The notes under the pieces: generated by a model
What the model saw: the letters and a program-made list of their open reading frames with translations, nothing else
Databases searched by the model: none
What the model was told of the DNA's origin: nothing
In this document: positions 1 through 64,000 of the stretch, piece after piece
Layout: every line of letters starts with the position of its first letter
How positions within the stretch are numbered: the stretch's first letter is position 1
DNA from: a methanogenic archaeon mixed culture ISO4-G1
Lineage (GTDB): Archaea > Thermoplasmatota > Thermoplasmata > Methanomassiliicoccales > Methanomethylophilaceae
NCBI GenBank assembly: GCA_001563305.1
Contig: CP013703.1
Span: forward strand, 496,001 to 560,000
Direction of reading: 5' to 3'
DNA length: 64,000 bases
Made by a program: the position numbers and the translations under genes

Positions 1-1
1 C

Positions 2-3000
2 ATCACAGGAGACTATGTAACGTTCAACGGCAGTGCAAGAACCATGTCTGGTTCTGTAACTCTTGAGAACCTCAAGATAACATTCACATCCGATTACCTT
101 GGATGGGACGGAGCCGCAGCAACCACATGGACGAATGTCAACCTCAAAATCATAGGTTGTGAGTTCGTATCTGGAACCCCTGGTGATTTAATCAGGTTGA
201 CTGGTGAAGATGTTTGTGCGACTGGAACCATTGCAGTTACAATCCAGGACTCGATGTTCACATCTCTCAACACAGATGATCGTACTGGAATTGTCGTTAC
301 TGGAACGCCTGCATCATTGACTGTGAAAAACTCGGTCTTCAATGGATTCTCAAGACCCATACAGACCGATGCCACAACAATTGATATCGATGGTGTGACC
401 TTCAACTCTAACACAACAGTGAAGACAGATAAGCCCCAGATCAACATCAAAGGAGCAATCGAGAATGCAACAGTTTCCGTCAAGAATTCCAGCATCCAGG
501 GAATTCTGACAAAGCCCATGGCGTGCATTTATGGTGCAGATTCTGATGTGGCCGGACCCTCTTTTAAGAGCTTCCAGGTTGATGGGGATGTAATTATCAA
601 CGATGATACGGCCAACCTCATCACCATTCCCGCAAACGGAAAGTTCATCGTTTCAGAGGGAACGAAGTTCACAATGGATTCCACCGCAACCGATAAACTC
701 GTAGTTGCAGATAAGGGAACACTTCAGATTGATGGAAAGATGGTCCTCCTGAATGGAGCCGTTGTGGAGAACAACGGAACAATCATCGTACCCACAGCCG
801 CAGATGCAGCTATGTTCGACGGAAATGTCAAGGTTGCAGCAACCGATGGATCTCCTGAGAAGACCACCGATACCAGCGATATCGCTGCGAATACCGATGT
901 AACTTCGGAGCAGATCAACGATGTTGGTGCAGACGTTGTCATCTTCGAGAATGCTATCGCATCCGCAGATGTCCCTGCAGGAAAGACAATCGTTATCACG
1001 AATGCCGCAAACCTCACCGAACTTGATGTTACCAAGGACAACTCCGCAGCATCAGTCATCGCTGAGGCCGCCTCATTCGAGGTCACCACAGGAACAGATC
1101 AGAACGTTGCAGTCACTGATTTCACTGGAACGATCACTTTCTCTAAGGGATCCGTTGTCATCGTTGTTGATGATTGGTCCGCAGGAACCATTAACCTTGA
1201 TAAGGACACAATTGCGAAAATCAGAGGAAATGTCACAGGTGCAGATGTAAAGATTCTGTTCACCGGTACTTCTGGAACCGCTAAGGTCATCGTCGAGTCA
1301 GGAGCTGACAAGGCACTCACTATCGGAGCCGGTGCAAAGCTTACAATCGGTGGATCTGCAGCAGCGACTAAAGACAAGATTGATGTAGAAATCAACGGAA
1401 TTGTCACCGGTGCTGGAGCACTTGATGTCCAGTACGCTAAGTCCGTTACCATCAACGATGGAGCGGTTGTGGATGTTGCCACATTCACGAACACCAGCAA
1501 AGCCGTCACTGTCTACAGTGGAGCAGATATCAACAAAACGGCATTCAGTGCTTTCGATAAGATTGCAGGAAAGGACGCAGGATCAGGTACATGGTCTTAT
1601 GCAGACAATGTTCTGACCCTCAACAACTATAACGGAACATACAACTTCAGGCAGATTGCAGGATTAGCGACTAGCATCAAACTCATTGGTGACAGCACTA
1701 TCACATACGCAGCACCCGCAGATCTCGTGAACTTCAGTATGTTCACGGCTCTTACAACACTTACTGCAACCGTAGGTTCCGAGAGCCTGACGATCAACGC
1801 GGACATCTCTGCAGTCGAGGACATCAGTGTCCTCAATGATTTCGTCGTTCTTGACCTCGGAGGCAACTTCAAACTCGAGCAGGTCAACCTTGCAATCACC
1901 ATCACAGGCAGCAATGCCAAGTGGACCGCAGAGAAGATCGCACTTGCTGATGTCGTTGGAATGATTGTGGACGGAAACCTCACAGTAGAGGGAACCGCAT
2001 CGCTTTCTGTTGATGTGCTTTCAGCACTTACCACTGATGCGGCAGAGATCAAGGGAGTATCCGTAACTGGAACAACGGACATCAAGTCCAACTCGACATT
2101 CACAGTAACCGCACCCGCGAACGCTTTCGCAGCTGCCGGTGCATTCACAGTGAAGTTCGAATCCACTGTAACAATTAACGGAGACATGACCTCTGGAATA
2201 TCGACCAATGTCAACAACAAATCCTCGTTGACGGTCAGCGGACTGCTCACAGCAGCAGCTCTCGGAGTCACACTCGAGTCTGTAGTGGACTTTAATGATG
2301 TCGTCCTCTCGGGAGCGAGCAGCAACGACGTCGAGATGACAGTTAACGGAAACATGCTCATCGCAAGCGGTACCTTTACCAACAACGGTAAGCTGACCAA
2401 CAACGGAACCATCCTTGTCATCGGTAACCTCACCAACAACGGAACCTTCGACAACAACGGAACCATTAGCGTTCCTGCGAACAAGATCGGAACCCAGGGT
2501 ACTGCAAAGACACTCACCTTCACCAATAATGAGTACGATCAGCTTGGAGTCAATGTGGCAATGATCAAGCAGATCTCTCTGACCACAACTGCTGTTCTTG
2601 ACGGTACTGGAACGGTCGCTGTCGCCGCTGGAGACCTTATGGTATTTACCAAGACCGTTAATGGAGCACCGACCGAAGAGGCATTCACCGGTACCATGGT
2701 CATGACCCAGGATGGAACGGGTTACACCATCGTCCTCGAGAATGCAGCCAAGACCACAAAGATCACCATCGTCTATGACAGCACCAAGGCAACCGATGCA
2801 GCCCACGACCAGATCGGAACTGACTACTCAGTATCAGTTACCGGAAAGGTCACCGTAGCCGGAGATCTGTACAACCTCACGGCCAACACCTACAAGAAGG
2901 ATCACGCCGGAGCTGTAGGTGGATCACTCCCCGCAGACGCGACGATCTTCGCGGCCAACACCGGAACATTCTCAGTTGCTATGGGAACTTTCACCAACGC

Positions 3001-5884
3001 TGGATCCGTTATCGTATCCGCCAACGGAGCTACAATCCTCGTAGCAGATGCGACATGGAACGGCCCCATCACAGCCAATACCGCTCTGACCATCGCCGGT
3101 AAATTCAACGGAGAGATCCTCTCGAACGATGGTGATATCGCAGTCGGTGCAAAGGCCGTCATCAAGGGTAACATCACCGCGGTCGGCAACCTCGATATCG
3201 ACGGAACTGTCACCGGTAACATCGATACAAAGGGAACTGTCAGTGTTGACAAGAAGGTCACCGGAGACATCTCCACCGAGAACGAGGTCACCGTAACTGG
3301 CGAACTCGTCGGAAACGTCACCATCACGGGAGCATCCCAGTTCATTTCCACAGCAGGAAAGATGAACGGAGAGCTCACATACAACTTCGCATACCTCGCC
3401 AAGAAGGGAGATGCGGCAAAGACAGAGGGAAGCGCCACGATGAAGATCGTCGGAGAGGCCACATACACCATCGCGCTCGTTGCAGCTGTCGATGCATCTT
3501 CGGACTCCGTTGACGGAACCGCAGGATTCTTCAGATACGCAACAGCACCTTCGGCCGTCGACAAGGACGGAATCGAGTTCACCCTGCTCGCAGGAACATT
3601 CGACCAGAACTCATCGGTCGTCATGCCTGTCGGATCATCCTTCGTCGTTGAGACCGGAACCGTGTTCCAGATCGACAAGTCCTTCGAATTCAATGTCGTC
3701 GATTCGGCACTGAAGATCTCGGACAGCGCTACAGCGAACATCGATCTCGGATCCGACGTCCCCGATTACGGAACTGTCGTATACGTGATGAGTTTCACCA
3801 AGACCGAAGGATACACTATCTACTCCAACCTCGCATACGCTCTCGCCAACGCAGATGAGGGCTCTGTCCTGACCGTAGGTCAGTCCACAGTCATCAAGAC
3901 CAGTGTCGAGATCGGAACTGGAATCACTGTTGAGGTCCCCAAGGATATTATCCTCACATTCCAGAACGATGCAGGTAAGTCTATGAACCTCTCCATGAAG
4001 GATGGCGCAAAGATTGAACTCATCGACAACGGTATGGTTGTCTTCGCTGCAAGCGGTGACGATACAGACGATGCCGAGCTCGAAGCAGGAGATTCATTCG
4101 AATACTACTCCGTGAGCGGAACCATCGTCTTCGGCGACAACGCTGTCGAGTTCGACGGTGTCAGGTTCACCGCAGAGTCCACCGTCGTCGGGGTCGCTGC
4201 GACCGAGACCGTTCCCGCCAAGATCAGTACCACCCTCCTGTACAACGAGGGAACCGCAACCATAGCAGCAGGAGTCGGAACCGGATCCATCACACTCGGC
4301 AACGGTGATTACCTCCTGGTCAAGGGAGACGACGAATCCAAAGAGCTGGTATACGCCACATTCATCGTGGGAGAGGGCGCGGTGTTCGATGCCGTTGCTA
4401 TCAACGACGCTTTCGCAAGGGTCAACTATGACGCCGATAAAGAGGTAGATGAATACACGGCATACCCCACACACGTCGAGATCAACGGTATCCTCAACCT
4501 CAGTGCCAACACCATCGCGAACGGAGTATGGTCCGGACTCGGAAAGGTCACCCTCCCCGAGAACAAGACCTTTACTCTCCCCGCATACCCCGCGCCCGTT
4601 GCCAACGGAGCCGACATGAATGCCGGATCCGTTGCATCGTTCGTACTCGTGGACACCACGGAGGACGAGAACGGATACGCCCTGGAGTTTGCCACTGCCA
4701 GCGATGCCGGTGAATTGACGTTCACCGCGAAGAAGGTCAAGCTCGACGGAGAGGACCACTATGCCATGACCGTCGGCGGAATCCTGGGATTCGGAGCCAT
4801 CGAGGCCACCACCGCAGCGGTCCTCGACCAGCTCACCATCAAAGAGGACGCAGGTGTCGTTGCGGATACGACGTTCCTCCTCAAGGACAAGAACTCCACA
4901 GCGCGTGGATACCTTATGACCAATGATATCTACATGAAGGCCGAGGGAGTGACCGCATACGGAGCACTCGATTACGAGGTCACCTTCGAGCAGGAGGGCT
5001 ACACCGTATACACCTACTTCGCATCCGTGGATTTCGAGGAGATCACAGACATCACTATCGAGAAGGAAGGATTCGTGTTCGCCAACGGACAGGTCATCGA
5101 GGGAGATGTGACCATCACCATCATGGACGGAGTGTTCGCCCAGGTGCCTGCAGGCGGAAAGCTTATCATCGGTGAGGCTGCGACCACTCTCGGAGCGGGC
5201 GCACCCGTCATCGTCGGAAGCATCTGGATCCCCACGAACTCATACATGATTGTCTATCCCAACGCGGACATCACCGGAGCCGAGATCCTCAGTCAGGACA
5301 AGACAACGGATGCAACCAGCTCTAAGTTCGATATCGAGGGAACCCTGTATGCTACGGTTTACGCAAGCAAGACTGCAGCAACCACCAAGACTCTTGCTAA
5401 TGCCTCCGCAGATCTTGTTCCGAAGATCACCGGATACACCTTCACCAAGTGGGTCGCATACAACGCCGTTGAGGGTGACGGACTCGACCAGCTCATCGGA
5501 GTAACCGATGTGACTGCTACGCTAGTTGCAGGAAAGGTCACCATCACTATCACGGCAGTCGAGGGAGTTACCTACTACATGGATGGAGTCGAGTTCTTGA
5601 CAACCGATCTTGCAACCAAGGTCACTGTCGGTTCAGTCGTTACCATGAAGATCTCCGATACCTCCAAGTATCAGGGAACACCCAAGATCGACGGCAAGAC
5701 CAACTACGTTGTCTCCGGTGACTCTGATGGAAAGACCATCACTGCAACCGGAGTCTCACCCGTTGAGCCCGAGCCCGAACCCGCACCGGCAGGAATGACC
5801 CTGACCGAGATCCTCCTGATTGTCCTCGTCGTCCTGATCGCCATCATGGTGGTCATCATCGCGCTGAGGCTCAACAGGAGCTGA
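2..5884 (+). CDS. Giant adhesin-like surface protein, beta-helix type (5' end outside window)
   Basis: The frame is open from base 2, so the N-terminus and any signal peptide lie upstream; the first Met at 44 is internal. About 1,960 residues are visible, rich in Thr, Val, Gly, Asp and Asn, with short repetitive strands (for example FTNNGKLTNNGTILV near residues 780-800) typical of right-handed parallel beta-helix or pectin-lyase-like folds. The C-terminus has a Pro-Glu linker, a hydrophobic segment of about 22 residues and a short RLNRS tail, so the protein should be membrane-anchored with the bulk outside the cell. Such adhesin-like proteins are abundant in gut methanogens and are presumed to mediate attachment. 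The ligand cannot be inferred. A strong hairpin follows the stop. Confidence 0.85.
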   Translation: MTGDYVTFNGSARTMSGSVTLENLKITFTSDYLGWDGAAATTWTNVNLKIIGCEFVSGTPGDLIRLTGEDVCATGTIAVTIQDSMFTSLNTDDRTGIVVTGTPASLTVKNSVFNGFSRPIQTDATTIDIDGVTFNSNTTVKTDKPQINIKGAIENATVSVKNSSIQGILTKPMACIYGADSDVAGPSFKSFQVDGDVIINDDTANLITIPANGKFIVSEGTKFTMDSTATDKLVVADKGTLQIDGKMVLLNGAVVENNGTIIVPTAADAAMFDGNVKVAATDGSPEKTTDTSDIAANTDVTSEQINDVGADVVIFENAIASADVPAGKTIVITNAANLTELDVTKDNSAASVIAEAASFEVTTGTDQNVAVTDFTGTITFSKGSVVIVVDDWSAGTINLDKDTIAKIRGNVTGADVKILFTGTSGTAKVIVESGADKALTIGAGAKLTIGGSAAATKDKIDVEINGIVTGAGALDVQYAKSVTINDGAVVDVATFTNTSKAVTVYSGADINKTAFSAFDKIAGKDAGSGTWSYADNVLTLNNYNGTYNFRQIAGLATSIKLIGDSTITYAAPADLVNFSMFTALTTLTATVGSESLTINADISAVEDISVLNDFVVLDLGGNFKLEQVNLAITITGSNAKWTAEKIALADVVGMIVDGNLTVEGTASLSVDVLSALTTDAAEIKGVSVTGTTDIKSNSTFTVTAPANAFAAAGAFTVKFESTVTINGDMTSGISTNVNNKSSLTVSGLLTAAALGVTLESVVDFNDVVLSGASSNDVEMTVNGNMLIASGTFTNNGKLTNNGTILVIGNLTNNGTFDNNGTISVPANKIGTQGTAKTLTFTNNEYDQLGVNVAMIKQISLTTTAVLDGTGTVAVAAGDLMVFTKTVNGAPTEEAFTGTMVMTQDGTGYTIVLENAAKTTKITIVYDSTKATDAAHDQIGTDYSVSVTGKVTVAGDLYNLTANTYKKDHAGAVGGSLPADATIFAANTGTFSVAMGTFTNAGSVIVSANGATILVADATWNGPITANTALTIAGKFNGEILSNDGDIAVGAKAVIKGNITAVGNLDIDGTVTGNIDTKGTVSVDKKVTGDISTENEVTVTGELVGNVTITGASQFISTAGKMNGELTYNFAYLAKKGDAAKTEGSATMKIVGEATYTIALVAAVDASSDSVDGTAGFFRYATAPSAVDKDGIEFTLLAGTFDQNSSVVMPVGSSFVVETGTVFQIDKSFEFNVVDSALKISDSATANIDLGSDVPDYGTVVYVMSFTKTEGYTIYSNLAYALANADEGSVLTVGQSTVIKTSVEIGTGITVEVPKDIILTFQNDAGKSMNLSMKDGAKIELIDNGMVVFAASGDDTDDAELEAGDSFEYYSVSGTIVFGDNAVEFDGVRFTAESTVVGVAATETVPAKISTTLLYNEGTATIAAGVGTGSITLGNGDYLLVKGDDESKELVYATFIVGEGAVFDAVAINDAFARVNYDADKEVDEYTAYPTHVEINGILNLSANTIANGVWSGLGKVTLPENKTFTLPAYPAPVANGADMNAGSVASFVLVDTTEDENGYALEFATASDAGELTFTAKKVKLDGEDHYAMTVGGILGFGAIEATTAAVLDQLTIKEDAGVVADTTFLLKDKNSTARGYLMTNDIYMKAEGVTAYGALDYEVTFEQEGYTVYTYFASVDFEEITDITIEKEGFVFANGQVIEGDVTITIMDGVFAQVPAGGKLIIGEAATTLGAGAPVIVGSIWIPTNSYMIVYPNADITGAEILSQDKTTDATSSKFDIEGTLYATVYASKTAATTKTLANASADLVPKITGYTFTKWVAYNAVEGDGLDQLIGVTDVTATLVAGKVTITITAVEGVTYYMDGVEFLTTDLATKVTVGSVVTMKISDTSKYQGTPKIDGKTNYVVSGDSDGKTITATGVSPVEPEPEPAPAGMTLTEILLIVLVVLIAIMVVIIALRLNRS

Positions 5885-5914
5885 TCCGGGAACTGAAACC
5901 TAAAAACTGAAACA

Positions 5915-5934
5915 GGATCCCCTTCGGGGGATCC
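5915..5934 (+). terminator. Hairpin terminator after the surface protein
   Basis: An 8-bp perfect stem GGATCCCC/GGGGATCC closes on a TTCG tetraloop and is followed by a T-rich stretch. It lies 30 nt after the stop codon. Confidence 0.7.
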
Positions 5935-6021
5935 GCCTTAATCCTTTTTCTTCGGGAATCCGGAATTTCAGAAGGTAAGATTTATCCGTTGAACGTCCCA
6001 TCGTTCACAAAGGTGATACAG

Positions 6022-6195
6022 ATGGACACCGACATGATTGTATTCGGTCTGATCCTGGCCGTTCTGATCTCCGGGTTCGCGCTCACGATCTGGTTCAGAT
6101 GGAAGACCGGCGTCAGGGCGTACGGCTGCAAGTGCGCCTGCTTCAAATGCAGGGAGATTCCGTGCACCGGCGACGACGAATGCGATTGCAAGTGA
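6022..6195 (+). CDS. Small Cys-rich single-pass membrane protein, 57 aa
   Basis: I chose the ATG at 6022 because a GGTGAT Shine-Dalgarno sequence lies just upstream (6012-6017); an upstream in-frame start at 5989 has none. One transmembrane helix spans residues ~6-24. It is followed by a basic stretch and a cytoplasmic or extracytoplasmic tail with six cysteines (CKCACFKC, then three more Cys-containing positions up to CDCK), suggesting metal or Fe-S binding. I do not recognise the family and assign no function. Confidence 0.6.
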   Translation: MDTDMIVFGLILAVLISGFALTIWFRWKTGVRAYGCKCACFKCREIPCTGDDECDCK

Positions 6196-6207
6196 CCGGT
6201 GTGAAGA

Positions 6208-7581
6208 TTATTCGGCCGGCAGTACGCCGTCGGGGGAGCCCTCATCGGCCATCTGGTCCGCGAACAGGAACAGTTCGTAGAACGGGATGGTAAGTATCCT
6301 CCGGGACTCATCAAATCCGTAGTTGTTCCTGGATACCTTGACCGCGTAATCGAATCCGTTGGTCTCCCTGAAGCATTTGAGGGAATTCATCGGGCCTCTG
6401 CCCTTCTTCACGTCGACGGGGATGGCGTGACCGTTCTTCCCGAGTATGAATTCGAATTCAGAATTCCTCCTGCCCTTCCAATAGAAAAGGTCCAGGCCTC
6501 TCGATTTCAGTTCCTGTGCGGCGAAATTCTCGTAGAATATTCCTGCCAGCATGTTCCTGCCGTCATCGCTTATGAATGACAGGGGATCGACGGCACTCTG
6601 ATACGAGAACATCCCGATATCCGCCATGTAGACCCTGAATGTGTTATCAGTCTCCGTAAGGGGGATGGTCACACGCCCTTCGATCTTCCGGCATACATTG
6701 ATCACACGGGCCTCTGTCAGCCAATCGATGGGTGACATCATCTCACGGCCCCTGGCACCTTTCTCCACGATGGACGGGCTGAAGTTCTTGGATTCCCTGT
6801 TCAGCAGGGTGTATATCTTGGAGAATATCGCCCTCGTTCTGATTATCGATTCGGGGCTGGCCTGATATAGATCCATATCTGCCAGATAGTTCCCGTATAG
6901 TTCCTTCAGGACCTTCCTGGATTCGTTGAAGTTATCGGTCTCCAGGAACGCGGAGACGGATTCGGGCATCCCGCCTATCAGAAGATACTCATAGAATATT
7001 CCCACGGCCATCTCGTGGAGCTCCTTTTCCATCGGTTCCTTCCTGCTGTAATGTTCAACTACCGAGTCGTACATCCTCCTGTTGCGGTTGTACAGGTATT
7101 CGTCGAATGACAGCGGAGTGACGGTGATCTCGTTTATCTTACCGACAGGGAATAGGAAACCGTTGTCGGATACGCCCCTCTTCTTCCTCTTTATCCTTAT
7201 CCTCACCATGGATCCGGTGACGATCATCGGTATCTCGGTATAATCCTGGCACATGTATTTCATCATCGTTATCACTGATGGGCATTCCTGTGCCTCGTCG
7301 ATTATCAGGAGGGTGGATTGATTCACGTCCTTGTTTTTTGCCAGAGATATGTATCTCAGTACATCGGAGGCTTTGGGATGCGATTCACAGTATCTGCAGA
7401 AATCCGGTTCTTCCTTACAGTCGATATAGATGTAGCTGTTTCCGTAGTAGCGCTCTGCGAAGATATCCTTCACAAGGTACGTCTTCCCCACTTGCCTTGC
7501 ACCCCATACCATCAGGGGTTTACGGCGGGGGTCATCCCGCCATTTGATGAGATCTTTGAGATATCTTCTTTCCATAATCAT
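6208..7581 (-). CDS. AAA-family ATPase with C-terminal DUF4143 domain (ATPase 1)
   Basis: The protein has 457 aa. An AAA_14-type P-loop domain carries Walker A GARQVGKT (residues 27-34) and Walker B LLIIDEAQEC. The C-terminal DUF4143 region belongs to a fold group related to PD-(D/E)xK nucleases and shows a weakened motif, EFEF...VDVKKGR. The family's cellular role is unknown. This is the first of four such genes in the window; those at 13797, 15807 and 17315 are paralogues of similar length. The gene stands alone, and its 5' side carries three iterated repeats (7591-7676), the most likely control region. Confidence 0.85.
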   Translation of the reverse strand: MIMERRYLKDLIKWRDDPRRKPLMVWGARQVGKTYLVKDIFAERYYGNSYIYIDCKEEPDFCRYCESHPKASDVLRYISLAKNKDVNQSTLLIIDEAQECPSVITMMKYMCQDYTEIPMIVTGSMVRIRIKRKKRGVSDNGFLFPVGKINEITVTPLSFDEYLYNRNRRMYDSVVEHYSRKEPMEKELHEMAVGIFYEYLLIGGMPESVSAFLETDNFNESRKVLKELYGNYLADMDLYQASPESIIRTRAIFSKIYTLLNRESKNFSPSIVEKGARGREMMSPIDWLTEARVINVCRKIEGRVTIPLTETDNTFRVYMADIGMFSYQSAVDPLSFISDDGRNMLAGIFYENFAAQELKSRGLDLFYWKGRRNSEFEFILGKNGHAIPVDVKKGRGPMNSLKCFRETNGFDYAVKVSRNNYGFDESRRILTIPFYELFLFADQMADEGSPDGVLPAE

Positions 7582-7590
7582 CCAGCAACG

Positions 7591-7676
7591 ATTAATTGTA
7601 CTATTTGTATATATTTTTAAGGAATTAATTGTACATTTTGCAGGTCTATTTCAAGGAATTAATTGTACATTTTGCA
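7591..7676. repeat. Three iterons upstream of ATPase 1, period 33-34 nt
   Basis: ATTAATTGTAC followed by a TTTG-containing tail occurs at 7591, 7624 and 7658. The last two copies are identical over 24 nt (7619-7642 and 7653-7676). They lie 10-95 nt upstream of the ATPase 1 start and are AT-rich. An operator array for ATPase 1 is likely; the rest of 7582-7816 shows only a TATA-like box near 7773. Confidence 0.75.
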
Positions 7677-7816
7677 TTAATTTTTTTTACGAAATATAGC
7701 ATTGGAATTGCCAATTCGTCCAACAGACGTCGGCGGCATCGCCCAGCGGACCTTGGAACTCCGTTGGAAACCTATTATAAATCAAAGCTATACTGGATGG
7801 TCAAGGGCGTGACACA

Positions 7817-8968
7817 TTGTCAAAGACGTACGAGCAGATCAACGAGAGGATCCGTTCAGGCAAAGCGGTAGTTTACACAGCCGAGGAGGTCATAGACCTC
7901 GTGAAGGAGAAGGGCGCGGAGCGCGCGGCCGAGGAGGTCGACGTCGTAACCACCGGTACCTTCGGGGCCATGTGCTCGTCCGGTGCCTTCGTCAACTTCG
8001 GGCATTCTTCACCGCCCATACGCATGACCGACATCAGGCTCAACGGGGTCGAGGCGTCGGGCGGCCTCGCCGCTGTCGATACGTACATCGGTGCCACATC
8101 CCTCACGGACGATCCCAAAGGGGGATACGGCGGAGCCCACGTCATCGAGGACCTCATCGCAGGAAAGAGGATCCACCTCCACGCCTGGGGCCCCGGTACG
8201 GACTGTTACGTCAGGAAGAACATCGACACGTACATCACGCTCGACGACGTCAACGATGCCTATCTCTACAATCCCCGCAACTGCTATCAGAACTATTCCA
8301 TCGCGACGAACACGTCCGACAGGACCATCTACACCTACATGGGGAAGCTCCTGCCGAAGATGAAGAACGCGACCTACAGCTCCGCGGGACAGCTGTCGCC
8401 GTTGCTGAACGACCCCCATCTGGATACCATCGGCATGGGTACGAGGATCTTCCTCGGAGGAGGGGAGGGCTACGTCGCATGGCCCGGTACCCAGTACAAG
8501 ACCGACGTGGAGGAGGTCAACGGCGTGCCGATAGGAGGCGCAAGGACACTGGCCCTCATCGGCGACATGAAGCAGATGGACGCCAAGTTCGTCCGCGGAC
8601 TGGACATCACCGGCTACGGCATATCCATGGCCGTGGGCGTCGGTGTCCCGATACCTATCCTCAACGCCGACATCATGAAGAGGTGCGCCATCTCCGACGA
8701 GGAGATCTTCGCGCAGATGGTCGACTACAGCCAGCCGGTCGAGAGGCCGCCGATGGCCAGATACAGCTACGCCCAGCTCAGGTCCGGAAGGATCCAGTAT
8801 GAGGGGAAGTCTATCAGGACCTCATCATTATCGTCGTATTCCGGCGCCAGGCAGATCGCCAACATCCTGAAGGACTGGATCGAGCATAAGGAGTTCGAGC
8901 TGAACAGGCCGGTAATGTCGTTCCCCAGGAACGTATCCCTCAAGAAACTGCAGGAGAGGGGGTGCTGA
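7817..8968 (+). CDS. Homocysteine biosynthesis protein, COG1900/DUF39 family
   Basis: The 383-aa protein resembles Methanosarcina MA1821, which with its ferredoxin partner converts aspartate semialdehyde and sulfide into homocysteine in anaerobes. A Cys in GAMCSSGAFVNFGH (residues ~51-64) lies in the conserved N-terminal block and is a candidate sulfur-carrying residue. A TTG start at 7817 follows a GGCGTGA ribosome-binding site. The gene overlaps functionally with the next two: only 1 nt separates it from the NIL-ferredoxin gene, and UPF0280 follows by overlap, reproducing the complete MA1821/MA1822/MA1715 set in one operon. Assignment rests on family recognition; the reaction is known from homologues. 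Confidence 0.88.
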   Translation: MSKTYEQINERIRSGKAVVYTAEEVIDLVKEKGAERAAEEVDVVTTGTFGAMCSSGAFVNFGHSSPPIRMTDIRLNGVEASGGLAAVDTYIGATSLTDDPKGGYGGAHVIEDLIAGKRIHLHAWGPGTDCYVRKNIDTYITLDDVNDAYLYNPRNCYQNYSIATNTSDRTIYTYMGKLLPKMKNATYSSAGQLSPLLNDPHLDTIGMGTRIFLGGGEGYVAWPGTQYKTDVEEVNGVPIGGARTLALIGDMKQMDAKFVRGLDITGYGISMAVGVGVPIPILNADIMKRCAISDEEIFAQMVDYSQPVERPPMARYSYAQLRSGRIQYEGKSIRTSSLSSYSGARQIANILKDWIEHKEFELNRPVMSFPRNVSLKKLQERGC

Positions 8969-8969
8969 G

Positions 8970-9374
8970 ATGGAGAAGAAGTTCAAGATCCTGTTCGAAG
9001 AGGGGAACGTCCAGAAGTCGGTCGCATACACCCTCGTGTCCGAGTTCGACCTGAAGCCCAATGTTCTGAAGGCCGTCATCGACGGAGACGGTTCAGGAGT
9101 CATGATCCTGTCGCTGGAAGGCGACGAGCAGAAGCTCGACAGGGCCGCGGAGAGGCTCAGGGAGGAGGGCTTCGACGTCACCGAGATGGACAAGCGCATC
9201 AGCCGCGACGAGGAGCTTTGCTTCAGCTGCGGGGCCTGCGTATCCATCTGCCCTGTCATGTGCTTCTCCTATGATCCGGAGACCTGGGAAGTCAACATCG
9301 ACAACAGCAAGTGCATCGCCTGCGGAGCATGTGTCAACTCATGTGCCAGGCATGCATTGAGCCTGCACCTATGA
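8970..9374 (+). CDS. NIL-domain/4Fe-4S ferredoxin for homocysteine synthesis
   Basis: The protein has 134 aa. An N-terminal NIL domain (residues ~1-70) is followed by two 4Fe-4S ferredoxin motifs, CFSCGACVSICPVMC and CIACGACVNSCAR. It matches the MA1822 type, which supplies electrons or sulfur to the COG1900 protein encoded 1 nt upstream. Its stop codon overlaps the start of the UPF0280 gene (ATGA), so translational coupling is likely. Confidence 0.9.
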   Translation: MEKKFKILFEEGNVQKSVAYTLVSEFDLKPNVLKAVIDGDGSGVMILSLEGDEQKLDRAAERLREEGFDVTEMDKRISRDEELCFSCGACVSICPVMCFSYDPETWEVNIDNSKCIACGACVNSCARHALSLHL

Positions 9375-10060
9375 GGACGCGTTTCCAGGTCAAGGAGACG
9401 GTCGTCACGATCGTCTGCGACGAGGAGTTCCTCAGGGTCGCGGAGGATGCTATATTCGAGGCGCGTTCCGTCATCGAATCGAAGATAGCGGACGATTCGT
9501 TCTTCGGCGTGACCTACGACCCGTATCCGGAATCCGGGGATGACAATCCGCTCATCCGGAGGATGTGCAGGGCTTCGGTGTTATCAAAAGTAGGCCCCAT
9601 GGCCGGCGTGGCCGGGGCGGTCGCCGTATACGCGGTGGAGAGGATGTCCGAGGCCGGGGCCAAGGAGGCCATCGTGGAGAACGGCGGCGACATTGCGTTC
9701 CTGTCCGACAGGAAGGTGCCCGTGGGACTGTTCGCGGACCATCCGGTGCTGAAGGATGTCGCATTCGAGATCTCCTCCGAGGGCATCACCGGGATATGCT
9801 CCTCATCCGCGAAGATAGGCCCCTCCGTCTCTCTCGGGTCCTCCAACGTCTGCACCGTGTTCTCCGACGACGTTATTCTGGCGGATTGCTGCGCCACCGC
9901 GTTGGGCAATCTCGTGAAGGATGAGGCATCCTTGCAGGAGGCCCTGGAGACCATCGGCTCCATAGACGAGGTCAAGGGATGTCTCGCTTGCATCGGCGAC
10001 AAGGTCGCCATGTACGGGGATGTGCCAGATATGGTCAGGACATCCCACATTGAATACTGA
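9371..10060 (+). CDS. UPF0280 family protein, sulfide assimilation (COG2122)
   Basis: I place the start at the ATG at 9371, which overlaps the preceding stop as ATGA and gives 229 aa beginning MRTRFQVKET; an upstream in-frame Met would cover the ferredoxin's Cys motif. The family member MA1715 of Methanosarcina acetivorans is needed for efficient sulfide use in homocysteine synthesis. A Gly-rich core (MAGVAGAVAVYAVE, then ENGGDIAF) is visible. Its presence here directly after the two catalytic components supports a role in the same pathway. The biochemical role is not settled. Confidence 0.85.
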   Translation: MRTRFQVKETVVTIVCDEEFLRVAEDAIFEARSVIESKIADDSFFGVTYDPYPESGDDNPLIRRMCRASVLSKVGPMAGVAGAVAVYAVERMSEAGAKEAIVENGGDIAFLSDRKVPVGLFADHPVLKDVAFEISSEGITGICSSSAKIGPSVSLGSSNVCTVFSDDVILADCCATALGNLVKDEASLQEALETIGSIDEVKGCLACIGDKVAMYGDVPDMVRTSHIEY

Positions 10061-10147
10061 TAGGAGACTATACAAGGCCCCTTGCATTTGAATTCTGACA
10101 GTGAACGATTTATCCTAACATCGTTTTTAGATATCCGAGGTTACAGC

Positions 10148-10696
10148 ATGTCAAAGATCGTCGCAGTGATTTCAAGTCCCCGTAAGGGAGCGAACTCAGA
10201 GACAATAGTGAACGCCATGGTGGAGGCGGCGAAGGGAAAAGGCCACGAGGTCAAGGTCTTCGACGTCGCATCCATGAAGGACAGGAGAGGATGTATCGCA
10301 TGTATGGGATGCAAGAAGGCCGGCAAATGCGTGCTGAAGGACGAGCTCACACCTGTCCTCGATGCGATCAGGGAGGCCGACGGACTGATCCTCTCGACAG
10401 CGGTCTACTTCGGACAGCCCACAGGACATTACAGGCTCCTCGAGGATAGGTTCTTCAGCTTCATCGACGGATCGTTCACACCCAACATCGCGGCCGGAAA
10501 GAAGCTCGCGGTCGTCGTCACCGCCGGAACCGCCGGAGCGGACGACCTCGCGGCACAGATCACCGGACGTATGGTGAGCTTCTTCAAGTTCGATCCCATC
10601 GGCAACATCACCATGACCGGTGGAAACCCTCCGCACGAAGCCGAGCAGAACCCTGACCTCCTGGCCAAGGCCGCCGAGATCGGAAGCAAGTTCTGA
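10148..10696 (+). CDS. Iron-sulfur flavoprotein / NADPH-dependent FMN reductase family
   Basis: The protein has 182 aa. The N-terminal flavodoxin-like phosphate-binding loop SSPRKGANS is followed by a compact cysteine motif, CIACMGCKKAGKC, spaced C-x2-C-x2-C-x5-C exactly as in archaeal iron-sulfur flavoproteins (Isf), which carry FMN and a 4Fe-4S cluster. The likely role is electron transfer or reduction of O2/peroxide from ferredoxin; the substrate is not deducible. The start at ATG 10148 removes an unlikely N-terminal extension. A paralogue lies at 42859-43500. Confidence 0.85.
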   Translation: MSKIVAVISSPRKGANSETIVNAMVEAAKGKGHEVKVFDVASMKDRRGCIACMGCKKAGKCVLKDELTPVLDAIREADGLILSTAVYFGQPTGHYRLLEDRFFSFIDGSFTPNIAAGKKLAVVVTAGTAGADDLAAQITGRMVSFFKFDPIGNITMTGGNPPHEAEQNPDLLAKAAEIGSKF

Positions 10697-10698
10697 AA

Positions 10699-11367
10699 TC
10701 AACGTTCCTTCCAGGTCTGCCAATAGATCGCGGTGCCCTGTCCCTCCCTCTGTTCGGGGGCGGGATAGGCGCCTTTGACCACGGTGGCGACCTGGGGGAA
10801 CCTCTTCTTCTTCGTTATCAGGAACTGCTCCAAGGGAGCGGGTTCCGTCCTTAGGTTGCGTCCATCCATCGATATGCTGGCACATTTACTGTACAAAGGT
10901 GTCCCAAGCATCTTCGATGTCTTTTCGGCGATCTGCTCGCCCCTCTCCGTCGAACCCATCGCCACGACGGCGGGGTTCACGCGTTCGATGATGTCGCACA
11001 GCGTTATCGAGTACACGTTGGAATCGTAGCATTCGGAACCCTTGTCCCTGACGTGATAGATGGATCCGACACCGCAGCCGAATATGGACCGATACAAAGG
11101 TTTCAGCTCCGGTCCCCCGAACATCACCGCGAAGGTGCGTCCCTCGTTCATGCCGCAGACGGCCGAGAGCACCTCCATGCTTATTCCCGAGATTTTCGGT
11201 CCGTCCGGACACCACAGGACCTCCAGCCACACCAGCGCGCCATCTGCGGTGGATTGATCCAGATCGTACCTGTCCAGCATCCCCGGGGGCAGTCTCACGT
11301 CATCCTTTCCGTCGCCCGAGGAACATGAAGAGCACGAGGAACAGGAATCGCCGCTGCAGCCTGACAT
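10699..11367 (-). CDS. ETF alpha/FixB N-domain-like protein with Cys-Ser-rich head
   Basis: The protein has 222 aa. The central and C-terminal parts resemble the N-terminal domain of electron-transfer flavoprotein alpha/FixB (alternating strands, VNPAVVAMGSTERGEQIAEK, then TVVKGAYPAPEQREG near the end). It lacks the second, FAD-binding domain of a full-length ETF alpha. The first ~20 residues are a Cys/Ser/Gly tract with five Cys, unusual for the family and possibly metal-binding. It converges with the Isf gene (2 nt apart). Moderate confidence in the family, low in any specific function. Confidence 0.6.
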   Translation of the reverse strand: MSGCSGDSCSSCSSCSSGDGKDDVRLPPGMLDRYDLDQSTADGALVWLEVLWCPDGPKISGISMEVLSAVCGMNEGRTFAVMFGGPELKPLYRSIFGCGVGSIYHVRDKGSECYDSNVYSITLCDIIERVNPAVVAMGSTERGEQIAEKTSKMLGTPLYSKCASISMDGRNLRTEPAPLEQFLITKKKRFPQVATVVKGAYPAPEQREGQGTAIYWQTWKER

Positions 11368-11398
11368 GGTACCGTCATCACATAGGGGTGATAAAAAA

Positions 11399-11475
11399 TG
11401 GAGCCACCTGAGGAATTCGAATCCCCGACCTGCTGATTACAAGTCAGCCGCACTACCGGGCTATGCAAAGGTGGC
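11399..11475 (-). tRNA. tRNA-Thr (anticodon TGT), CCA encoded
   Basis: The reverse strand folds into a cloverleaf: acceptor GCCACCT/AGGTGGC, discriminator T, encoded CCA, anticodon arm GCTGA-CTTGTAA-TCAGC, and T arm GGGGA-TTCGAAT-TCCTC. The TGT anticodon reads ACA (Thr). Confidence 0.95.
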
Positions 11476-11595
11476 TTTTGTGATTCGGAGTATAAGACTA
11501 TCGTTTATATTGATTTGCCTTTGGCGATGCCCGATGGCACAGCCAGTAGCCCATACTCGGGAGACACGCTGACTATATTTTCCCTGTTCGATACC

Positions 11596-11607
11596 TTTTT
11601 AATAAAC
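11596..11607 (+). promoter_or_regulatory. TATA box of the FKBP gene
   Basis: TTTTTAATAAAC lies about 50 nt before the ATG at 11653, predicting a leader of roughly 25-30 nt that contains the GGTGA ribosome-binding site at 11643-11647. Confidence 0.5.
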
Positions 11608-11652
11608 TATGGCATGCGCGCGACTAGTTAATTACCATTCACGGTGAATATC

Positions 11653-12351
11653 ATGGCAGACGCAAAGAAGCTCGTTCGCCTTACCTACAAGGCTTACCTC
11701 GCCGATGCAGACGAGAGACTCTACGACACTACAGACGAAGAGGCCGCGAAAGCAGCCAACATCTACAACGAGAAGATGACCTACGCCCCCATGGCGTACC
11801 TCTTCGGATCCAAGGCACTGTTCCCTGCCCTCGAGACAGCGATCGAGTCCGCCGAGATCGGAAAGGAGGTCACCATCACCATCCCCTGCGAGGACGCAGC
11901 CGGTGCAAGGAACCCCAAGCTCATCGAGCTCCACCCTATCAAGGAGTTCTACAAGCAGGAGATCAACCCCTACCCCGGAATGGCCGTTTCCCTCGGAAAC
12001 AGGCACGGAGTCGTCATGTCCGTCGCAGCCGGACGTGTCAAGGTCGATTTCAACAACCAGCTCGCCGGCCACGACCTGAAGTACGTCTTCACCGTCACCG
12101 AGGAGATCACCGACGACGTAGCCAAGGCAAAGGCGATCATCGAGCTCACCGCGGGAACATCCGAGGGATTCGAGGTCGCTGTCGAGGCCGACAAGGTCGT
12201 CGTCACCGAGGCCGAGACATGCAAGTTCGACCAGAACTGGGCAGTCGCAAAGTACAAGATCGTCGCTGACCTGAGGTCCGCCTTCGGTGTCCAGCGCGTC
12301 GAGTTCGTCCAGGTCTGGGATTCCGGCAAGAAGGAAGACAAGAAAGAGTGA
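11653..12351 (+). CDS. FKBP-type peptidyl-prolyl cis-trans isomerase, archaeal long form
   Basis: The protein has 232 aa. The FKBP/SlyD-like core with an insert-in-flap arrangement spans residues ~5-150, with YNEKMTYAPMAYLFG and the basin-forming GMAVSLGNRHG; an additional C-terminal domain of ~80 residues follows, as in archaeal FKBP26-type proteins. It should act as a cytoplasmic folding helper. The start at 11653 is preceded by GGTGA at 5 nt; the in-frame GTG at 11644 is part of that site. A strong hairpin terminates the transcript. Confidence 0.88.
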   Translation: MADAKKLVRLTYKAYLADADERLYDTTDEEAAKAANIYNEKMTYAPMAYLFGSKALFPALETAIESAEIGKEVTITIPCEDAAGARNPKLIELHPIKEFYKQEINPYPGMAVSLGNRHGVVMSVAAGRVKVDFNNQLAGHDLKYVFTVTEEITDDVAKAKAIIELTAGTSEGFEVAVEADKVVVTEAETCKFDQNWAVAKYKIVADLRSAFGVQRVEFVQVWDSGKKEDKKE

Positions 12352-12352
12352 T

Positions 12353-12372
12353 GTTGGGGTTTTCACCCCAAC
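12353..12372 (+). terminator. Hairpin terminator after the FKBP gene
   Basis: GTTGGGG/CCCCAAC (7 bp) with loop TTTTCA lies immediately after the stop codon. Confidence 0.65.
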
Positions 12373-12432
12373 TCCCCCAAAACTCTTTACCACCCTTTCG
12401 GGTAAGTTTCTAACAAGTTTGATCCATCCATC

Positions 12433-12579
12433 TCAGTCGAAGAACGCCAGAATGGTGTTCGCTTCGCTGTTCCTTTCGCGCGCAATGCGGCATCCGTACT
12501 TGTCGTACTTCATGTAGTTCTGTTCCCTGATCCTGCTTGCGGGGATCGGGGACAGTAGGGTCTGCTTGTAGTAACTCAT
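12433..12579 (-). CDS. Small hypothetical protein, 48 aa
   Basis: The ATG at 12579 has a good ribosome-binding site, AGGTGA, 6 nt upstream. The product begins MSYYKQTLLSPIPASR, has a basic middle (KYDKYGCRIARERN) and ends TILAFFD. It has no transmembrane segment. I do not recognise it. It is the only plausible gene in the 12373-12766 interval, and the start signal is the main argument for it. Confidence 0.55.
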   Translation of the reverse strand: MSYYKQTLLSPIPASRIREQNYMKYDKYGCRIARERNSEANTILAFFD

Positions 12580-12766
12580 GTTTTTCACCTGCAGTCTTGG
12601 GGGCTGCAATACTACTATCGCAGATGGAATATAATAACATCAAATTGTAATTGTTGTAATTATTGTTATTAATGTTACTAAAAGATAACAAAGATAACAA
12701 ACAACTGTTATTATACTCGACCGGTCGATCCTGTAACCATGGGAGAAACCCACAGGAAATGATAGA

Positions 12767-13441
12767 ATGGAAAGAACGATCACAGTGAAAGGATACGCGA
12801 AGATGAATATGCCAGCCGATATCACGTCTGTATCGGTGACCATATCCGGTAAGGAGAGCGATTTCGACAAGGCGATGGAGGCAATGATCGGGTGCACCGT
12901 GAAGATCAAGGACGCCATCGAGAAGGCCGGACTCGTCCGCAGCGAACTGAAGACATCCAACCTCTCCATAGTGCAGTCCTACCGTAAGAGGAAGATCGGT
13001 ACCGACAGGAATGGATACGATAAGTTCGAAGACGTTGAGGACGGTTTCTGCTACAAGCAGGACGTGAGCTTCGAGTTCCCAAACGACAACAGTAAGTTGA
13101 CGGACATCGTTCGCAACATCAAGGATACCGGGGTCACCCCGAAGATAGATTTCGGATTCCGCAGCAGCAGTTCAGAGACGGTCAAGAACGAACTGCTGGC
13201 ACAGTCGGCGAAGAACGCATTGGGAGAGGCCAAAGCGATAGTGGAGGCGGTGGGATCCAAGCTCGGTAAGCTCCTCAGTGTGGACAGGAGGGGAGGCTAC
13301 GATGACGACTACGTCTATAGGAGGAGGTCCATCGAATACGACGGTGATTGTTGCAAGTGTGCATCGCCATCTCTGGACATCGATCCCGACGACATTGCTG
13401 TCGGTCAGGAAGTGGTCATGACCTGGGAGATCGCAGATTGA
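12767..13441 (+). CDS. SIMPL (DUF541) domain protein
   Basis: The protein has 224 aa and opens with the family signature of an ITVKGYAKMNMPAD strand, continuing through the SIMPL fold (periplasmic BP26-like in bacteria) up to the C-terminal VVMTWEI strand. Residues ~175-200 form a charged, Tyr- and Cys-containing insertion (CCKC). No signal peptide is visible, so the protein is probably cytoplasmic here. Function in archaea is unknown. The downstream hairpin at 13455-13488 ends its transcript. Confidence 0.8.
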   Translation: MERTITVKGYAKMNMPADITSVSVTISGKESDFDKAMEAMIGCTVKIKDAIEKAGLVRSELKTSNLSIVQSYRKRKIGTDRNGYDKFEDVEDGFCYKQDVSFEFPNDNSKLTDIVRNIKDTGVTPKIDFGFRSSSSETVKNELLAQSAKNALGEAKAIVEAVGSKLGKLLSVDRRGGYDDDYVYRRRSIEYDGDCCKCASPSLDIDPDDIAVGQEVVMTWEIAD

Positions 13442-13454
13442 TTGTCGAAACAAC

Positions 13455-13536
13455 GGCGGACCCGTTTCCGGTTCCCGGCGGGTCCGCCAAATTATTGAAA
13501 AATGGCTCGTATACCACAATATACCGGCAGTATACG
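13455..13536. repeat. Shared stem-loop repeat, copy A (also terminator of the SIMPL gene)
   Basis: A 10-bp perfect stem GGCGGACCCG/CGGGTCCGCC (13455-13464/13479-13488) contains the family core GGTTCCCGGCGGGTCCGCC. It is followed by an AT-rich spacer and the dyad CGTATAC/GTATACG (13508-13514/13530-13536). Related copies lie at 15334, 17161 and 18838, always next to the ATPase genes. Confidence 0.7.
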
Positions 13537-13615
13537 GAATAACCTGAGTCAACCCTGCTCAAACTCTCTAATTCACATTGTATTGTATATTTAGGAACAG
13601 GCACAACCATCTTGA

Positions 13616-13659
13616 GTGAAAACTACCTTGTGAAAATGGTGAAAACTACCTAGTGAAAT
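13616..13659. repeat. Two direct repeats, period 23 nt
   Basis: GTGAAAACTACCT occurs at 13616 and 13639, each followed one base later by GTGAAA. The array lies between repeat copy A and the ATPase 2 iterons; its role is unknown. Confidence 0.6.
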
Positions 13660-13688
13660 GGATCCTGCACAGTTCGATTCAAGTATTG

Positions 13689-13748
13689 TCTGAATTCTAC
13701 GGCCGTATAATTACGACTAATCTGAATTCTACGGCCGTATAATTACGA
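13689..13748. repeat. Two 28-nt iterons upstream of ATPase 2, period 32 nt
   Basis: A 28-nt unit starting TCTGAATTCTACGGCCGTAT is perfectly repeated at 13689 and 13721, ending 48 nt before the GTG start of ATPase 2. The unit contains the palindromic core TACGGCCGTA. It is probably an operator array. Confidence 0.75.
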
Positions 13749-13796
13749 TTAACATGAATTACACACAATTAAATAACAACAGGACAATCCGTATCC

Positions 13797-15170
13797 GTGA
13801 AGCGCAAGATATACGATGAACTTCTTCGTTGGAAAGAGGACAAGCAGAATACCTGTCTCACGATACAAGGTCAGAGACAGGTAGGTAAGACATACATCAT
13901 CGAGAGATTTGCAGAGGACAACTATCAGCATTTCATCGAAATAGATTTCACAAGAATGCCCGAGATGGAGAAGGCTTTCGAAAGAGCAGTGGATGTCGAT
14001 TCGGTCATCAAAGAACTGTCCATAAGACTGAACGATGCCGTATTCGAACCGGGGAAGACCCTTATTTTCCTGGACGAGATCCAGGAGTGTCCTGAGGCGA
14101 GATCGTCATTGAAATGGTTTGCGAAGGACGGGAGGTACGACGTCATAGCATCGGGTTCCCTTCTGGGCGTGAGGAATACGAACGCCAAGAAAAAGAAGGA
14201 GGAGAATAAGAAACCGCTTTCACCGATGGGCTACGAGAGTGTCCTGACGATGAGGTCCATGGATTTCGAGGAATACCTTTGGGCGATCGGATTCAACACG
14301 GAGATACTGAGCGGCATCAAGAAGAAGATCGGTGCGATGGAGCCACTGGACGAATCCGAGCTGGAGGTCATGGCCTCGCATTTCCGCGACTATATGATAG
14401 TAGGGGGCATGCCCGCATCCGTCGAAGCCTTTGTTAGGACCAAACAGTATTCCGAATCGGGAAGGAAGATCGACATCATACTGGGGGATGTGATCAACGA
14501 TATCAATCGCTATAACGATCCGGTGAACGCCCTCAAGACGCAGAGGTGTTTCGAATCCATACCGGAACATCTGAGTTCCAACAACAAGAAGTTCCAATAC
14601 TCCCGTTTGGAGAAGGGTACGGGTTCGCGTGCTTCCGGTGAGAAATACTCCGAGAATCTGCTTTGGATAGAGGGCGCCGGATACGGGAACTTCTGCTACG
14701 GTCTCAATTCTCCCGAACGTCCGTTCAAACGCATAGAGGACCTGTTCAAGGTGTATCTATCGGATACGGGGATGTTGGTCAGGATGATGGGAACATCTGC
14801 GGCGATGGCCATCCATAACGACGATATCAGTTTCAATGCAGGAGCGGTGGCAGAGAATGAGATCGCAGAATGCCTTTCCAAGAGCGGGATAAGGCCGAGA
14901 TTCTATCGTAAGAATAGTGGAAAGAACCAGATGGAGATAGACTTCGTGATAGAATTGCTAGATGAATGCGTAGCGATCGAAGTCAAGTCTGGCAAGAAGA
15001 GGGAATCCCCATCGGTGGAGAAGGTCAACAAGGTATTCAACGTCGATAGAAGGATGAAGTTCGAGAATGGGAACATACTTAAGGACGAGGAGGGGATAGA
15101 GCACTATCCGTTGTTCGCCGCAGCATTCATAGATCTTCTGAAAAGGAGATATGACGGTCCTGCATTTTGA
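13797..15170 (+). CDS. AAA-family ATPase with C-terminal DUF4143 domain (ATPase 2)
   Basis: The protein has 457 aa from a GTG start. Walker A is GQRQVGKT (residues 25-32) and Walker B LIFLDEIQEC. The C-terminal part keeps a complete PD-(D/E)xK-like pattern, MEIDFVIELL...IEVKSGK, so a nuclease-like fold is preserved better than in ATPase 1. A basic stretch NAKKKKEENKK follows the sensor-like GSLLGV segment. It is flanked by shared repeat copies A (upstream) and B (downstream), and its own iterons sit directly upstream. The function of the family is not known. Confidence 0.85.
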   Translation: MKRKIYDELLRWKEDKQNTCLTIQGQRQVGKTYIIERFAEDNYQHFIEIDFTRMPEMEKAFERAVDVDSVIKELSIRLNDAVFEPGKTLIFLDEIQECPEARSSLKWFAKDGRYDVIASGSLLGVRNTNAKKKKEENKKPLSPMGYESVLTMRSMDFEEYLWAIGFNTEILSGIKKKIGAMEPLDESELEVMASHFRDYMIVGGMPASVEAFVRTKQYSESGRKIDIILGDVINDINRYNDPVNALKTQRCFESIPEHLSSNNKKFQYSRLEKGTGSRASGEKYSENLLWIEGAGYGNFCYGLNSPERPFKRIEDLFKVYLSDTGMLVRMMGTSAAMAIHNDDISFNAGAVAENEIAECLSKSGIRPRFYRKNSGKNQMEIDFVIELLDECVAIEVKSGKKRESPSVEKVNKVFNVDRRMKFENGNILKDEEGIEHYPLFAAAFIDLLKRRYDGPAF

Positions 15171-15333
15171 CGGACATTAAAAACTGACAACGCGATCGAT
15201 TCTATGATGATATGCTGATTGAGGATACGATTCAGATAGGTTCGGATAGGCCGTGATCAATCAACATCCAATCCCGGATAAGTTACCGAACTTATGCCCG
15301 TATACAGGGTATAAGTTACCACATCTTTTGACG

Positions 15334-15409
15334 TCTGGCTAATGTCTTAAGCGGTTCCCGGCGGGTCCGCTTCATTCTTAGAAAAAAAGTTAGTATACTG
15401 CAGTATACT
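15334..15409. repeat. Shared stem-loop repeat, copy B
   Basis: GTCTGGCTAATG (15334-15345) is followed by the stem-loop core GCGGTTCCCGGCGGGTCCGC (15351-15370), a spacer, and a perfect 18-nt palindrome AGTATACTGCAGTATACT (15392-15409). The interval 15171-15543 between ATPase 2 and a small gene holds nothing else I can name. Confidence 0.65.
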
Positions 15410-15543
15410 CTGATTATATCTCGAAAACCACCTTTGTCAGTATGAAACAAACGGCGGGTAACGATTATCGTTGAGACAATGCTATTTAGAAAGTACCGGA
15501 AGTCTATGATATGATAATAAAATTGTAGATAATTGTGGTATAT

Positions 15544-15681
15544 ATGACTGAGAAATCCGAACCTAGGTCTGTTCCAAAAGAGATTTCTCCGTATGGAGGA
15601 CTCGAAGATCTTACTGATGAACAGATCGAGAAGAATATCCGGGATTGTCCATACGTCATGGGAAAGCTCAAGGATTGCTGA
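15544..15681 (+). CDS. Small hypothetical protein, 45 aa
   Basis: An ATG reading frame encodes a hydrophilic product starting MTEKSEPRSVPKEISPYG and ending MGKLKDC, with two Cys. The ribosome-binding site is weak (TGTGGT). The amino-acid composition looks protein-like rather than random. It lies between ATPase 2 and ATPase 3 and is unrecognised; it may be a remnant. Confidence 0.4.
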   Translation: MTEKSEPRSVPKEISPYGGLEDLTDEQIEKNIRDCPYVMGKLKDC

Positions 15682-15806
15682 GGTGCGTATTGCACTTCAG
15701 CCAGTTTCGATCTTAGTTCTTTCGTCTTTTCCTGATGCCTTGGGCGAAGGTAAGGGTGCAGTAGACCTGTTACCACAAAGCTGGCACGGGAGATAGGGCA
15801 TACCCT

Positions 15807-16988
15807 TCACGCAATATCCATTCCACAGAGCCAGTCAATAACGTTGACGACATCGATCCCGTCGTAGGAACCGAGGCCGATGCGGTCCTCGGTCAGAACG
15901 ATCTTCCGGTAATTATCCGGGACATTCTCCAATGGCGTCAGCTCCCTTTTCTTCGTTTGTTCGGCATGCATGGTCTGGGTCACCTGATAGTAGATAATCT
16001 TGTCACCCTTCATGGCGGTGAAATCTATCTCGGAATCGTTGTAGCTCCCTACTGATACCTTGTAGCCTCTCCTGAGCAGTTCGAAATACACGGCATTCTC
16101 CAAGGGTTTGCTGAGATCCGCCAGGCTGCCGGGGTTCAGTAACATGTATCTCATCCCCAGGTCGGTAGCGTAGTATTTCCCCTTGGATTTCAGGTATTTC
16201 TTCCCGACGATGTCATATCTGTCGACATGATAGAACAGATGAGCGGAGACGATCTCGTTCATGAACCTGTAGACATCATCCTTAGGTATGTTCAGTGCCT
16301 CGGATATCCTGTCCGGATTGGTAACGTTGCCTATGTTGGAGTACAGGAACCTGCATATGGCGTCCAGTCTTCTTGTGCTGCCGGATATGCGGGACATTAT
16401 ATCCTTCATCACCACGGTGTTGAACACCCCCTCCGATTGATACATGCATACGGATTCCCCCCTGTCCGGATCTATCATCGGCAATCCGCCGAATTTCAGA
16501 AAGTCTTCCAATCTTTTCTCCTTCTCGCCCGGATGCAGTTCCATATACTCCTTGAACGAGAGGGGCAGGATCTCGATCTCGATGTATCTTCCGGACAGTT
16601 TGGTGGACAATTCGGAGGAGAGCATCTTGGAATTGGAACCGGTGATGTAGACATCGCAGTCCCCTCTTGCGACCAGCATAGCCACCAGCCTTTCCCATCC
16701 GTCCACATCCTGTATCTCGTCTATCAGGATGTAATGCATCCCTTTCCTTTCGAGTACCGGTTTTATCTGTTCATGGAGCCAGTTTATATTCGGTTCATCG
16801 ACCAGGAGATCCAGATTGATGTGACAGATGTTTTCCTCGTCTGTGTCCATCGAACGAAGACGGCCTACGAATTGGTTGAGCACAGTGGTCTTCCCAGTGC
16901 GTCTCATCCCCGTTAGGACCTTGACCGTACTGGGCATGTCCTTGGACGATGTCAAGACAGCCAGATAATCTTCTCTGATGATCTCCAT
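15807..16988 (-). CDS. AAA-family ATPase with DUF4143-type C-terminus (ATPase 3)
   Basis: The protein has 393 aa, shorter than its three paralogues. Walker A is GMRRTGKT (residues 27-34), Walker B ILIDEIQDV, and a GSNSKML sensor-like segment follows. A small winged-helix-like stretch lies at residues ~200-250. The C-terminal nuclease-like motif is degenerate: SEIDFTAMKG is followed by YYQVTQT where paralogues have EVK, so catalysis there is unlikely. Directly upstream are two imperfect 24-nt repeats (17017-17080). The role is unknown. Confidence 0.83.
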   Translation of the reverse strand: MEIIREDYLAVLTSSKDMPSTVKVLTGMRRTGKTTVLNQFVGRLRSMDTDEENICHINLDLLVDEPNINWLHEQIKPVLERKGMHYILIDEIQDVDGWERLVAMLVARGDCDVYITGSNSKMLSSELSTKLSGRYIEIEILPLSFKEYMELHPGEKEKRLEDFLKFGGLPMIDPDRGESVCMYQSEGVFNTVVMKDIMSRISGSTRRLDAICRFLYSNIGNVTNPDRISEALNIPKDDVYRFMNEIVSAHLFYHVDRYDIVGKKYLKSKGKYYATDLGMRYMLLNPGSLADLSKPLENAVYFELLRRGYKVSVGSYNDSEIDFTAMKGDKIIYYQVTQTMHAEQTKKRELTPLENVPDNYRKIVLTEDRIGLGSYDGIDVVNVIDWLCGMDIA

Positions 16989-17016
16989 GATCGTACATGT
17001 CTCTCTGCGTATTAAA

Positions 17017-17080
17017 AAATTCTGATTTTTCAGAATTAATTAGGTATTCAACAAATAAATTCTATAATTCCAGAAATAAT
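17017..17080. repeat. Two imperfect 24-nt repeats upstream of ATPase 3, period 40 nt
   Basis: AAATTCT...CAGAATTAAT at 17017-17040 and AAATTCT...CAGAAATAAT at 17057-17080 match at 18 of 24 positions. The first copy is also a dyad, AATTCTGA/TCAGAATT. They lie 29-92 nt upstream of the ATPase 3 start. Confidence 0.6.
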
Positions 17081-17160
17081 CGGATAACTGCCAACAAGTG
17101 TATGCAGGATCTTAAACAAAGGATATGTGATAACAATTGCCCGTTTCGTTTTGGAAGATA

Positions 17161-17250
17161 ATGTACTGGATTGTCCCCAAAAATGGGGTATAATGTACCT
17201 TCGATTTTTCTGTCTGGCTAATGCTATAAGCGGTTCCCGGCGGGTCCGCC
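17161..17250. repeat. Shared stem-loop repeat, copy C (long form)
   Basis: A 90-nt unit, nearly identical to copy D over its first ~80 nt: GTAC...CCCCaaaaatGGGG...GTAC, then GTCTGGCTAATGCTATAAGC, then the GGTTCCCGGCGGGTCCGCC core. It lacks the distal GTATAC dyad seen in A, B and D. It occupies the 17081-17314 gap between ATPase 3 and ATPase 4. Confidence 0.7.
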
Positions 17251-17314
17251 AATATTGTTAGCCAGCATCGATTTTTTCAAGTGCATCAAATATTGGTATT
17301 CGATTCACCAGGGA

Positions 17315-18667
17315 TTATACGCGACCTATCAATCCGGTCATATAAATCGGAATATACAGTATCTCGTTTTCTTCTTTCAGGTTCCTGGGGGATATCATTA
17401 TACTGTGGTGGATCTCCTTTTTATGTTTCGATATGAACGCATCAAGAGATGCATGGGATGAGGTGGAAGAGGATTTGACCTCGACGGGGCAGATCTTCTT
17501 ACCCGAAGGGATCAAGAAATCCACCTCATATCTGTGTTTGGAGTCTTTTTTGGGGAACGTGTGGTAGAATAGTTTGTATCCTGCTGCTACCAGACTCTGT
17601 GCTACCGCGTTTTCGTATACATAACCTAGGTTGGCCGGAAGTCTCCCCCTCACCAATGCCGTATAGATGACATTATCTGAAAACTCCCTATCATAGAAGC
17701 ACAGTGTGACGAATAATCCTGTGTCCTCAAGGAACATCTTGAATTTCTCCATTTCCTGTGTCATCGGAAGACCGACCTTTGGATCATCCACGTGCATACT
17801 TTGCTGTACCGTCTGGGAATCCACCATCTCCGAGATGCGTTTTATCTCTCTCCTGATGGTTTTACCTTTGACCCTGAAACGCAGACTTTGGCGCGAGAGT
17901 TCAGAGGGAATCGACATGAAATACATGCCGAGGGAACCGCTCGGATCAATCTTACGGAAATCATCGAGGTAGAGGTTGAGGATATCCCTTTTTATCTTGT
18001 CAATCTCCTGGTAGCTCCTGCCTTCTGTGAACAATTTCACCGCCTGTGGCATTCCGCCGACAGCGAGGTATTCGTTGTAACGCAGCATCATCGTATGATG
18101 TACAGCACCGGATAGCGGTTTCCTGTCAATCAGGTCCTGTTCTAGCAACCTGTAGCTGTGGTTTCCGCAGGCCCAGAGGAACTCTTCGAAATCCAGCGGG
18201 TGAAGTTTCATCTTCTCCTCCTCACTGGGTATTACGATGTCCTTCACGTTCTTTCTGATCGAGATCAGGGAGCCTGTTTCTATGTAATCATATCTGCCGT
18301 CATTGACTAGTGCCTTGATAGATTCCCTTGCCCTGGGGAACCTCTGGACCTCGTCGAATATTATCGCGGTATCGCGTTCTTTGAATTCCACTCCGGTCAG
18401 GACTTGAAGTCTTCTGAGAAGGCGCGTAATGTCGCTCAAGTCATCGAATAGGGCATTGATATCCTTGTTCTCTTTCGAGAAATCAATTAGTACGTATGAG
18501 TGATACTCCTTACGTGCGAATTCTTCGACAAGTGTGGATTTCCCTACACGTCTCGCACCTTCCACAAGCATCGCTGTGGCTCCGTTGGACCTCTCCTTCC
18601 ATTCCTTGAGGACAGTGTAAGCCTTTCTCTCGAACACCCGTGGCGAATCTGATGAGTGGTCAGTCAT
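17315..18667 (-). CDS. AAA-family ATPase with C-terminal DUF4143 domain (ATPase 4)
   Basis: I start the protein at the Met at 18667 (450 aa, MTDHSSDSPRVFE), because an upstream in-frame Met would put the repeat array inside the coding region. Walker A is GARRVGKS (residues 37-44) and Walker B TAIIFDEVQRF. The C-terminus keeps a PD-(D/E)xK-like pattern, RYEVDFLIPSG...CPVEVKSS. It is a paralogue of ATPases 1 and 2. Shared repeat copies C and D flank it, and three private iterons with an exact 33-nt period precede it. Confidence 0.83.
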   Translation of the reverse strand: MTDHSSDSPRVFERKAYTVLKEWKERSNGATAMLVEGARRVGKSTLVEEFARKEYHSYVLIDFSKENKDINALFDDLSDITRLLRRLQVLTGVEFKERDTAIIFDEVQRFPRARESIKALVNDGRYDYIETGSLISIRKNVKDIVIPSEEEKMKLHPLDFEEFLWACGNHSYRLLEQDLIDRKPLSGAVHHTMMLRYNEYLAVGGMPQAVKLFTEGRSYQEIDKIKRDILNLYLDDFRKIDPSGSLGMYFMSIPSELSRQSLRFRVKGKTIRREIKRISEMVDSQTVQQSMHVDDPKVGLPMTQEMEKFKMFLEDTGLFVTLCFYDREFSDNVIYTALVRGRLPANLGYVYENAVAQSLVAAGYKLFYHTFPKKDSKHRYEVDFLIPSGKKICPVEVKSSSTSSHASLDAFISKHKKEIHHSIMISPRNLKEENEILYIPIYMTGLIGRV

Positions 18668-18690
18668 AATTCCATTTAGTGTATAGATGG

Positions 18691-18773
18691 TATTTGTCTG
18701 TTTTCCCAAAATTTTTAAATCGATATTTGTCAAGTTTCCCTGAATTTTAAAAGATTGAAATGTCGTTTTTCCC
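18691..18773. repeat. Three iterons upstream of ATPase 4, exact 33-nt period
   Basis: TATTTGTCTGTTTTCCC (18691-18707), TATTTGTCAAGTTTCCC (18724-18740) and a third copy ending GTCGTTTTTCCC at 18773. The CCC ends are spaced exactly 33 nt apart. The array starts 24 nt upstream of the chosen start codon. The remaining 18668-19062 interval holds repeat copy D and AT-rich sequence. Confidence 0.7.
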
Positions 18774-18837
18774 ATTAATTAGAATTGTTTTCAAGGAATA
18801 TCAACTTGCACCAATCCCTATGGTTGTGCCCTAAATA

Positions 18838-18975
18838 ATGTACGGGATTATCCCCCAAAATGGGGTATAATGTACCTTCGATTTTTCTGTCTGGCTAATG
18901 CTATAAGCGGTTCCCGCGGACCCGCTCATTTCATCGAAAACAGGCTGTATATCGCAGCATACCGGCAGTATACAG
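18838..18975. repeat. Shared stem-loop repeat, copy D
   Basis: It carries the same upstream GTAC...CCCCCaaaatGGGG...GTAC and GTCTGGCTAATGCTATAAGC blocks as copy C. The GC core then appears rearranged (GGTTCCCGCGGACCCGCT, partly inverted relative to C). The distal dyad CTGTATA/TATACAG (18945-18951/18969-18975) shares ATACCGGCAGTATAC with copy A. Confidence 0.7.
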
Positions 18976-19078
18976 GAATCATTCTATTGCATCTCCTCTC
19001 TGGTTATTTTGATTAATAGCATAAATATGCGAGTAATCAAATTTTTATGAATTATTTACATAGGTAATGTGATACTTT

Positions 19079-19747
19079 TTAGTTGATGTTTTGTCTATAA
19101 AGAAAAGACATCAACTCCGTCATCCCCCAAACATGGTCGGTCAGACCCAATTTCATCGCAGGCGTGACATCCACGCGTTTGCCACCGTTCTCCTTCTTCC
19201 GGATCGAAATCGAAGAGTGCGGAAGACAGAGGTTGTAGTAGCCTTTGAACAGATCCAGACCTGCCTGCACGGCCTCCCTGGATTTACCGAAGGTCACCGT
19301 TCTGCGCCTGATCCTCGCATTGAACAGCCTGATCGTCAGGTTCTGCCTCTCGATTGCCGACGTGTTGAGAAGGTGTTCCGGTACGTCGCCGAAGGCGACA
19401 TACCGTCTCACCTTCTCCAATTTCTTGCCCAGGCGGGTCTTCTCCACTACACCGTAGTTGAAGTCAGAATTGGGCTCCAAATGGCTTCCCGGGCGTCCGC
19501 GTCCGTTGTTGTACACGCGATAGCTGTACCTCTTGAAAAGAGTGGTCAGATATGGTCTGTAGCCGTCGGTTACGAAATACGGCATGTGGTTGCGCCTAAG
19601 CTTGTCTAATTCGGTGTTGACGATGCGTTCGCAGACGGCCTTTCCTCTGCCGTCGGCGACAATACCCAGCAGATACTTTTCGGTGGCACAGAAGGAGGTC
19701 CAGATCCAGTCCCCGTCCTCTTTGAAATGGTCCCCCACGAAAATCAT
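19079..19747 (-). CDS. IS1-type transposase catalytic part (InsB-like)
   Basis: The protein has 222 aa. The DDE pattern of IS1 is visible: an N-terminal Asp in VGDHFKEDGDW, YFVTDGYRPYL in the middle, and TSAIERQNLTIRLFNARIRR followed by VTFGKS carrying the Glu. The frame is joined to the upstream HTH frame at CTAAAAAAAACATGA: an A8 run suits a -1 slip, as in IS1 InsAB', and the HTH stop and InsB ATG also overlap (ATGA). It appears intact. Confidence 0.85.
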   Translation of the reverse strand: MIFVGDHFKEDGDWIWTSFCATEKYLLGIVADGRGKAVCERIVNTELDKLRRNHMPYFVTDGYRPYLTTLFKRYSYRVYNNGRGRPGSHLEPNSDFNYGVVEKTRLGKKLEKVRRYVAFGDVPEHLLNTSAIERQNLTIRLFNARIRRRTVTFGKSREAVQAGLDLFKGYYNLCLPHSSISIRKKENGGKRVDVTPAMKLGLTDHVWGMTELMSFLYRQNIN

Positions 19748-20168
19748 GTTTTTTTTAGAGTATATAAAAGCTCATCGAATTGGAGGCTCTCGGGGGCCAC
19801 ACCCTTCGATTCCAGACTGGCCGAGACCTTAGCAACATGCTCTCCGCCGCGTTTCGTACGCTTCTGCACGGTCCTGACCGTGCAGCCGACGATGTCGGCC
19901 GTCCTCCGGACGCCAACCCCGTTGGCCTGACAGGCCATGATCAGATTGTGCTCCTCCTTGGTCAGGTGGGTATCTCATAAGCTGTGCCAGTACGGTCGTT
20001 GAACACGCGTCCGCAGGTCTTACATTTGTATTTGCGCACGGTCCCTGACTTCGTCTGATAGGTCCCGTTCGCTATGATGTTCTGCTCCCCGAGTCTGCCG
20101 AAATTCCTGCATTCCTCGTTCGGGCACGAGATCTCCAAGAACTTCTGTTTAGGCCCTCTTTCTCCCAT
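19744..20168 (-). pseudogene. IS1 InsA-type zinc-finger/HTH region, frameshifted
   Basis: The first frame (20168-19962) encodes MGERGPKQKFLEISCPNEEC and a second Cys pair, CKTCGRVFND, an InsA-like zinc ribbon, and stops after TAYEIPT. The helix-turn-helix continuation (LTKEEHNLIMACQANGVGVR) lies in the -1 frame down to 19744. No slippery heptamer is evident at the break near 19962-19975, so this is probably an inactivating indel or an assembly error. Confidence 0.7.
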
Positions 20169-20303
20169 CTTGATCATCATAAACGATATGGGAGTATAAA
20201 TATAAAATATCAACTAAAAAGTATCACATTACCATTTACATAAATCCACGATTAATAAAAGATTTATACATACAATGTCCTGTTAACAGAAGTTAATATC
20301 GAG

Positions 20304-20326
20304 ACCATGCCCGAAAGGGGCATGGT
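20304..20326. other. Isolated hairpin downstream of the IS element
   Basis: ACCATGCCC/GGGCATGGT, a 9-bp perfect stem with a GAAAG loop, lies between the IS1 right end and the DUF6293 gene. It may be a terminator; no gene is clearly served by it. Confidence 0.4.
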
Positions 20327-20401
20327 TTCAGCATCTGTCTATCGCTTTTAGTGTGCCAGCAGACAACATCCATAAACCAGAGAGGGACACCGGCCGATGG
20401 G

Positions 20402-21214
20402 TCAGCCGGTGTAAAAGGTCGCAATGATATTATGGCCTTCGTTTGTGAGGATGTATTTGGAGTTCAGACTGTCCTTCTCGACCCACCCGTTGGCGAGCCA
20501 TTTCCAAATGAAATCCCTTTGGTAGTAGACGGCCTCCGTCTGGCGCTGAGTCGATTTGCGGTTGGGGTCGCCGTTCTCGGTGTCCCTGTACCACAGATCG
20601 GCCTCCTTCAGGGCGGCGATCATCTTTCCGCTGGTGACGGACTGTCTTTTCGCATTCCTTTGGTCCAGAAGTCTAAGTCCGCGGACCAGGCGTTCTTCCG
20701 GGATTTGGATGGAATAGCTTGGAAGCTGCCTAGGATCGTATGTGGACTTTGTCAGACCTACGGGTTTGTCTCCAATGAAGTAGTTTTTACGGATGCCTTC
20801 GGCATCCACAGTGTATTCCTTGGTACCAACGGAGAACGGGATGGTCCCGGGGACCATCATGGACGCTATGGCTGCCGCCGCAGCGTATTCCGATCCACCG
20901 GACGAGATGTTGACATAGACTTCGCAATCCTCACCTGCTGCTGAAGCCTCCGCGTGCTCGCCCTGGATTATGTCCAGAACGGTGCGGAGCATGAGGGAGA
21001 AGTCGGTGACCTTCTCGATGTGTTCCACGATGTCGACCGGGCGAGGGGATTCATCCTCAATGATCTCCTTGACACGGTCGTAGAACTGCTGGTATACACT
21101 GTCACTCTGGCTGGTCGGGTCCCTTACATAATGGATTATGTGGGCCTTGTTTATTTCGTAGAATAAGATCGGATCCGTTACCTTCGTGGTTTCGAAGGTG
21201 ACGCAGGCGATCAT
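20402..21214 (-). CDS. DUF6293 (HFX_2341-like) transcriptional regulator
   Basis: The protein has 270 aa. The N-terminal ~150 residues form a Rossmann-like, CARF-related domain (CEVYVNISSGGSEYAAAAAIASMM), and the C-terminal ~100 residues a winged-helix domain ending SLNSKYILTNEGHNIIATF. Such proteins are thought to bind a small ligand, possibly a nucleotide, and control transcription. There is no CRISPR array nearby. Upstream are four 9-nt-spaced TTACA iterons. A stem ACACCGGC/GCCGGTGT (20387-20394/20405-20412) spans its stop codon and may terminate the transcript. Confidence 0.75.
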   Translation of the reverse strand: MIACVTFETTKVTDPILFYEINKAHIIHYVRDPTSQSDSVYQQFYDRVKEIIEDESPRPVDIVEHIEKVTDFSLMLRTVLDIIQGEHAEASAAGEDCEVYVNISSGGSEYAAAAAIASMMVPGTIPFSVGTKEYTVDAEGIRKNYFIGDKPVGLTKSTYDPRQLPSYSIQIPEERLVRGLRLLDQRNAKRQSVTSGKMIAALKEADLWYRDTENGDPNRKSTQRQTEAVYYQRDFIWKWLANGWVEKDSLNSKYILTNEGHNIIATFYTG

Positions 21215-21298
21215 TATCCTCTTTTTGCGGCCAGACTGCAGAGCACATCCCCGTTGTACTGATGGTGCTTTAAGTATATAATAACATTGATAACGTAA

Positions 21299-21331
21299 AT
21301 TACATTCCTTACAAAAATTACAGGCATTACA
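21299..21331. repeat. Four (A/C)TTACA iterons with exact 9-nt period
   Basis: (A/C)TTACA occurs at 21299, 21308, 21317 and 21326, 85-117 nt upstream of the DUF6293 start, next to a TATA-like AAGTATATAATAA (21272-21284). It is a candidate operator. The 21332-21567 stretch up to tRNA-Arg holds no gene I can support. Confidence 0.5.
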
Positions 21332-21567
21332 AATTAATGTTTATGTATGGATCAGTAGATATTCTAATTGCCCAAAAGGCGCACACATCCCCAGAAACAA
21401 CTTAACTCGGCCAAGCGGCCGGGCGTGCATTCATCCACCCATCCCGCCCCCTTCCCCGGGGGCGATTATTTCCTCAAAAATAATGAGCTAATCCGAACAC
21501 GGATGGCGTTGTTGGAGTCCGCCCAATGGAAACCCTTTTATCTGTTCCGTTTATAGCGACATCCAAC

Positions 21568-21642
21568 GGACAGGTGGCCTAGCTTGGATATGGCGGCAGC
21601 CTCCTAAGCTGCAAGCCGAGGGTTCGAATCCCTCCCTGTTCG
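21568..21642 (+). tRNA. tRNA-Arg (anticodon CCT)
   Basis: Acceptor GGACAGG/CCTGTTC (one G-U pair), discriminator G, anticodon arm GCAGC-CTCCTAA-GCTGC, and T arm GAGGG-TTCGAAT-CCCTC. CCA is not encoded. The 3' half is the likely attachment site of a former integrated element. Confidence 0.93.
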
Positions 21643-21869
21643 CTTATTTTTCCTTCATGCTGGATATTCGTATCCCCATACCATGAATTCACGACATAAT
21701 CAAGAGCGGACACGTTGCGCACACGGGCATAATAGTTCTCGGTGGTCCTCGAAGAGGAATGACCGAGGAGCACCGAGATGACATCGATGGGGATCCCTTC
21801 GTTCTTCATGCGAACTTCCTGAGATTGTGTTTCGAAGTTATATTGCATAATATAGCAAACACTACTCAA
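21579..21869 (-). pseudogene. C-terminal remnant of a tyrosine recombinase at tRNA-Arg
   Basis: The segment NEGIPIDVISVLLGHSSSRT followed by TENYYARVR matches the C-terminal box of phage/XerC-type integrases, including the LGHSS motif and the catalytic-Tyr region. The N-terminal two thirds are absent, and the frame runs antisense into the tRNA 3' half. This is what remains after integration and decay of a mobile element. The upstream junction abuts the toxin-like pseudogene. Confidence 0.7.
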
Positions 21870-22210
21870 ATACGCTTCACGGACTTCTTCTTTAGCTTGC
21901 GAATTAAATGATACCTGTCACGTCTACTCAGAATACTTTTATGCTTCAGAAGATCAACATCCTTCACCGTAAGAACCCTCGTATCAATCCAAGTTTCTAA
22001 AGTAAGACCGGTTCCTTTTCTGTGCTTAATTCTATAATAATCAGGATCCGAACTATGTCAATCCCTGGAAGTCATTTCATGCCCACAGATATAACTCCTA
22101 TAAATTTCAGAAATCAAAAAAGGACGTTTCTTGGATTGATTCGGATCCTGTTTAAATTGGACATCAGTACGCCAAACCTGCCATTTCCTTTTATGTTTAG
22201 GATCAGTCAT
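21866..22210 (-). pseudogene. MazF/PemK-like toxin gene with an in-frame TGA
   Basis: Translation starts at the ATG at 22210, overlapping the preceding stop as ATGACTGA. The first 50 codons (KRKWQVWRTDVQFKQ, then KKRPFLIS) end at TGA, but the same frame continues for 63 codons (DPDYYRIKHRKGTGL, WIDTRVLTVKDVDLLKHK, LSRRDRYHLIRKL). The whole resembles the MazF/PemK ribonuclease layout (KKRP, then a DPxxY segment, then LSRRD). One nonsense mutation would explain it. TGA is the normal stop here, so the product is probably truncated. Confidence 0.5.
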
Positions 22211-22355
22211 CGTCAAGCTCCTTCGGATAAATATAATGACCGTTCTCATCAATATACCCGGGATAATCCGAAGGCCCGCCGTCCATCGGAACGATCTTAC
22301 CATCGCGGATGATCTTACGACCGGGCAATGATAACGGATCAACAACTTTCGACAT
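22203..22355 (-). CDS. Small antitoxin-like protein, copy 1 (50 aa)
   Basis: A very strong Shine-Dalgarno sequence, AGGAGGTGA, precedes the ATG at 22355. The product starts MSKVVDPLSLPGRK and ends in GYIDENGHYIYPKELDDD, an acidic tail shared with copy 2 (22743-22895). It is translationally coupled to the toxin-like frame (overlap of 8 nt). The order of a small acidic-tailed protein followed by a MazF-like frame suggests an antitoxin. I know no described family with this motif. Confidence 0.6.
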   Translation of the reverse strand: MSKVVDPLSLPGRKIIRDGKIVPMDGGPSDYPGYIDENGHYIYPKELDDD

Positions 22356-22360
22356 CTGAT

Positions 22361-22424
22361 TTCACCTCCTTTTATAGTTCTGAGAGGAAAAATCCCCTCA
22401 GAACTTAAAAAGTTTACAACAGAC
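22361..22424 (-). promoter_or_regulatory. Conserved 64-nt leader/operator of cassette 1
   Basis: It contains the Shine-Dalgarno sequence, an 8-bp dyad GTTCTGAG/CTCAGAAC (22377-22384/22397-22404) and a TATA-like CTTTTTAAG on the coding strand. It is nearly identical to 22901-22964. The dyad sits where transcription would start, which suits autoregulation. Confidence 0.6.
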
Positions 22425-22512
22425 CGCACAGCCTATATAGTTAAACAAATACTTTGCTACAGTAAGAAATATTGAATACTTTTCAAACACTTTACATAAC
22501 TCAATCCAAAAA

Positions 22513-22528
22513 TATAGCAATCGCTATA
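22513..22528 (+). promoter_or_regulatory. Dyad TATAGC-AATC-GCTATA in front of the RHH gene
   Basis: Perfect 6-bp arms with a 4-bp spacer end 2 nt before the ATG at 22531, overlapping the ribosome-binding region. It is a natural autoregulatory site for a ribbon-helix-helix protein. Confidence 0.55.
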
Positions 22529-22530
22529 AT

Positions 22531-22695
22531 ATGAACAAAGAGCCTGTGCAGATCTATTTTAGATGTTCTGCAAACTTTGTAGAGCTCATAGAGCAGGACA
22601 TCAAATCCACAGGTGAATTCAAAAACCGTACAGAATGGATCATGGAAGCCATGAGACAATTCCTCGATTACAGGACAAAAGTAATTCCGGTTTGA
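22531..22695 (+). CDS. Ribbon-helix-helix (CopG/Arc-like) DNA-binding protein, 54 aa
   Basis: Sequence EPVQIYFRCSANFVELIEQD forms the beta strand and first helix, and FKNRTEWIMEAMRQFLDYR the second helix of an RHH fold with the usual R-x-E-W-I-x-E-A spacing. Its 3' end overlaps the truncated second toxin frame on the other strand. It may be an antitoxin or plasmid/element regulator. No dedicated partner gene is adjacent on the same strand. Confidence 0.7.
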   Translation: MNKEPVQIYFRCSANFVELIEQDIKSTGEFKNRTEWIMEAMRQFLDYRTKVIPV

Positions 22696-22771
22696 GTTTA
22701 TCTTTAAAATAAAAATTGGTTCTCCAAATATGCCAACGACGCTTATTGTTCTCCTTCAACATCGTCATCAT
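22640..22771 (-). pseudogene. Second MazF/PemK-like toxin, 3' truncated
   Basis: The first ~20 codons (KRRWHIWRTNFYFKDK) match those of the toxin at 22210, but the homology stops where the frame runs into the antisense of the RHH gene (about 22693), giving only 43 codons. It starts within the preceding antitoxin-like gene, as in cassette 1. It is probably a dead remnant. Confidence 0.5.
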
Positions 22772-22895
22772 ACTCCTTCGGAAGAATATAATTGCCGTTC
22801 TCATCGAGATGGGCCGGATTCTCACAAGTATCAAGATACCTGTTCAAAAAACCAAAAGACCGAATCTTTTTTCCAATACAACCATTATCCGACAT
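22743..22895 (-). CDS. Small antitoxin-like protein, copy 2 (50 aa)
   Basis: An AGGAGGTGA Shine-Dalgarno sequence precedes ATGATG; the second ATG (22895) gives the same spacing as copy 1. The product begins MSDNGCIGKKIRSFG and ends HLDENGNYILPKEYDDD plus VEGEQ. The shared block is (Y/H)(I/L)DENG(H/N)YI(Y/L)PKE followed by acidic residues; the N-terminal halves differ, as expected if the halves have different partners. Confidence 0.58.
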   Translation of the reverse strand: MSDNGCIGKKIRSFGFLNRYLDTCENPAHLDENGNYILPKEYDDDVEGEQ

Positions 22896-22900
22896 CATAA

Positions 22901-22964
22901 TTCACCTCCTTTTATAGTTCCGAGAGGAAGAATCCCCTCAGAACTTAAAAAGTTTGCAACAGAC
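22901..22964 (-). promoter_or_regulatory. Conserved 64-nt leader/operator of cassette 2
   Basis: It is colinear with 22361-22424 with few substitutions. The one change in the stem (GTTCCGAG on the plus strand, 22917-22924, against CTCAGAAC, 22937-22944) keeps a G-U pair in the transcript. The 22965-23114 gap holds no gene. Confidence 0.6.
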
Positions 22965-23114
22965 TTGAGGCCAATCTGATGACAGAAGACGCCAAATATC
23001 ATCAGATGGCCTCCGCTAATATTGATGAATTAATACCAGCGGAAACAATAATCAATACTGGAAAGGAATGATCGAGATTCTCTCCCTGGTAGCCATTTTC
23101 TTCTAAAAATGAAT

Positions 23115-23780
23115 TCAGTCAATCCAGCCGAAGTTTTCCTTCCCGGCCCCGATCTCGAAATGGTACTTCGCAATACCCGCATCGATCTGTCCGAGCGTTC
23201 CTCTCGATGGGATGATCCTGACCTTGTCGCCTTCCCTCTCGAACCTGAATCCCTGCTTGTTGATACCGGTAGGTGCCAGCATCGCGCATTCGATACCGTC
23301 GATGAACCATTTCGGGGCACCCTCGATCTTTCCGAAGTCCTCAATGGGTTTGCTCTTGTGAGGCACGCCCTGGTTCTCCCCGTATCCGACGGAGATGCTG
23401 ATCACGGTCCTGAACCCCTTCTCGAGTCCGTCCTCTGATGCTTTCTTACCGGCCATCATCGCCCAACACGTGTTCAGACCTAGCATCTGGGCGAACAGCA
23501 CCAGGTGCTCCCCGTAATAACCCGCATCCATGTCCAGATGGTCGGATTCGGGTCCGGCCATGGATATGTAGTTCACCGCTCCCTTGAATTTGACGAGGGC
23601 CTTGAGCATCACCTTGTTGAAAGCCTTCGGCTCGTTCAGGAACAGGCGGATCCTGAGGCCCGTCTCGGAGTTCACTCTGTCGATCTCCGCCTGCAGCTTC
23701 TCCAGGACCTCCCCTTCGATGGGGACGTCCGTGTACTGCCTCACGGAATGGCGTTCCATTATGGCCTGATAGATGTCCAT
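23115..23780 (-). CDS. Nitroreductase-family flavoprotein
   Basis: The protein has 221 aa from the ATG at 23780 (MDIYQAIMERHSVRQYTD), with GGGAG upstream. The N-terminal RHSVRQY FMN-phosphate contact and the central LGLNTCWAMMAG segment are classic for the family. It should reduce nitro compounds, quinones or similar using FMN; the true substrate is unknown. It follows the methyltransferase gene by 2 nt, so the two form an operon. Confidence 0.85.
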   Translation of the reverse strand: MDIYQAIMERHSVRQYTDVPIEGEVLEKLQAEIDRVNSETGLRIRLFLNEPKAFNKVMLKALVKFKGAVNYISMAGPESDHLDMDAGYYGEHLVLFAQMLGLNTCWAMMAGKKASEDGLEKGFRTVISISVGYGENQGVPHKSKPIEDFGKIEGAPKWFIDGIECAMLAPTGINKQGFRFEREGDKVRIIPSRGTLGQIDAGIAKYHFEIGAGKENFGWID

Positions 23781-23782
23781 TC

Positions 23783-24790
23783 TCAAATCTCCCTGTATCT
23801 TGCCAGTGCTTCCAGGTTCGCGTTGGGCGTCTGCGGAGGCACTCCACACTCCGGTGCGATGACAGGATATCCGATATCGGAGAACAGTTTGGCGGACCTC
23901 ACAATCTCCGTGGGTTTGCCCATCATCATGAGATTGATGGGTTCTACGCCTCCTACGAGCTTCACCTTATCGCTGACACGGTCGAAGACGCCCTGCGGGT
24001 CCTTCCAGGATTCCACCGAAAGCGCGGTCTCCCCTGCGGATGCCAGCATCTCTAGTATGTTATCGCTCTCCCCGCAGGAATGCGCTGTCGTGAAGGAGCC
24101 CTTCATGCAGGAGAACAGTTCTCTGTCGAACGGGTCCACGAACCTCTCTATCATGTCCGGCGACAGGATCTCCTCCGCATAGCTGGCGATGACCATCACG
24201 TTGTCCGAGACCTCCGACAGGGCTTTGCCGTATGCGTTCATCAGAGGGGCCATCGCCCCGATCCACTTCAGGCACGGTTCGGGATCCATCAGCGAGGCCA
24301 TCAGGAATTCCTCCGTGCCCACCAGGTTGAATGCAAGGCCCGCTGCGTCGATCATCGCCGACGTGATGAACAGGTCCTCATGCTCCTTGGTCAACCTTCC
24401 TGCCGCTTCGATGTACATCGCGGTCCTTCCCTCAGTTATGAATTCCTCGGGTGACATGAACTCCGGAGGGTCAAGGATCTCCCCCGTGCGCCACTTCGAG
24501 CCTATGACGGCGGGTTGCGTCTCAGAGTTCCCCGGGGTGAACTCGCAGCCCAGGCGGGAGGATTCCGCAGTGATGTCGAACGGTATCCTGGCCGTTGCGA
24601 AGCCGATCATCTTGGATGGCTGCAGTGCCAGACCGATGAGCTTGTCGATCTCGTAGAACGCATCGGGCCAACTGTACCCGCTGGCCTCCATCTGGCCCTT
24701 GGTGCCTGTCTGCGTGAATATTGCCGGCGGTGCCATGTCGCCCTTGTACTGTCCTTCCAGAGAATCGATGATCTCCTGCTTCGTGTTCAT
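23783..24790 (-). CDS. MtaA/MtbA-like methylcobamide:CoM methyltransferase (UroD family)
   Basis: The protein has 335 aa. The zinc site of this family, His-x-Cys...Cys, is present as H237-S-C239-G and C315 in APECGVPPQTPN. MtaA/MtbA proteins move the methyl group from a methylated corrinoid protein to coenzyme M in methylotrophic methanogenesis. No corrinoid protein or substrate methyltransferase is adjacent, so the methyl source is open and a non-methanogenic role is possible. Transcription begins at a TATA box shared with the divergent gene; there is no Shine-Dalgarno sequence. Confidence 0.78.
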   Translation of the reverse strand: MNTKQEIIDSLEGQYKGDMAPPAIFTQTGTKGQMEASGYSWPDAFYEIDKLIGLALQPSKMIGFATARIPFDITAESSRLGCEFTPGNSETQPAVIGSKWRTGEILDPPEFMSPEEFITEGRTAMYIEAAGRLTKEHEDLFITSAMIDAAGLAFNLVGTEEFLMASLMDPEPCLKWIGAMAPLMNAYGKALSEVSDNVMVIASYAEEILSPDMIERFVDPFDRELFSCMKGSFTTAHSCGESDNILEMLASAGETALSVESWKDPQGVFDRVSDKVKLVGGVEPINLMMMGKPTEIVRSAKLFSDIGYPVIAPECGVPPQTPNANLEALARYREI

Positions 24791-24810
24791 GACAAAAGAA
24801 CCGACCCGTG

Positions 24811-24820
24811 TTTATATAAA
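24811..24820. promoter_or_regulatory. Symmetric divergent leaderless promoter
   Basis: The palindromic TATA box TTTATATAAA has its centre 25.5 nt from both the minus-strand start (24790) and the plus-strand start (24841). Neither gene has a Shine-Dalgarno sequence, so both transcripts should begin at or next to the start codon. Confidence 0.7.
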
Positions 24821-24840
24821 CGGTTTTAGATGGTCTTGCA

Positions 24841-25878
24841 ATGGGAGAGTGCAATGTGCTCATCGTCGGAGGCGGGCTCGCCGGGTTCTCAGCGGCCAAG
24901 AGGCTGACGGAATTGGGGGTCCGCGACGTCGTCCTCATCGAGAGGATGTCTGGTGAGCACTACGAGCACTACCATCACATCTGCGGCCAGGCGATAAGCG
25001 AGCATATGTCCGCAATGTGCCAGATAGATGATTCTTCAACAATTTGCAAGATCGATGCACTGAGGATGGAATGTTGCGGGACCGAGATCAGGATACCCGT
25101 TAAAGGAAGGATAATCGACCGCGTCAAGCTCCTCGGATCGATGCGCGGCAGGACCGATGCGAGGGTCGTGAAGGATTCCGTACTGTCGGTCAGGAAAGAC
25201 GGTGATTCCTTCGTAGTCGCCTGCACCGGAGGGGAATACCGCTGCAGGTACCTGATTGGGGCCGACGGTGCCTTCTCGGTCGTTCGCAAGTGCCTGTTCG
25301 GGACCGAACCCGATATCAGGATGCCGTTGGTGAACAATGTGGTCAGGGCCGATGGCGAATCCGGAGCCATCCTCTTCCACGTCCAGCCGGATACGGGCGG
25401 GAGATACAGATGGGATTTCCCGATCGGGGACGGCCTCAGATCAATCGGTTACATCAACGGGGCATACGAACAGGAAGGACCCGTCGATAAGGGGATCCGC
25501 TTCGCCGTCATAGGGCGCATGGGGAAGGTCACGGAGGGCAACTGCTGTCTTGCGGGTGATTCCGCCTTCATGGCCAACGCGATCTGCTACGGAGGCATAG
25601 GGATATCCCTCCTGGCCGGACGCAGGGCCGCCGAGGCCATCGCCAAGGGGGATCTTCGCGGTTATCAGAAATGGTACGACGGCGATACCGCGTTCAATCC
25701 TCATTTCAGGCAGGCTGTGGACACCTTCAGCACGTGGGACGAATCCCAGTTCGCCGATTCGATAGCACCCTTCCGCAAGGGATATTCCCTGCTCCGCGGA
25801 GGATATGCAATCCTGCGGCGTCCGAGATGGGCCAACGTGTACTTTTCAATCTGGATGGCCGTTAGGAGAGGTTGGTGA
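24841..25878 (+). CDS. FAD-dependent geranylgeranyl-reductase-family protein
   Basis: The protein has 345 aa. N-terminal VLIVGGGLAGFSAAKRL is the dinucleotide-binding fold; LIGADGAFSVVR and CCLAGDSAFMANAICYGGIG are the family's second and third FAD motifs. Homologues saturate archaeal isoprenoid lipids or act on other prenyl substrates. This copy is somewhat short and divergent, with an extra Cys-containing segment (residues ~48-85), so the substrate is uncertain. It diverges from the methyltransferase operon at a common TATA box. Confidence 0.75.
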   Translation: MGECNVLIVGGGLAGFSAAKRLTELGVRDVVLIERMSGEHYEHYHHICGQAISEHMSAMCQIDDSSTICKIDALRMECCGTEIRIPVKGRIIDRVKLLGSMRGRTDARVVKDSVLSVRKDGDSFVVACTGGEYRCRYLIGADGAFSVVRKCLFGTEPDIRMPLVNNVVRADGESGAILFHVQPDTGGRYRWDFPIGDGLRSIGYINGAYEQEGPVDKGIRFAVIGRMGKVTEGNCCLAGDSAFMANAICYGGIGISLLAGRRAAEAIAKGDLRGYQKWYDGDTAFNPHFRQAVDTFSTWDESQFADSIAPFRKGYSLLRGGYAILRRPRWANVYFSIWMAVRRGW

Positions 25879-25949
25879 AAAAACCCTACATTACGCGCAT
25901 TAGTTTATTTTTATATATTAAAAATAGAATATGTCCGACAGTTGATCTC

Positions 25950-26171
25950 ATGGTAGATTTTAGTTACGAAGTCACAGAAAAAATCGCGTTCCTCTCCGAG
26001 TCCTCGAAGGGATGGACCAAGGAACTGAATCTGATCAGTTGGAACGGCAGGGAACCCAAATACGACATCAGGGAATGGTCACCTGATGGAAGCAAGATGG
26101 GAAAGGGAATCACGCTCTCCGATGAGGAAGTCGCGGTTCTCAAGAAGGCTCTGGCGACCAGGGACATCTGA
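25950..26171 (+). CDS. PC4/YdbC-like single-stranded nucleic-acid-binding protein
   Basis: The protein has 73 aa from the ATG at 25950 (MVDFSYEVTEKIAFLSES). The pattern of a curved sheet plus C-terminal helix (KELNLISWNGREPKYDIREW, then GITLSDEEVAVLKKAL) matches the PC4/YdbC family, which binds ssDNA or RNA and may assist transcription. A TATA-like sequence TTTATATATTAAAA is ~35 nt upstream, and a hairpin terminator follows. Confidence 0.75.
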   Translation: MVDFSYEVTEKIAFLSESSKGWTKELNLISWNGREPKYDIREWSPDGSKMGKGITLSDEEVAVLKKALATRDI

Positions 26172-26182
26172 ATTCTCTGAAA

Positions 26183-26202
26183 CTGCAGGAGCCTCCCTGC
26201 AG
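26183..26202 (+). terminator. Hairpin terminator after the PC4-like gene
   Basis: CTGCAGG/CCTGCAG stem (7 bp), followed by CCTTTCTTTT. Confidence 0.65.
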
Positions 26203-26296
26203 CTCAAACCTTTCTTTTAGTTTTCATTTCTAAACTTTTATAGACGTTATGCGTTACGCTCTCCATGCGCTAAGCGCGCACTAGTACGTGATATCG

Positions 26297-26479
26297 ATGG
26301 CATACGGCGGATACAGGAACGACAGGGAGAGGCCCAGGGAATTCTACAAGGCGACATGCAGCGACTGCGGCAACGAATGCGAGGTGCCGTTCAAGCCCAC
26401 CCAGGGCAGACCGGTCTACTGCAGGGACTGCTTCAGGAAGCACAAGCCCGCTGTCGAAGTGGACAGAAGCAAATTCTGA
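26297..26479 (+). CDS. Small CxxC...CxxC zinc-ribbon protein, 60 aa
   Basis: The start at ATG 26297 follows GTGAT. The product (MAYGGYRNDRERPREFYKAT) carries CSDCGNEC and YCRDCF about 20 residues apart, a zinc ribbon seen in many small bacterial and archaeal proteins of unknown role, probably nucleic-acid-associated. It is monocistronic, with a hairpin directly after the stop. Confidence 0.75.
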   Translation: MAYGGYRNDRERPREFYKATCSDCGNECEVPFKPTQGRPVYCRDCFRKHKPAVEVDRSKF

Positions 26480-26480
26480 C

Positions 26481-26496
26481 CGGGACGCAAGTCCCG
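26481..26496 (+). terminator. Hairpin terminator after the zinc-ribbon gene
   Basis: CGGGAC/GTCCCG stem with GCAA loop, then TAAAACCTTT. Confidence 0.65.
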
Positions 26497-26505
26497 TAAA
26501 ACCTT

Positions 26506-26712
26506 TCAATCCTTCTTCTGAAAAGTGGTGTACGCTGCCAGCAGCATGAACGTCGGCAGCGAAATGATCGCCGAGGCGCATCCTACTATCAGGATGACGG
26601 CCCCAGGCATGTTGTCCTCCATCAGATACATGGCGATCAGACCGACGACGGCCAGGATGATGCCGACCCCGAGGAGTATCTCGGAGAGCTTCTTGATCTG
26701 ACGGGGTTCCAT
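26506..26712 (-). CDS. Small two-helix membrane protein, 68 aa
   Basis: Hydrophobic segments at residues ~11-30 and ~37-60 are separated by LMEDNMPG; the C-terminus ends FQKKD. The start overlaps the preceding stop (TGAGATG), so it is the third gene of an operon with the flavin-binding and PAS genes. Family and function are not recognised. Confidence 0.65.
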   Translation of the reverse strand: MEPRQIKKLSEILLGVGIILAVVGLIAMYLMEDNMPGAVILIVGCASAIISLPTFMLLAAYTTFQKKD

Positions 26713-26713
26713 C

Positions 26714-27112
26714 TCAGATCACTTTCTGACCGGCGCTCTTGGAGGCACTCTCGTCCCAGATCTCGTCGATGGCGAACTCCCACAGGGCCACGGGAGTGAG
26801 GTTGTACTTCTGCATCGCGATGCACATCTTGTCGAAGAGCGGTCCATCGGTGATCCTGGTGACGGCGGTGCCCTTGAGGGAGTATCCGATCTTCCCCTGC
26901 CAGATGAGGAACTCGACGTTGGGGTTGTTCTTCAGGTACTCGCAGGTCCTGTGCATGAAGACCTCGGCCACGATGATCTTGTCGCTGCCTCCGAGCGCTA
27001 GGCTCGCGCACACGATCGCGTGGGGCTTCCCGTCGGGGGACACGGTCGTCAGGACCTTGTGGGTGTCAGGATGAAGGATCATCTTCGCTACTGGATCTGG
27101 GATATCTACCAT
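26714..27112 (-). CDS. Pyridoxamine 5'-phosphate oxidase-like flavin-binding protein
   Basis: The protein has 132 aa starting MVDIPDPVAKMILHPDTHK; VLTTVSPDGKPHAIVCASL is the typical split-barrel opening, followed by FLIWQGKIGYSLKGTAVTR. Such small proteins bind FMN, F420 or haem; the ligand here is not determinable. It is preceded by a Shine-Dalgarno sequence GAGGAGTGA within the end of the PAS gene (5 nt gap). Confidence 0.78.
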   Translation of the reverse strand: MVDIPDPVAKMILHPDTHKVLTTVSPDGKPHAIVCASLALGGSDKIIVAEVFMHRTCEYLKNNPNVEFLIWQGKIGYSLKGTAVTRITDGPLFDKMCIAMQKYNLTPVALWEFAIDEIWDESASKSAGQKVI

Positions 27113-27117
27113 TGTTC

Positions 27118-27483
27118 TCACTCCTCGTCTTTCTGGACGCGCAGGCACTGGATGACCAGATCCATCTTGCCGTTCTTGTAGTACGGGATGGTCCTGCATG
27201 CCACCACGGTGTTGGTCTTGGGGATGACCTTCCTCCTCACAGGGCTCGTGGGCTCTCCGATCACGACGGATCCCACCGTGCAGTCGTTGCACGGGAGGGA
27301 GTTGCCGAAGAGCTGATGGCACTTCATTCCCAATGCGTTGTCTACCTTGATGCCGAATGACTTCTCGCCGGCATGGTTCATCCATAGGATGTTGTGGTCC
27401 GCATCGTGTATGACGATGACCTCCTCGATGGTGTCGAGGATGAGGTTCATCAGCTTCTCCGAGTACAGTTCCTGTTGGTCCAT
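27118..27483 (-). CDS. PAS-domain sensor protein, 121 aa
   Basis: A single PAS domain fills the protein: VIVIHDADHNILWMNHAGEK is the first strand pair, and the core helix carries GMKCHQLFG with a downstream PCNDC motif. The Cys pair resembles PAS domains that bind Fe-S or haem or sense redox. No output domain is fused. It heads a three-gene operon with the PNPOx-like and membrane proteins. Confidence 0.75.
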   Translation of the reverse strand: MDQQELYSEKLMNLILDTIEEVIVIHDADHNILWMNHAGEKSFGIKVDNALGMKCHQLFGNSLPCNDCTVGSVVIGEPTSPVRRKVIPKTNTVVACRTIPYYKNGKMDLVIQCLRVQKDEE

Positions 27484-27571
27484 TCTGTTCCCCTTTCCGT
27501 ATATTAACGTCAGGATAGATAAACCGCGTGGCGTCAGCAGGCCTTTCGGAGCCCCTGTGACGAGCCATCAA

Positions 27572-27579
27572 TTTTATAT
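27572..27579 (+). promoter_or_regulatory. TATA box of the flavin reductase gene
   Basis: TTTTATAT, about 27 nt before the ATG at 27603, predicts a leaderless transcript; no Shine-Dalgarno sequence is visible. Confidence 0.5.
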
Positions 27580-27602
27580 GGTCACTTTGATTAGGCCGAG
27601 CG

Positions 27603-28538
27603 ATGAATTACGACGTTGTCATAATCGGTGCAGGCCCTGCTGGTTTAACGGCTGGAATCTATGCTAGATCGAAAGGAATGACAACACTTCTGCTGGACTC
27701 CGGCCGTGTCGGGGGACAGCTCGTAAGCCTCTACCCAGAGAAAGGAATCCACAACTATCCCGGTTTCGAGACCATCCAGGCGAGGAAACTGTCGGACAGG
27801 CTGTACGCCCAGGCAGAAACCATGGGATGCGACATCTTCGAGCACGAGAAGGTCGACACCATCGTCAACGGGGAGGAGGAACTCATAGTCAACACGTCCA
27901 AGGGCGGATACCATGCCAAGTCGGTGATCATCGCCATCGGTATGGGAAGCTTCAAGCCCAAGAAGATGGGCTGCCCAGGAGAGGACGAGCTCGTCGGGAA
28001 AGGGGTGACTTACATCCTCCCCGCGAAGGAGCAGCTCGTCGGAAAGAAGGTCGTCATGTTCGGCGGAGGCAACAGCGCCATCGACATGGCCCTCATCGCA
28101 CAGTCGGTCGCGGATACCACCCTCATCCACCGCAGGGCGGAGTTCAGGGCGGACGAGTCCACGGTCAAGGAGCTGGAGAAGAGCAGCATCACAACCATCA
28201 TGAGCGCGAACCTCGTCTCCATCAACGGTACCGATAAGGTAGAATCCGTCACGATCAGCCAGAACGGGGCGGAGAAGGTAATCCCCGCGGACCTCGTGGT
28301 CATCAACATCGGTATCTCAGCGGATCTGGACGATCTCAAGAAGTGGGACATCGACCTCACTGAGGAAGGATTGGTCAAGGTCAACTATGACATGTCCACC
28401 AGCCGTCCCGGCGTGTTCGCATGCGGCGATGTCGTGTCCTACGATGGCAAGTATAAGCAGATCACCACCGCCTGCGGAGAGGCCACCACGGCCGCCATGA
28501 CCGCGTACAAGTTCGTCAAGAAGCCCTATTGGGCGTGA
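27603..28538 (+). CDS. Thioredoxin-reductase-like ferredoxin/flavodoxin-NADP+ reductase
   Basis: The protein has 311 aa. FAD motif IIGAGPAGLTAGIYARSKGM is at the N-terminus, the NAD(P) motif FGGGNSAIDMAL near residue 155, and the terminal FAD motif GVFACGDV near residue 275. The CxxC pair of thioredoxin reductase is missing: where it should follow the GKGVTY segment the sequence reads ILPAKEQL. The family then fits YumC-type ferredoxin-NADP+ reductases. The electron partner could be ferredoxin or flavodoxin. Confidence 0.8.
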   Translation: MNYDVVIIGAGPAGLTAGIYARSKGMTTLLLDSGRVGGQLVSLYPEKGIHNYPGFETIQARKLSDRLYAQAETMGCDIFEHEKVDTIVNGEEELIVNTSKGGYHAKSVIIAIGMGSFKPKKMGCPGEDELVGKGVTYILPAKEQLVGKKVVMFGGGNSAIDMALIAQSVADTTLIHRRAEFRADESTVKELEKSSITTIMSANLVSINGTDKVESVTISQNGAEKVIPADLVVINIGISADLDDLKKWDIDLTEEGLVKVNYDMSTSRPGVFACGDVVSYDGKYKQITTACGEATTAAMTAYKFVKKPYWA

Positions 28539-28546
28539 GAACGGAC

Positions 28547-29584
28547 ATGAGCCCCTCGCAACCCAAGGATTTCACCTCCGCGGGGCTTCTGCTGGAGAAC
28601 GGAGAAACCATTCCGTGCACGCTTCATTGTGAGGACGGGAGGGCTGTCATAGACCTTTCCGAACCTGACAGATACGATTTCAAGGCCGTTCTGATCAAAG
28701 ACATGGTCAACGCCCACACCCATTGCGGCGACTACGGACTGAAGGTCCCCCCGGGGATGTCCCTGGAGGAGCTGGTTGCACCGCCGGACGGGCTCAAGCA
28801 TAGGTACCTTTCGAGGCTCTCCGACGACGGGCTCCGGGAGAACATGACCCGTTTCGGCATGAGGTCGGCGGAGCTCGGATCGGCATCGTTCATCGATTTC
28901 AGGGAAGGGGGAGCGGATGGCTGCAGGGCTCTACGCGCATGCTGCCCGGATGCAGTCATATTGGGAAGACCCACATCGCCCGAATACGATCCGGAGGAGG
29001 TCGCCGAGATCCTGTCCGTCGCGGACGGCATCGGCATACCGAGCATCTCGGACATGGACCTCGGGTACATCGAATCCGTAGCGGACGACGTCCGCAGGGC
29101 CAGGAAGACCTTCGCGATACACGCGAGCGAGAGGGTCCGCGAGGACATCGACACGGTCCTTTCCTTGGATCCCGCTTTCGTCGTGCACATGTGCGAGGCC
29201 ACCGACGACGACCTCTCCAAATGCGCGGAGGCGGAAGTGCCAGTCGTCGTATGTCCGAGTTCCAACAGGTACTTCGGGAAGGAGACCCCGATCGTCAGGA
29301 TGCTCGATGCCGGGGTGGATGTGGCCGTAGGTACGGACAACGGCATGCTGTGCGAACCGGACATCGTCTCCGAGACCCGCATCCTCGCTGGAATGATCGC
29401 CCAGCAGGGAGGAGACCCAGAGGATGCCTGGAAGTGCCTTAGTGTAGTCGCGTGCAAGTTATTAAATCGCATAAGAAGGATGGAGTGCGAGATACGGGAA
29501 CGGTACGTGACGGTCATACCCCAGGCAGACTCCGGGGCGGATGGCCTGGATTCATCATCACCGTTCCGCGTGAAGATGAATTGA
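28547..29584 (+). CDS. Amidohydrolase-superfamily protein
   Basis: The protein has 345 aa. Metal-binding signatures occur in order: NAHTHCGD (residues ~54-61), FAIHASE, VVHMCEA and GTDNGML, typical of COG0402-type deaminases/amidohydrolases. The substrate is unknown. I prefer the ATG at 28547; a GTG at 28529 would overlap the reductase gene by 10 nt. It is co-directional with the reductase and UspA genes. Confidence 0.75.
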   Translation: MSPSQPKDFTSAGLLLENGETIPCTLHCEDGRAVIDLSEPDRYDFKAVLIKDMVNAHTHCGDYGLKVPPGMSLEELVAPPDGLKHRYLSRLSDDGLRENMTRFGMRSAELGSASFIDFREGGADGCRALRACCPDAVILGRPTSPEYDPEEVAEILSVADGIGIPSISDMDLGYIESVADDVRRARKTFAIHASERVREDIDTVLSLDPAFVVHMCEATDDDLSKCAEAEVPVVVCPSSNRYFGKETPIVRMLDAGVDVAVGTDNGMLCEPDIVSETRILAGMIAQQGGDPEDAWKCLSVVACKLLNRIRRMECEIRERYVTVIPQADSGADGLDSSSPFRVKMN

Positions 29585-29595
29585 GGTGAACTGAG

Positions 29596-30033
29596 ATGTC
29601 ATTCAAGAAGATCCTGGTACCAACCGACGGAAGCGAATACACGAAGCCAGCGATCAAGCAGGCGGTCGAACTGGCCAAGCTGACAGGTGCGGAGATCACC
29701 GCATTGTACGTACTCGACCAGACCGTGCTGACGAACATGCCCATGGACACGGCCGTCATGAACGTCTACAAGACCCTGGAGAAGGAAGGTCAGGATGCGG
29801 TAGATTACGTCACCGACCTCTGCAAGGAGGCAGGCGTGAAGGTCGAGGTGGCCGTCAAGGAGGGAACCCCCGTGAAGGTCATCCTGGACGAGTCCAACAA
29901 CTACGACGTCATCGTCATGGGAACCCTCGGAAGGACAGGAATGTCCAAGCTCCTGATGGGAAGTGTCGCGGAGAGGGTCGTTAGGGCCGCCTCCTGTCCC
30001 GTCATGGTTGTAAGAGCTCCGGAGGCTAACTGA
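29596..30033 (+). CDS. Universal stress protein, UspA family
   Basis: The protein has 145 aa. KKILVPTDGSEYTKPAIKQA opens the fold, and GTLGRTGMSKLLMGSVAERV (G-x2-G-x9-G(S/T) nucleotide-binding motif) shows that this is the ATP-binding type. The next gene begins directly after its stop (no gap), so it is co-transcribed with a CBS protein, a common pairing in energy sensing. Confidence 0.9.
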   Translation: MSFKKILVPTDGSEYTKPAIKQAVELAKLTGAEITALYVLDQTVLTNMPMDTAVMNVYKTLEKEGQDAVDYVTDLCKEAGVKVEVAVKEGTPVKVILDESNNYDVIVMGTLGRTGMSKLLMGSVAERVVRAASCPVMVVRAPEAN

Positions 30034-30873
30034 ATGGCCAAGACCGTAGCAGACATCATGGTGCCCGCACCCATCGTGGTAGAGGTCCCCGGCACCCGCA
30101 ACGACGCCATCAACATGATGGTGAGGAACAAGCTCACAGGACTCCCGGTCGTCCGCGCTTCCGACGGCCAGCTCATGGGAATCGTATCGAGGAGGGACAT
30201 CTTCCGCAAGTTCGAGGAGGACCAGCTCTCGCTCATCATGAAGAAGGAGATCATGACGATCTCCCCGGACAGGACGATAGAGGAGGCAGCGGAGATCTTT
30301 TATACAAGGAGGTTCCACAGGCTGCCCGTCGTCGAGAACGGACGTCTCGTGGGTATCATCACGCCCACGGACCTGCTCAAGATCGTCAAGGACATGAAGA
30401 CCGATCTCACCGCGGAGGACGTCATCAACACAACCTGCGTCACCGCGTACGAGGACGAGCCCCTGACCTACACCATCCCCGCGATGAGGGTCAGCGATGT
30501 CACCGCACTGCCCGTACTGGACGCCCACGGGAAGCTCGTGGGTATCATCACGGACCGTGACCTCTTCGACGACCAGGTCAAGGACGCCGATGCGCTCAAG
30601 GCACTGGGCATCACCGATGAAGGCAACCTCGCCGGCTACAGGAACGTCCTGCCCCTGTTCTACGCAGCGACGGACAAGTACCTGGAGGATGACAGGAAGG
30701 TCAAGGACTTCATGGTCAGGAACCCCACCACCATCTTCAAGAAGATGAACCTGGCGGAGGTCGCGAAGCTCATGCTCACCAACGATTTCGGTCAGCTCCC
30801 CGTGCACGGCACCAAGGACGACCTCGAGGGCATGATCTACGATGTCGACGTACTCAAGGCACTTGTGAAGTGA
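30034..30873 (+). CDS. Protein with four CBS domains
   Basis: The 279-aa protein consists of two Bateman modules. Domain openings are VADIMVPAP, IMTISPDRTIEEA, VINTTCVTAYED and VKDFMVRNP. It should bind adenine nucleotides or SAM as a regulatory ligand. It has no enzymatic domain, so it probably acts on a partner. It sits between uspA and the GlyRS gene without gaps. Confidence 0.85.
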   Translation: MAKTVADIMVPAPIVVEVPGTRNDAINMMVRNKLTGLPVVRASDGQLMGIVSRRDIFRKFEEDQLSLIMKKEIMTISPDRTIEEAAEIFYTRRFHRLPVVENGRLVGIITPTDLLKIVKDMKTDLTAEDVINTTCVTAYEDEPLTYTIPAMRVSDVTALPVLDAHGKLVGIITDRDLFDDQVKDADALKALGITDEGNLAGYRNVLPLFYAATDKYLEDDRKVKDFMVRNPTTIFKKMNLAEVAKLMLTNDFGQLPVHGTKDDLEGMIYDVDVLKALVK

Positions 30874-30878
30874 TCCAC

Positions 30879-32579
30879 GTGGCCGACAACAGCAGCAACG
30901 ACCTGATGTCCGTCTGCAAACGCAGGGGATTCATCTGGCCCTCCTTCGAGATGTACGGAGGGGTGGCAGGAATGTACGACTACGGCCCCCTCGGATGCGC
31001 CCTCAAGAACAACATCGTGGAGATGTGGAGGTCCATCTACAAGGGAAGGGAGGGTTTCGTCGAGATCGACTCCGAGACCGTCAACCCCAGGGAGGTCTTC
31101 AAGGCCTCCGGACACCTAGACAACTTCGCGGACCTCATCACATACTGTCAGAAGTGCCAGGCACCCTACAGGGCGGACCACATGGTCAAGGAGTTCTACG
31201 ACAACCCCGACGTCCTCACGCCCAAGCAGCTGGAGGAGGCCTTCGTAGAGCACAAGGTCAGATGCCCTGCATGCGGCGGAGAGCTCGGACCCGTCGAGGA
31301 GTTCAACCTCATGTTCAGGACCAACATCGGTCCCGGAAACGCACGCGTCGGATATTTGAGGCCCGAGACCGCTCAGGGTATATTCGTCAACTATTCCAAC
31401 CTGTACCGCTACAACAGGGAGAAGCTCCCCATGGGAGTCATCCAGACCGGAAGGAGTTACAGGAACGAGATCGCCCCCAGGCAGGGAATGATCCGTATGA
31501 GGGAGTTCAACCAGATGGAGGTCGAGCTCTTCGTGGATCCCGAGGACAAGGACTGGGCGAGGTTCGATGAGATCGCGGACAACAAGCTGGACCTCATCCC
31601 GAACACCACGCTCGAGCTCACCACGATGACCGTCAGGGAGGCGGTCGACAAGGGAGTCATCGCTAACCGTGTCCTCGCCTACTTCGTTTACACCACCAAG
31701 CAGCTGCTCGTCAGTCTCGGTATTGACGAGAAGAGGCTCAGGTTCAGGGAGCATGAGAAGGACGAGATGGCCCACTACGCGGCGGACTGCTGGGATGCGG
31801 AGGTGCTCCTTTCCTACGGCTGGACCGAGATCGTTGGTATCGCCGACAGGGGCAACTGGGATCTCTCCAGGCACGCGCAGTTCTCCGGACAGGACCTCAC
31901 GCACTTCAAGAAGTTCGACGAGCCCAGGGAGACAGAGGTCGAGAAGATCCAGCCCAACAGCAAGCTCATCGGGCCCAACTTCAAGGCCAAGGCGAAGGCC
32001 GTCTCGGAGGCAATATCCGCACAGCCCCCGTCCGCGATCAAGGACGGCAAGCTCAGGATCAACGTCGACGGAGAGGACATCGAGCTCGGCAGCGAGTACT
32101 TCCAGGTCATCAAGAGGACCGAGAAGGTCAGCGGCGAGAGGGTCATCCCCCACGTCATCGAACCCTCCCACGGACTCGACAGGATCTTCTATTCCGTGCT
32201 CGAGCACGCCTACGACTACGACGAGAAGGAGGACTACGTGGTCCTTAGGCTCGCACCCGCGGTCGCACCCATCAAGGTCGGCGTGTTCCCCCTCATGGAG
32301 AAGGACGGATTGGACGATCTGGCACAGAGGATCTACGGCAAGGTCCACACCAGCAGGGTGGAGGCCTACTACGACGGATCCGGGACCATCGGAAGGAGAT
32401 ACGCCCGCATGGACGAGGTCGGTACCCCCTGGTGCATCACGGTGGATTACGATTCCCTCAAGGACGGCACCGTCACCATCAGGGACAGGGACACCACCGA
32501 GCAGAAGCGCATCCAGGCCGAGGACGTTCCCAGGATCATCGACGAGCTGCTTGCTGGCAGGTCGTTCGACAGCCTCTGA
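30879..32579 (+). CDS. glyS: Glycyl-tRNA synthetase, archaeal/eukaryotic dimeric type
   Basis: The protein has 566 aa from the GTG at 30879, preceded by GTGAT; a GTG at 30870 overlaps the CBS stop and is the alternative start. Class II motif 2 reads SYRNEIAPRQGMIRMREFNQ; motif 3 reads EPSHGLDRIFY. A four-cysteine zinc-ribbon insertion (CQKCQAPYR...CPACGG) lies at residues ~87-137. The C-terminal anticodon-binding domain begins near VAPIKVGVFPL. It charges tRNA-Gly. A hairpin terminator ends the uspA-CBS-glyS unit. Confidence 0.96.
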   Translation: MADNSSNDLMSVCKRRGFIWPSFEMYGGVAGMYDYGPLGCALKNNIVEMWRSIYKGREGFVEIDSETVNPREVFKASGHLDNFADLITYCQKCQAPYRADHMVKEFYDNPDVLTPKQLEEAFVEHKVRCPACGGELGPVEEFNLMFRTNIGPGNARVGYLRPETAQGIFVNYSNLYRYNREKLPMGVIQTGRSYRNEIAPRQGMIRMREFNQMEVELFVDPEDKDWARFDEIADNKLDLIPNTTLELTTMTVREAVDKGVIANRVLAYFVYTTKQLLVSLGIDEKRLRFREHEKDEMAHYAADCWDAEVLLSYGWTEIVGIADRGNWDLSRHAQFSGQDLTHFKKFDEPRETEVEKIQPNSKLIGPNFKAKAKAVSEAISAQPPSAIKDGKLRINVDGEDIELGSEYFQVIKRTEKVSGERVIPHVIEPSHGLDRIFYSVLEHAYDYDEKEDYVVLRLAPAVAPIKVGVFPLMEKDGLDDLAQRIYGKVHTSRVEAYYDGSGTIGRRYARMDEVGTPWCITVDYDSLKDGTVTIRDRDTTEQKRIQAEDVPRIIDELLAGRSFDSL

Positions 32580-32593
32580 TATAAATAACTTCA

Positions 32594-32613
32594 CCGGGAA
32601 CGCAGGTTCCCGG
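32594..32613 (+). terminator. Hairpin terminator after glyS
   Basis: CCGGGAAC/GTTCCCGG (8 bp) with GCAG loop. Confidence 0.7.
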
Positions 32614-32726
32614 ATGGTTCCAAACTCTTTACCATTATTCTCATCTGATATCATCCAGCATTTCCGAACGATCAGGTGCACTCTTTATATCGTCTGTATT
32701 CGGATTCTATATTCGAGGTGCAAGAA

Positions 32727-33902
32727 ATGGGCGTAAAGGACCTAGAAGATCTGAAGAAGCTTTCTATGCTAAGATCGCAGATTGACGGAATTTCTGTGGA
32801 GAAAATCATGACAACAGAATTCCCGTCCGTAGGATCCGATTCCACCATCGCCAACGCACTGTCGGTGATGAGGGATACGAGATACCAGGACCTGCCGGTC
32901 GTGGACAACGGAACATACGTTGGAGTGGTGTCATACTACTCGATCCTCAGGAAGAAGAGCGTAACTTTGGATGCCAAGGTCAAGAACCTTATACGCAACA
33001 TCCAGACCGCCACCGCGGAAATGGAGATAACCAAGATTGCAGAGATGTTCATCACCAGCAACTGCAGGCAGATACCCATACTGAACGGGAAGAAGATCAT
33101 CGGTGTCGTGAGGAGGAATCAGATCATCGACATCGTCAGGGACATCAAGGCCCTGAAGGAGATCAAGGTCTGGGAGATCATGACCAACCCCGTCGAGGCC
33201 GTGAAGGTCCACGACCTCATGGACGATGCTCTGGAGATAATGATCAGGGAAAACATCAGGACCCTCCCGGTGGTCGACGGTATGGACCGCGTCACCGGTG
33301 TCGTCGGCATGAGGGAGATCATCCTCAACAACTGGAAGAAGGAGAACAAGACCATCGGGGACTTGCAGAAGAGCGTCAGGTCCCAGATCACCGTCGAATC
33401 CATCGCGACCACCTCCGCGAAGACCGTGGAGTGGGACGCCGACGTGTACGAGGCGGTGGGCATAATGGTCGAGAACGGATTCTCCACCCTGCCGGTGACC
33501 GAGAGCGGCGGGCTTGTCGGAGTCATAACCGAGTACGACATAGTCGAGCTCATATCCGCATGCAGGGAGAGGGACATGCTCTTCGTGCAGATCAGCGGAC
33601 TGGAGGAGGACGAGAAGGACTACACCGATGCGATCTACGCGGACATCGAGGCCATGGTGGCCAAGGTCTCCAAGATCTACAAGCCGGAGTCCCTCAACAT
33701 CCACGTCACCAGATACAACGAGGTCGGAGGAAACCCCAAGTACAGCATCACCGCAAGGATGTTCATCAACGGGACCGGCCTCATGATGAAGGAAGTGGGA
33801 TACGACCTCACCAAGACCATGTCCGACCTGATCAAGAAGCTGGAGGCCGCCGTCATCGACATGAAGGAGTCGAAGGTGTCCTTCCGCAACAGGAGAAAGT
33901 GA
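32727..33902 (+). CDS. Four-CBS-domain protein with HPF-like C-terminal domain
   Basis: The start at 32727 has GAGGTG 7 nt upstream (391 aa). Four CBS repeats open at VEKIMTTEFPSV, VKNLIRNI, VWEIMTNPVEAV and VESIATTSAKTV. The last ~110 residues (SLNIHVTRYNEVGGNPKYSI to LIKKLEAAVIDM) resemble the beta-alpha-beta fold of ribosome hibernation/S30AE proteins. That architecture suggests energy-dependent control of ribosomes or another RNA target, but this is an inference from fold-like pattern only. Confidence 0.78.
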   Translation: MGVKDLEDLKKLSMLRSQIDGISVEKIMTTEFPSVGSDSTIANALSVMRDTRYQDLPVVDNGTYVGVVSYYSILRKKSVTLDAKVKNLIRNIQTATAEMEITKIAEMFITSNCRQIPILNGKKIIGVVRRNQIIDIVRDIKALKEIKVWEIMTNPVEAVKVHDLMDDALEIMIRENIRTLPVVDGMDRVTGVVGMREIILNNWKKENKTIGDLQKSVRSQITVESIATTSAKTVEWDADVYEAVGIMVENGFSTLPVTESGGLVGVITEYDIVELISACRERDMLFVQISGLEEDEKDYTDAIYADIEAMVAKVSKIYKPESLNIHVTRYNEVGGNPKYSITARMFINGTGLMMKEVGYDLTKTMSDLIKKLEAAVIDMKESKVSFRNRRK

Positions 33903-33911
33903 AAATCATTC

Positions 33912-33925
33912 CCCCCGAAAGGGGG
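33912..33925 (+). terminator. Hairpin terminator after the CBS-HPF gene
   Basis: CCCCC-GAAA-GGGGG, a stem with a stable GNRA loop, then CAAACCTTTTA. Confidence 0.7.
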
Positions 33926-33960
33926 CAAACCTTTTACCTTTTCTCAATAGTGCCAGTATC

Positions 33961-34500
33961 ATGAATCTGACCACCCCTCGTCTCATCCTCAGGCCATGGT
34001 CGCAGTCCGATGCGGAGGAACTATTCGACCTGGCGAGCGACGAGACCATAGGCAGGATGGCCGGATGGAAGCCCCACGGGTCCGTGGAGGAGAGCTCGGA
34101 GATCATCTCCACCGTATTCTCCAGACCGCTGGTGTTCGCCGTGGTCATGAGGATGACCAACAGGCCCATAGGCTGCATCGAGCTCAACAAGGACCCGCAG
34201 ATCCTCAGGAAGGGCCCGAAGGATGCCGAGATAGGATACTGGATAGGAAGGATGTACTGGAACCAGGGATACGCCACCGAGGCCATGCAGGAGATCATCC
34301 GCCTGGCCTTCGAGGAGGAGGACGTCTCGAAGATATGGTGCCAATGCTTCGACGAGAACATCCAGTCCTCACGCGTCCAGGAGAAGTGCGGGTTCAGATT
34401 CGACCACCACGGCGTCTTCCAGAACCCCTACGTGGGAGAGGTGGTGGTGTCGGTGTCGTCCCTGTCGAGGAAGGATTGGCTCAGGACCCGCAAGACCTGA
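33961..34500 (+). CDS. GNAT-family N-acetyltransferase, RimJ/RimL type
   Basis: The protein has 179 aa. LTTPRLILRPWSQSDAEELF is the standard RimJ/RimL beginning; YWIGRMYWNQGYATEAMQEI is the acetyl-CoA binding motif A. The protein substrate is unknown; in bacteria this subgroup acetylates ribosomal proteins or other N-termini. A single gene between two terminators or promoters. Confidence 0.88.
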   Translation: MNLTTPRLILRPWSQSDAEELFDLASDETIGRMAGWKPHGSVEESSEIISTVFSRPLVFAVVMRMTNRPIGCIELNKDPQILRKGPKDAEIGYWIGRMYWNQGYATEAMQEIIRLAFEEEDVSKIWCQCFDENIQSSRVQEKCGFRFDHHGVFQNPYVGEVVVSVSSLSRKDWLRTRKT

Positions 34501-34558
34501 GTCGGTCGCACGCGCGCATAGATTATATAAGAACAGGGACTACGCCGAACCGTTAGCC

Positions 34559-37168
34559 ATGGCATACGATTCAGCTTCAATCGAGAAACACTGGGAGGAG
34601 ATGTGGAAGAACGAGGCGCTCTACCGCTTCGACCCCAAATCCGACAAACCGGTGTTCAGCATCGACTGTCCACCCAGATACACATCCGGACCGCTCCACC
34701 TCGGACACGCCACCGGATACTCAATGATCGACTTCGCCGCCCGTTACAAGAGGATGAACGGATTCAACGTGTTCTTCCCCCTCTGTTTCGACGTGAACGG
34801 TACGCCGATCGAGGTCAAGGTCGAGAAGAAGCACGGCATCAACAAGCTCAACACCCCCCGCCAGGAGTACAGGAGACTCTGCGAGGAGTTCGCCAACGGG
34901 TTCATCGAGCAGATGACCCACGACTACGAGATGCTCGGGGAGTCCATGGACCCCAGCATATACTACCAGACCGACGCCCCCTACTACAGGAGGATCACCC
35001 AGCTCTCCTTCGTCAACCTGTTCAAGAGGGGACTGGTCTACAAGGCTAACTTCCCTGTCAACTGGTGTCCCAGCTGTATGACAGCCCTGGCGGACGCCGA
35101 GGTCGAGTACAGGGACAACGTGAACAAGCTGAATTACATCAAGTTCCACTTCGCTGACAACAAGGATGAGTACATGCTCATCGCCACCACCAGGCCTGAG
35201 CTGCTCTGCACATGCAAGGCCGTTGCTGTGCATCCTGACGACAAGGAGAAGGCCAAGCTCGTCGGAAAGGAGCTCGTGACACCTCTCTTCGGAAGGAAGG
35301 TCAAGATCATCTCCGACCCCAAGGTCAAGATGGACTACGGAACCGGCAACGTTATGATCTGTACCATCGGTGACAAGGACGATCTGGAGTGGACCATGAA
35401 GTACCACTTCGAGATGGAGAAGGGAATCGACGAGCAGGGAAAGATGACAGCTCTTGCCGGGAAGTACGAGGGAATGCCCGTGCTGGAAGCGAGGGAGGCC
35501 GCCATCCAGGACCTCAAGGACCAGGGATTCATGGTCAAGCAGGAGGACAACCCGCAGCAGGTCTCGATCTGCTGGAGGTGCCACACGCCCATCGAGTTCC
35601 TGCAGGTCCCCCAGTGGTTCCTCAAGACCACCGATTTCAAGGAGCAGGTCCTCAAGAGGGCCGACGAGATCAATTGGTTCCCCGAGTTCATGAAGGTCAG
35701 GCTGCAGGACTGGACCAACTCCCTCAGCTGGGATTGGGTCCTCAGCAGGCAGCGTATCTTCGCCACGCCGATCCCGGTGTGGGAGTGCTCCAAGTGCGGC
35801 CACGCCGTCTGTGCGACGGAGGAGATGTGCTACTGCGACCCCACCCTCGACAAGCCCCCGGTGGACAAGTGCCCGAAGTGCGGAGGGGACCTCGTAGGAT
35901 GCACCGACGTGTTCGACACGTGGATGGACTCATCCGGATCGTCACTGTACAACACGTTCTGGGGAAGGGACGAGGAGCTCCACAAGAAGCTGTTCCCCAT
36001 GTCGCTCAGGCCGCAGTCCCACGACATCATCAGGACCTGGGCATTCTATTCCATACTGAGGGCCGACCAGATCGAGAACTCGATCCCCTGGGAGAACATC
36101 ATGATCCACGGATTCATCATGGCCCCCGACGGAACGCCCATGCACTCGTCGATCGGTAACGTCATCGACCCGATCCCGATCCTGAAGAAGTACGGCGCGG
36201 ACGCTCTCAGATACTACGTCACCACATGCTCCCTCGGAATGGACACGGCGTTCAGGGAGAAGGACGTCGTCCGCGGAAGCAAGATCTGCAACAAGGTCTA
36301 CAACATCGGGCAGTTCGCATCCAAGTTCATCCACGACGTGCCGAAGGAGTGCAGCTCCCTCAGGCTCTCCGACAGGTGGATCCTCAGCAGGTACTCCAAG
36401 ACCGTCAAGGAAGTGACCGACTCGATGGAGGTCTACGAGTTCGACAAGGCCATGAGGGTCCTGGAGGACTTCATCTGGCACGAGCTCGCCGACAACTACA
36501 TAGAGATGGTGAAGGGAAGGGACGACGACGCCGTCAGGTACACGATCTACAACGTCCTGCTGGGAAGCATGAAGCTCCTGGCACCCATGATGCCCCACAT
36601 CACCGAGGAGGTTTACCAGAGCCACCTGAAGCAGATCGACGGAGGCAAGTCGATCCACCTCACATGCTGGCCCAAGCCCATCCTGATCGACGAGCAGGCC
36701 GAGAAGGACGGGGAGAAGCTGGCGGAGGTTATCGCACAGGTGCGCGCATGGAAGGGAGAGAAGAAGATCCCGCTCAACCAGGAACTGTCCATGATCGAGT
36801 TCGTCGGAAAGGACCTGAAGTTCCTGGAGTCATCCATACAGGACCTGAAGGACACCACCAAGGCCAAGGATGTCAAGGTGGAGGCGGAAGCGAAGCTGAC
36901 CGAGGAGATCACGGCCGTGAAACCGGTCCACGCCAAGCTCGGACCCGCCTACAAGGGACAGGCCAAGGCGATCGTCGCAGCGGTCGCCGCGATGGACGTC
37001 AAGGATGCCGCCTCGAGACTCGCATCCGGTGCCATCGAGGTCGAGGCCGACGGAGAGACCATCACCGTCCCCGCCGAGTTCTTCCAGACCGAGAAGGCGC
37101 TGATGCTCGAGGGAAAATCCGTCGAGACCATCCAGATCGGCGACGTGCTCGTGCTGATCGAGCAGTGA
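34559..37168 (+). CDS. valS: Valyl-tRNA synthetase
   Basis: The protein has 869 aa. The HIGH motif is HLGH (residues 47-50). A CP1 editing domain follows (ATTRPELLCTCKAVAVHPDD). WVLSRQRIFATPIPVWEC and FDTWMDSSG identify a ValRS of archaeal type, with zinc-binding Cys groups (CSKCGHAVC, CPKCGG). The KMSKS loop is unusual: residues 527-534 read PMHSSIGN, so the last lysine is absent. The C-terminal anticodon domain and coiled tail are complete. A TATA box ATTATATAAG is ~33 nt before the start. Confidence 0.93.
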   Translation: MAYDSASIEKHWEEMWKNEALYRFDPKSDKPVFSIDCPPRYTSGPLHLGHATGYSMIDFAARYKRMNGFNVFFPLCFDVNGTPIEVKVEKKHGINKLNTPRQEYRRLCEEFANGFIEQMTHDYEMLGESMDPSIYYQTDAPYYRRITQLSFVNLFKRGLVYKANFPVNWCPSCMTALADAEVEYRDNVNKLNYIKFHFADNKDEYMLIATTRPELLCTCKAVAVHPDDKEKAKLVGKELVTPLFGRKVKIISDPKVKMDYGTGNVMICTIGDKDDLEWTMKYHFEMEKGIDEQGKMTALAGKYEGMPVLEAREAAIQDLKDQGFMVKQEDNPQQVSICWRCHTPIEFLQVPQWFLKTTDFKEQVLKRADEINWFPEFMKVRLQDWTNSLSWDWVLSRQRIFATPIPVWECSKCGHAVCATEEMCYCDPTLDKPPVDKCPKCGGDLVGCTDVFDTWMDSSGSSLYNTFWGRDEELHKKLFPMSLRPQSHDIIRTWAFYSILRADQIENSIPWENIMIHGFIMAPDGTPMHSSIGNVIDPIPILKKYGADALRYYVTTCSLGMDTAFREKDVVRGSKICNKVYNIGQFASKFIHDVPKECSSLRLSDRWILSRYSKTVKEVTDSMEVYEFDKAMRVLEDFIWHELADNYIEMVKGRDDDAVRYTIYNVLLGSMKLLAPMMPHITEEVYQSHLKQIDGGKSIHLTCWPKPILIDEQAEKDGEKLAEVIAQVRAWKGEKKIPLNQELSMIEFVGKDLKFLESSIQDLKDTTKAKDVKVEAEAKLTEEITAVKPVHAKLGPAYKGQAKAIVAAVAAMDVKDAASRLASGAIEVEADGETITVPAEFFQTEKALMLEGKSVETIQIGDVLVLIEQ

Positions 37169-37178
37169 AACATTTCAG

Positions 37179-37194
37179 CCGGGGGAGACCCCGG
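37179..37194 (+). terminator. Hairpin terminator after valS
   Basis: CCGGGG/CCCCGG stem with GAGA loop; it lies only 8 nt before the next ATG, so it may also form in that gene's leader. Confidence 0.55.
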
Positions 37195-37202
37195 TCATCA
37201 TC

Positions 37203-38147
37203 ATGATTATCAACACCGGCGGAAGGACGGACACCGTCCAGTACTTCACGCCATGGCTCCTGAAGAGGTTCGACGAAGGATATGTCCTGTCCAGGAACCC
37301 GATGTTCCCGAACAATGTCAACCGCTACGAGCTGACCCCGGACAAGGTCGACTGTGTTGTGTTCTGCTCGAAGAACTACGAGCCCATCCTGAAGGACCTT
37401 CACAGGATCACGGACAGGTTCAACACCCACTTCTTCTACACCATCACCGCATACGGCAAGGACATCGAGCCCGGTGTGCCCTCCATAGAGGAGAGCATAA
37501 GCACGCTGAAGTCACTGTGCCAGATAGTAGGAAGGGAGAGACTGGTATGGAGGTACGACCCCGTCCTCCTGACCGATAGGTACACCGTCGAGGTCCACGA
37601 GAGGACCTTCTCAAAGATGGCCAAGGAGATCGCCCCGTACGTCAACGGCTGCGTGTTCAGCTTCGTGGAGATGTACGACAAGCTCCAGTTCAACATGCCC
37701 GAGCTGATCCTCCCCACGGATGACGACAAAAGGAGGATAGCGGAGTTCCTCGGCAGGATAGCGGCGGAGAACCATCTCCCCATACAGACCTGCGGTACGG
37801 ATGATGATTACACAAAATTCGGCATCGGGCATTCTGGATGCATGACGCTGGAAGCACTCGGGAAGGCCAACGGTGTCGAGTTCCGCGACCTCAAGCACAG
37901 GGGGATGAGGAAGGGCTGCCATTGCATCGAGAGCAGGGACATCGGATGGTACGACACCTGTCTCAACGGATGCAGATACTGCTATGCCAACTCCAACCCC
38001 AAGAAGGCCTTCGACAACTATTCTATGCACGATGTGGATTCACCGTTGCTGCTGGGCAACCTGAAGGAAGGGGACACCGTCCTGAACGCCAATCAGACCT
38101 CCTTCCTGAAGAAGAGGCCCAACGTGCTCAGGATAGATGATTTCTGA
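37203..38147 (+). CDS. DUF1848 family protein with C-terminal Fe-S-type Cys motif
   Basis: The protein has 314 aa. The N-terminal TDTVQYFTPWLLKRFDEGYV and VFCSKNYEPILKDL patterns are those of DUF1848, a TIM-barrel-like family. Near the C-terminus is DTCLNGCRYCYAN (C-x3-C-x2-C), the spacing of a radical-SAM cluster, with a further CHC upstream. The reaction is unknown. No ribosome-binding site precedes the start. Confidence 0.75.
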   Translation: MIINTGGRTDTVQYFTPWLLKRFDEGYVLSRNPMFPNNVNRYELTPDKVDCVVFCSKNYEPILKDLHRITDRFNTHFFYTITAYGKDIEPGVPSIEESISTLKSLCQIVGRERLVWRYDPVLLTDRYTVEVHERTFSKMAKEIAPYVNGCVFSFVEMYDKLQFNMPELILPTDDDKRRIAEFLGRIAAENHLPIQTCGTDDDYTKFGIGHSGCMTLEALGKANGVEFRDLKHRGMRKGCHCIESRDIGWYDTCLNGCRYCYANSNPKKAFDNYSMHDVDSPLLLGNLKEGDTVLNANQTSFLKKRPNVLRIDDF

Positions 38148-38150
38148 CGT

Positions 38151-39293
38151 TCACATACCGCTCTCGGACTCCAATTCCGATTTGACGGTTTCGAACACGA
38201 TCTTTACCATCCTGCCGAGACTGCTTTCTTGATTAATGCGGTAGTAAACATTCCTTGAGACCTTGGTTGATGAAACGACCTCTAATCTCTTCAGTTCGGC
38301 CAGACTATGTGACACGGCAGAAACGCTCATTCCGGTGATGTCAGCTAACGAACCGACGTTCATCGGGCCGTGGTTGAGTGCGAATAGTATGGTCAATCTG
38401 TTAGGGTCGGAGAATACGGTGGTGATCCCGGAGACGTTCGCTTTTTCCTTATCTATGTACTGGCTCATCATAGCGACCTCCTCTTTGCTAAGAGGTGTTT
38501 CGCAATTCTTCTTGATTCCAGAGGATAAGGATTTGTGAGCGATTATGGCGAAGTTGTAAGGCAGTATCATGGGTCCGTTCTCGCCTATGACTGTGAACGA
38601 TAGGTTGTCAAGGACCTTTACATTAATATCGCGGATGCCCAGCCCCATCAATTGTCCCAGATCCCATTCTGGGCGGACATTCTTGCTCATCGGAAGGCTC
38701 TCGGCTATGACATCAATACGACTCAGATCCACATTGTTGACATTGGTTTTGGCATGAAGATTGTTGTATTTTCCGTCCTTCATCCAAAAGTATTCCTTAC
38801 GCTTCAGATAGTCCTCATTGAATTGATGGAGGTGGTGGTTGCTGTCAAAGATCAGTAGGGATCCTCCTGGTTTCAGAAGTCTGATCCATTCCTTGTAAGC
38901 AGCGACAGGATCGCATAGCAGCCACAGACAGTCTTTGGAAACGATGATATCATATGACGATCCCTCCAGACCTGTATTCTAAACATCCCTTTGTAGGAAT
39001 TCTATTTCCAGTCCCTTCTCTTTTGAGATGTCGCGGGCATACTGGACCATCGATCCCACAAGGTCGACTCCAGTGACTTTGAAACCCCTTTGAGCGAAAA
39101 GGATCGCCATATAGCCGCATCCGGTGCCCATATCAACCACGCGCAGACCCGGTTTTAATCCTAATTCATCTATGATGAGCTCTATCTTCTGGTTGACTGC
39201 ATCTAGGCTCTTTTTTGTAGCCACATAAAATCCTAGAGACCTGTCGTCCCAGTAGTCTGTTATATCATTCGCCAGAGAATCAGTATTGTTCAT
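38151..39293 (-). CDS. SAM methyltransferase-ArsR fusion with in-frame TAG (putative pyrrolysine)
   Basis: The reading frame from the ATG at 39293 runs 380 codons if TAG at 38979-38981 (codon 105) is decoded; otherwise it ends after 104 residues. Residues ~50-68 (RVVDMGTGCGYMAILFA) are SAM motif I. Right after the TAG comes NTGLEGSSYDIIVSKDCLWL, the next methyltransferase motif, then LLKPGGSLLIFDSN. An ArsR/SmtB winged helix fills residues ~288-353 (FSDPNRLTILFALNHGP, GMSVSAVSHSLAELKR). No other stop interrupts the frame. It starts 10 nt after the ABC ATPase stop, as the last gene of the uptake operon. A nonsense-mutated gene or two separate genes are the alternatives. Confidence 0.72.
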
Positions 39294-39303
39294 AGTCACA
39301 CTT

Positions 39304-40080
39304 TCATTCAGTAATTGAGTCGTTCAAAATTACATGGGGGCGGCCGTTACGTTCAATGATGTCGACATCTACGCCATAGACGGTCCTCAGATTCTCTTTT
39401 GTCAGGATCTCATCGGTTGTCCCGTCCGCGTACAGTTTCCCATCATGCATCATGATTATCCTCTCAGCATAACGCGCTGTGATGTTGATATCATGACTGA
39501 TCATCACTACCATCGTTCCTCTTTCTTTGGGGAGTCTGGAGAGAATCTTGGTGACCTCTATCTGATGTTTGATATCCAGGTTCGAGGTCGGTTCATCGAG
39601 AAGGACCATAGGGGGATTGCGGACCAGCCCTCTCGCGAGTGCGACCTTCTGATGTTGTCCCGCGGAAAGCTCATTGAAATCTCTAAGTGCCAGATCCTCA
39701 ATTCCTAACAGATTCAAAGTACTGTAGACCGCATCGAGATCCTCATCGCTGGTGCCGAATTTGAAGTCATTCTGAAGTCCGACCATGACTGTATCGACCA
39801 CAGACAGCGGGAAGTTGTTCTCAGAAGCGTTCGGGACATATCCCAGATAGGAAGATACCTCTTTGAGACGCATACTCTGTATGTCCGTCCCGTTTATTCT
39901 GACGGTCCCCGATGTCGGCTTGAGTATACGATTCATGCAATGGATAAGGGTTGATTTACCAACACCGTTAGGCCCCATGATGCAGACGAATTCAGGTTTA
40001 TCCAAGTTGAAGCTTATGTCCTTGAGGACCAGGTTGTCGCTATTATATCCGAACGATAAATGCTCCACTTCCATCTTCAT
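39304..40080 (-). CDS. ABC transporter ATP-binding protein, BtuD/FepC type
   Basis: The protein has 258 aa. Walker A GPNGVGKST (residues ~36-44), signature LSAGQHQKVALARGL and Walker B MVLLDEPTS are all present, followed by the switch His in ISHDINI. It powers uptake through the FecCD-type permease encoded just upstream; the start overlaps a GGTGAT Shine-Dalgarno sequence at the permease stop. The substrate is a corrinoid, haem or iron-siderophore; it cannot be resolved from sequence. Confidence 0.9.
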   Translation of the reverse strand: MKMEVEHLSFGYNSDNLVLKDISFNLDKPEFVCIMGPNGVGKSTLIHCMNRILKPTSGTVRINGTDIQSMRLKEVSSYLGYVPNASENNFPLSVVDTVMVGLQNDFKFGTSDEDLDAVYSTLNLLGIEDLALRDFNELSAGQHQKVALARGLVRNPPMVLLDEPTSNLDIKHQIEVTKILSRLPKERGTMVVMISHDINITARYAERIIMMHDGKLYADGTTDEILTKENLRTVYGVDVDIIERNGRPHVILNDSITE

Positions 40081-40084
40081 AGGA

Positions 40085-41149
40085 TCACCACATGGATTTT
40101 CTCTGCTTGATGAGCAGATACAGGAAGAGCGGCCCGCCTATGAACGCGGTTATCACACCTACCGGAAGGAATGTGGGGGCAACAATCACTCTTGAGATCA
40201 GATCAGATACCATCAGCAGCACAGCTCCGAATACCGCCGAAGCTGGGATCAAATAACGGTTATCCGAACCCAGGAATATACGGCAGATATGCGGGGCCAC
40301 AAGACCGATGAAACCGATTATGCCTGTGAAGCAGACAACTGATGCGGCCATGAGGGCAATTACGAGAAGCAGTATTATCCTGAGACGATGGGCATTGATT
40401 CCCAGTGCAGTAGCGTTCTTGTCCCCTGTGATCAGGACGTTGAGTTTCTTTGACAGTGACCAGAGGATCATTGTCCCTACCACTGAGAACACCAGGATGA
40501 TCACAAAGGAGTTCCAGTTGGTGTTCGATAGATCTCCAATGGACCACTGGTATACGGCGGCAAGTGTATTGTCCGATGCGCCCACCTTTATGAGTGTCGT
40601 GCATGCGTTGAACAGATACATCACCGCGATTCCGGACAGGATCATCGTAGCCGCCGAGGTGTTCCTCATAGAGGATACGGCGATGATGACGGCCGCGGGG
40701 ATCAGCGAGAATAAGAATGCGGTCACGATGAGTCCGGCAGTTCCGGTTATGCCGCCTACCGTGAATCCCAATGCTATGGCAAGGGTGGCACCGAAAGAGG
40801 CACCAGATGAGATTCCTGTCGTGTAAGGGTCTGCCAGTGGATTCTTCATCATACTTTGCATGGCAGCGCCTGCGACACCGAGCGATATTCCAGCGACCAG
40901 ACCCGTGCATATCCTCGGCAGCCTGACTGTGAACATGGCCCAATCCACATCCGGATCGCATTTGCTTGGGTCCATGAAATGGTAGAATATGTCACGATAG
41001 GCATCCCAGGCAGAGAAGCCTGATGAACCTATGGTAGCAGCATATCCGAATACCAGAACAAGGCCGAATATGCATATCACTATGAACATTATTTTCTTCA
41101 GGATATAGCGGCGATATTCTTCGCGCCTGTCATAGGTTGTTTCTGGCAT
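40085..41149 (-). CDS. FecCD/BtuC-type ABC transporter permease
   Basis: The protein has 354 aa starting MPETTYDRREEYRRY; an upstream Met at 41188 would translate the intercistronic hairpin. About ten transmembrane helices and the family's conserved SLGVAGAAMQSMMKNPLADP motif (residues ~93-112) are visible. It forms the membrane channel of the uptake system with the ATPase downstream and the binding protein upstream. Confidence 0.9.
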   Translation of the reverse strand: MPETTYDRREEYRRYILKKIMFIVICIFGLVLVFGYAATIGSSGFSAWDAYRDIFYHFMDPSKCDPDVDWAMFTVRLPRICTGLVAGISLGVAGAAMQSMMKNPLADPYTTGISSGASFGATLAIALGFTVGGITGTAGLIVTAFLFSLIPAAVIIAVSSMRNTSAATMILSGIAVMYLFNACTTLIKVGASDNTLAAVYQWSIGDLSNTNWNSFVIILVFSVVGTMILWSLSKKLNVLITGDKNATALGINAHRLRIILLLVIALMAASVVCFTGIIGFIGLVAPHICRIFLGSDNRYLIPASAVFGAVLLMVSDLISRVIVAPTFLPVGVITAFIGGPLFLYLLIKQRKSMW

Positions 41150-41169
41150 CTGGACACACTCTTGTAGAA

Positions 41170-41186
41170 GGGGGCGCAATGCCCCC
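41170..41186 (-). other. Intercistronic hairpin between binding protein and permease
   Basis: GGGGGC/GCCCCC stem (6 bp) with loop GCAAT lies in the 45-nt gap. Such hairpins protect or attenuate the operon mRNA, allowing more binding protein than permease. Confidence 0.6.
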
Positions 41187-41194
41187 AAATTGTT

Positions 41195-42571
41195 TCAGGC
41201 GAAATAGTCCTGCACGTCCTTCAGCATGAAGAAGTTGATGCCGTCGAACTCAGAGGCATTGCGTCCGTTGTGGTACTTGTCGAGATAATCCTGGAACAGC
41301 TTCTTCACATCGAAATCGAAGAGATCAGGATAGATGCAGTTCGCCACATATGCTACGGTCAGGAAACTGGCGGCGCCCATGAAGGTTCCTTGGTTGAATC
41401 CCATGACCTTGCCGTTCTTGTACGCATTGGTGTTGTCGATGAACTTGGCATACTTGCCGTCTGTCTTGTAGAATTCCGTGTAGAGCTTGTTCTTGGTCTC
41501 ATCGAATGTAGTGTAGGTCTCAAGGAATCCGTAGTACTCGCTGAAGCAGATCCAGTCGGGGTTCATGGTCTTGACTCCTTCTGCATCGATGCTGGTACCT
41601 CCGATATATCCCTCGTCGAGGACGGATCTTGCACCGGCCAACTTGATCGCTTCGTGGACACCGCTGGTGCCGTTGGCGATCTTCGTTCCGTTGTAGGAAG
41701 CATATACAAAGGGTCTCTGGGAATCGGGTATGTTCTTGATCTTATCGTCAATCGTCTTGAAGACCTGATCGACCATATTCATGTAGTCGTATGCCTGTTT
41801 CTCGCATCCGAGCAGCCATCCAAGGGTAAGGATACCATTCGTACAGGCATCGGTGTGCTGGAGAGGAAGGCGGACAACATCGATCCCAAGGGGGGCCAGC
41901 GTCTCCTCCATTGCAGCGTCGTACCACTGCCTCTGTCCAGTGATGAAACAGTCGGGCTTGACATTGCCAGGCTTAGTGAAAACCTCGTAATCCGGATGGA
42001 ATCTGTCTCCTGCGCTTTTTGCATTGTTAGCAATGGTAGGATACCACTGAGCATACGCACCGCCATCTGCGACCTGATTGCATGCATACAGCACTTTGTC
42101 CTCAATGCCGAGGATGGAAGAGGCCTCATAGAATGCCTTGTACGTGACGCAGAGGTTGTTTCCAATCGGGTATGTACAGGCAGCAACGACGCCGTCACAG
42201 TCATAGTACTTGACCTGGATTCCGTTTCTGCGGTCCACCATGTCCTTTACCAGATTCACATCTGCAAGATCGATTTTTCCGTCGCAGTTAGCGTCGGCGA
42301 AGGATCTCTTAACGAGGCCTCCACCATATGTTACATAACAATCAAAGTATTCTGCCGTAGCTTCGCCGGATATTATTGCCTCGATCGCTTCCACGTCTCT
42401 GTTGTCGATATAGTCGTCATGATTCGCGTTACCGAAAATGGTGAGACGACCATCAACATTGGTGCTAGGGCCGTAGTTGGATCCTTTATCGCTCATCATG
42501 ACAAAAGCAACACACGCTACAGCTACAATGACTGCAACTGCGATGATTGCGTAAATTGTCTTTTGATTCAT
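41195..42571 (-). CDS. Membrane-anchored substrate-binding protein with dockerin-like repeats
   Basis: The protein has 458 aa. The N-terminal helix (residues 5-26) anchors it outside the cell. Residues ~47-68 and ~91-113 are two dockerin/EF-hand-like repeats (GNANHDDYIDNRDVEAIEAI; ADANCDGKIDLADVNLVKDM) with the Asp/Asn-rich calcium loops. The rest is a BtuF/FepB-type class III binding fold (PDCFITGQRQWYD, GTSGVHEAIKLAGARSVLD, MNPDWICFSEY). It delivers corrinoid, haem or siderophore to the permease. Heads the operon; operator-like dyads lie upstream. Confidence 0.85.
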   Translation of the reverse strand: MNQKTIYAIIAVAVIVAVACVAFVMMSDKGSNYGPSTNVDGRLTIFGNANHDDYIDNRDVEAIEAIISGEATAEYFDCYVTYGGGLVKRSFADANCDGKIDLADVNLVKDMVDRRNGIQVKYYDCDGVVAACTYPIGNNLCVTYKAFYEASSILGIEDKVLYACNQVADGGAYAQWYPTIANNAKSAGDRFHPDYEVFTKPGNVKPDCFITGQRQWYDAAMEETLAPLGIDVVRLPLQHTDACTNGILTLGWLLGCEKQAYDYMNMVDQVFKTIDDKIKNIPDSQRPFVYASYNGTKIANGTSGVHEAIKLAGARSVLDEGYIGGTSIDAEGVKTMNPDWICFSEYYGFLETYTTFDETKNKLYTEFYKTDGKYAKFIDNTNAYKNGKVMGFNQGTFMGAASFLTVAYVANCIYPDLFDFDVKKLFQDYLDKYHNGRNASEFDGINFFMLKDVQDYFA

Positions 42572-42647
42572 CCTTTATCACTTGGATTATACATCCAATG
42601 AACAAAGATTATCATTCCATATTTAAAAGTTGATGGTATGGATACAA

Positions 42648-42683
42648 TTAATTGAGCGAATATTCAATTAATTATTCAATTAA
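42648..42683 (-). promoter_or_regulatory. Operator-like dyad plus third half-site upstream of the uptake operon
   Basis: TTAATTGA-N8-TCAATTAA (42648-42655/42664-42671) is a perfect 8-bp dyad; a third TCAATTAA begins at 42676, 12 nt later. It lies ~75-110 nt upstream of the binding-protein start, behind a TTTAAA box (42632-42637). It is a plausible target of the operon's ArsR-type regulator. The rest of 42572-42858 shows an 11-G run at 42810-42820 and no gene. Confidence 0.55.
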
Positions 42684-42858
42684 CCTCGATAATGAATTGC
42701 TGGCTGCAAGACAATACGGCAATCGCCGTAATGGAAATTATTGCCACCGATTTCCTAATTTCCTATCCAACTTCGGTCTTCTTTAAATATAGGTTCCGCT
42801 GAGAAATGAGGGGGGGGGGGCAGTCCATGACCGATGGAATGGAAGTTGAATTAATGGA

Positions 42859-43500
42859 TCAGGTATCGGTCATTTTGGCGATGTCAGCTCCCATCCGGTA
42901 TGCCTTCTCCAGTTCCTTCGGGAATATCGTCTTGCGCCTCTCCCTCCTCTGTTCGGGATCGAACATGGTCCAGTTGAACTTGCTGTAATCGCTGACCTGC
43001 AGGGTCTCCCCGCTGACGAGGATCTCGGTCGGTCCGATGAAGGAATCCAGCGTGCCCTTGTACCTGTTCAGCATGTCCATGTACAGGGTGTCCGGTGCGT
43101 TCGACGTCATGATCAGGAGCACGGGGATCCTGTGCTCGTTGCAGCAGATCCTCTCCGTGTTGTAGGTCAGGTACGGGAACACCAGCCTCTCGTAGAACGT
43201 CTTGAACTGCGCGCTGAGGTCGCCGAAGTAATTGGGGGCACCCATGATCAGCCCGTCGGCGGCCCTGATGGCATCGAGGACGGGCTTCAGACCGTCGTTG
43301 ATGATGCATTCGCCCTCGTGGGCGCTCCTCTTGCATCCGAAGCACGATCTGCATCCCGTGTACGCATCGATCTTGTACAGGTCGAACTTCTGGACTTTTG
43401 CCCCTTCCGATTCGGCCCCTTTTACGGCCTCCTGGATGAGCATGTCCGTGTTCCAGCCGGAGCGGGGGCTCCCGTTCACGGCGACGATGGTCTTGGTCAT
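42859..43500 (-). CDS. Iron-sulfur flavoprotein / NADPH-dependent FMN reductase family
   Basis: The protein has 213 aa. VNGSPRSGWNTDMLIQEAV is the flavodoxin-like FMN loop. The Cys group CRSCFGCKRSAHEGEC (C-x2-C-x2-C-x8-C) resembles the Isf cluster motif with a longer last spacing than the paralogue at 10148. It is probably an electron-transfer flavoprotein. Its neighbour upstream is a DUF2798 protein, with no obvious operon partner. Confidence 0.82.
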   Translation of the reverse strand: MTKTIVAVNGSPRSGWNTDMLIQEAVKGAESEGAKVQKFDLYKIDAYTGCRSCFGCKRSAHEGECIINDGLKPVLDAIRAADGLIMGAPNYFGDLSAQFKTFYERLVFPYLTYNTERICCNEHRIPVLLIMTSNAPDTLYMDMLNRYKGTLDSFIGPTEILVSGETLQVSDYSKFNWTMFDPEQRRERRKTIFPKELEKAYRMGADIAKMTDT

Positions 43501-43522
43501 GTATGACCGAGCCGTTCTGGGT

Positions 43523-44062
43523 TTAAATGCTGTCGGTCGGCACCCTCGCCATCCTTGAAGTGTGCATCCTGTACATCGCCCAGCGTGCGACCGGCTGGGC
43601 GATGAGCATCTCGACCCAGAACGCTATGCAGAAGTTCCTCGGCCAGATGTTTATCCAGTTCGCTGCCAGCCCTAAGACGTCCACCTGGGGGCCTCCGAGG
43701 ATGAATCCGATGGTCTCGCCAACCAGTCCTCCGAGGAAGGTCAGGATGACCGACATCAGGAGGACGCACGCTATTATGTTGAAGCAGATGTAGGCGTTGG
43801 AGCTGTCCTCGGGTCCGATATACCTCTTCACGATCCTCTTGGCACACCATCCCACGACGGTGTTCGCCAGAGTGAAGGCCACGAGGAACATCACCGGCCA
43901 GATGACGATGTAGGTGGCCAAGAAATCGGTGAAGGTGTCCAAGGTGTAGCCCATGTTGTCGTAGACGTTGTATCCGCCTATCAAAAGCGACGAGATGCAT
44001 GCGATGATGCATCCGTAGATGATTCCCTCTCTGGGGTTCCACGGTAATCTGTATTCCTGAAT
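43523..44062 (-). CDS. DUF2798 family membrane protein, probable ATT start
   Basis: The conserved DUF2798 opening EYRLPWNPREGIIYGCIIAC is encoded upstream of the first standard start codon (TTG 43984). In frame, the only candidates before a stop are ATC/ATT codons; ATT at 44062 has GAGGCGAT 3 nt upstream. With that start the protein has 179 aa and four transmembrane helices in two DUF2798-like repeats (NPREGIIYG..., then PEDSSNAYICFNIIACVLLM). Function unknown. Confidence 0.65.
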   Translation of the reverse strand: MQEYRLPWNPREGIIYGCIIACISSLLIGGYNVYDNMGYTLDTFTDFLATYIVIWPVMFLVAFTLANTVVGWCAKRIVKRYIGPEDSSNAYICFNIIACVLLMSVILTFLGGLVGETIGFILGGPQVDVLGLAANWINIWPRNFCIAFWVEMLIAQPVARWAMYRMHTSRMARVPTDSI

Positions 44063-44168
44063 GATATCGCCTCAGCAGGGTTCACTGTTTCCGCCGAAGC
44101 TTACGATTTTTACGTGGGTCCCTGAAACGGGGAATGTGGGATCGATTATAACGGTTTCTCTCGGGACC

Positions 44169-47100
44169 TCACTTGTCGGTGATCTCCTCGATCCTCTCCT
44201 CGGCCTCCATGTACATCTCCTTGAGGAACTCCTGATACTCCTCGGTGGCATCCCAGAGCCCTCTCCTTATCGCCTCGAAGAGGGTATTCAGGATGTTCAT
44301 GACCGCATAGGGGTTGACGTCGTTCATCCATTCGTGGACGTCCTTGTCCCTGAGGTAGGTGTCCGTGAGGGCCTCGTACATCCAGTCCTCCGCGATATCG
44401 GATGTGGCGCCCCACGCCATGGTGTACTCCGTGATCTTTGCCATCTCGGATGCGCCGCGGTATCCGTGCTCCATGAGGCCGCTGTTGAACTTGGGGTTGG
44501 TGACCTTGGACCTGAACAGGAAGCGCAGCTCCTCCTGGGTGCTGCGGATCTTGGTCTTGCTGGGATCGGAGTTGTCGCCCATGTAGGTGACCGCATCCTT
44601 CTGGCCGTAGGTCCTGACGAAGGCGTTCATGCCTCCGAGATACTGGTAGACGTCGTCGATGTCCAGTATGTCGAACTCCCTGGAGGGGGCGTTCTTGATG
44701 GTCGCTGTGACCTTCCCGAAGCGTCTCATGAACTCCCTCTTCATCGGCCTGCCGTAGTTGCCCTTGACGTAGCCGAAGCTGCTGAGGTCCGCGTATATGT
44801 CCGCCAGGTCCTTGGTCTCGTCCCATTTGCCGGACTCTATCAGGTTCCCTACACCGTTTCCGTAGGTTCCCAAAGCTTCTCCGAATATCCTCACGGAGTT
44901 CCTCTCACGCGCCTCGTCACGGCTCATGCCGCTGAGTATATCCTCGGCGATGTCCTGCCTGAGGTTCGCTGCCAATGCGTTGTCCTCATCGGATTCGTCC
45001 AGTTCCGCCACCATCTTGATCGCATCGTCCAGGAGGTCTATGGTCGCGGGGAACGTATCCCTGAACAGGCCGGTTATGTTTATGGTGACGTCCACACGGG
45101 GCCTTCCCAGTTCCTTCACGGGGACAATCTCCAGGTCGGTGACCTTCCCTCCGATCTTCGACCACACCGGTCTGAGACCCAGCAGCCACAGGACGTAGGA
45201 AGCGTCGTCCCCGCCTGTGGTCATCATGTCGGTGGCCCAGATCACAATTCCGATCTCGCGCGGATACGTTCCCTTGTCCTCCACGTACCTCTCGATCATC
45301 TGGTCCGCCATGCGCTTTCCGATCTCCCAAGATGTCTTGGTGGGCACGCATTCGGGATCCAGGGAGTAGAAGTTCCTCCCCATCGGGAGTATGTCTGCGT
45401 TGCCGCGGATGGGGGAGCCGGACGGTCCCGGGATGACGAACCTGCCGTCGGTCCCTTCCATCATGTGGTCCAGCTCGTAGCTCATCCTCCTGACGTTCGG
45501 TATGATGAAGCCGCATGTGTATTCGACCGATCTCCTCAGGTCGTCGCTGACATGTCCGAACCTCTCGTTGAGATAGTCCAATGACTTGGATACGTCGCAG
45601 TCGAACTCGGTCCTGATCCTCGTGATGAAATCCTGTTCGTCGGCATCGACGTCCCTGACTATCTCGGAGTTCAGCCTTCCGTCCGCACCGATCCCGGAGG
45701 GATCCTCTATCGCCTTCTGTATGTCCACGCCGATGTTCTCGGCGAAGGCGTCCCTGAGCGATCTTACATCCCCGTTGTCCAGCCTGGTGAGGGAGTACAC
45801 CATCTCGTCGAAATGGTGGTCCTTCGGGACCCTGCCGATGATGTGCATGTCCGCCCTGATGAGCGCCTCCTCCACCTCCTCCATGTACCGGTGCAGTTCG
45901 ATTATGTGATCAGCGAAACCCTCCGGACCGGGGTCGTTCTCTCCGTCCAGTCCCAGGTCCTTCAGCAGGTTGTTGGCCTTGACGGCCTCGTATATCTGGT
46001 TCACGATCCCCTTGACAGTGGGCTCAGGAGCCGTCCCTCTGAGCCTGAAATAATCCTGCATCTGGACCTCCACTTCGTTCAGGTTGCCGTGGATGTCGCC
46101 TCTGGCCATGGCCGGGGGCATGTGACCGATGAGGACAGATTCCGATCTCCTCTTCGCCTGGACTCCCTCGCCGGGGTCGTTGATCGTGTAGGGATAGATG
46201 TTGGGAATTGCGTCCAGGACGTAATCCGGGTCGCATTTCTCGGAGAGTCCGACGTTCAAGCCGGGGAGCCATTCCAATGTCCCGTGGGTACCCATGTGGT
46301 ATATCATGTCGGCCTTGAACACGTTCTTGATCCACCAGTAGTAGGCGTTGTACTGGTGCTGCGTGAAGAGCAGCGGGTCGTGGGTGTTCTGGTCCTGCTG
46401 GTCCGCCCATCCCCTGAGGGGCTGGTAGCATACGAATACGTTCCCCTTCATGAGGCCGGGGATGACTATCTTCCCGCTGTCGGTCATGATCTCGCCGACT
46501 GGTTCGCCCCACTTCTCCTCGGTCATCCTGCGGTCCCATTCGGGGATCTGCATGTAGTCCTTCTCGTAATCTTTCTTCGACACCAGGTCCACGGCCTTCT
46601 CGCGGACCGACTGTATGGACTGGTTGTCGAGGTCGTTGGTGACGTTATCCAGGATCTCCTCTATCAGCTCGCGCCCGTCCGCAGGACAGTTCTTCACCTT
46701 GTATCCGAGCGAATCCAGTCTCTTCAGGATGTCGGATACGCTCTCCACCGTGTCCAGACCGGCGGCGGCACCGATCATCCCCGAGTTGGGCCTGGACTGC
46801 CACATCATGACGGCCACTCTCCTCTCGGAAACTGGTTTCCGCCTCAGGCTCCCCCAGGCCTTAGCCATGCGGCAGAGGTGGTCCATCCTTTCATGGATGG
46901 GTATGGATTTCTTCGGGTTCTCCTTGGTGCTGTACGTTATCGGCACGCCCATGATGTCTCCGTCCAGTTCCGGATAGATGATATTGGACGTGAAATCGGT
47001 CTTCTTCATGCCGACCTTCTCCAGCTCGAAGTCGAGGAATGCACAGTGGTAGGACATGCCGAATATGATCGGAACGTCCACCAGCCTGCGGAAGCAGCTC

Positions 47101-47924
47101 TCCTCGTCGATGTTTGGTATGTTCCCGTCCGCACGGTTGGTGTTGGCATAGCCGGTCAGCGAGATCATCACGTCGATGATCGGCCTCCCGTTTTTGTTGA
47201 AGTATGTCCTGAACACCTCCTCGGTCCCGCCTGGGCGTCTCATGGCGTCGAAGGAGCAGACGGCGGCTATCGACTGCATCCCCATGGATTCGAGCTTCTG
47301 GATCAGCACATCAAGGAACTCATCATCCCCGTATGACATCTGACCGTTGGCGAGCATGATCCCGACGGTTATCCTCTCCGGATCCAGGGAATCGAGCGCC
47401 TTCCGCACGTCGGAGCATTCCTTGCCTTTCGCATACAGATAGTGGTCCGGATACATGACGGGTTCTCCCGGTTTTCTGTCGGTAAGACCGAAGTGCCAGC
47501 ATAACCACCATATGAACAGGAAGTCGTTCTCCGGGGACTTGCACAAGTTGTAACGGGCCATCTCCTTGAGGTCCTCGTCCGTACCGGAGAACAGATCTGA
47601 TGTCATCATGTCCACGTCTATGTTTCCGGAGACAGGTGCGACGAACGCATCAGTCCTTTTCAGGACGTCGGTGTAGCGGTCGAACTTTTTGAATTTCCAA
47701 GGGTCACCCATGCATCTGATGTAGACGATATCGCAGTGCATGGTCCGTCTGCAGAGCTCGTCGTATCTGAGGGGATCCTCTTCGCATTCTTCCTTGGTGA
47801 AACCGACGAAATCAATCTTCACACCGAGTTCATCCTCGACCTTCCTGCATGCCTCACCTAATTGCTTCGGTGTCGTGAATAGAACGGACAGATACGTGAT
47901 TTTGAAGGTCTTGCCGTTAGACAT
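44169..47924 (-). CDS. cobN: Cobaltochelatase subunit CobN (CobN/BchH family)
   Basis: The protein has 1,251 aa, the usual length of CobN. Hallmarks include HMGTHGTLEWLPGLNVGLSE (residues ~542-561), QHQYNAYYWWIKNVFKAD, WATDMMTTGGDDASYVLWLLG and a C-terminal region ending EEYQEFLKEMYMEAEERI. It inserts cobalt into the corrin ring with ATP; ChlI/ChlD-like partners are not in the window. Methylotrophic methanogens need large amounts of corrinoid, so this gene near a BtuFCD-type uptake operon is consistent. A magnesium- or nickel-chelatase role is less likely. Confidence 0.88.
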   Translation of the reverse strand: MSNGKTFKITYLSVLFTTPKQLGEACRKVEDELGVKIDFVGFTKEECEEDPLRYDELCRRTMHCDIVYIRCMGDPWKFKKFDRYTDVLKRTDAFVAPVSGNIDVDMMTSDLFSGTDEDLKEMARYNLCKSPENDFLFIWWLCWHFGLTDRKPGEPVMYPDHYLYAKGKECSDVRKALDSLDPERITVGIMLANGQMSYGDDEFLDVLIQKLESMGMQSIAAVCSFDAMRRPGGTEEVFRTYFNKNGRPIIDVMISLTGYANTNRADGNIPNIDEESCFRRLVDVPIIFGMSYHCAFLDFELEKVGMKKTDFTSNIIYPELDGDIMGVPITYSTKENPKKSIPIHERMDHLCRMAKAWGSLRRKPVSERRVAVMMWQSRPNSGMIGAAAGLDTVESVSDILKRLDSLGYKVKNCPADGRELIEEILDNVTNDLDNQSIQSVREKAVDLVSKKDYEKDYMQIPEWDRRMTEEKWGEPVGEIMTDSGKIVIPGLMKGNVFVCYQPLRGWADQQDQNTHDPLLFTQHQYNAYYWWIKNVFKADMIYHMGTHGTLEWLPGLNVGLSEKCDPDYVLDAIPNIYPYTINDPGEGVQAKRRSESVLIGHMPPAMARGDIHGNLNEVEVQMQDYFRLRGTAPEPTVKGIVNQIYEAVKANNLLKDLGLDGENDPGPEGFADHIIELHRYMEEVEEALIRADMHIIGRVPKDHHFDEMVYSLTRLDNGDVRSLRDAFAENIGVDIQKAIEDPSGIGADGRLNSEIVRDVDADEQDFITRIRTEFDCDVSKSLDYLNERFGHVSDDLRRSVEYTCGFIIPNVRRMSYELDHMMEGTDGRFVIPGPSGSPIRGNADILPMGRNFYSLDPECVPTKTSWEIGKRMADQMIERYVEDKGTYPREIGIVIWATDMMTTGGDDASYVLWLLGLRPVWSKIGGKVTDLEIVPVKELGRPRVDVTINITGLFRDTFPATIDLLDDAIKMVAELDESDEDNALAANLRQDIAEDILSGMSRDEARERNSVRIFGEALGTYGNGVGNLIESGKWDETKDLADIYADLSSFGYVKGNYGRPMKREFMRRFGKVTATIKNAPSREFDILDIDDVYQYLGGMNAFVRTYGQKDAVTYMGDNSDPSKTKIRSTQEELRFLFRSKVTNPKFNSGLMEHGYRGASEMAKITEYTMAWGATSDIAEDWMYEALTDTYLRDKDVHEWMNDVNPYAVMNILNTLFEAIRRGLWDATEEYQEFLKEMYMEAEERIEEITDK

Positions 47925-48064
47925 CTTGGCAGCTCCTGGGATGTATAATCCAAGACAGTATTGGGTTAAAGGAGTTTGTATGACAAGGGATAAAGTGAAC
48001 TGGATTTCGAATCGGATTCCGGATAAGAATGGTGATCCCGGTGCTCCCGCACCGGTAATGGATT

Positions 48065-49477
48065 TCAGTCCTGGATGACGCGGACCATGATCCTCTTGGA
48101 CCTGTACTTGGCCTTGGTGAGATCCATGGTCATCCTGTTACCGAAGTCCTTGTGGACCTCGACGATTGAGGACTCGTCGCCCAGCTCGATCTTCCCGATG
48201 GAGACCTCCCTGATCCTCGCGTTGCGGATTATGAAATCTGCAAGGCTGACCTTCTTGAAGCCGTCCTTCTTTCCGAGGTTGATCTCGAACTTGCACATTC
48301 CGAAGACGTCGGAGATCTGATCGTAGTCGACAACCTTCTTGATGGTGTCCTTGGTGCCCTCTTCGGCCTCTGGCACATCCCTCTTCTGGATGTCCATCCC
48401 AGTACGCATCTCGAATTCCTTCACGAGGTGCTGCTCCTCGGATGTGACGAAGGAAACCGCTGTTCCCTCCTTTCCTGCCCTTCCGGTCCTACCGATCCTG
48501 TGGATGTAGGTGTCGATGTCGTCGGGCATGTCGTAGTTGATGACGTATGTGATGTCATCGATGTCCAGACCCCTTGCGGCTACGTCGGTGGCAATCAGAA
48601 CGTCAACGCCGTCTCCCCTGAAGTCCTTGATGACCTTCTCCCTCTTGAACTGGGGCATGTCACCGTGGATGGCCTCGATCTTGTAGTCCAGGTCCTTGAG
48701 CCTCTCCTCGAGCACGTCGACCATCTTCTTGGTCTGGCAGAAGATCAGCGCCTTGGGCTTGTCGATGTCCAGTATTCTGCACAGTGCCCAGGACTTGTTC
48801 CTCCTTCCGACGGAGATGTAGAACTGTTTGATGTTGTCCAGGACGACCTCGTCCTGGGAGACCGAGATCTCCTTGGGCATGTTCATGTAGTCGTAGGCCA
48901 GCTGCTTGACGTTCTCCTGCATGGTGGCCGAGAACAGCAGCGTGTGCCTCTTGGAGGGCATCGCCTTCAGGATGAACTCGATGTCCTCGATGAATCCCAT
49001 GTCCAGCATCCTGTCCGCCTCGTCGAGCACCATGGTGGTGATCTCGCTGAGGTTCAGGACCCCCCTGGTGACCATGTCCCTGACACGTCCGGGCGTTCCC
49101 GCGACGATGTCGCATCCTGCCTGGAGCTTCTTGATCTGGCCCTCGATGCTCGCTCCTCCGTAGATCGGGAGCGTCACGTGGCCGGTGTACTTGGACAGCT
49201 TGGTCAGTTCCCCGGCGACCTGGTTGGCCAGCTCCCTTGTGGGGACGAGCACGATGGCCGAGGGGACCTTGTTTCCTGACTTGATCGAACCTAACACGAT
49301 AGAACCGTAGGCACCCGTCTTTCCTGTTCCGGTCTGGGCCTGTGCGAACATGTCGTAGCCCTCGAGACCCATGGGGATGGCGTTGACCTGGATGGGGGTA
49401 GGTTCCTCCCAGCCCATATCGTCCATCGCCTTTGCTATATCCTCGGGAATGCCTATCTCTGTGAATTTTGAGATCAT
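48065..49477 (-). CDS. DEAD-box RNA helicase with DbpA-like RNA-binding domain (1)
   Basis: The start at 49477 follows GTGAT (470 aa). Q motif TPIQ, motif I AQTGTGKT, DEAD in VLDEADRMLDMGF, SAT, and HRIGRTGRAG are all present. The last ~75 residues (FEINLGKKDGFKKVSLADFI... to IMVRVIQD) form a DbpA/CsdA-type RNA-binding domain. It acts in rRNA maturation or RNA unwinding. It is a tandem paralogue of the gene at 49633; an AT-rich promoter region (49549-49566) separates them. Confidence 0.92.
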   Translation of the reverse strand: MISKFTEIGIPEDIAKAMDDMGWEEPTPIQVNAIPMGLEGYDMFAQAQTGTGKTGAYGSIVLGSIKSGNKVPSAIVLVPTRELANQVAGELTKLSKYTGHVTLPIYGGASIEGQIKKLQAGCDIVAGTPGRVRDMVTRGVLNLSEITTMVLDEADRMLDMGFIEDIEFILKAMPSKRHTLLFSATMQENVKQLAYDYMNMPKEISVSQDEVVLDNIKQFYISVGRRNKSWALCRILDIDKPKALIFCQTKKMVDVLEERLKDLDYKIEAIHGDMPQFKREKVIKDFRGDGVDVLIATDVAARGLDIDDITYVINYDMPDDIDTYIHRIGRTGRAGKEGTAVSFVTSEEQHLVKEFEMRTGMDIQKRDVPEAEEGTKDTIKKVVDYDQISDVFGMCKFEINLGKKDGFKKVSLADFIIRNARIREVSIGKIELGDESSIVEVHKDFGNRMTMDLTKAKYRSKRIMVRVIQD

Positions 49478-49632
49478 ATGAATCACTGATCTGAAATACT
49501 GCCTGTGACCGACACAGACAACCTTTCTTTTCTGAGACAGCGCAACCTTTTATAATATATAAATAGGGGTTAAAAACAGGCCCCTGGATAGGGGAAAATC
49601 GGCATCCACGCCTCCAATATCACGAGACGGGA

Positions 49633-51144
49633 TCACTGGTTCTTGGCCAGCTTGTCCTTGCATCTCTCCTTCTGCGGAGCGTAACCGGCCTTGACCCTCT
49701 TACCGTTGAACCTTGCCGAGTTGACCGCCTTGATGATGTCGTCCGCACGGGAGGCCTCCACCTCTACGAAGGATCCCTTCGCGGACAGGCCTACGCGACC
49801 GATGGAATCCTCGGGTATGCTGGCACATCCCGCTACGAACGATACGATGTCCGTGCGGGTGACGCCCGAGGACTTGCCTATGTTCAGGGAAAGGACAACC
49901 ATGTCCGCCTTGATCACGACGTCCTTGGTAGCTGTGGCATCCACCTTCTTCCTGTGGGACACCTGGGGCTGTTCCTTTATGATCTCGTCCGCATGGAGCG
50001 CCTTGAGCTCGGGATTGTCGATGCGGAGCCTCGGGATCTGTTTCCTGGTGACCCTCTCCACCTTCATGCCCATGAACTCCTCGTAAGAGGGTATACGGCG
50101 GTCCTCCCTGTTGGATATGAACGTTATCGAAACACCGGTCCTTCCCGCACGTCCCGCGCGTCCGATGCGGTGAGTGTACGTCTCCGGGTCCACCGGTGCG
50201 TCGTAGTTCACGACGCATTCTATGTCGTCGATGTCCAGGCCCCTTGCCGCGACATCGGTCGCCACCAGGACCTTCATCCTGTTGTTGCGGAAGCCCTTGA
50301 CGGTCTTCTCCCTTCTCAGCTGGGGCATGTCACCGTGGATGGCACCGATCTTCATGCCCTCCTTGCTGAAACCGTCGTACAGGTCGTCGACCATGGTCTT
50401 CGTGGAACAGAAGATGAGCATCTTGGGGTTGCCGTTGGCCATGATGTCCCTGAGGATGTCGACCTTCTTGCTGCGGGGAGTCTCGATGTAGTACTGCTTC
50501 ACCAGGTCCGTCGCGGGGGTGTCGTGGGATACGGAGATCTCCATCGGGTCCTTCATGGACTTCTTCGCCAGAGAGCGAATGTCGTCGCTGAGGGTGGCGG
50601 AGAACATCAGAGTCTGCCTGTCCTCGGGTGTGAGGCCGATGATCTTCTCGATGTCCTCGATGAATCCCATGTCAAGCATCCTGTCCGCCTCGTCGATCAC
50701 TAATTCTTTGATCGCGCTGAGGTTCAGGATCTCCTTCCCGTGGAGGTCCAGTATCCTCCCCGGAGTACCAATCACCACGTCGCAGCCGTTCTCGAGGGTC
50801 TTGATCTGTGTGCCGTAGGATGCACCGCCGTAGATCGCGGTCACCCTGTGACCGGAGTACTTGCAGAGGTCCCTGAATTCGTTGGAGACCTGAAGTGCCA
50901 GCTCCCTTGTGGGAGTGAGGACGATAACCGACGGGAGTTGCGATCCGGCCTTGACCCTTCCTAAGGAAATCAGTGCATACGCACCCGTCTTTCCGGTACC
51001 GGTCTGAGCCTCTCCGAACAGGTCCCTGCCCAGTAGCCCTTCGGGCACGGATTCCCTCTGGATAGGCGTGGGTTCCTTCCATCCCATGTCCCTGACCGCG
51101 GAAATGAGCTTCTTGTTGATCTCGAGGCTGCTGAATCCAGACAT
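49633..51144 (-). CDS. DEAD-box RNA helicase with DbpA-like RNA-binding domain (2)
   Basis: The protein has 503 aa. Motif I AQTGTGKT, VIDEADRMLDMGF, SAT, RGLDIDDIECVVNYD and HRIGRAGRAG show a complete helicase core. The C-terminus has the DbpA-like domain (VVLSLNIGKSSGVTRTDIVS, then SFVEVEASRADDI) and a basic tail. It has a GGAGTGA Shine-Dalgarno sequence. With its paralogue, it probably serves ribosome biogenesis or cold adaptation. Confidence 0.92.
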   Translation of the reverse strand: MSGFSSLEINKKLISAVRDMGWKEPTPIQRESVPEGLLGRDLFGEAQTGTGKTGAYALISLGRVKAGSQLPSVIVLTPTRELALQVSNEFRDLCKYSGHRVTAIYGGASYGTQIKTLENGCDVVIGTPGRILDLHGKEILNLSAIKELVIDEADRMLDMGFIEDIEKIIGLTPEDRQTLMFSATLSDDIRSLAKKSMKDPMEISVSHDTPATDLVKQYYIETPRSKKVDILRDIMANGNPKMLIFCSTKTMVDDLYDGFSKEGMKIGAIHGDMPQLRREKTVKGFRNNRMKVLVATDVAARGLDIDDIECVVNYDAPVDPETYTHRIGRAGRAGRTGVSITFISNREDRRIPSYEEFMGMKVERVTRKQIPRLRIDNPELKALHADEIIKEQPQVSHRKKVDATATKDVVIKADMVVLSLNIGKSSGVTRTDIVSFVAGCASIPEDSIGRVGLSAKGSFVEVEASRADDIIKAVNSARFNGKRVKAGYAPQKERCKDKLAKNQ

Positions 51145-51196
51145 CTTTCACTCCGCTGTTACCATAACGGGTCCTGAATAAAAACGTGAGCCATCG

Positions 51197-52564
51197 TCAG
51201 GCCGCGGCATCGGCCTTCGGGCCCATGGCAGCGTACTGCTTCCTAAAGAACCACTGCGCCAGACCCATCATCAGTATCCCTCCGAAGATCTCACCGGCCG
51301 CGAGGCTCCAGTAGAACCAGTCCATGTCGTGGTAGCTCGCCACGACGAACATCGCGATGAGTACGATGTTCCTTATCAGCGAGGATGCGAGGGCGTATTG
51401 GCTCTTCTTCAGGGCGGAGAGCATGGATGACCCTACGTATATCAGGCCAAAGAACACCATGAAGGAGCAGTAGATCCTGGTGACGCGTATCAGCTCCTCA
51501 CGGAACTCCATCATGCTGGGATCGTAAGTGAACAGCAGCACGATCAGCGGGGCGGCGATGGCGATGATCACAGACAGTATCGTCCCGTACAGCGTGGCCG
51601 ACTTCACCGCGAAGTAGTATCCTGTGCGCATCCTCTCCCTGTCGCCCTGACCTATCGAGGATGAGCACACTGGCACCATGGCTGCCGCGAAGGACTGCGC
51701 CACGACTATCATCAGCGATGCGATCCTCCACGGGATGCTGTATGTGGTCATCCCGTCCGGACCGCCCGTACCGATCACCAATGCAACGAGCACCAGATTG
51801 AGGATCGACATGACGTTGAGCTCTAGCATCTGCGGAAGTCCGACGTTCATGACGTCGCGGACGGATTCCCAATCAATCTTCTTCTCCGAGAGTTTGAGCG
51901 GGATGTATGAGTTACCTCTCAGATAGTGCAGGGCGAAGATCGCGGTAGCCATCACCGATGATACCATCGTTGCTATGGATGCACCCAGCAGGCCGAGACC
52001 GAGACCGAATATCATTATCGGGTCTAGGATCAGGTTCATCACTGCGGAAAACCCTAGTATGATCGAGGACATCTTCGCCGCACCCTCCCCTCTTAGTGCA
52101 CCGGCGAACAGCCCGTTCATCACCAGGGATACCAGCAGAACGAAGACCGGCAGCAGGTACTGCCTGCATTCGTCCATGATCTCCCCGCCGCCGATGAGCA
52201 GGATGATCGGGTCCATGAAGAGGAGCATTATCGGGGTCAGGGGAACGGATACGATGATCATGAAGATCAGCGTGCTGGACAGCCTTCTTGCAGCTCCCTC
52301 GGTGTCGTCGGCGCCGATCATCCTCGAGATGCAAACGTTCAGTCCCACACCGATACCGTTCCCTATGCCGAGGAACACGAAGTAGATAGACATCACAAGA
52401 CCTATCGCGGACATCACGTTCGGTCCCAGCGAGGAGCACCATATAGAATCCACGAAGAGGTCGAGCTGCCCGATCAGGAACGCTATCATGATGGGTGCGA
52501 TCATCGAGAGGATGGCCTTCTTCGGGTCACCCAACATGACTTTCACATCCTTATCGGAGCTCAT
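51197..52564 (-). CDS. MATE-family efflux transporter
   Basis: The start at ATG 52564 (MSSDKDVKVMLGDPKKAILS) gives 455 aa; an upstream in-frame start would add an unconserved tail. Twelve transmembrane segments are arranged as two six-helix halves with the repeated APIMIAFLIGQLDLFVDSIW and LPQMLELNVMSILNLVLVAL openings. It exports drugs or organic cations by Na+ or H+ antiport. Confidence 0.9.
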   Translation of the reverse strand: MSSDKDVKVMLGDPKKAILSMIAPIMIAFLIGQLDLFVDSIWCSSLGPNVMSAIGLVMSIYFVFLGIGNGIGVGLNVCISRMIGADDTEGAARRLSSTLIFMIIVSVPLTPIMLLFMDPIILLIGGGEIMDECRQYLLPVFVLLVSLVMNGLFAGALRGEGAAKMSSIILGFSAVMNLILDPIMIFGLGLGLLGASIATMVSSVMATAIFALHYLRGNSYIPLKLSEKKIDWESVRDVMNVGLPQMLELNVMSILNLVLVALVIGTGGPDGMTTYSIPWRIASLMIVVAQSFAAAMVPVCSSSIGQGDRERMRTGYYFAVKSATLYGTILSVIIAIAAPLIVLLFTYDPSMMEFREELIRVTRIYCSFMVFFGLIYVGSSMLSALKKSQYALASSLIRNIVLIAMFVVASYHDMDWFYWSLAAGEIFGGILMMGLAQWFFRKQYAAMGPKADAAA

Positions 52565-52657
52565 AACACGGATTATGCGGAAGTTGTCGATATACATAAC
52601 GGAGGAAAGTCCGATACAGGATAGGTTTAAATGGGAGCATATAATCCCTGGCTTGCT

Positions 52658-52732
52658 GCGATGGTGAGCTAGCGGTTAGACTCCTACCTTGCCAAGGTAG
52701 GTACTCGGGTTCGATTCCCGGCCATCGCACCA
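52658..52732 (+). tRNA. tRNA-Gly (anticodon GCC), CCA encoded
   Basis: Acceptor GCGATGG/CCATCGC, discriminator A, encoded CCA, anticodon arm CTACC-TTGCCAA-GGTAG, T arm CGGG-TTCGATT-CCCG. GCC reads GGC/GGU (Gly). A TTTAAAT box lies ~30 nt upstream. Confidence 0.95.
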
Positions 52733-52991
52733 CTCTTCTTTTTCCTGATTCTTCGATCGTCTCTCACATCATCCGAACGCCGTTCCCATCGGTCTTTTCC
52801 CGTTAAATCGTTCTAAATCGCTTAAAAAGGGGTCTTTTTAATATCTCTATAAGGGAAGATTAACTAATTTTAACATAATCTTTATAAGATTGTTTTATAT
52901 GAATCGTTCAAAATCAGTTGCACATGATTATCGGTCATTGGTAAATTATCATTGACCGATTCATTGCGACATTCAAAGAGGAGAGGGGGAA

Positions 52992-54890
52992 ATGGCAGAG
53001 GAAACTCAACCGAACGGCTCGGGATCAGGCTATGAATTGGTCCGTAACATTGATTGGAAACAAGGTCTCATCATCGCGATGGGGATACCTATCCTGATTG
53101 TACCTTCGCTGTGCGATCTGTCGGTCAGCCTCTGGGCGATGACCATCCTGATCTGGGTGTTCTCGGTTCTGTCCGGATTCCTCATCAACATCCCGCTGGG
53201 AGAGCTCTGTGCGACATTCGGAGTCGCCGGTATCGGCGGTTCGATCCAGCATGTCTACAGGGACGACGAAAAGTACAAGGGAAAGAAGCTCAACACCGGA
53301 CGTCTCATAGGTTCGTTCGGAGCGTGGGCCTACTTCGCCACATGGGTGCCCGTCATCCCCATTTTCACCATTATGACAGGCGACTACCTCTTCGGATACT
53401 TCGAGGTCTTCTACGGTCTCGACGGATTCATGAAGACCTTGTTCTACCTGTTCCTCGGCGCGCTGATCTACGGTTTCATCATCCTCTCGGGAAGGAAAGG
53501 ACTCGAGGGCGGTGCGAAGACCCAGCTCATCCTCGCCATCATCACGATCATCCCCATCTTAATCATCGTCATGTTCCCGATCATCACCGGGGACTTCCAT
53601 ATGGAGTACATCACCGACGAGCTCGTCCCCACCGGATGGCAGTGGACCGGCAACACGATCCTCATGGTCCTCGGATGCTTCACCGTCGCCCAGTGGAGCG
53701 CCGTCGGTTGGGAGACCGCCGCGACCTACGGAGCGGAGTACAAGAACCCCGGAAAGGATGTTCCCAAGGCTTTGATCGCCTGCGGACTCATGTGCCTGTT
53801 CATGTACTTCGTCATCTCGTTCTTCATGTACGGAACGCTCGGAATCGACGGAATCATCGACGCCGGTGCGGCAACTCTGATCCCCATCGCCAAGGGCGAC
53901 TTCGGAGAGATCGGAGGCGCCGTCGCCGTTCTCCTGCTCATCGCCGGAATGGTCATGATCATCCAGACCGCGTTCCTCGGATCCGCCAGGACCATCCAGA
54001 TCATGGCAAAGGACGGGAACCTCCCCCTTATGTTCGCCAAGACCAACAAGTACGGTGTTCCCATGGTCGCCATGTACTTCGAGGTCTTCATCGGATTCGT
54101 CATCATCCTCACAGGGATCACCGCATCCCAGATCCTCGCCGTCTCGGCGCTCGGATTCTCCATCGCCATCGGAATGTGCATGATGGCCTTCATCAAGTCC
54201 AGGCACGACCCGCGCTTCAAGGACGTCGAGAGGGTCTACAGGGCACCCCGCTGGGCATACCCCGGAGCATGGTTCATGGCCATCTTCGAGTTCTTCTTCA
54301 TGATCCCCGGTCTCCTGTACTACGTATACGACCTCATGGGCGTGGGATATGTGTTCATCGGAATCGCGGCAAGTCTGCTCTACATCCCCTGCTGGCTGGT
54401 ACTGCAGTGGTGGAACGCGCAGACCCACCCCGAGCTCATGACCGGTGCGTCCTTCATGAAGGACCAGAACCCCAGGCCCAAGCTCTACGGGGTCCTGGCG
54501 ATCGTAGGAGCGAGCATCACGTTCCTGGCATTCCTCGGCGAGTGGACCGAGGGCATCATCGGAATCGATATGATGGGTTCCTCCCTCGAGGGATTCCAGA
54601 AGATGGTCCCGCTGATCACGTTCGTCGCAGGACTTGCGATCGCGGTGATCGAGTCGATCAACTTCTTCGTTCCAGGCAGGACATCCAAGCCTCTGGCGTT
54701 CGTGTCCCTGGCGCTGTCCGTCATCGGACTCGTCATGCTCGTGCTGTTCTCCCTCTGGGCCCCCAGCCTGGGAGGATGCGTCTTCATCGCCGCGTTCGGA
54801 CTCGCAGTCTCGACGGCACTCACCGTCATGCAGGTCATCGGTGCGATGAGGTTCTCCAGCACTTCGGCCCTCGATGCCAACGCAGAGTGA
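52992..54890 (+). CDS. APC-superfamily amino acid/amine permease
   Basis: The protein has 632 aa, longer than the ~450-500 of typical members. Twelve or more transmembrane helices are visible; the first follows NIDWKQGLIIAMGIPILIVP, and VGWETAATYGAEYKNPGKDV is the conserved unwound-helix region. The C-terminal ~130 residues add two to three extra helices. It imports an amino acid or amine by cation symport; the substrate is unknown. A GGAGAGGGGG ribosome-binding site precedes it. The 52733-52991 leader contains AT-rich promoter sequence and no gene. Confidence 0.85.
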   Translation: MAEETQPNGSGSGYELVRNIDWKQGLIIAMGIPILIVPSLCDLSVSLWAMTILIWVFSVLSGFLINIPLGELCATFGVAGIGGSIQHVYRDDEKYKGKKLNTGRLIGSFGAWAYFATWVPVIPIFTIMTGDYLFGYFEVFYGLDGFMKTLFYLFLGALIYGFIILSGRKGLEGGAKTQLILAIITIIPILIIVMFPIITGDFHMEYITDELVPTGWQWTGNTILMVLGCFTVAQWSAVGWETAATYGAEYKNPGKDVPKALIACGLMCLFMYFVISFFMYGTLGIDGIIDAGAATLIPIAKGDFGEIGGAVAVLLLIAGMVMIIQTAFLGSARTIQIMAKDGNLPLMFAKTNKYGVPMVAMYFEVFIGFVIILTGITASQILAVSALGFSIAIGMCMMAFIKSRHDPRFKDVERVYRAPRWAYPGAWFMAIFEFFFMIPGLLYYVYDLMGVGYVFIGIAASLLYIPCWLVLQWWNAQTHPELMTGASFMKDQNPRPKLYGVLAIVGASITFLAFLGEWTEGIIGIDMMGSSLEGFQKMVPLITFVAGLAIAVIESINFFVPGRTSKPLAFVSLALSVIGLVMLVLFSLWAPSLGGCVFIAAFGLAVSTALTVMQVIGAMRFSSTSALDANAE

Positions 54891-54910
54891 TCTGGCACTA
54901 AACTCTACAA

Positions 54911-54935
54911 GGCCCGGCGGACCTCCCGTCGGGCC
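54911..54935 (+). terminator. Hairpin terminator after the permease
   Basis: GGCCCGgCG/CGtCGGGCC stem followed by ATCATTTCTTTTTC. Confidence 0.7.
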
Positions 54936-55021
54936 ATCATTTCTTTTTCACCGTTCTCCTTTCGGTATTTCTTTCAGAATTAAAAGAAATAAAATAAATA
55001 AAAGAAATATGATGTCATTTT

Positions 55022-56395
55022 ATGATCGTCGAGGACCTCATCAAGCTGGGTGAATCAGAGACCCTGGAATTCAAGGAGAGGCCCACGGATGATCCGAAGA
55101 AGTATCTGAAGACCATCGTGGGATTCCGCAACAGCAGGGGAGGTTCCATAATCTTCGGCGTGAAGGATGACGGTACCGTCGTCGGCGTGGACAACGCACC
55201 GAAGATACGCGACCAGATCGTGGACACGATAATCGCGAACGTCTCGCCGTTGATGATGCCCCATGTGTACATCTACACCCTCGACGGGAAGGAACTGGTT
55301 ATTGTGGAGGTCGGTCCGGTGAACGAATCCGTATCGTTCCTGAGGTCCGAGGGTCCCGAGGACGGGACATACGTCAGGATCGGGGCATCGACCATATCCG
55401 CGGAGGAGGGGGAGATCGTAGCCCTCAAATCCGAAAGGGCCTTGGAGTCCATGGACTCCATGATCGTCCCCGGTGTCATCGGGGAGAAGGACAGCAACAT
55501 AGTTTGGCTGTGCGAGAAGCTCAGCAGGAAGAAGGGCGACGAGGTCACCGTGAAGGACCTTGTGGGCCTGGGATTGCTGATCCCATGCAACGGCGGATAC
55601 AGGGCGACGATGGCCTTCAGACTGCTCACGGATAACCCGTACGGTCATGCGATATTGCAATGTGCCAGATTCTTCGGGCCTGCGGAAACGGAGTTCGCCG
55701 ACAGGACCGAATACAGCGGGTCGATACTGACGCAGGCGGACAGGGGTGTCGAGTACGTCCTGTCGATGATAGAGAAGCCCTCTGTGATCGAGGGCGTGTA
55801 CCGGGAGGATCTCTTCGAGATCCCCGTAAAAGCGATCCGCGAGGTCATCCTGAATGCGGTGATACACAGGAATTACAGGATAGAGGTCAGTCCGATATTC
55901 ATAGCGGTCTTCGGGGACAGGATCGAGATCACATCGCCGGGAGGGCTTCCCAACGGGCAGACCTACGAGAGGATGCTGGAAGGCTACTCCCTACCCAGGA
56001 ACAGGATCATCTCCAGGGTGTTCAAGGAATGCAAATCTTCGGAGGGATGGGGGAGGGGCCTGAGAAGGGTGTTCGAACTGTGCAGGGAGGAGGGTCTGAA
56101 GGAACCCAAGATAGACATCATCGGTCACTCCGTCCGTGTGACGTTCTACCGCAGACGCTTCAACGCATCATCAGTGACCTCATCCACCTCCAATGAGGTA
56201 ACGGTGCTGAGAATGTTCGGGGAGAATCCGACGATGACCATAGCGGAGCTGTGTGAATCCACTACGCTCACCAAGCATGACGCGGAGGTGGCGATAAGGA
56301 GTCTGAAGGACAAGGGCGTCCTCAGACGCGTGGGTGCCCGTAAGCGCGGCGAATGGTTGATAGAATCGGATGCGTCGTTCGAAGAGAAATGGTGA
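55022..56395 (+). CDS. AlbA_2/Schlafen-type DNA-binding protein with HATPase_4-like domain
   Basis: The protein has 457 aa. N-terminal ESETLEFKERPTDDPKKYLK and VGFRNSRGGSIIFGVKDDG form the AlbA_2 (divergent AAA-4) domain. The middle (EIPVKAIREVILNAVIHRNY, then FGDRIEITSPGGLPNG) is the ATPase-like region found in 'RecG-like' regulators. A winged-helix domain ends the protein (ITIAELCESTTLTKHDAEVAIR). Probably a transcriptional or antiviral regulator. It is not a RecG helicase. Confidence 0.85.
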   Translation: MIVEDLIKLGESETLEFKERPTDDPKKYLKTIVGFRNSRGGSIIFGVKDDGTVVGVDNAPKIRDQIVDTIIANVSPLMMPHVYIYTLDGKELVIVEVGPVNESVSFLRSEGPEDGTYVRIGASTISAEEGEIVALKSERALESMDSMIVPGVIGEKDSNIVWLCEKLSRKKGDEVTVKDLVGLGLLIPCNGGYRATMAFRLLTDNPYGHAILQCARFFGPAETEFADRTEYSGSILTQADRGVEYVLSMIEKPSVIEGVYREDLFEIPVKAIREVILNAVIHRNYRIEVSPIFIAVFGDRIEITSPGGLPNGQTYERMLEGYSLPRNRIISRVFKECKSSEGWGRGLRRVFELCREEGLKEPKIDIIGHSVRVTFYRRRFNASSVTSSTSNEVTVLRMFGENPTMTIAELCESTTLTKHDAEVAIRSLKDKGVLRRVGARKRGEWLIESDASFEEKW

Positions 56396-56396
56396 A

Positions 56397-56410
56397 CCCT
56401 CCCCGGAGGG
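56397..56410. terminator. Bidirectional hairpin between convergent genes
   Basis: CCCTCC/GGAGGG with a 2-nt loop lies between the AlbA_2 and isocitrate dehydrogenase genes, which converge here. Confidence 0.5.
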
Positions 56411-56425
56411 AGGGAAAGGATTTGT

Positions 56426-57649
56426 TCAGTTCTTCGCCTTGGCGATGGACTCGTCGATGTAGTTCTGCCAGACCTTCTCGATGTCGGGCCTTGCCATGGT
56501 GTCGAGAACGTACTGAGCGAACTCGTCACCGGTGGCTCCGGTGTCCCTTCCGGTCATGACAAGCTTCTTCTCGAACTGGGTGGTGATGTCGAGGGCCATG
56601 TTGAGTTTCTTGGCCTTCTCGATCTCGCCGATGTGCTCCATCATCATTGCAACAGCTTTGATCATGCTGCAGGGGTCCGCATACTGAGCGCGGCCCTCGG
56701 TGACCATCCTGGGAGCGGATCCGTGGATGGCCTCGAACATGGCGTACCTCTTTCCGATGTTGGCGGAACCGGCTGTTCCGACACCGCCCTGGATCTGTGC
56801 GGCCTCGTCGGTGATGATGTCACCGTAGAGGTTGGGCAGGACGAACACCTTGAAGTTGCTCCTCCTGGCGGGGTCGATGAGCTTGGCGGTGGTGATGTCT
56901 ATGAACCAGTCGTCCCACTGCACCTCGGGGTAGTCCTTTGCGACCTTCTCGGCGATGCTCAGGAACTTACCGTCCGTGGTCTTGATGATGTTGGCCTTAG
57001 TGACCAGCGACACGTAGTTGACGCCTGTCTTCTTCGCATGCTCGAAACCGGCGCGGATGATCCTCTCTGTTCCCTGCGTGGTTGCGACACAGAAGTCCAT
57101 GGCGAGGTCGTCGGTGACGTTGATACCGTCGCTTCCCAGCGCGTAGCTTCCCTCGGTGTTCTCCCTGTAGAAGACCCAGTTGATCCCGAGTTCGGGAACG
57201 GATACGGGTCTGACGTTAGCGAACAGGTCAAGCTCCTTCCTCATGGCGACGTTGGCGCTCTCGATGTTCGGCCAGGGGTCTCCCTTCTTGGGCGTGGTTG
57301 TCGGTCCTTTCAGGATCACGTGGCACTCCTTCAGCGCCGCGAGCGTGTCGTCGGGGATGGCCTTCATGACCTCGACGCGCCTCTCGATGGTGAGTCCGTC
57401 GATCTGCCTGATCTCGACCTTTCCGGCCTTGATCTTGTCGGCCAGCAGGGTCTCCATGACCTTCTGTGCGGATGCGCAGATGTAGGGTCCGATCCCGTCC
57501 CCTCCGCATACGCCTATGATGAGCTTGTCAAGCTTGGAGTAGTCGGTCCAGTCGGGTTCGTTCTTCAGGACCTCGACTCTCTCGAGCTGTCTCCTGAGCA
57601 GGGCACCGAATTTCTCCTGTGCCGCCTGGATTGCTTTCTCGTCTACCAT
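56426..57649 (-). CDS. icd: Isocitrate dehydrogenase, NADP-dependent type
   Basis: The protein has 407 aa from the ATG at 57649 (MVDEKAIQAAQEKFGALLRR). The dehydrogenase signature (NLYGDIITDEAAQIQGGVGT) and phosphate-binding segments (WVFYRENTEGSYALG) are present. It oxidatively decarboxylates isocitrate to 2-oxoglutarate for glutamate synthesis. Isopropylmalate or homoisocitrate dehydrogenase are less likely given length and the ENTEG motif. It diverges from the MMPL gene. Confidence 0.85.
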   Translation of the reverse strand: MVDEKAIQAAQEKFGALLRRQLERVEVLKNEPDWTDYSKLDKLIIGVCGGDGIGPYICASAQKVMETLLADKIKAGKVEIRQIDGLTIERRVEVMKAIPDDTLAALKECHVILKGPTTTPKKGDPWPNIESANVAMRKELDLFANVRPVSVPELGINWVFYRENTEGSYALGSDGINVTDDLAMDFCVATTQGTERIIRAGFEHAKKTGVNYVSLVTKANIIKTTDGKFLSIAEKVAKDYPEVQWDDWFIDITTAKLIDPARRSNFKVFVLPNLYGDIITDEAAQIQGGVGTAGSANIGKRYAMFEAIHGSAPRMVTEGRAQYADPCSMIKAVAMMMEHIGEIEKAKKLNMALDITTQFEKKLVMTGRDTGATGDEFAQYVLDTMARPDIEKVWQNYIDESIAKAKN

Positions 57650-57770
57650 TGTTATCGCGAGGTGATTGCCGACATTTGATAAATAAGGGTTCGGTCGAAC
57701 GGATTCGTATTTCGGAGTCTTTGACCTTATTAAAATAATACTTTTATACGGTCGCGGATTGCCGAACTCT

Positions 57771-60470
57771 ATGATATTTGACCGTGTAGCGAACGGCATA
57801 CAGAGGCATGCAAAGGCCATCGTAGTCATCTGGGTAGTCATCCTGTGCATCTCAGGATACTTTGCGATCAGGTCCCCTGAGGTCATGAGCTACGATTTGA
57901 ACGAGATGGCCTCCGACGATTCGGAGTCCATAAAGGGATTGGTGATCATTAGCACCGAGTTCCCCGCGGCAGTCGTGGACGAGTCGGTAATGCCCATCCT
58001 GGTCCTCTATTATGAGGACGAGGAAGGACTGGCGGCGGCGCAGCAGTTCATCACCGACATGAACGAACGGATGCCCGAATACGAGCATCTGGTATCGGCC
58101 GTGCCGATGGATCCGATAACCAAGGAGTCCGGAGATGGAATCCTCATGGCGTACATCTTGACGAAGGACCTGGACGTCTTCGAGGCCCCCGCATTCACGC
58201 CGGAGATCCGCAACTTCATCGACGAGGTCGCGGAGGCCACCGGGTTCACCGGTGCCCACTACCTCACGGGAAGCAGTGCGATGTCCTATGACATGGAGCA
58301 CGATGCCCTCGAGGACATATCGAAGATCGATCCGTTTACCGTCCTGATGATCCTGCTCCTGGTAGGACTGTTCTTCAGGTCCTTCGTTTCCTCCGCGACG
58401 CCTCCGCTCACCATCGGAGTGGCGTTTGCGGTCACCATGGCCCTCATCTTCGGTCTGGGCCACATACTCAACATTTTCTTCCTCACGAACATGATGATCC
58501 TGGTGTCCATGATGGGTGCCGGATGCGACTACTGCATCTTCATCATCGCCCGTTACAGGGAGGAGCTCAGAACGGGTCTCTCCCATGACGAAGCCCTTCA
58601 CCAGGCCATCGTCTGGGCAGGGGAATCCATCACCATCTCTGGTGCCTCGGTCATCATCGGATTCGGTGCGATCTCCGTCTGCGACTACGCCATGATATCC
58701 ACCATGGGTATCTGCCTCGCGCTGGGAATCCTGGTCGCGCTCATTGCCGCGCTCACGTTGATCCCGGCGATGCTCCAGCTCATCGGGGACAGGGTCTTCT
58801 GGCCTACCAAGATGGATGCCTACAAGGAGGGCGGAAAGGCCACCAAGGGCTGGTACGCCTGGTGCGGAAATGTCGGGAACAGATACTTCCACAGGTCCGC
58901 AGACTTCTCGGTGAAGCATGCCAAGGCCATAGCCGTGGTCGCGATCATGATCACCGCTCCCGCGGTCTACGTCATGACATCAGGGGAGGAGTCCTACGAC
59001 ATGATCTCCTCGATGCTCGGAGGCGAGTCCGGGGAGGGAATGGAGTACATAGACGATTATGCAGACCAGGGTCTGGTCATGCCCAACTACACCCTCATCC
59101 AATACAAGGAGCCCATCGCAACGGTCGAGAAGATCGACGGTACCTCGGGGCACCTGTACTGGACGGATTACTGGAAGGAAACGGTCTCTCCGACGCTGCC
59201 CAGCCTGTACACGTCGATGGAGGAGGACGAGAACATAGCGTATGCGGTGGGACCGTTCGTCTGGGACGACATAATGGAGATGATCGAAGAAGAGGGCATC
59301 ACGGACACCGACGAGAAGATGGAGTTCGTCAAGGCGCACCTTTCCGCCAAGGGTGTGATCTTCTTCAACCAGTTCGTCAAGACGGTTAGCGGAATGGGAA
59401 TGGATCCCAAGTACCTGTTCACCGGACCCGGACAGATGATCGACGACATGGTCAAACTGCTGGCCGGAGTGGATTTCGATTGGGATGCCATCGTGGACGC
59501 GGTCAAGGCCGCAGGCATCACGGACCCCGACCAGATCGTCCAGGTGGCCCTCCAGCAGATCACGCAGCAGAGCGCAGAGCTGGGAGAGCTCGTCGGCGGT
59601 CTCGTGGCGGCACTGAACAAGAGCGGTATCTCCAACGAGGCCCTGGTCGACGGATTCGGAACAACGGCCGATTATCTGCTGAACGTGTCGACTTCCGTCG
59701 TCGGAGGCGATTTCGTCGACAACGGCACCGGTTCCGGCGATGCCACATACATCTCGGTCACCACCGCCACGGTCGCCGCCGCGATGTCCCCCACGTCGAT
59801 GGAATCTATCTCCAAGATAGCAGACGTCGTCTCGAAGTACGCCGCGGACAACTCCGCTATTGTTGTGGAGACATGGGACACCGGTTCCGCGGTCGTCATG
59901 TACGACGTGTCGGAGGAGGTCAAGAAGCAGTTCACCTTCATCGAGGTGTTGGTCGTTATTATGATCCTCATCCTGCTGTTCGTGGTCATGAGGTCTTATC
60001 TGATCCCGGTGAGGTCCGTGCTGACCATCCTGATGTCCATCACATGGACCCTTGCGATGACGCGTCTGATCTTCGTGGACCTCCTGGGAGGAGAGCTCCT
60101 CTGGCTGGTCCCGATCCTGCTGCTGGTTATATGCCTTGGTCTGGGAATGGACTACGACATCCTGCTGACCACCCGTATCAAGGAGAACAGGATGCACCTC
60201 GGCATGACCAACGACGAGGCCATCAAGCACGCGGTCACCCACACCGGATCGGTCATCACCATCTGCGGTCTGATCATGGGAGGAGCATTCGGTACCCTCA
60301 TGATCTCAAGCATGCCGCTGCTGCAGGAGTTCGGATTCGCACTGTGCTTCGCCATCCTGGTCGATGCGCTGATAGTCCGTACTTACATCGTGCCGGCGAT
60401 CATGCACCTCCTCGGAGATTGGAACTGGAAAGGTCCAGGCTACAAGGAGAAGATGCGGTCCAAGGAATGA
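57771..60470 (+). CDS. MMPL/RND-superfamily exporter
   Basis: I start at ATG 57771 (MIFDRVANGIQRHAKAIVVI, 899 aa), which lies ~26 nt after a TATA box, CTTTTATAC, suggesting a leaderless message. The layout is: one helix, a large extracellular loop, five helices with GCDYCIFIIARYREEL, then a second half with GMDYDILLTTRIKEN. These are the paired Asp-containing helices of MMPL transporters. It probably exports lipids or hydrophobic compounds with proton motive force. A strong terminator follows. Confidence 0.88.
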   Translation: MIFDRVANGIQRHAKAIVVIWVVILCISGYFAIRSPEVMSYDLNEMASDDSESIKGLVIISTEFPAAVVDESVMPILVLYYEDEEGLAAAQQFITDMNERMPEYEHLVSAVPMDPITKESGDGILMAYILTKDLDVFEAPAFTPEIRNFIDEVAEATGFTGAHYLTGSSAMSYDMEHDALEDISKIDPFTVLMILLLVGLFFRSFVSSATPPLTIGVAFAVTMALIFGLGHILNIFFLTNMMILVSMMGAGCDYCIFIIARYREELRTGLSHDEALHQAIVWAGESITISGASVIIGFGAISVCDYAMISTMGICLALGILVALIAALTLIPAMLQLIGDRVFWPTKMDAYKEGGKATKGWYAWCGNVGNRYFHRSADFSVKHAKAIAVVAIMITAPAVYVMTSGEESYDMISSMLGGESGEGMEYIDDYADQGLVMPNYTLIQYKEPIATVEKIDGTSGHLYWTDYWKETVSPTLPSLYTSMEEDENIAYAVGPFVWDDIMEMIEEEGITDTDEKMEFVKAHLSAKGVIFFNQFVKTVSGMGMDPKYLFTGPGQMIDDMVKLLAGVDFDWDAIVDAVKAAGITDPDQIVQVALQQITQQSAELGELVGGLVAALNKSGISNEALVDGFGTTADYLLNVSTSVVGGDFVDNGTGSGDATYISVTTATVAAAMSPTSMESISKIADVVSKYAADNSAIVVETWDTGSAVVMYDVSEEVKKQFTFIEVLVVIMILILLFVVMRSYLIPVRSVLTILMSITWTLAMTRLIFVDLLGGELLWLVPILLLVICLGLGMDYDILLTTRIKENRMHLGMTNDEAIKHAVTHTGSVITICGLIMGGAFGTLMISSMPLLQEFGFALCFAILVDALIVRTYIVPAIMHLLGDWNWKGPGYKEKMRSKE

Positions 60471-60474
60471 AACA

Positions 60475-60493
60475 GGGGCGGTCGAACCGCCCC
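60475..60493 (+). terminator. Hairpin terminator after the MMPL gene
   Basis: GGGGCGGT/ACCGCCCC (60475-60482/60486-60493) stem with a 3-nt loop, followed by CTTTTT. Confidence 0.8.
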
Positions 60494-60572
60494 CTTTTTC
60501 CACCCTTTCTTTTCTACCTGTTTCGTACCATCCTTTTTTATCTTAAAATAAGGATGACAACGCCAGATAAAC

Positions 60573-62078
60573 ATGGACTTCATGGTACTTTTGGCGTTCA
60601 TCGTCTACTTCCTGATAGTTCTGGCCATCGGTTACTACTTCTACCGCAGGTCCGAGAACATGGAGGATTACATCCTCGGCGGACGTAACATGAACCCCTA
60701 CGTCACAGCGATGTCTGCACAGGCATCGGATATGAGCGGCTGGCTGCTCATGGGTCTTCCCGGATCGGTCGTCGCCTTCGGACTCGGAGAGGCGTGGATC
60801 GGAATCGGTCTCGCCCTCGGTTCCTATCTCTCGTGGCTCTTCGTGGCCAAGAAGCTGAGGCACCACTCGGTCGTCGCAGGAAACGCGCTGACCATGCCCG
60901 AGTTCTTCTCCAACCGTTACGGGGACAAGAAGGGATACCTCAGGATGATCGCAGCGGTCATCATCCTGTTCTTCTTCGTCATCTACGTCGCATCCGGATT
61001 CAAGACATCCGGAATCATCCTCCACACGATCTTCCCCGACATCAGCATCCCCATCGCCATGTCCGTGGGTGCGATCATCATCATCGCATACACGTTCATG
61101 GGAGGATTCAAGGCGGTCTGCTGGACCGACTTCTTCCAGGCCATCCTGATGGTCATCGCGGTCGTCGTCGTGCCGCTGGTCGTCATCGGGAACCTCGGAG
61201 GAATGGAGCACGTGACCGAGCTTTGGGACGCCACCGGCGTCGAGGAGTTCGCTAACCTGTTCTACGACGGAGGACAGCCCCTCAGCGCCATCGCAATCAT
61301 CTCGCTCATGGCCTGGGCACTCGGATATTTCGGTATGCCTCACATCGTCGTCAGGTACATGTCGATCAGGCACCCCAAGGAGGTCAAGATCGCAAGGAGG
61401 GTCTCACTCATCTGGATCATCCTGGCACTTTCCGCGGCCATCCTCATCGGAATGGTCGGAAGGGCATATCTCCAGGAACTGTACGGAGGCATCCCCGCGG
61501 ACTTCAACACCGAGGAGATTTTCATCGTCATGGTCGGAGACCTGTTCTATCCCCTGATCGCGGGAATTCTGTTCGCGGCCGTCATGGCCGCCAGTATGTC
61601 CACTGCGGATTCGCAGCTCCTCGTTTCCTCATCATCCATCACCAACGATGTGCTGAAGGGAAGCAAGTGGGCTGAGAAGCAGGAGAACGCCGACTACAAG
61701 CTCATGTGGATCTCGAGGGCTATCGTCATCGTGATCTCCATAGTCGCACTGATCCTCGCCGCCTTCGGCAGCGATTCCATCATGGGACTCGTCTCGTACG
61801 CATGGGCAGGATTCGGAGCGGCCTTCGGACCCCTGATGATCCTCTCGCTGTACTGGAAGAGGATGAACTTCTACGGTGCGATGGCATCCATGGTGGTCGG
61901 ATTCGTTTCCATCATCCTGTGGAACACCTTCCTCGCCGGACCCACCGGAATCTACGAGCTGCTGCCTGGATTCATCCTCTCGCTCATCGCTGGAGTGATC
62001 GTATCACTGGTGACAGCCGAGCCTTCAGAGGAGATCAAGAAGCAGTTCGACGACGCACAGGTCTTCGAAGAGGAATGA
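60573..62078 (+). CDS. Sodium/solute symporter (SSS family, PutP-like)
   Basis: The protein has 501 aa with 13 predicted helices. The SSS marks are GGRNMNPYVTAMSAQASDMS (residues ~35-54), the sodium-site region AVMAASMSTADSQLLVSSSS, and the long GYFGMPHIVVRYMSIR loop. PutP imports proline with Na+; a related substrate is equally possible. The gene is monocistronic, with a TATA-like box TTTTATCTTAAAAT near 60537. Confidence 0.88.
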   Translation: MDFMVLLAFIVYFLIVLAIGYYFYRRSENMEDYILGGRNMNPYVTAMSAQASDMSGWLLMGLPGSVVAFGLGEAWIGIGLALGSYLSWLFVAKKLRHHSVVAGNALTMPEFFSNRYGDKKGYLRMIAAVIILFFFVIYVASGFKTSGIILHTIFPDISIPIAMSVGAIIIIAYTFMGGFKAVCWTDFFQAILMVIAVVVVPLVVIGNLGGMEHVTELWDATGVEEFANLFYDGGQPLSAIAIISLMAWALGYFGMPHIVVRYMSIRHPKEVKIARRVSLIWIILALSAAILIGMVGRAYLQELYGGIPADFNTEEIFIVMVGDLFYPLIAGILFAAVMAASMSTADSQLLVSSSSITNDVLKGSKWAEKQENADYKLMWISRAIVIVISIVALILAAFGSDSIMGLVSYAWAGFGAAFGPLMILSLYWKRMNFYGAMASMVVGFVSIILWNTFLAGPTGIYELLPGFILSLIAGVIVSLVTAEPSEEIKKQFDDAQVFEEE

Positions 62079-62087
62079 AACTCCAAG

Positions 62088-62105
62088 CCGTCCTACGGGA
62101 CGGCA
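62088..62105 (+). terminator. Hairpin terminator after the symporter
   Basis: GCCGTCC/GGACGGC (7 bp), loop TACG, followed by ATCCTTTCTTTTTC; it ends 15 nt before the next gene. Confidence 0.75.
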
Positions 62106-62120
62106 TCCTTTCTTTTTCAC

Positions 62121-62765
62121 ATGAAGCGGATCTCAGACTACGATACCGTATCAGATACGGTCTCGGACGAGATCTCGCTGAAGGGTTCCAGGTTCATCGG
62201 GGTCGTGATGAGATGCCCCTTCGAGGAGGACATACCGATCCTGATGGAATCCCTGTCCAGGACGTATCCCGATGCAACCCACTACTGCTACGCGGCGCTG
62301 TTCAACGGTTCCGAGAGGAGGGAGAAGTCCAGCGACAACGGGGAGCCGTCCGGAACAGCGGGGAAACCCATACTCTCCAACCTCAAGGGATCCGGTCTCT
62401 CCGATGTTCTCTGTGTGGTGATTCGCTACTTCGGAGGCACTTTGTTGGGTACAGGCGGATTGGTCCACGCATACTCGGAAACATCCAAGCTGGCACTTGA
62501 CAAGGTGAGCATCCGCAGACGCACTGCGTGTGCGGTATACAGCTTCTCCTTGGACTATCCAAATTACAATATCTTCGAGAGCAAATGCCGCGACCTTATG
62601 GCCAGGAATCCACAGTGCAATTACACCGACAGGGTCGACGTGAAGGCATGGGTCCGCATGGCCGACGAGGAGGAGTTCGTCAGGAGGATCACCGACCTGA
62701 CCGAGAGGAAGGTCCTTCTGACACAGTTCACCGACGAGTACATCGAGGATGCGTTCCGTACCTGA
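62121..62765 (+). CDS. IMPACT/YigZ family protein (UPF0029)
   Basis: The protein has 214 aa. EISLKGSRFIGVVMRC and the central DATHYCYAALFNG...SSDNGEPSGTAGKPIL followed by VVIRYFGGTLLGTGGLVHAYSE define the UPF0029 fold. The C-terminal ~70 residues add the ferredoxin-like DUF1949-type domain. Homologues bind translation factors or nucleic acids; the role is unclear. Confidence 0.9.
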   Translation: MKRISDYDTVSDTVSDEISLKGSRFIGVVMRCPFEEDIPILMESLSRTYPDATHYCYAALFNGSERREKSSDNGEPSGTAGKPILSNLKGSGLSDVLCVVIRYFGGTLLGTGGLVHAYSETSKLALDKVSIRRRTACAVYSFSLDYPNYNIFESKCRDLMARNPQCNYTDRVDVKAWVRMADEEEFVRRITDLTERKVLLTQFTDEYIEDAFRT

Positions 62766-62797
62766 ACTATTAGTACGACGAGCATCTACCCATTCTC

Positions 62798-64000
62798 ATG
62801 CTAATAAAGGCGCAGTCCATAACCAAGGCATTCGGTCCCCTCAAGGTCCTGAAGGACGTCAGTCTTCAGATCAACGAGGGCGACAGCATAGGCCTCATAG
62901 GGGTGAACGGTGCCGGTAAGAGCACATTCTTGAAGATCATGCTGGGCGAGCTCAAGCCCGATACCGGTGAGCTCACTCGTAACACGCAGAGGATCGGCTA
63001 TCTCGAACAGTTCCCGGAATCGTCCTCGGAGTATACCGTGAGGGACGTCCTCGGAAGGCCGTACGGCCACATCGAGAACATCAAGCGCCGTCTCAAGGAG
63101 ATCGAGGACCTCATGATGGCAGGCGGCGACATCGACTGGAACGCCCTGGCCGAGGAGAACGCCAATCTGGAATCCCAGCTGTCCAAATGCGACATGGACG
63201 ACGAGGGCAACCAGAAGAGGGCCCTCGAGAGGGTGGGACTGTCCGAGGAGTTCATGGACAGGACCATGGATTCCCTCTCCGGAGGGGAGAGGGCGAAGGT
63301 CATGCTCTCCAGGATCGTCGTCCAGGCGGAGGAGTGCGACCTGCTGGTCATGGACGAGCCCACGTCCCATCTGGACATCGACACGGTGGAGTGGCTGGAG
63401 GATTACCTTCTGGATTCCCACTGCGCCGTACTCGTGATCAGCCACGACAGGTACTTTCTCGATAAGATCGCCACGAGGATGCTGGAGATCGAGCACGGGA
63501 AGTCCAGGGAGTACAAGGGCAACTATTCCGATTTCATAATGAAGAAGATGCTTGACCTGGAGCGCATGAGGAAGGAGTACCAGCGCTATATGGCCGAGAA
63601 GAGGCACCAGGAGAGCATCGCCAAGCAGATGTACATCGACAATCCCTTCCTGACGGTTCACAAGACCAGGCAGAAGATGATCGAGAAGATGGAGGAGAAG
63701 GAGAAGCCCGACAAGATGGAGGAGATCACCGTCAGGATCCAGGCCGCCCACAAGTCCGGGAAGAACGTCCTCATGGCCAAGGGCCTGTCCGTCGACTATG
63801 ACGGAAAGGTGATACTGGAACATGTGGACCTGGACGTCCAGAAGGGCGACAAGATCGGTATCTTCGGTGCCAACGGTCAGGGCAAATCCACGCTCCTGAA
63901 GGCCATCCTGGAGGAGATCCCCTGCAAGGGGGAACTTTGGATGGCCCCCGGTGCGAAGATCGGTTACTACTCGCAGAACCACGAAGGACTGGACCTCAAG
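62798..64000 (+). CDS. ABC-F family ATPase (3' end outside window)
   Basis: 401 codons are visible from the ATG at 62798 (MLIKAQSITKAFGPLKVLKD). The first ABC module has Walker A GVNGAGKST, signature LSGGERAKVMLSRI and DEPTSHLDIDTVEWLEDYLL; the ABC-F linker (LDLERMRKEYQRYMAEKRHQ) follows, and the second Walker A GANGQGKST marks the second module, which is cut by the window edge. There are no transmembrane segments, so it is not a transporter. ABC-F proteins act on ribosomes; the exact subtype needs the remaining sequence. Confidence 0.9.
   Translation, partial: MLIKAQSITKAFGPLKVLKDVSLQINEGDSIGLIGVNGAGKSTFLKIMLGELKPDTGELTRNTQRIGYLEQFPESSSEYTVRDVLGRPYGHIENIKRRLKEIEDLMMAGGDIDWNALAEENANLESQLSKCDMDDEGNQKRALERVGLSEEFMDRTMDSLSGGERAKVMLSRIVVQAEECDLLVMDEPTSHLDIDTVEWLEDYLLDSHCAVLVISHDRYFLDKIATRMLEIEHGKSREYKGNYSDFIMKKMLDLERMRKEYQRYMAEKRHQESIAKQMYIDNPFLTVHKTRQKMIEKMEEKEKPDKMEEITVRIQAAHKSGKNVLMAKGLSVDYDGKVILEHVDLDVQKGDKIGIFGANGQGKSTLLKAILEEIPCKGELWMAPGAKIGYYSQNHEGLDLK

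What the first reader, a model, noticed from the sequence alone, without database searches (positions are those of the whole stretch)
7591..18773. Each of four DUF4143 ATPase genes has its own private upstream iterons, with ~33-nt spacing
ATPase 1: three units at 7591/7624/7658 (33-34 nt). ATPase 2: two perfect 28-nt units, 32 nt apart. ATPase 4: three units at exactly 33 nt. ATPase 3: two looser units, 40 nt apart. The unit sequences are unrelated between genes, yet position (right before the start codon) and period (about three helical turns) are conserved. That pattern suggests each ATPase, or a cognate partner, recognises its own DNA, giving a family of mutually orthogonal self-regulating or DNA-marking ATPases.
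Basis: partly seen in the sequence, partly recalled or inferred. Interest (0 to 1): 0.8.

Follow-up and report, generated by a model that had tools for sequence, protein, structure and literature searches.

The report
Candidate defence ATPases with private operators
A very common but experimentally untested family of suspected anti-virus proteins, in archaea and bacteria alike, carries next to each gene's promoter a small ladder of repeats whose wording is unique to that gene but whose rung spacing (23, 28, 33 or 40 letters) is fixed by the protein subfamily, which suggests that every copy reads its own DNA address.

Summary
All four ATPases have upstream direct repeats; ATPase 3's weak pair is significant at 40 nt. 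The 13 DUF4143 matches in this genome, and 263 proteins analysed from archaea and bacteria, show the same anatomy: 2-5 repeat units ending at the core promoter, about 33 nt before the start codon. The spacing is set by protein subfamily. One branch of the protein tree separates all 78 arrays of 23-24 nt (and multiples) from all 86 of 32-34 nt, without exception; clade B (ATPase 3) has 39-40 and the related PF01637 ATPases 27-29. A later bacterial set followed the rule. Unit sequences are private: proteins over 60% identical share a unit while their flanks do not, and below 50% they mostly do not. The two units searched genome-wide occur nowhere else. The proteins are STAND/ORC-type ATPases with a winged helix and a PD-(D/E)XK nuclease fold: PADLOC's unvalidated candidates PDC-S01 and PDC-S27. 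Best explanation: each ATPase binds its own array through its winged helix and controls its own promoter. Binding and sign of regulation are untested. No such description was found in the searched literature.

The parts
6208..7581 (-). ATPase 1: AAA_14 + DUF4143 protein, 457 aa, PDC-S01, subfamily A2
   Evidence: Pfam, PADLOC PDC-S01 E=1.5e-112, tree position
7591..7685 (-). Private array of ATPase 1: three units (7591, 7624, 7658), read on the minus strand as TGCAAAATGTACAATTAATTCCTT
   Evidence: 0/100 shuffles
13616..13658 (+). Orphan 23-nt array (GTGAAAACTACCTTGTGAAAATG x2), remnant of a subfamily-A1 ATPase that still sits at this site in a related species (L057)
   Evidence: 2 matches, 0.03 expected; 86% identity of 13456-13658 with L057
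13689..13760 (+). Private array of ATPase 2: two 32-nt units plus partial third (TCTGAATTCTACGGCCGTATAATTACGACTAA)
   Evidence: occurs nowhere else in the genome at 3 or fewer mismatches
13797..15170 (+). ATPase 2: GTG start, 457 aa, PDC-S01, subfamily A2; ATPase 1-240, winged helix 242-321, PD-(D/E)XK-like domain 346-448 (ExD...ExK = E380, D382, E395, K397)
15807..16988 (-). ATPase 3: 393 aa, clade B of PDC-S01; nuclease motif degenerate (EIDF...YYQVTQT)
17014..17080 (-). Private array of ATPase 3: two 27-nt units 40 nt apart (17054-17080, 17014-17040)
   Evidence: 0/1000 shuffles at period 40; near-identical relative in L057 also significant at 40
17315..18667 (-). ATPase 4 with corrected start (ATG at 18667; the ORF runs open to 18775 through the array); PDC-S01, subfamily A2
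18675..18773 (-). Private array of ATPase 4: three 33-nt units beginning GGGAAA
   Evidence: 0/1000 shuffles at period 33
13469..13502 (+). First copy of the cassette border repeat (CGGTTCCCGGCGGGTCCGC), the 3' half of the terminator hairpin of gene 12767-13441
15279..15385 (+). Cassette border repeat, copy 2, after ATPase 2
17158..17264 (+). Cassette border repeat, copy 3, between ATPase 3 and ATPase 4
18835..18941 (+). Cassette border repeat, copy 4, after ATPase 4

Best explanation
Each DUF4143 ATPase (candidate defence family PDC-S01) is a single-gene unit made of a STAND/ORC-like ATPase, a winged-helix domain and, in most, a PD-(D/E)XK nuclease domain, plus its own array of direct repeats at its promoter. 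The most likely mechanism is self-regulation: the ATPase's winged helix recognises the private unit, several subunits dock side by side on the array at a spacing fixed by their shape (23-24 nt in subfamily A1, 32-34 in A2, 39-40 in B, 27-29 in the related PF01637 family), and because the array ends at the TATA box (archaea) or covers or abuts the -35/-10 region (bacteria), the bound complex most likely shuts off its own gene until an activating signal or loss of protein releases it. Shown here: the arrays, their subfamily-specific period, gene-private sequence, covariation with the protein, promoter position and predicted protein fold. Inferred: that the ATPase itself is the binder, that regulation is repression, and that the whole serves anti-virus defence.
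For: (1) Period follows protein subfamily: 263 DUF4143 proteins, 166 significant arrays; one tree bipartition with support 1.0 separates 78 arrays of 23-24 nt and multiples from 86 of 32-34 nt and multiples with zero errors; the arrays represent 29 and 50 protein clusters at 55% identity. (2) The rule holds in genomes fetched later, with classes assigned by HMM: A1 five of seven at 23 plus one 46 and one 22; A2 17 of 19 at 32/33 plus one 66. Genes below the significance cut still peak at 23 (A1) or 32/33 (A2). (3) Private units: pairs over 60% identical mostly share the unit, pairs under 50% mostly do not; in 64 of 66 pairs at 60-92% identity the arrays match better than equal-length flanks; units of ATPase 2 and of L003 occur only in their own arrays genome-wide. 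(4) Promoter position: in archaea with a clear TATA box it starts a median 1.5 nt after the array end and 31 nt before the start codon, so the array is not in that message; in many bacterial cases -35/-10 elements lie in or beside the units. (5) AlphaFold models (pLDDT 93) give ATPase + winged helix + nuclease-like domain; best PDB matches 2QEN and 2FNA (both PF01637), then NLRs, CED-4 and Orc1/Cdc6, including DNA-bound Cdc6/Orc1 for A1. (6) In A1 the region whose similarity best predicts a shared unit is the recognition helix and wing. (7) No conserved neighbour.
Against: No binding or expression data. The recognition-helix signal is only just above its permutation null in A1 (0.638 vs 95% limit 0.631) and not significant in A2. 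Archaeal arrays lie mostly upstream of TATA, where a bound protein could activate as well as repress. About a third of the sampled genes have no significant array, and the 410-aa subfamily A0 shows none in the genus. Most A1 units are not palindromes, so a simple dimer on a dyad does not fit A1. Outside the genus clade-B-like genes peak at 33 rather than 39-40. ATPase starts were anchored by HMM and control starts were not, although the period classes cannot arise from that.
Confidence: 0.66

Rival explanations
1. The array is a sensor or anchor rather than a promoter operator: the ATPase assembles on it and is held inactive (or primed) there, and loss or alteration of the array DNA, for example by an invader, frees or triggers the nuclease. 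Position at the promoter is then secondary.
For: STAND proteins are switches that oligomerise (best structural matches include CED-4, NLRs, Avs5); nuclease motif ExD..ExK found in 146 of 153 A2 and 88 of 109 A1 proteins; some arrays have five tandem units, more than simple repression needs; PDC-S01 is a defence candidate.
Against: The tight fit to the TATA box and -35/-10 is what an operator predicts; clade B keeps arrays although its nuclease motif is degenerate.
Confidence: 0.17
2. The arrays are bound by another, unlinked regulator or by a chromatin protein, not by the ATPase.
For: No direct binding data; archaeal genomes hold many transcription factors (general knowledge).
Against: Dozens of unrelated unit sequences share one period per ATPase subfamily across archaea and bacteria; an unlinked regulator would have to match both the ATPase clade and each gene. 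No conserved neighbour.
Confidence: 0.08
3. The arrays are ends or attachment sites of a mobile element carrying the ATPase.
For: Array plus gene behaves as a cassette: homology between ATPase 2 and L313 runs from 13690 to 15174, that is, array start to just past the stop codon; the syntenic site in G009 carries a different ATPase with a different array, and the window keeps two orphan units.
Against: Units have no copy at the far end: one hit outside own arrays against two for reversed units in 881 kb scanned. Promoter-locked position and subfamily period are not explained. Shared selection on array and gene gives the same homology limits.
Confidence: 0.04
4. RNA-level function: the repeats act in the mRNA leader.
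For: Some A2 and PF01637 units are palindromes that could form hairpins.
Against: TATA boxes lie 3' of the array in 87% of archaeal cases with a good TATA, 31 nt before the start codon, so most arrays are not transcribed from that promoter; most A1 units are not palindromic.
Confidence: 0.03
5. Chance or low-complexity artefact of AT-rich intergenic DNA.
For: AT-rich upstream regions do produce short self-matches.
Against: Dinucleotide-preserving shuffles, 356 control upstreams, and exact period classes exclude it.
Confidence: 0.01

Closest known systems
PDC-S01 and PDC-S27 (PADLOC candidate anti-phage single-gene families; PMC12988326)
   Same: The four window ATPases and the A1 protein L001 match PDC-S01 models (E 1e-58 to 1e-122); the PF01637 relatives match PDC-S27. 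ATPase fused to PD-(D/E)XK, as that paper states.
   Different: The passages read from that paper mention no repeats, operator or regulation; the array is an added, unrecorded part. The defence role is itself unvalidated.
RptR, repressor of an E. coli defence island (PMC12255303)
   Same: [quoted passage not shown] two repeats needed for full repression.
   Different: RptR is a 9-kDa helical dimer separate from the effector and with one widely conserved site (TAGCTA, 9-bp repeats); here effector and presumed regulator are one protein and the site differs for every gene.
Rep-iteron and DnaA/Orc1-Cdc6 systems
   Same: An AAA+ or winged-helix protein on spaced direct repeats, often near its own gene (own knowledge); A1 model matches DNA-bound Cdc6/Orc1.
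   Different: No sign of a replicon or origin role; single chromosomal genes in many paralogues per genome, each with its own sequence.
Toxin-antitoxin operators and restriction-modification C-proteins
   Same: Self-regulation at the promoter, private operators among paralogues (own knowledge; summarised in PMC12255303).
   Different: No second gene: neighbours are not conserved.
SSO1545 (2FNA) and PABY2304 (2QEN), PF01637 archaeal ATPases
   Same: Closest solved folds, Z 15-17 over 268-274 residues; the PF01637 family has its own arrays of 27-29 nt.
   Different: PF01637 is a separate Pfam family; no function or binding site was found for these two in the searched papers.

Membership tests
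AAA_14 + DUF4143 protein family (Pfam) | PF13173 and PF13635 above curated cut-off | tested here: met
   All four window proteins
PDC-S01 candidate defence family | Match to PADLOC PDC-S01 models over most of the length | tested here: met
   E 1e-98 to 1e-122 for the four window proteins
PDC-S01 candidate defence family | Anti-phage activity | not testable with these tools
   Reported as not yet validated for most PDCs (PMC12988326)
STAND / ORC-clade AAA+ ATPases | ATPase core with C-terminal winged helix, fold match to known members | tested here: met
   2QEN Z 16.7, 2FNA 15.3, CED-4 14.2, NLRs 13, Orc about 10; Walker A in 261 of 262
PD-(D/E)XK nuclease superfamily | ExD...ExK motif in a beta-rich C-terminal domain | tested here: met
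   Motif in 146/153 A2 and 88/109 A1 proteins; domain modelled at 346-448. The domain was not searched alone against PDB. Clade B lacks the ExK half.
Autoregulated operator system | Candidate binding site overlapping or abutting the gene's own core promoter | tested here: met
Autoregulated operator system | The gene product binds the site and changes transcription | not testable with these tools
   Needs binding and reporter assays
Toxin-antitoxin system | Conserved adjacent partner gene | tested here: not met
   79 neighbour proteins fall in 65 families, largest 3, and the largest are one neighbour counted several times
Transposon or integron-like element with the array as an end | Copy of the array at the other end of the unit | tested here: not met
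   1 hit outside own arrays versus 2 control hits in 881 kb
CRISPR-like array | Constant repeats separated by differing spacers, with cas genes | tested here: not met
   Several arrays are near-perfect head-to-tail units without variable spacers and with private sequence; cas genes were not sought
Plasmid Rep-iteron replicon | Replication origin function | not tested
   Located in a 1.59-Mb single-contig genome; no origin assay

The most novel reading that the evidence does not exclude
A superfamily-wide address code: PDC-S01 and PDC-S27 ATPases each polymerise on a private DNA array whose repeat spacing equals the subunit spacing of that subfamily's filament or ring, so that the array is both operator and safety catch for the attached nuclease, and a genome with many paralogues runs that many orthogonal, self-contained immune switches that are swapped as array-plus-gene cassettes.
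Probability: 0.2. Interest if true: 0.95.

Novelty: new variant of a known kind. Interest (0 to 1): 0.82.

Why it matters
PDC-S01 is reported as the fourth most common defence system of prokaryotes with no known mechanism. A cognate DNA site for each protein, predictable from sequence, gives a first handle: binding, footprinting, structure on DNA, swap experiments and trigger screens become directly testable. It also offers hundreds of natural protein-DNA pairs with a fixed geometry and changing specificity, useful for learning a recognition code and for orthogonal regulators.

Tried and rejected
(a) Chance or AT-rich background: shuffles and 356 control upstreams. High-scoring controls near ATPases are mostly divergent neighbours that share the ATPase array. 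(b) Element ends: no downstream copies. (c) A regulon: units of ATPase 2 and L003 have no other site in the genome; the other units were not searched genome-wide. (d) RNA leader: TATA lies after the array. (e) tRNA-derived attachment site: the border repeat CGGTTCCCGGCGGGTCCGC looked like a tRNA 3' end but is half of a terminator hairpin and occurs only at this locus. (f) A mixed A1/A2 alignment for the collection scan failed for lack of conserved stretches. (i) Specificity-determining region in A2: same place as A1 but not significant. (j) Literature: DUF4143, COG1373, COG1672, SSO1545 and PDC-S01 give no report of the repeats in the open PMC library; subscription papers and preprints could not be searched, and supplements were not read.
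Full report
1. The observation. ATPase 1: units at 7591, 7624, 7658. ATPase 2: 32-nt units at 13689 and 13721 with a partial third. ATPase 4: three 33-nt units at 18675-18773, 0 of 1000 shuffles; its start is most likely the inner ATG at 18667 because the ORF listed to 18775 runs through the array. ATPase 3: two 27-nt units 40 nt apart, 0 of 1000 shuffles at that period and 1 of 200 over all periods.

2. The same in the rest of this genome. The 1.59-Mb genome holds 13 DUF4143 matches. L001 and L002 have 23-nt arrays, L003 three near-perfect 32-nt units, L004 two perfect 29-nt units 32 apart. All sequences differ. Two matches are C-terminal fragments, and L006, L009 and L010 have no clear array.

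3. Relatives. All 31 genomes of the genus searched have DUF4143 genes, 3 to 20 each. A pipeline (HMM-anchored starts, 200 nt upstream, ungapped self-match at periods 18-70, 200 dinucleotide shuffles) was run on loci from the genus, the class, and a scan of public genomes that returned mostly bacteria. Of 263 distinct proteins, 166 have a significant array. The period is 23-24 nt (or 46, 48, 69) in 78 and 32-34 nt (or 64-66) in 86; two are odd (53, 56). One branch of the protein tree, support 1.0, separates the two groups with no error. At 55% protein identity these are 29 and 50 separate clusters. Significant clade B genes of the genus have 39-40 nt (4 of 4; plus ATPase 3) and PF01637 ATPases 27-29 (9 of 10). 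Subfamily A0 (about 410 aa) has none in the genus and a mixed picture in bacteria. Averaged over all genes, A1 in archaea scores 27.5 at period 23 against a background of 3.8; A2 scores 17.1 and 14.5 at 33 and 32. Even genes below the significance cut peak at the same periods.

4. Later test set. Forty further regions plus 30 loci from 20 mostly bacterial genomes (Bacteroidales, Actinomycetota, Treponema, Fibrobacter, Anaerolineaceae, Clostridia and others) were classified by subfamily HMM. A1: 23 in five, 46 in one, 22 in one of seven significant arrays. A2: 32 or 33 in 17 and 66 in one of 19 (this A2 set also includes a few viral contigs, whose mean also peaks at 33). These genomes were reached through earlier loci, so a few genes (for example L404, L406) repeat earlier ones; the set is not fully independent.

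5. Private but heritable units. Pairs of proteins 60-70% identical share a unit in 71% (A1) and 82% (A2) of cases, 70-80% identical in 93% and 89%, but 40-45% identical in 5% and 7%. In 64 of 66 pairs at 60-92% identity the arrays match better than equal-length flanking DNA, whose similarity is at the shuffled level. Units of ATPase 2 and L003 occur in the whole genome only in their own arrays at up to 3 mismatches, and in 881 kb of loci units have one copy outside their arrays against two for reversed controls.

6. Position. Arrays end a median 33-34 nt before the start codon in the genus. In the 68 archaeal cases with a good TATA box, it starts a median 1.5 nt after the array and 31 nt before the start codon; 87% lie 3' of the array. 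In bacteria the -35 or -10 element often lies within or beside a unit, for example TTGCAA and TATAAT in L194, L201, L210 and L231. This fits an operator and argues against a transcribed element.

7. The protein. AlphaFold models of ATPase 2 and of L001 have mean pLDDT 93. The order is ATPase, winged helix (242-321 in ATPase 2), PD-(D/E)XK-like domain (346-448). Closest solved folds are PF01637 ATPases 2QEN and 2FNA, then CED-4, plant NLRs, Avs5 and Orc/Cdc6. ExD..ExK is present in 146 of 153 A2 and 88 of 109 A1 proteins; clade B, including ATPase 3, has Q and a small residue in place of E and K. In A1 the eight windows that best predict a shared unit at given overall identity all fall on residues 240-285, the recognition helix and wing of the model; the peak just exceeds the permutation limit (0.638 vs 0.631). 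A2 peaks in the same area without significance. This is suggestive only.

8. Names. PADLOC models call these PDC-S01 and the PF01637 relatives PDC-S27, candidates found by genetic embedding. A 2026 survey reports PDC-S01 as the fourth most common defence system in prokaryotes and not validated (PMC12988326). The passages read there and the other searched papers do not mention the repeats.

9. Cassette exchange. ATPases 2, 3 and 4 lie between four copies of a border repeat found only here. The syntenic region of a related species (L057) carries at the ATPase 2 site an A1 ATPase with a 23-nt array; the window keeps two orphan units of that array at 13616-13658, followed by ATPase 2 with its own array. 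Homology of ATPase 2 with L313 runs from the first base of the array to just past the stop codon.

10. Mechanism. The data ask for a reader whose spacing is fixed by the ATPase subfamily and whose base preference changes with the ATPase. The simplest reader is the ATPase itself. Promoter position makes self-regulation, most likely repression, the best guess (0.66). A sensor or safety-catch role is the main rival (0.17). Binding, sign of regulation and defence role were not tested.

Noticed in passing
window 13616-13658: Orphan 23-nt repeat pair belonging to an ATPase subfamily no longer present at the site; footprint of a cassette swap.
   Followed up: yes
window 13469-18941: Four border repeats (half of a terminator hairpin plus, in three of them, a preceding hairpin of variable sequence) bound the three ATPase cassettes; found only here in the genome. 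How the cassettes are exchanged is unexplained.
   Followed up: partly
window 19063-20233: Insertion-sequence-like element with 37-nt inverted ends and a transposase-like ORF; the same end sequence precedes a truncated DUF4143 gene at genome position 486-487 kb (L007).
   Followed up: no
L086:7107, L070:5584, L111, L115, L123: PF01637 (PDC-S27) ATPases carry their own arrays of 27-29 nt, several with palindromic units such as TTACAACCAATTCTGGTTGTAA.
   Followed up: partly
L092 minus (gene start near 6837) and window 55021: Two AlbA_2/Schlafen-like genes have upstream repeats (32-nt spacing; AAGAAATAA repeats in the window); perhaps the phenomenon reaches further families.
   Followed up: no
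window 15807-16988 and clade B relatives: Clade B proteins keep ATPase and array but have a degenerate nuclease motif (QVxQT in place of EVKSG).
   Followed up: partly
L080 plus, gene start near 5288: A gene whose protein begins MHRFDYSEILGDIP has a significant 53-nt-spaced upstream repeat (24 nt, 22 matching); not an ATPase of these families.
   Followed up: no
L201, L210, L220, L230, L232: Lachnospiraceae and Treponema members share nearly the same palindromic unit (TTGCAAAAGTCATATGACTTTTGC), suggesting transfer of gene plus operator between phyla.
   Followed up: partly
L331-L337: A2-type ATPases occur on viral contigs and their upstream mean peaks at 33 nt, so viruses or proviruses may carry array plus gene.
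   Followed up: partly

Follow-up and report, generated by a model that had tools for sequence, protein, structure and literature searches.

The repeats that lie between and around three ATPase genes of the methanogenic archaeon ISO4-G1 are very probably the attachment (att) sites of small mobile gene cassettes, which are probably moved in trans and which in most carriers are inserted at tRNA-Arg(CCG). The last 15 nt of the repeat core (TCCCGGCGGGTCCGC) are identical to the 3' end of tRNA-Arg(CCG). This tRNA origin of the core, which an earlier note on the same DNA had missed, makes the repeat an att site. The features of the array are listed in Table 1 with positions in the window, i.e., the whole 64,000-nt stretch of DNA that was analyzed.

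Table 1. Features of the cassette array, numbered from the first nucleotide of the window
Feature	Position	Strand	Remarks
SIMPL/DUF541 gene	12767..13441	+	last gene left of array; Pfam E 3.7e-20
att A core CCGGTTCCCGGCGGGTCCGC	13468..13487	+	left junction of array; secondary non-tRNA site
Cassette 1, 1883 bp, terminal att B	13488..15370	+	
AAA_14/DUF4143 ATPase, PDC-S01 type (cassette 1)	13797..15170	+	
att B upstream arm, repeated ATAAGTTACC	15276..15350	+	alignment
att B core GCGGTTCCCGGCGGGTCCGC	15351..15370	+	
Cassette 2, 1879 bp, terminal att C	15371..17249	+	
45-aa ORF, coding status doubtful	15544..15681	+	
AAA_14/DUF4143 ATPase, PDC-S01 type (cassette 2)	15807..16988	-	
att C upstream arm, ATAATGTACC variant	17156..17229	+	
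att C core	17230..17249	+	
Cassette 3, 1676 bp, terminal att D	17250..18925	+	
AAA_14/DUF4143 ATPase, PDC-S01 type (cassette 3)	17315..18775, start possibly 18667	-	
att D upstream arm	18834..18906	+	
att D core, inner 10 bp inverted (GCGGACCCGC)	18907..18925	+	
Cassette 4 remnant	18926..20286	+	first ~181 bp of 395-aa ATPase cassette

Repeat structure and array layout

The repeat consists of a conserved arm of ~75 nt and a core. Three copies of the core GCGGTTCCCGGCGGGTCCGC occur in the window, where 0.00 were expected, and a search for GGTTCCCGGCGGGTCCGC with up to two mismatches returned only A, B, and C across the whole ISO4-G1 genome. The altered core of D was seen only at D among the 100 genomes searched. 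The four repeats are thus real and all confined to this array in a genome of 1,593,503 bp; scattering over the genome, which the earlier note had named as a possible refutation, was not observed. C and D are near-identical as the note had claimed (96% over 82 nt), and B and C share 63% identity. The assignment of all four copies to one family holds for the core and the downstream part, which are common to A, but not for the upstream arm of B, C, and D, which A lacks. The GTATAC dyads reported in A, B, and D are indeed present and located after the core. The rearrangement of D was likewise recovered: GCGGGTCCGC is replaced by its reverse complement GCGGACCCGC, minus one G. Ahead of the core of att A, GGCGGACCCG completes a perfect 10-bp stem, and a perfect GTATACTGCAGTATAC is found at 15393-15408.

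The three AAA_14/DUF4143 genes lie where they had been placed before (Table 1). The fourth cassette is interrupted by an IS1-like element (19063-20233, with a 9-bp duplication) and has lost its ATPase gene; the cassette from which it derives is present in G024, G028, and G136. An Rfam scan of the window yielded three tRNAs and no other family.

Insertion at tRNA-Arg(CCG)

In most genomes that carry the repeat, the array begins at the tRNA-Arg(CCG) gene (G028, G136, G105, G051, G044, G138, G026, G018, contig C5 of G024, and G030). Empty and filled versions of one orthologous site were identified among relatives. The gap between the tRNA and an aminotransferase gene measures 104-180 bp in three genomes (G027, G015, and G013) and 1.9-4.7 kb in six (G018, G030, G011, G024, G008, and G012), and the upstream genes are the same in both sets. 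The 3' end of a tRNA gene as insertion site, the att repeats, and the empty sites of relatives are all features of tRNA-targeting integrative elements. In addition, the core variant tracks the host tRNA: it is GACGGGC in G018, G024 (contig C5), and G030, and GGCGGGT in G028, G136, G105, and G044.

The ISO4-G1 array occupies a non-tRNA site. The core of the native tRNA-Arg(CCG) differs at two positions in this genome (CCCGACGGGCCCGC), and no second core was detected in the 3.6-kb gap at this tRNA. Cassettes of the GGCGGGT type probably went to a secondary site. No empty version of this secondary site was found among relatives, and no att site lies beside the SIMPL orthologues of G011, G003, G018, G017, and G001; in G018, another gene is next to the orthologue.

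Cassettes are shared from core to core

Each cassette starts just past one core, includes the following core as its right end, measures about 0.7-1.9 kb, and contains one gene or operon. Individual cassettes reappear in different genera and in changed order, mostly with 87-98% identity. From core to core, cassette 1 shares 94-95% identity with cassettes of G136, G138, and G044, and its ATPase shares 98-99% amino acid identity with L046, L038, and L053. The copy of G136, a member of another genus, is 94% identical at the nucleotide level, whereas two tRNA-flanking proteins are 44-49% identical between these genomes, a difference that points to transfer of the cassette. Cassette 2 is 96.6% identical to a cassette of G024 (contig C8) over 1454 bp, with the first ~430 bp differing, and its ATPase shares 98% amino acid identity with L063_3260.

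We aligned shared cassettes with 600 nt of flanking sequence supplied on each side (16 alignments). Twelve of the 16 begin 10-22 nt ahead of the end of the left core, mostly exactly 15 nt before it, which is the length of the identity to the tRNA. On the right, 13 of the 16 stop within the interval from 3 nt short of the core to 4 nt beyond it, contig ends limiting the test for two of these 13. Most of the exceptions involve neighbors whose arms are similar; one pair is syntenic. Homology that starts within the left core and stops near the right core is a signature of site-specific recombination. Moreover, each cassette type has a fixed orientation relative to the core, such that the cassettes are bounded by one recombination site each, as in integron and CALIN arrays. 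The earlier proposal that cassettes are gained, exchanged, or excised by way of the repeat is strongly supported by this switch of homology within the core and by the recurrence of reordered cassettes; gene order, whose conservation in all relatives would have spoken against it, differs between them.

Within the Methanomethylophilaceae, 18 of the 102 genomes carry the repeat, and it was found in none of 45 genomes from other families of the order; the relatives are mostly MAGs, and several arrays end at contig ends. In a viral collection, no contig presented the arm and core pattern, one contig matched the tRNA-end pattern, and the exact core matched once, in a GC-rich, unrelated-looking contig. 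Core matches in Streptomyces, Haloferax, and others were taken as chance.

Cargo

Most of the cargo consists of toxin-antitoxin pairs and of ATPases that are candidates for virus defence. Cargo types comprise DUF4143 ATPases, a DUF234 ATPase, DUF6290-ParE pairs, a Schlafen/AlbA protein, and others. A restriction of the repeat to DUF4143 genes was not supported, since all these other types use the same site. Nor was the earlier proposal of the 45-aa ORF in cassette 2 as cargo supported; the ORF exists, but it has no Pfam or NCBIfam match and no homologue in the loci compared. The ATPase of cassette 1 presents a Walker A motif (GQRQVGKT), a Walker B motif (LIFLDEIQ), and an EIDF...EVK motif; the EVK motif is degenerate in cassette 2 (YQVT). 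No close solved structure was found for the ATPase by sequence.

The DUF4143 ATPases match the PADLOC defence candidate PDC-S01 (best E values of 6.7e-120, 6.5e-122, and 5.7e-98 for the three in the window) and the DUF234 ATPase matches PDC-S27. In the paper describing these candidates, all of them still unvalidated there, PDC-S01 is reported to rank fourth in frequency among the defence systems of prokaryotes, and the accessible text gives no cassette or tRNA-array carrier (PMC12988326). The array represents a concrete vehicle for the spread of PDC-S01 in gut methanogens, and the core plus arm constitutes a marker for locating more defence cassettes. ISO4-G1 was described without plasmid, prophage, or CRISPR (PMC4824259), and the cassette array may therefore constitute a notable share of its mobile and defence genes.

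Recombinases and proposed mechanism

No integrase was detected among the scanned cassette proteins and no PF00589 gene lies inside the array, which suggests that mobilization probably occurs in trans. In being att-bounded units without a recombinase, the cassettes resemble cis-mobilizable elements. ISO4-G1 has only three PF00589 matches, two of them far away and one a fragment at another tRNA. One recombinase of 339 aa, probably part of an HsdS inversion system, lies between HsdS-like genes; another, of 320 aa, is located beside tRNA-Glu(CTC). Neither was tied to the array. Among relatives, an integrase adjoins tRNA-Arg(CCG) in G001, and G029 has one 55% identical to it at a distance of 0.86 kb from an att site. 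These two are candidate recombinases for the cassettes; the pairing of integrase and att is uncertain because G001 and G029 have the integrase on opposite sides of the core.

We propose that a virus or plasmid provides a tyrosine recombinase in trans, which would excise cassettes as circles. These circles would insert at the tRNA 3' end, restoring the core sequence, or at another core, so that arrays would lengthen by tandem addition. Putative arm-type binding sites are the upstream arm, with its repeated ATAAGTTACC or ATAATGTACC, and the downstream GTATAC repeats. The host probably benefits by acquiring and storing genes for antiviral or addiction functions. More tentatively, the arrays may represent an independently evolved archaeal integron-like platform, in which a tRNA serves as platform, att sites with arms derive from it, visiting elements provide the tyrosine recombinase, and gut methanogens share a pool of largely single-gene antiviral and addiction cassettes.

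Alternative explanations and known systems

It is unlikely, but conceivable, that the arrays are tandemly integrated tRNA-targeting viruses or plasmids, each reduced to one or two genes. Elements commonly integrate in tandem at tRNA genes, G001 has an integrase-bearing element at tRNA-Arg(CCG), and degenerate sites and one truncated cassette are present. However, several genera share the short cassettes in intact form, identical over their full length, an outcome that independent decay would not produce, and the cassettes move as small units. Far less probable is a role of the repeat as a transcription terminator or interspersed repeat, with homologous recombination between copies shuffling the cassettes. 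The core is able to form a hairpin and a T-run lies some 25 nt downstream in C, but this explanation leaves three observations unaccounted for: insertion at tRNA 3' ends with empty sites in relatives, absence of the repeat elsewhere in the genome, and the match of the core to the host tRNA. The earlier suggestion that the repeat may end each transcript is not required to explain the array.

We also consider it very doubtful that the array is a true integron or CALIN, with attC cassettes moved by an IntI integrase. The layout, the single-gene cassettes, and the toxin-antitoxin cargo agree with this possibility, and archaeal integrons are on record (PMC9668308). Nevertheless, exchange takes place in TCCCGGCGGGTCCGC, with no GTT/AAC triplet of an attC core, the target is a tRNA gene, and no IntI with an adjacent attI adjoins it. 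Single repeat copies fold somewhat better than shuffled ones, and RNAalifold on the repeat alignment gave little covariation support for a hairpin.

The ISO4-G1 array and its relatives are best classed as integron-like tandem arrays of cassettes that have no integrase. CALINs lack IntI by definition. The earlier statement that no described system has this organization was too strong, with integron/CALIN arrays and integrase-less tandem islands being close analogues. Integrons and CALINs (integrase-less attC arrays), which include archaeal ones (PMC9668308; PMC11389934), similarly present tandem single-gene cassettes with one recombination site each, common cassettes whose order varies, cargo of toxin-antitoxin and defence genes, and integrase-less arrays that need mobilization in trans. 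They differ in that the site here consists of the 3' end of a tRNA together with flanking arms rather than attC, the target is tRNA-Arg(CCG) rather than attI, and genes lie on either strand. The ssrA genomic islands of Dehalococcoides likewise stand in tandem, with repeats of an RNA-gene 3' end between the units, and many units have no recombinase; 15 islands without an integration module were suggested to be cis-mobilizable elements (PMC3146451). Those islands rely on a serine integrase and contain larger multigene modules (PMC3146451), whereas the units described here contain one gene or operon and are common across genera. Elements integrated at archaeal tRNA genes share the tRNA 3' end target, the att repeats, and tandem integration, but known ones are described as proviruses, plasmids, or cryptic elements that comprise several genes and usually include an integrase (PMC8371274; PMC6563490). 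Our results suggest that integron-like arrays can arise from plain tRNA-targeting site-specific recombination.

Repeat structure and tRNA origin

The genes and repeats that we observed match the description in an earlier note, three DUF4143 ATPase genes with four repeat copies between and around them; the note proposed that the repeat may bring about exchange of cassettes. The genome-wide search suggested there covered the whole genome of ISO4-G1 (1,593,503 bp, one contig), a methanogenic archaeon from sheep rumen (PMC4824259), and located the core of the repeat in this array only. Using 121 nt around copy C as the query, we detected other Methanomethylophilaceae in which the repeat occurs in clusters. 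In one relative (G010), the DNA seen after copy A in the window directly adjoins the 3' end of a tRNA-Arg(CCG) gene, and tRNA scans revealed that this gene heads most arrays. The tRNA ends with TTCGAATCCCGGCGGGTCCGC and the repeat with GCGGTTCCCGGCGGGTCCGC, so that both have the sequence TCCCGGCGGGTCCGC in common.

Features of the array and its right side (window positions)
Feature	Position	Remark
Core A	13468-13487	
Core B	15351-15370	
Core C	17230-17249	
Core D	18907-18925	
Cassette 1	13488-15370	
32-bp tandem repeat	13689-13752	two copies (97%)
Cassette 2	15371-17249	
Cassette 3	17250-18925	
IS1-like element	19063-20233	just after att D
Tyrosine recombinase C-terminal fragment	21568-21869	overlaps tRNA-Arg(CCT)

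A conserved arm of ~75 nt, located upstream of the core, contains ATAAGTTACC twice and then GTCTGGC (alignment A1); a minority of arms present two copies of ATAATGTACC instead, again followed by GTCTGGC. The GTATAC dyads of the earlier note correspond to GTATAC repeats that open many cassettes, downstream of the core. Copy D alone has the inner 10 bp of its core inverted between 4-bp inverted repeats. In one class of cassettes the core is directly followed by TTCAGATTCAGGTTCGAATCC, which forms the cassette start and resembles a T-arm hairpin (locus L053 5877-5910 and loci L065, L038, L026, L046, L067 and L260).

Distribution and insertion site

With a sequence model built from 24 sites, 18 of the 102 family genomes proved to carry the repeat, representing 4 of 14 genera, and the 45 genomes searched outside the family but within the order gave no hit; these large searches ran with stricter filters and can miss weak copies. 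The genes upstream of tRNA-Arg(CCG) are the same in nearly all compared genomes. The gap between the tRNA and the next gene, an aminotransferase, is 104-180 bp in G027, G015 and G013 and 1.9-4.7 kb in G018, G030, G011, G024, G008 and G012. ISO4-G1's own tRNA-Arg(CCG), at 1,039,898, is separated from the aminotransferase gene by 3.6 kb (L159 10307-13899), a stretch that contains a 701-aa open frame and no second core.

Where the tRNA ends with GACGGGCCCGC (G018, contig G024:C5 and G030), the cassettes at the tRNA have the same core, and hosts whose tRNA ends with GGCGGGTCCGC likewise have cassettes with the core GGCGGGTCCGC. ISO4-G1, G024 and G012 possess a GACGGGC tRNA and nevertheless harbour GGCGGGT cassettes, which lie in arrays elsewhere than at the tRNA (the G012 array sits at a contig end, which makes its site less certain), as would be expected if recombination needs matching cores. 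The pairing is mixed in G026 and G138.

Cassettes as moving units

Cassettes found in more than one genome align from one core to the next. Because this comparison was cut at the cores, the alignment was redone with 600 nt of flank for 16 pairs. In twelve alignments the start lies 10-22 nt ahead of the end of the left core, the commonest value being exactly 15 nt, the length of the tRNA identity; 13 end from 3 nt before to 4 nt past the right core, a contig end being the limit in two of these. For most deviating pairs, the explanation is that the neighbouring units have similar arms or, in G018 and G030, that these close relatives are syntenic. These alignments indicate that cassettes move as units. 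The left neighbour of cassette 1 varies: in G136 it is a tRNA, in G044 a cassette with an aldo-keto reductase, in G138 a unit of 204 bp and in ISO4-G1 a site that is not a tRNA. The ISO4-G1 copy of this cassette shows 94-95% nucleotide identity to those of other genera, whereas ISO4-G1 and G136 share only 44-49% identity in two tRNA-adjoining proteins. Cassette 2 has its last 1454 bp in common with G024 (96.6% identity) and differs over its first ~430 bp, where the G024 counterpart holds an NTP_transf_2 (minimal nucleotidyltransferase) reading frame. Such frames occur in G024 cassette heads at L063 4508-4822 and L069 8022-8336, and are possibly half of a toxin-antitoxin pair. The 32-bp tandem copies, which belong to the first ATPase gene's leader, are also present in G010 cassette DNA (L074).

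DUF4143 ATPases are the commonest cargo. Each of the three window ATPases matches PADLOC PDC-S01 models; outside the array, ISO4-G1 has nine other DUF4143 matches above cut-off. Further cargo comprises a DUF234 ATPase matching PDC-S27, DUF6290-ParE pairs and one Schlafen/AlbA_2 protein. In G044, genes for FMN reductase, LysR and aldo-keto reductase are carried as well; the cassette boundaries there depend in part on two weak sites.

Candidate recombinases and known systems

No recombinase was found among the cassette proteins scanned. Two integrases are candidates for acting on the att site: a 348-aa protein adjoining tRNA-Arg(CCG) in G001 and, at 55% identity to this one, a 341-aa protein encoded 0.86 kb away from an att site in G029. 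Since the two are on different sides of the core, their link to the site is only suggestive. ISO4-G1's own three PF00589 matches all have other likely explanations. One 339-aa tyrosine recombinase is flanked by two HsdS-like genes that contain repeated segments (G000:C1:1584094-1584576, L156), and the arrangement is probably a type I restriction specificity inversion system.

The layout is similar to that of an integron or CALIN, but tests for attC and IntI were negative. Dehalococcoides ssrA islands also combine tandem repeats derived from an RNA gene with integrase-less units (PMC3146451). We found no description of this array in the open-access literature; most subscription papers fall outside that search.

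Right end of the array

Copy D is followed by 137 bp of the 395-aa ATPase cassette, then by the IS1-like element, which has a 9-bp duplication, and then by another 53 bp of that cassette, whose ATPase gene has been lost. A 98.9% identical element lies directly after tRNA-Arg(CCG) in G011 (L266 8639-9774), and the element may favour this AT-rich DNA. The recombinase fragment further right is a remnant of a different integrated element.

Follow-up and report, generated by a model that had tools for sequence, protein, structure and literature searches.

A conserved in-frame TAG, probably read as pyrrolysine, in a methyltransferase-ArsR regulator encoded at the end of an uptake operon of the methanogenic archaeon ISO4-G1

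Pyrrolysine is viewed as a residue made for the methylamine methyltransferases, and its occurrence elsewhere as neutral drift. An archaeal genetic code in which every TAG is read as pyrrolysine has reportedly been found recently. In 'Ca. M. alvus', TAG accounts for 1.6% of stops and 16 additional pyrrolysine (Pyl) proteins have been predicted; among these, an Rv0623-like transcription factor is listed together with a putative methyltransferase, and for half of the cases homologues without the amber codon were reported (PMC4153887). The genome of ISO4-H5 contains 46 amber-containing genes (PMC5011839), while in M. acetivorans a TetR-family regulator is annotated with an in-frame UAG (PMC3639795). 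Here we describe an in-frame TAG in a regulator gene of ISO4-G1, located in a window of 64,000 nucleotides (the whole stretch of DNA that was analysed). An earlier note on this window held that a pyrrolysine-containing regulator would be new, which is too strong, as the TetR-family regulator and the Rv0623-like factor had been listed before. Like the former, the ISO4-G1 protein is a transcription regulator whose frame contains a UAG, but the M. acetivorans protein belongs to another regulator family and its UAG is annotated in that organism only. With 'Ca. M. alvus' and ISO4-H5, ISO4-G1 shares TAG-containing genes beyond the methylamine methyltransferases, a pyl cassette and a low number of TAG stops; however, where half of the M. 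alvus proteins have amber-free homologues, the regulator has a 50%-identical homologue with TAG at the same site. In comparison with the open-licence papers, what is new is that a TAG is conserved by site in a regulator family of this kind, and that this occurred independently on two occasions.

The regulator gene and its parts are located as follows:
38151..39293, minus strand: methyltransferase-ArsR regulator gene (start ATG at 39293, TAG read through, stop TGA at 38151-38153)
38979..38981, minus strand: in-frame TAG (codon 105 from the ATG, 107 from the GTG)
38808..39155, minus strand: class I SAM-dependent methyltransferase domain (residues 49-164, GTG numbering; PF13847, PF08241, PF13649)
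38268..38408, minus strand: ArsR-type winged helix-turn-helix (residues 298-344, GTG numbering; PF01022, NF033788, SmtB/CzrA matches)

The frame is 1,143 nt long, is interrupted only by the TAG at 38979-38981 and stays open for 275 codons beyond it; a GTG at 39299 is an alternative start. The earlier note is exact as to this frame, the coordinates given for it and its one TAG at codon 105. It also placed the TAG correctly between two consecutive SAM-methyltransferase motifs, the codon being situated after the motif-II aspartate (Asp105, GTG numbering) and before the strand YDIIVSKD, and the open codons do continue, as it claimed, through an ArsR winged helix recognised by HTH_5 above the Pfam cut-off. 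In the read-through protein, the methyltransferase and HTH_5 matches are both far above the Pfam cut-offs (48.7 bits against a cut-off of 22 for PF01022), and the ArsR/SmtB model NF033788 scores 63 against a cut-off of 55. The SAM motif DMGTGCG is intact. A Foldseek search with the AlphaFold2 model of the regulator gives class I methyltransferases as its close matches. From the sequence motifs and the known class I folds, the pyrrolysine is predicted to lie two residues past the motif-II aspartate, near the adenine of the cofactor and thus beside the SAM site.

The protein thus shares with the ArsR/SmtB repressors a winged helix scoring above the family cut-offs, but differs from them in being a fusion with a methyltransferase domain. 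The winged-helix part contains no cysteine in its translation and consequently no alpha-3 Cys metal site, and identification as a metal-sensing ArsR/SmtB protein was rejected on this basis. A methylamine:corrinoid methyltransferase was likewise rejected, since the MtmB, MtbB and MttB domains are all absent from the Pfam search of the regulator, as was a CpaM corrinoid-protein-associated methyltransferase, for which NF043040 reaches 56.9 bits against a cut-off of 180.

The genome of ISO4-G1 (1.59 Mb in one contig) contains a complete pylTSBCD cluster at about 657602-661543 (locus L003, 5603-9544), in which tRNA-Pyl(CTA) is followed by pylS, pylB, pylC and pylD, each scoring over its curated cut-off. 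All the genes that the earlier note proposed to look for are therefore present. All 273 residues of PylS are identical to those of PDB entry 8ifj, which we take to be the PylRS of ISO4-G1. The published structure of the ISO4-G1 PylRS is that of a 273-residue protein (PMC10094482).

For stop codon usage, 20 stretches were sampled that add up to 438 kb, or about 27% of the genome. Strong open reading frames in this sample end in 259 TGA, 19 TAA and 9 TAG codons; eight of the nine ending in TAG run on in frame for 69-296 codons with a positive coding score, and the remaining one extends for five codons. Reading through TAG completes MtmB, two MttB-like proteins, MtbB and a UvrD-type helicase, and internal TAGs are also found in radical SAM and S15 peptidase genes. 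Two paralogous UvrD-type helicase genes are present, one with two in-frame TAGs (716111-719062, L050) and one with a single TAG (813250-816087). In the window, genes scoring above 20 end in 35 TGA, 4 TAA and no TAG codons, so the statement of the earlier note that no intact gene stops at TAG stands for the confident genes, the exceptions being two weak, probably spurious reading frames. In this sample, with internal TAGs in conserved genes and few TAG stops, TAG is, as judged from the sequence, essentially a sense codon. The ISO4-G1 genome resembles the all-pyrrolysine archaeal code in that TAG is nearly always sense, but the ISO4-G1 case rests on sequence, with about 27% of the genome sampled.

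Together with the conservation of the TAG without decay described below, the tRNA-Pyl and pylSBCD genes and the near absence of TAG stops indicate that UAG very probably stands for pyrrolysine here, as the earlier note had supposed, and that pyrrolysine is very probably inserted at UAG 105 of the regulator. An almost complete assignment of TAG to pyrrolysine would require no special signal at this codon. An Rfam search of the region after the TAG (E<=5) gave no match to a PYLIS-type element or any other family, and the RNA folding energies there are close to those of shuffled sequences (z of 0.26 and -0.75), with no stable stem-loop; PYLIS-dependent recoding was rejected on these grounds.

Relatives of the regulator were sought with an alignment query in 31 genomes from the genus and 147 from the order; an earlier single-protein query against named genomes had found none. 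At the threshold used, full-length relatives are restricted to two genera. The closest, on contig JAFVET010000082.1 (locus L089), is 50% identical and comes from G010, an archaeon of the Methanomethylophilaceae whose genome was assembled from a roe deer rumen metagenome. It has a TAG at the same codon as the ISO4-G1 regulator, with different flanking nucleotides, and the identity is equal on both sides of it (52 of 97 residues upstream and 133 of 271 downstream), so that homologous coding sequence is found both before and after the in-frame TAG. Loss of the amber codon in close orthologues together with downstream decay, named by the earlier note as contrary to its reading, is not what this relative displays: the TAG is kept and there is no decay. 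The 275 open codons, the equal identity on either side and the shared TAG show the frame to be no product of chance. Retention of TAG in so distant a relative hints at a useful role for the codon.

Another two relatives, with 47% identity to each other, also have a TAG in common:
G011, contig 41, 42458-43522 (L104)
G012, contig 35, 4282-5319 (L105)

In this pair the TAG is located at a different site, in the PGG turn that precedes the fifth strand (PGG-TAG). These two methyltransferase-ArsR regulators also adjoin FecCD-type uptake genes. The tree paths amount to 1.17 substitutions per column for the ISO4-G1/G010 pair and 1.36 for the second pair, each with 100/100 support. Apart from the TAGs, the two columns are hypervariable, residues matching in 6 of 48 and 4 of 48 pairs of at least 40% identity, pairs that are not independent of each other. 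Each group with a conserved TAG consists of two sequences, two plus two among roughly two dozen full-length members. The conservation of TAG at a fixed codon within each pair is as in MtmB, MtbB and MttB, but these are other families with Pfam models of their own, in which TAG is near universal. In mtmB, used as positive control, TAG is present in all 57 of the matches listed.

Control TAG sites from other ISO4-G1 genes behave differently. The radical SAM TAG is absent in 11 aligned orthologues, and among 28 orthologues of 71-87% identity any TAG occurs only in G021, alongside TGA and TAA. The S15 peptidase TAG is absent in three orthologues, the two helicase TAGs in 11 aligned orthologues and the zinc-ribbon TAG in three distant relatives. 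TAG is thus kept in both diverged regulator pairs as against five unshared control sites, a comparison of few sequences. A counter-example is one helicase column with TAG in three species, which shows that shared TAGs are possible outside the regulator too. As TAG is kept at two otherwise variable columns while the control TAGs are unshared, the pyrrolysine codon of the regulator has probably been retained through selection.

The main competing explanation is that a CAG, GAG or AAG codon drifted to TAG, with pyrrolysine inserted but having no special role and the TAG of G010 merely inherited. The other TAGs of the genome do look neutral, the radical SAM and S15 peptidase orthologues having Gln or Glu at the ISO4-G1 TAG position, and a title cited in PMC2933860 speaks of a neutral appearance of pyrrolysine in tRNA-His guanylyltransferase. 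The regulator gene is also AT-rich (46.6% GC against 55% for the genome, with weak codon scores), so TAG would be reached more readily through mutation. Passive inheritance would nevertheless have to span paths of 1.17 and of 1.36 substitutions per column, at positions that are both otherwise variable, when the control sites are unshared even with orthologues of up to 87% identity, and we regard it as rather unlikely.

The genes around the regulator, and the palindromes at their promoters, are:
39304..40080, minus strand: ATPase of an ABC transporter, separated by 4-10 bp from the regulator gene downstream
40085..41188, minus strand: FecCD/BtuC-type permease (PF01032)
41195..42571, minus strand: substrate-binding protein (Peripla_BP_2), dockerin-like in its N-terminal part
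42582..42598, minus strand: candidate operator TTGGATGTATAATCCAA, between the TATA-like box TTTAAATA and the start of the substrate-binding protein gene
44169..47924, minus strand: CobN/magnesium-chelatase-like gene (PF02514), preceding the operon on the same strand
47937..47953, plus strand: second candidate operator, with a single mismatch, immediately upstream of the CobN-like gene

The regulator is the last gene of an operon in which the substrate-binding protein, the permease and the ATPase precede it with gaps of a few bases, and its proposed link to an uptake operon is borne out by this arrangement. Other minus-strand genes precede the operon, coding for a flavodoxin-like reductase, for a small membrane protein and for the CobN-like chelatase. 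Similar substrate-binding protein genes adjoin family members in loci L089, L093, L096, L104 and L105. Besides the regulator, a stand-alone methyltransferase-like gene is located between the substrate-binding protein and permease genes in L093 (2175-2993) and L096 (3580-4395), and genes of that kind recur in the uptake operons of several relatives.

The palindrome TTGGAT-N5-ATCCAA is found at the promoters of the operon. When the substrate-binding protein promoters of ISO4-G1 and G010 are compared, both have the TTTAAATA box and, near the start codon, TTGGAT(G/A)TATAATCCAA. Allowing one mismatch, the palindrome is present in 13 of 17 loci around family members, exact placement having been checked for some, and at 14 sites in the ISO4-G1 genome, whereas the reversed pattern, taken as control, has none there. 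The genomic sites include 945518, 1005261, 1244037, 1327716 and 1560861, plus one-mismatch sites; several adjoin further FecCD, CobN-like, substrate-binding protein, NifH/NifD-like, NiFe-hydrogenase and ribonucleotide-reductase genes. In L215 (648-2822) a fused NifH-like and nitrogenase-component-1-like protein has the palindrome at its start. The palindrome occurs in 29 of the 31 genomes of the genus, some of which have no close full-length homologue of the regulator, so another protein may be its binder; its recurrence in the genus close to genes of metal/tetrapyrrole type possibly reflects a genus-wide metal or corrinoid regulon.

The earlier note proposed that the UAG acts as a switch, full-length repressor being made only when pyrrolysine is abundant and otherwise a 104-residue fragment that lacks the DNA-binding domain, which would couple uptake to methylamines. 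A UAG in an M. acetivorans reporter acted both as stop and as sense codon (PMC2933860), and in both groups the TAG is situated upstream of the DNA-binding domain at differing sites, so the codon rather than its position could be selected. However, no direct support was obtained for the coupling: the domain searches revealed nothing specific to methylamines among the operon genes, RNA structure past the TAG is not unusual, and the rarity of TAG stops, together with the helicase, radical SAM and peptidase genes, ordinary genes that also need UAG decoding, implies that decoding is probably constant. Such a switch therefore appears very improbable. That the TAG is a nonsense mutation in a pseudogene or a sequencing error, the default reading of a stop within a frame, was rejected as scarcely credible, as an independent metagenome assembly has TAG at the same codon, the downstream part has not decayed and the genome carries the pyl genes.

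Taken as a whole, the data are best explained, we believe with moderate confidence, by an intact gene for a full-length, pyrrolysine-containing local repressor in which the pyrrolysine is kept by selection. UAG 105 would be decoded as pyrrolysine in routine translation, giving a single full-length protein in which the methyltransferase-like domain serves as sensor for the ArsR DNA-binding domain fused to it. The regulator would most likely repress the FecCD-type uptake operon whose end encodes it, perhaps by binding the palindrome between the TATA box and the start codon, and binding of SAM or of an imported metallo-compound to the methyltransferase domain may release it. The pyrrolysine would lie beside the cofactor site and probably be maintained by selection. 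More tentatively, and with appreciable doubt, pyrrolysine may be a functional, selected residue acquired twice at different sites of the methyltransferase domain, where its ring or the dependence on UAG decoding aids sensing.

Two regulator groups that each keep a pyrrolysine codon at a fixed site down to about 50% identity make a possible second use of pyrrolysine directly testable. The PylRS matching the ISO4-G1 genome is an existing laboratory tool, and a sequenced strain exists for the related ISO4-H5. Should the electrophilic ring of pyrrolysine, or the dependence on UAG decoding, indeed take part in sensing the signal, this would be the first regulatory, non-metabolic pyrrolysine.
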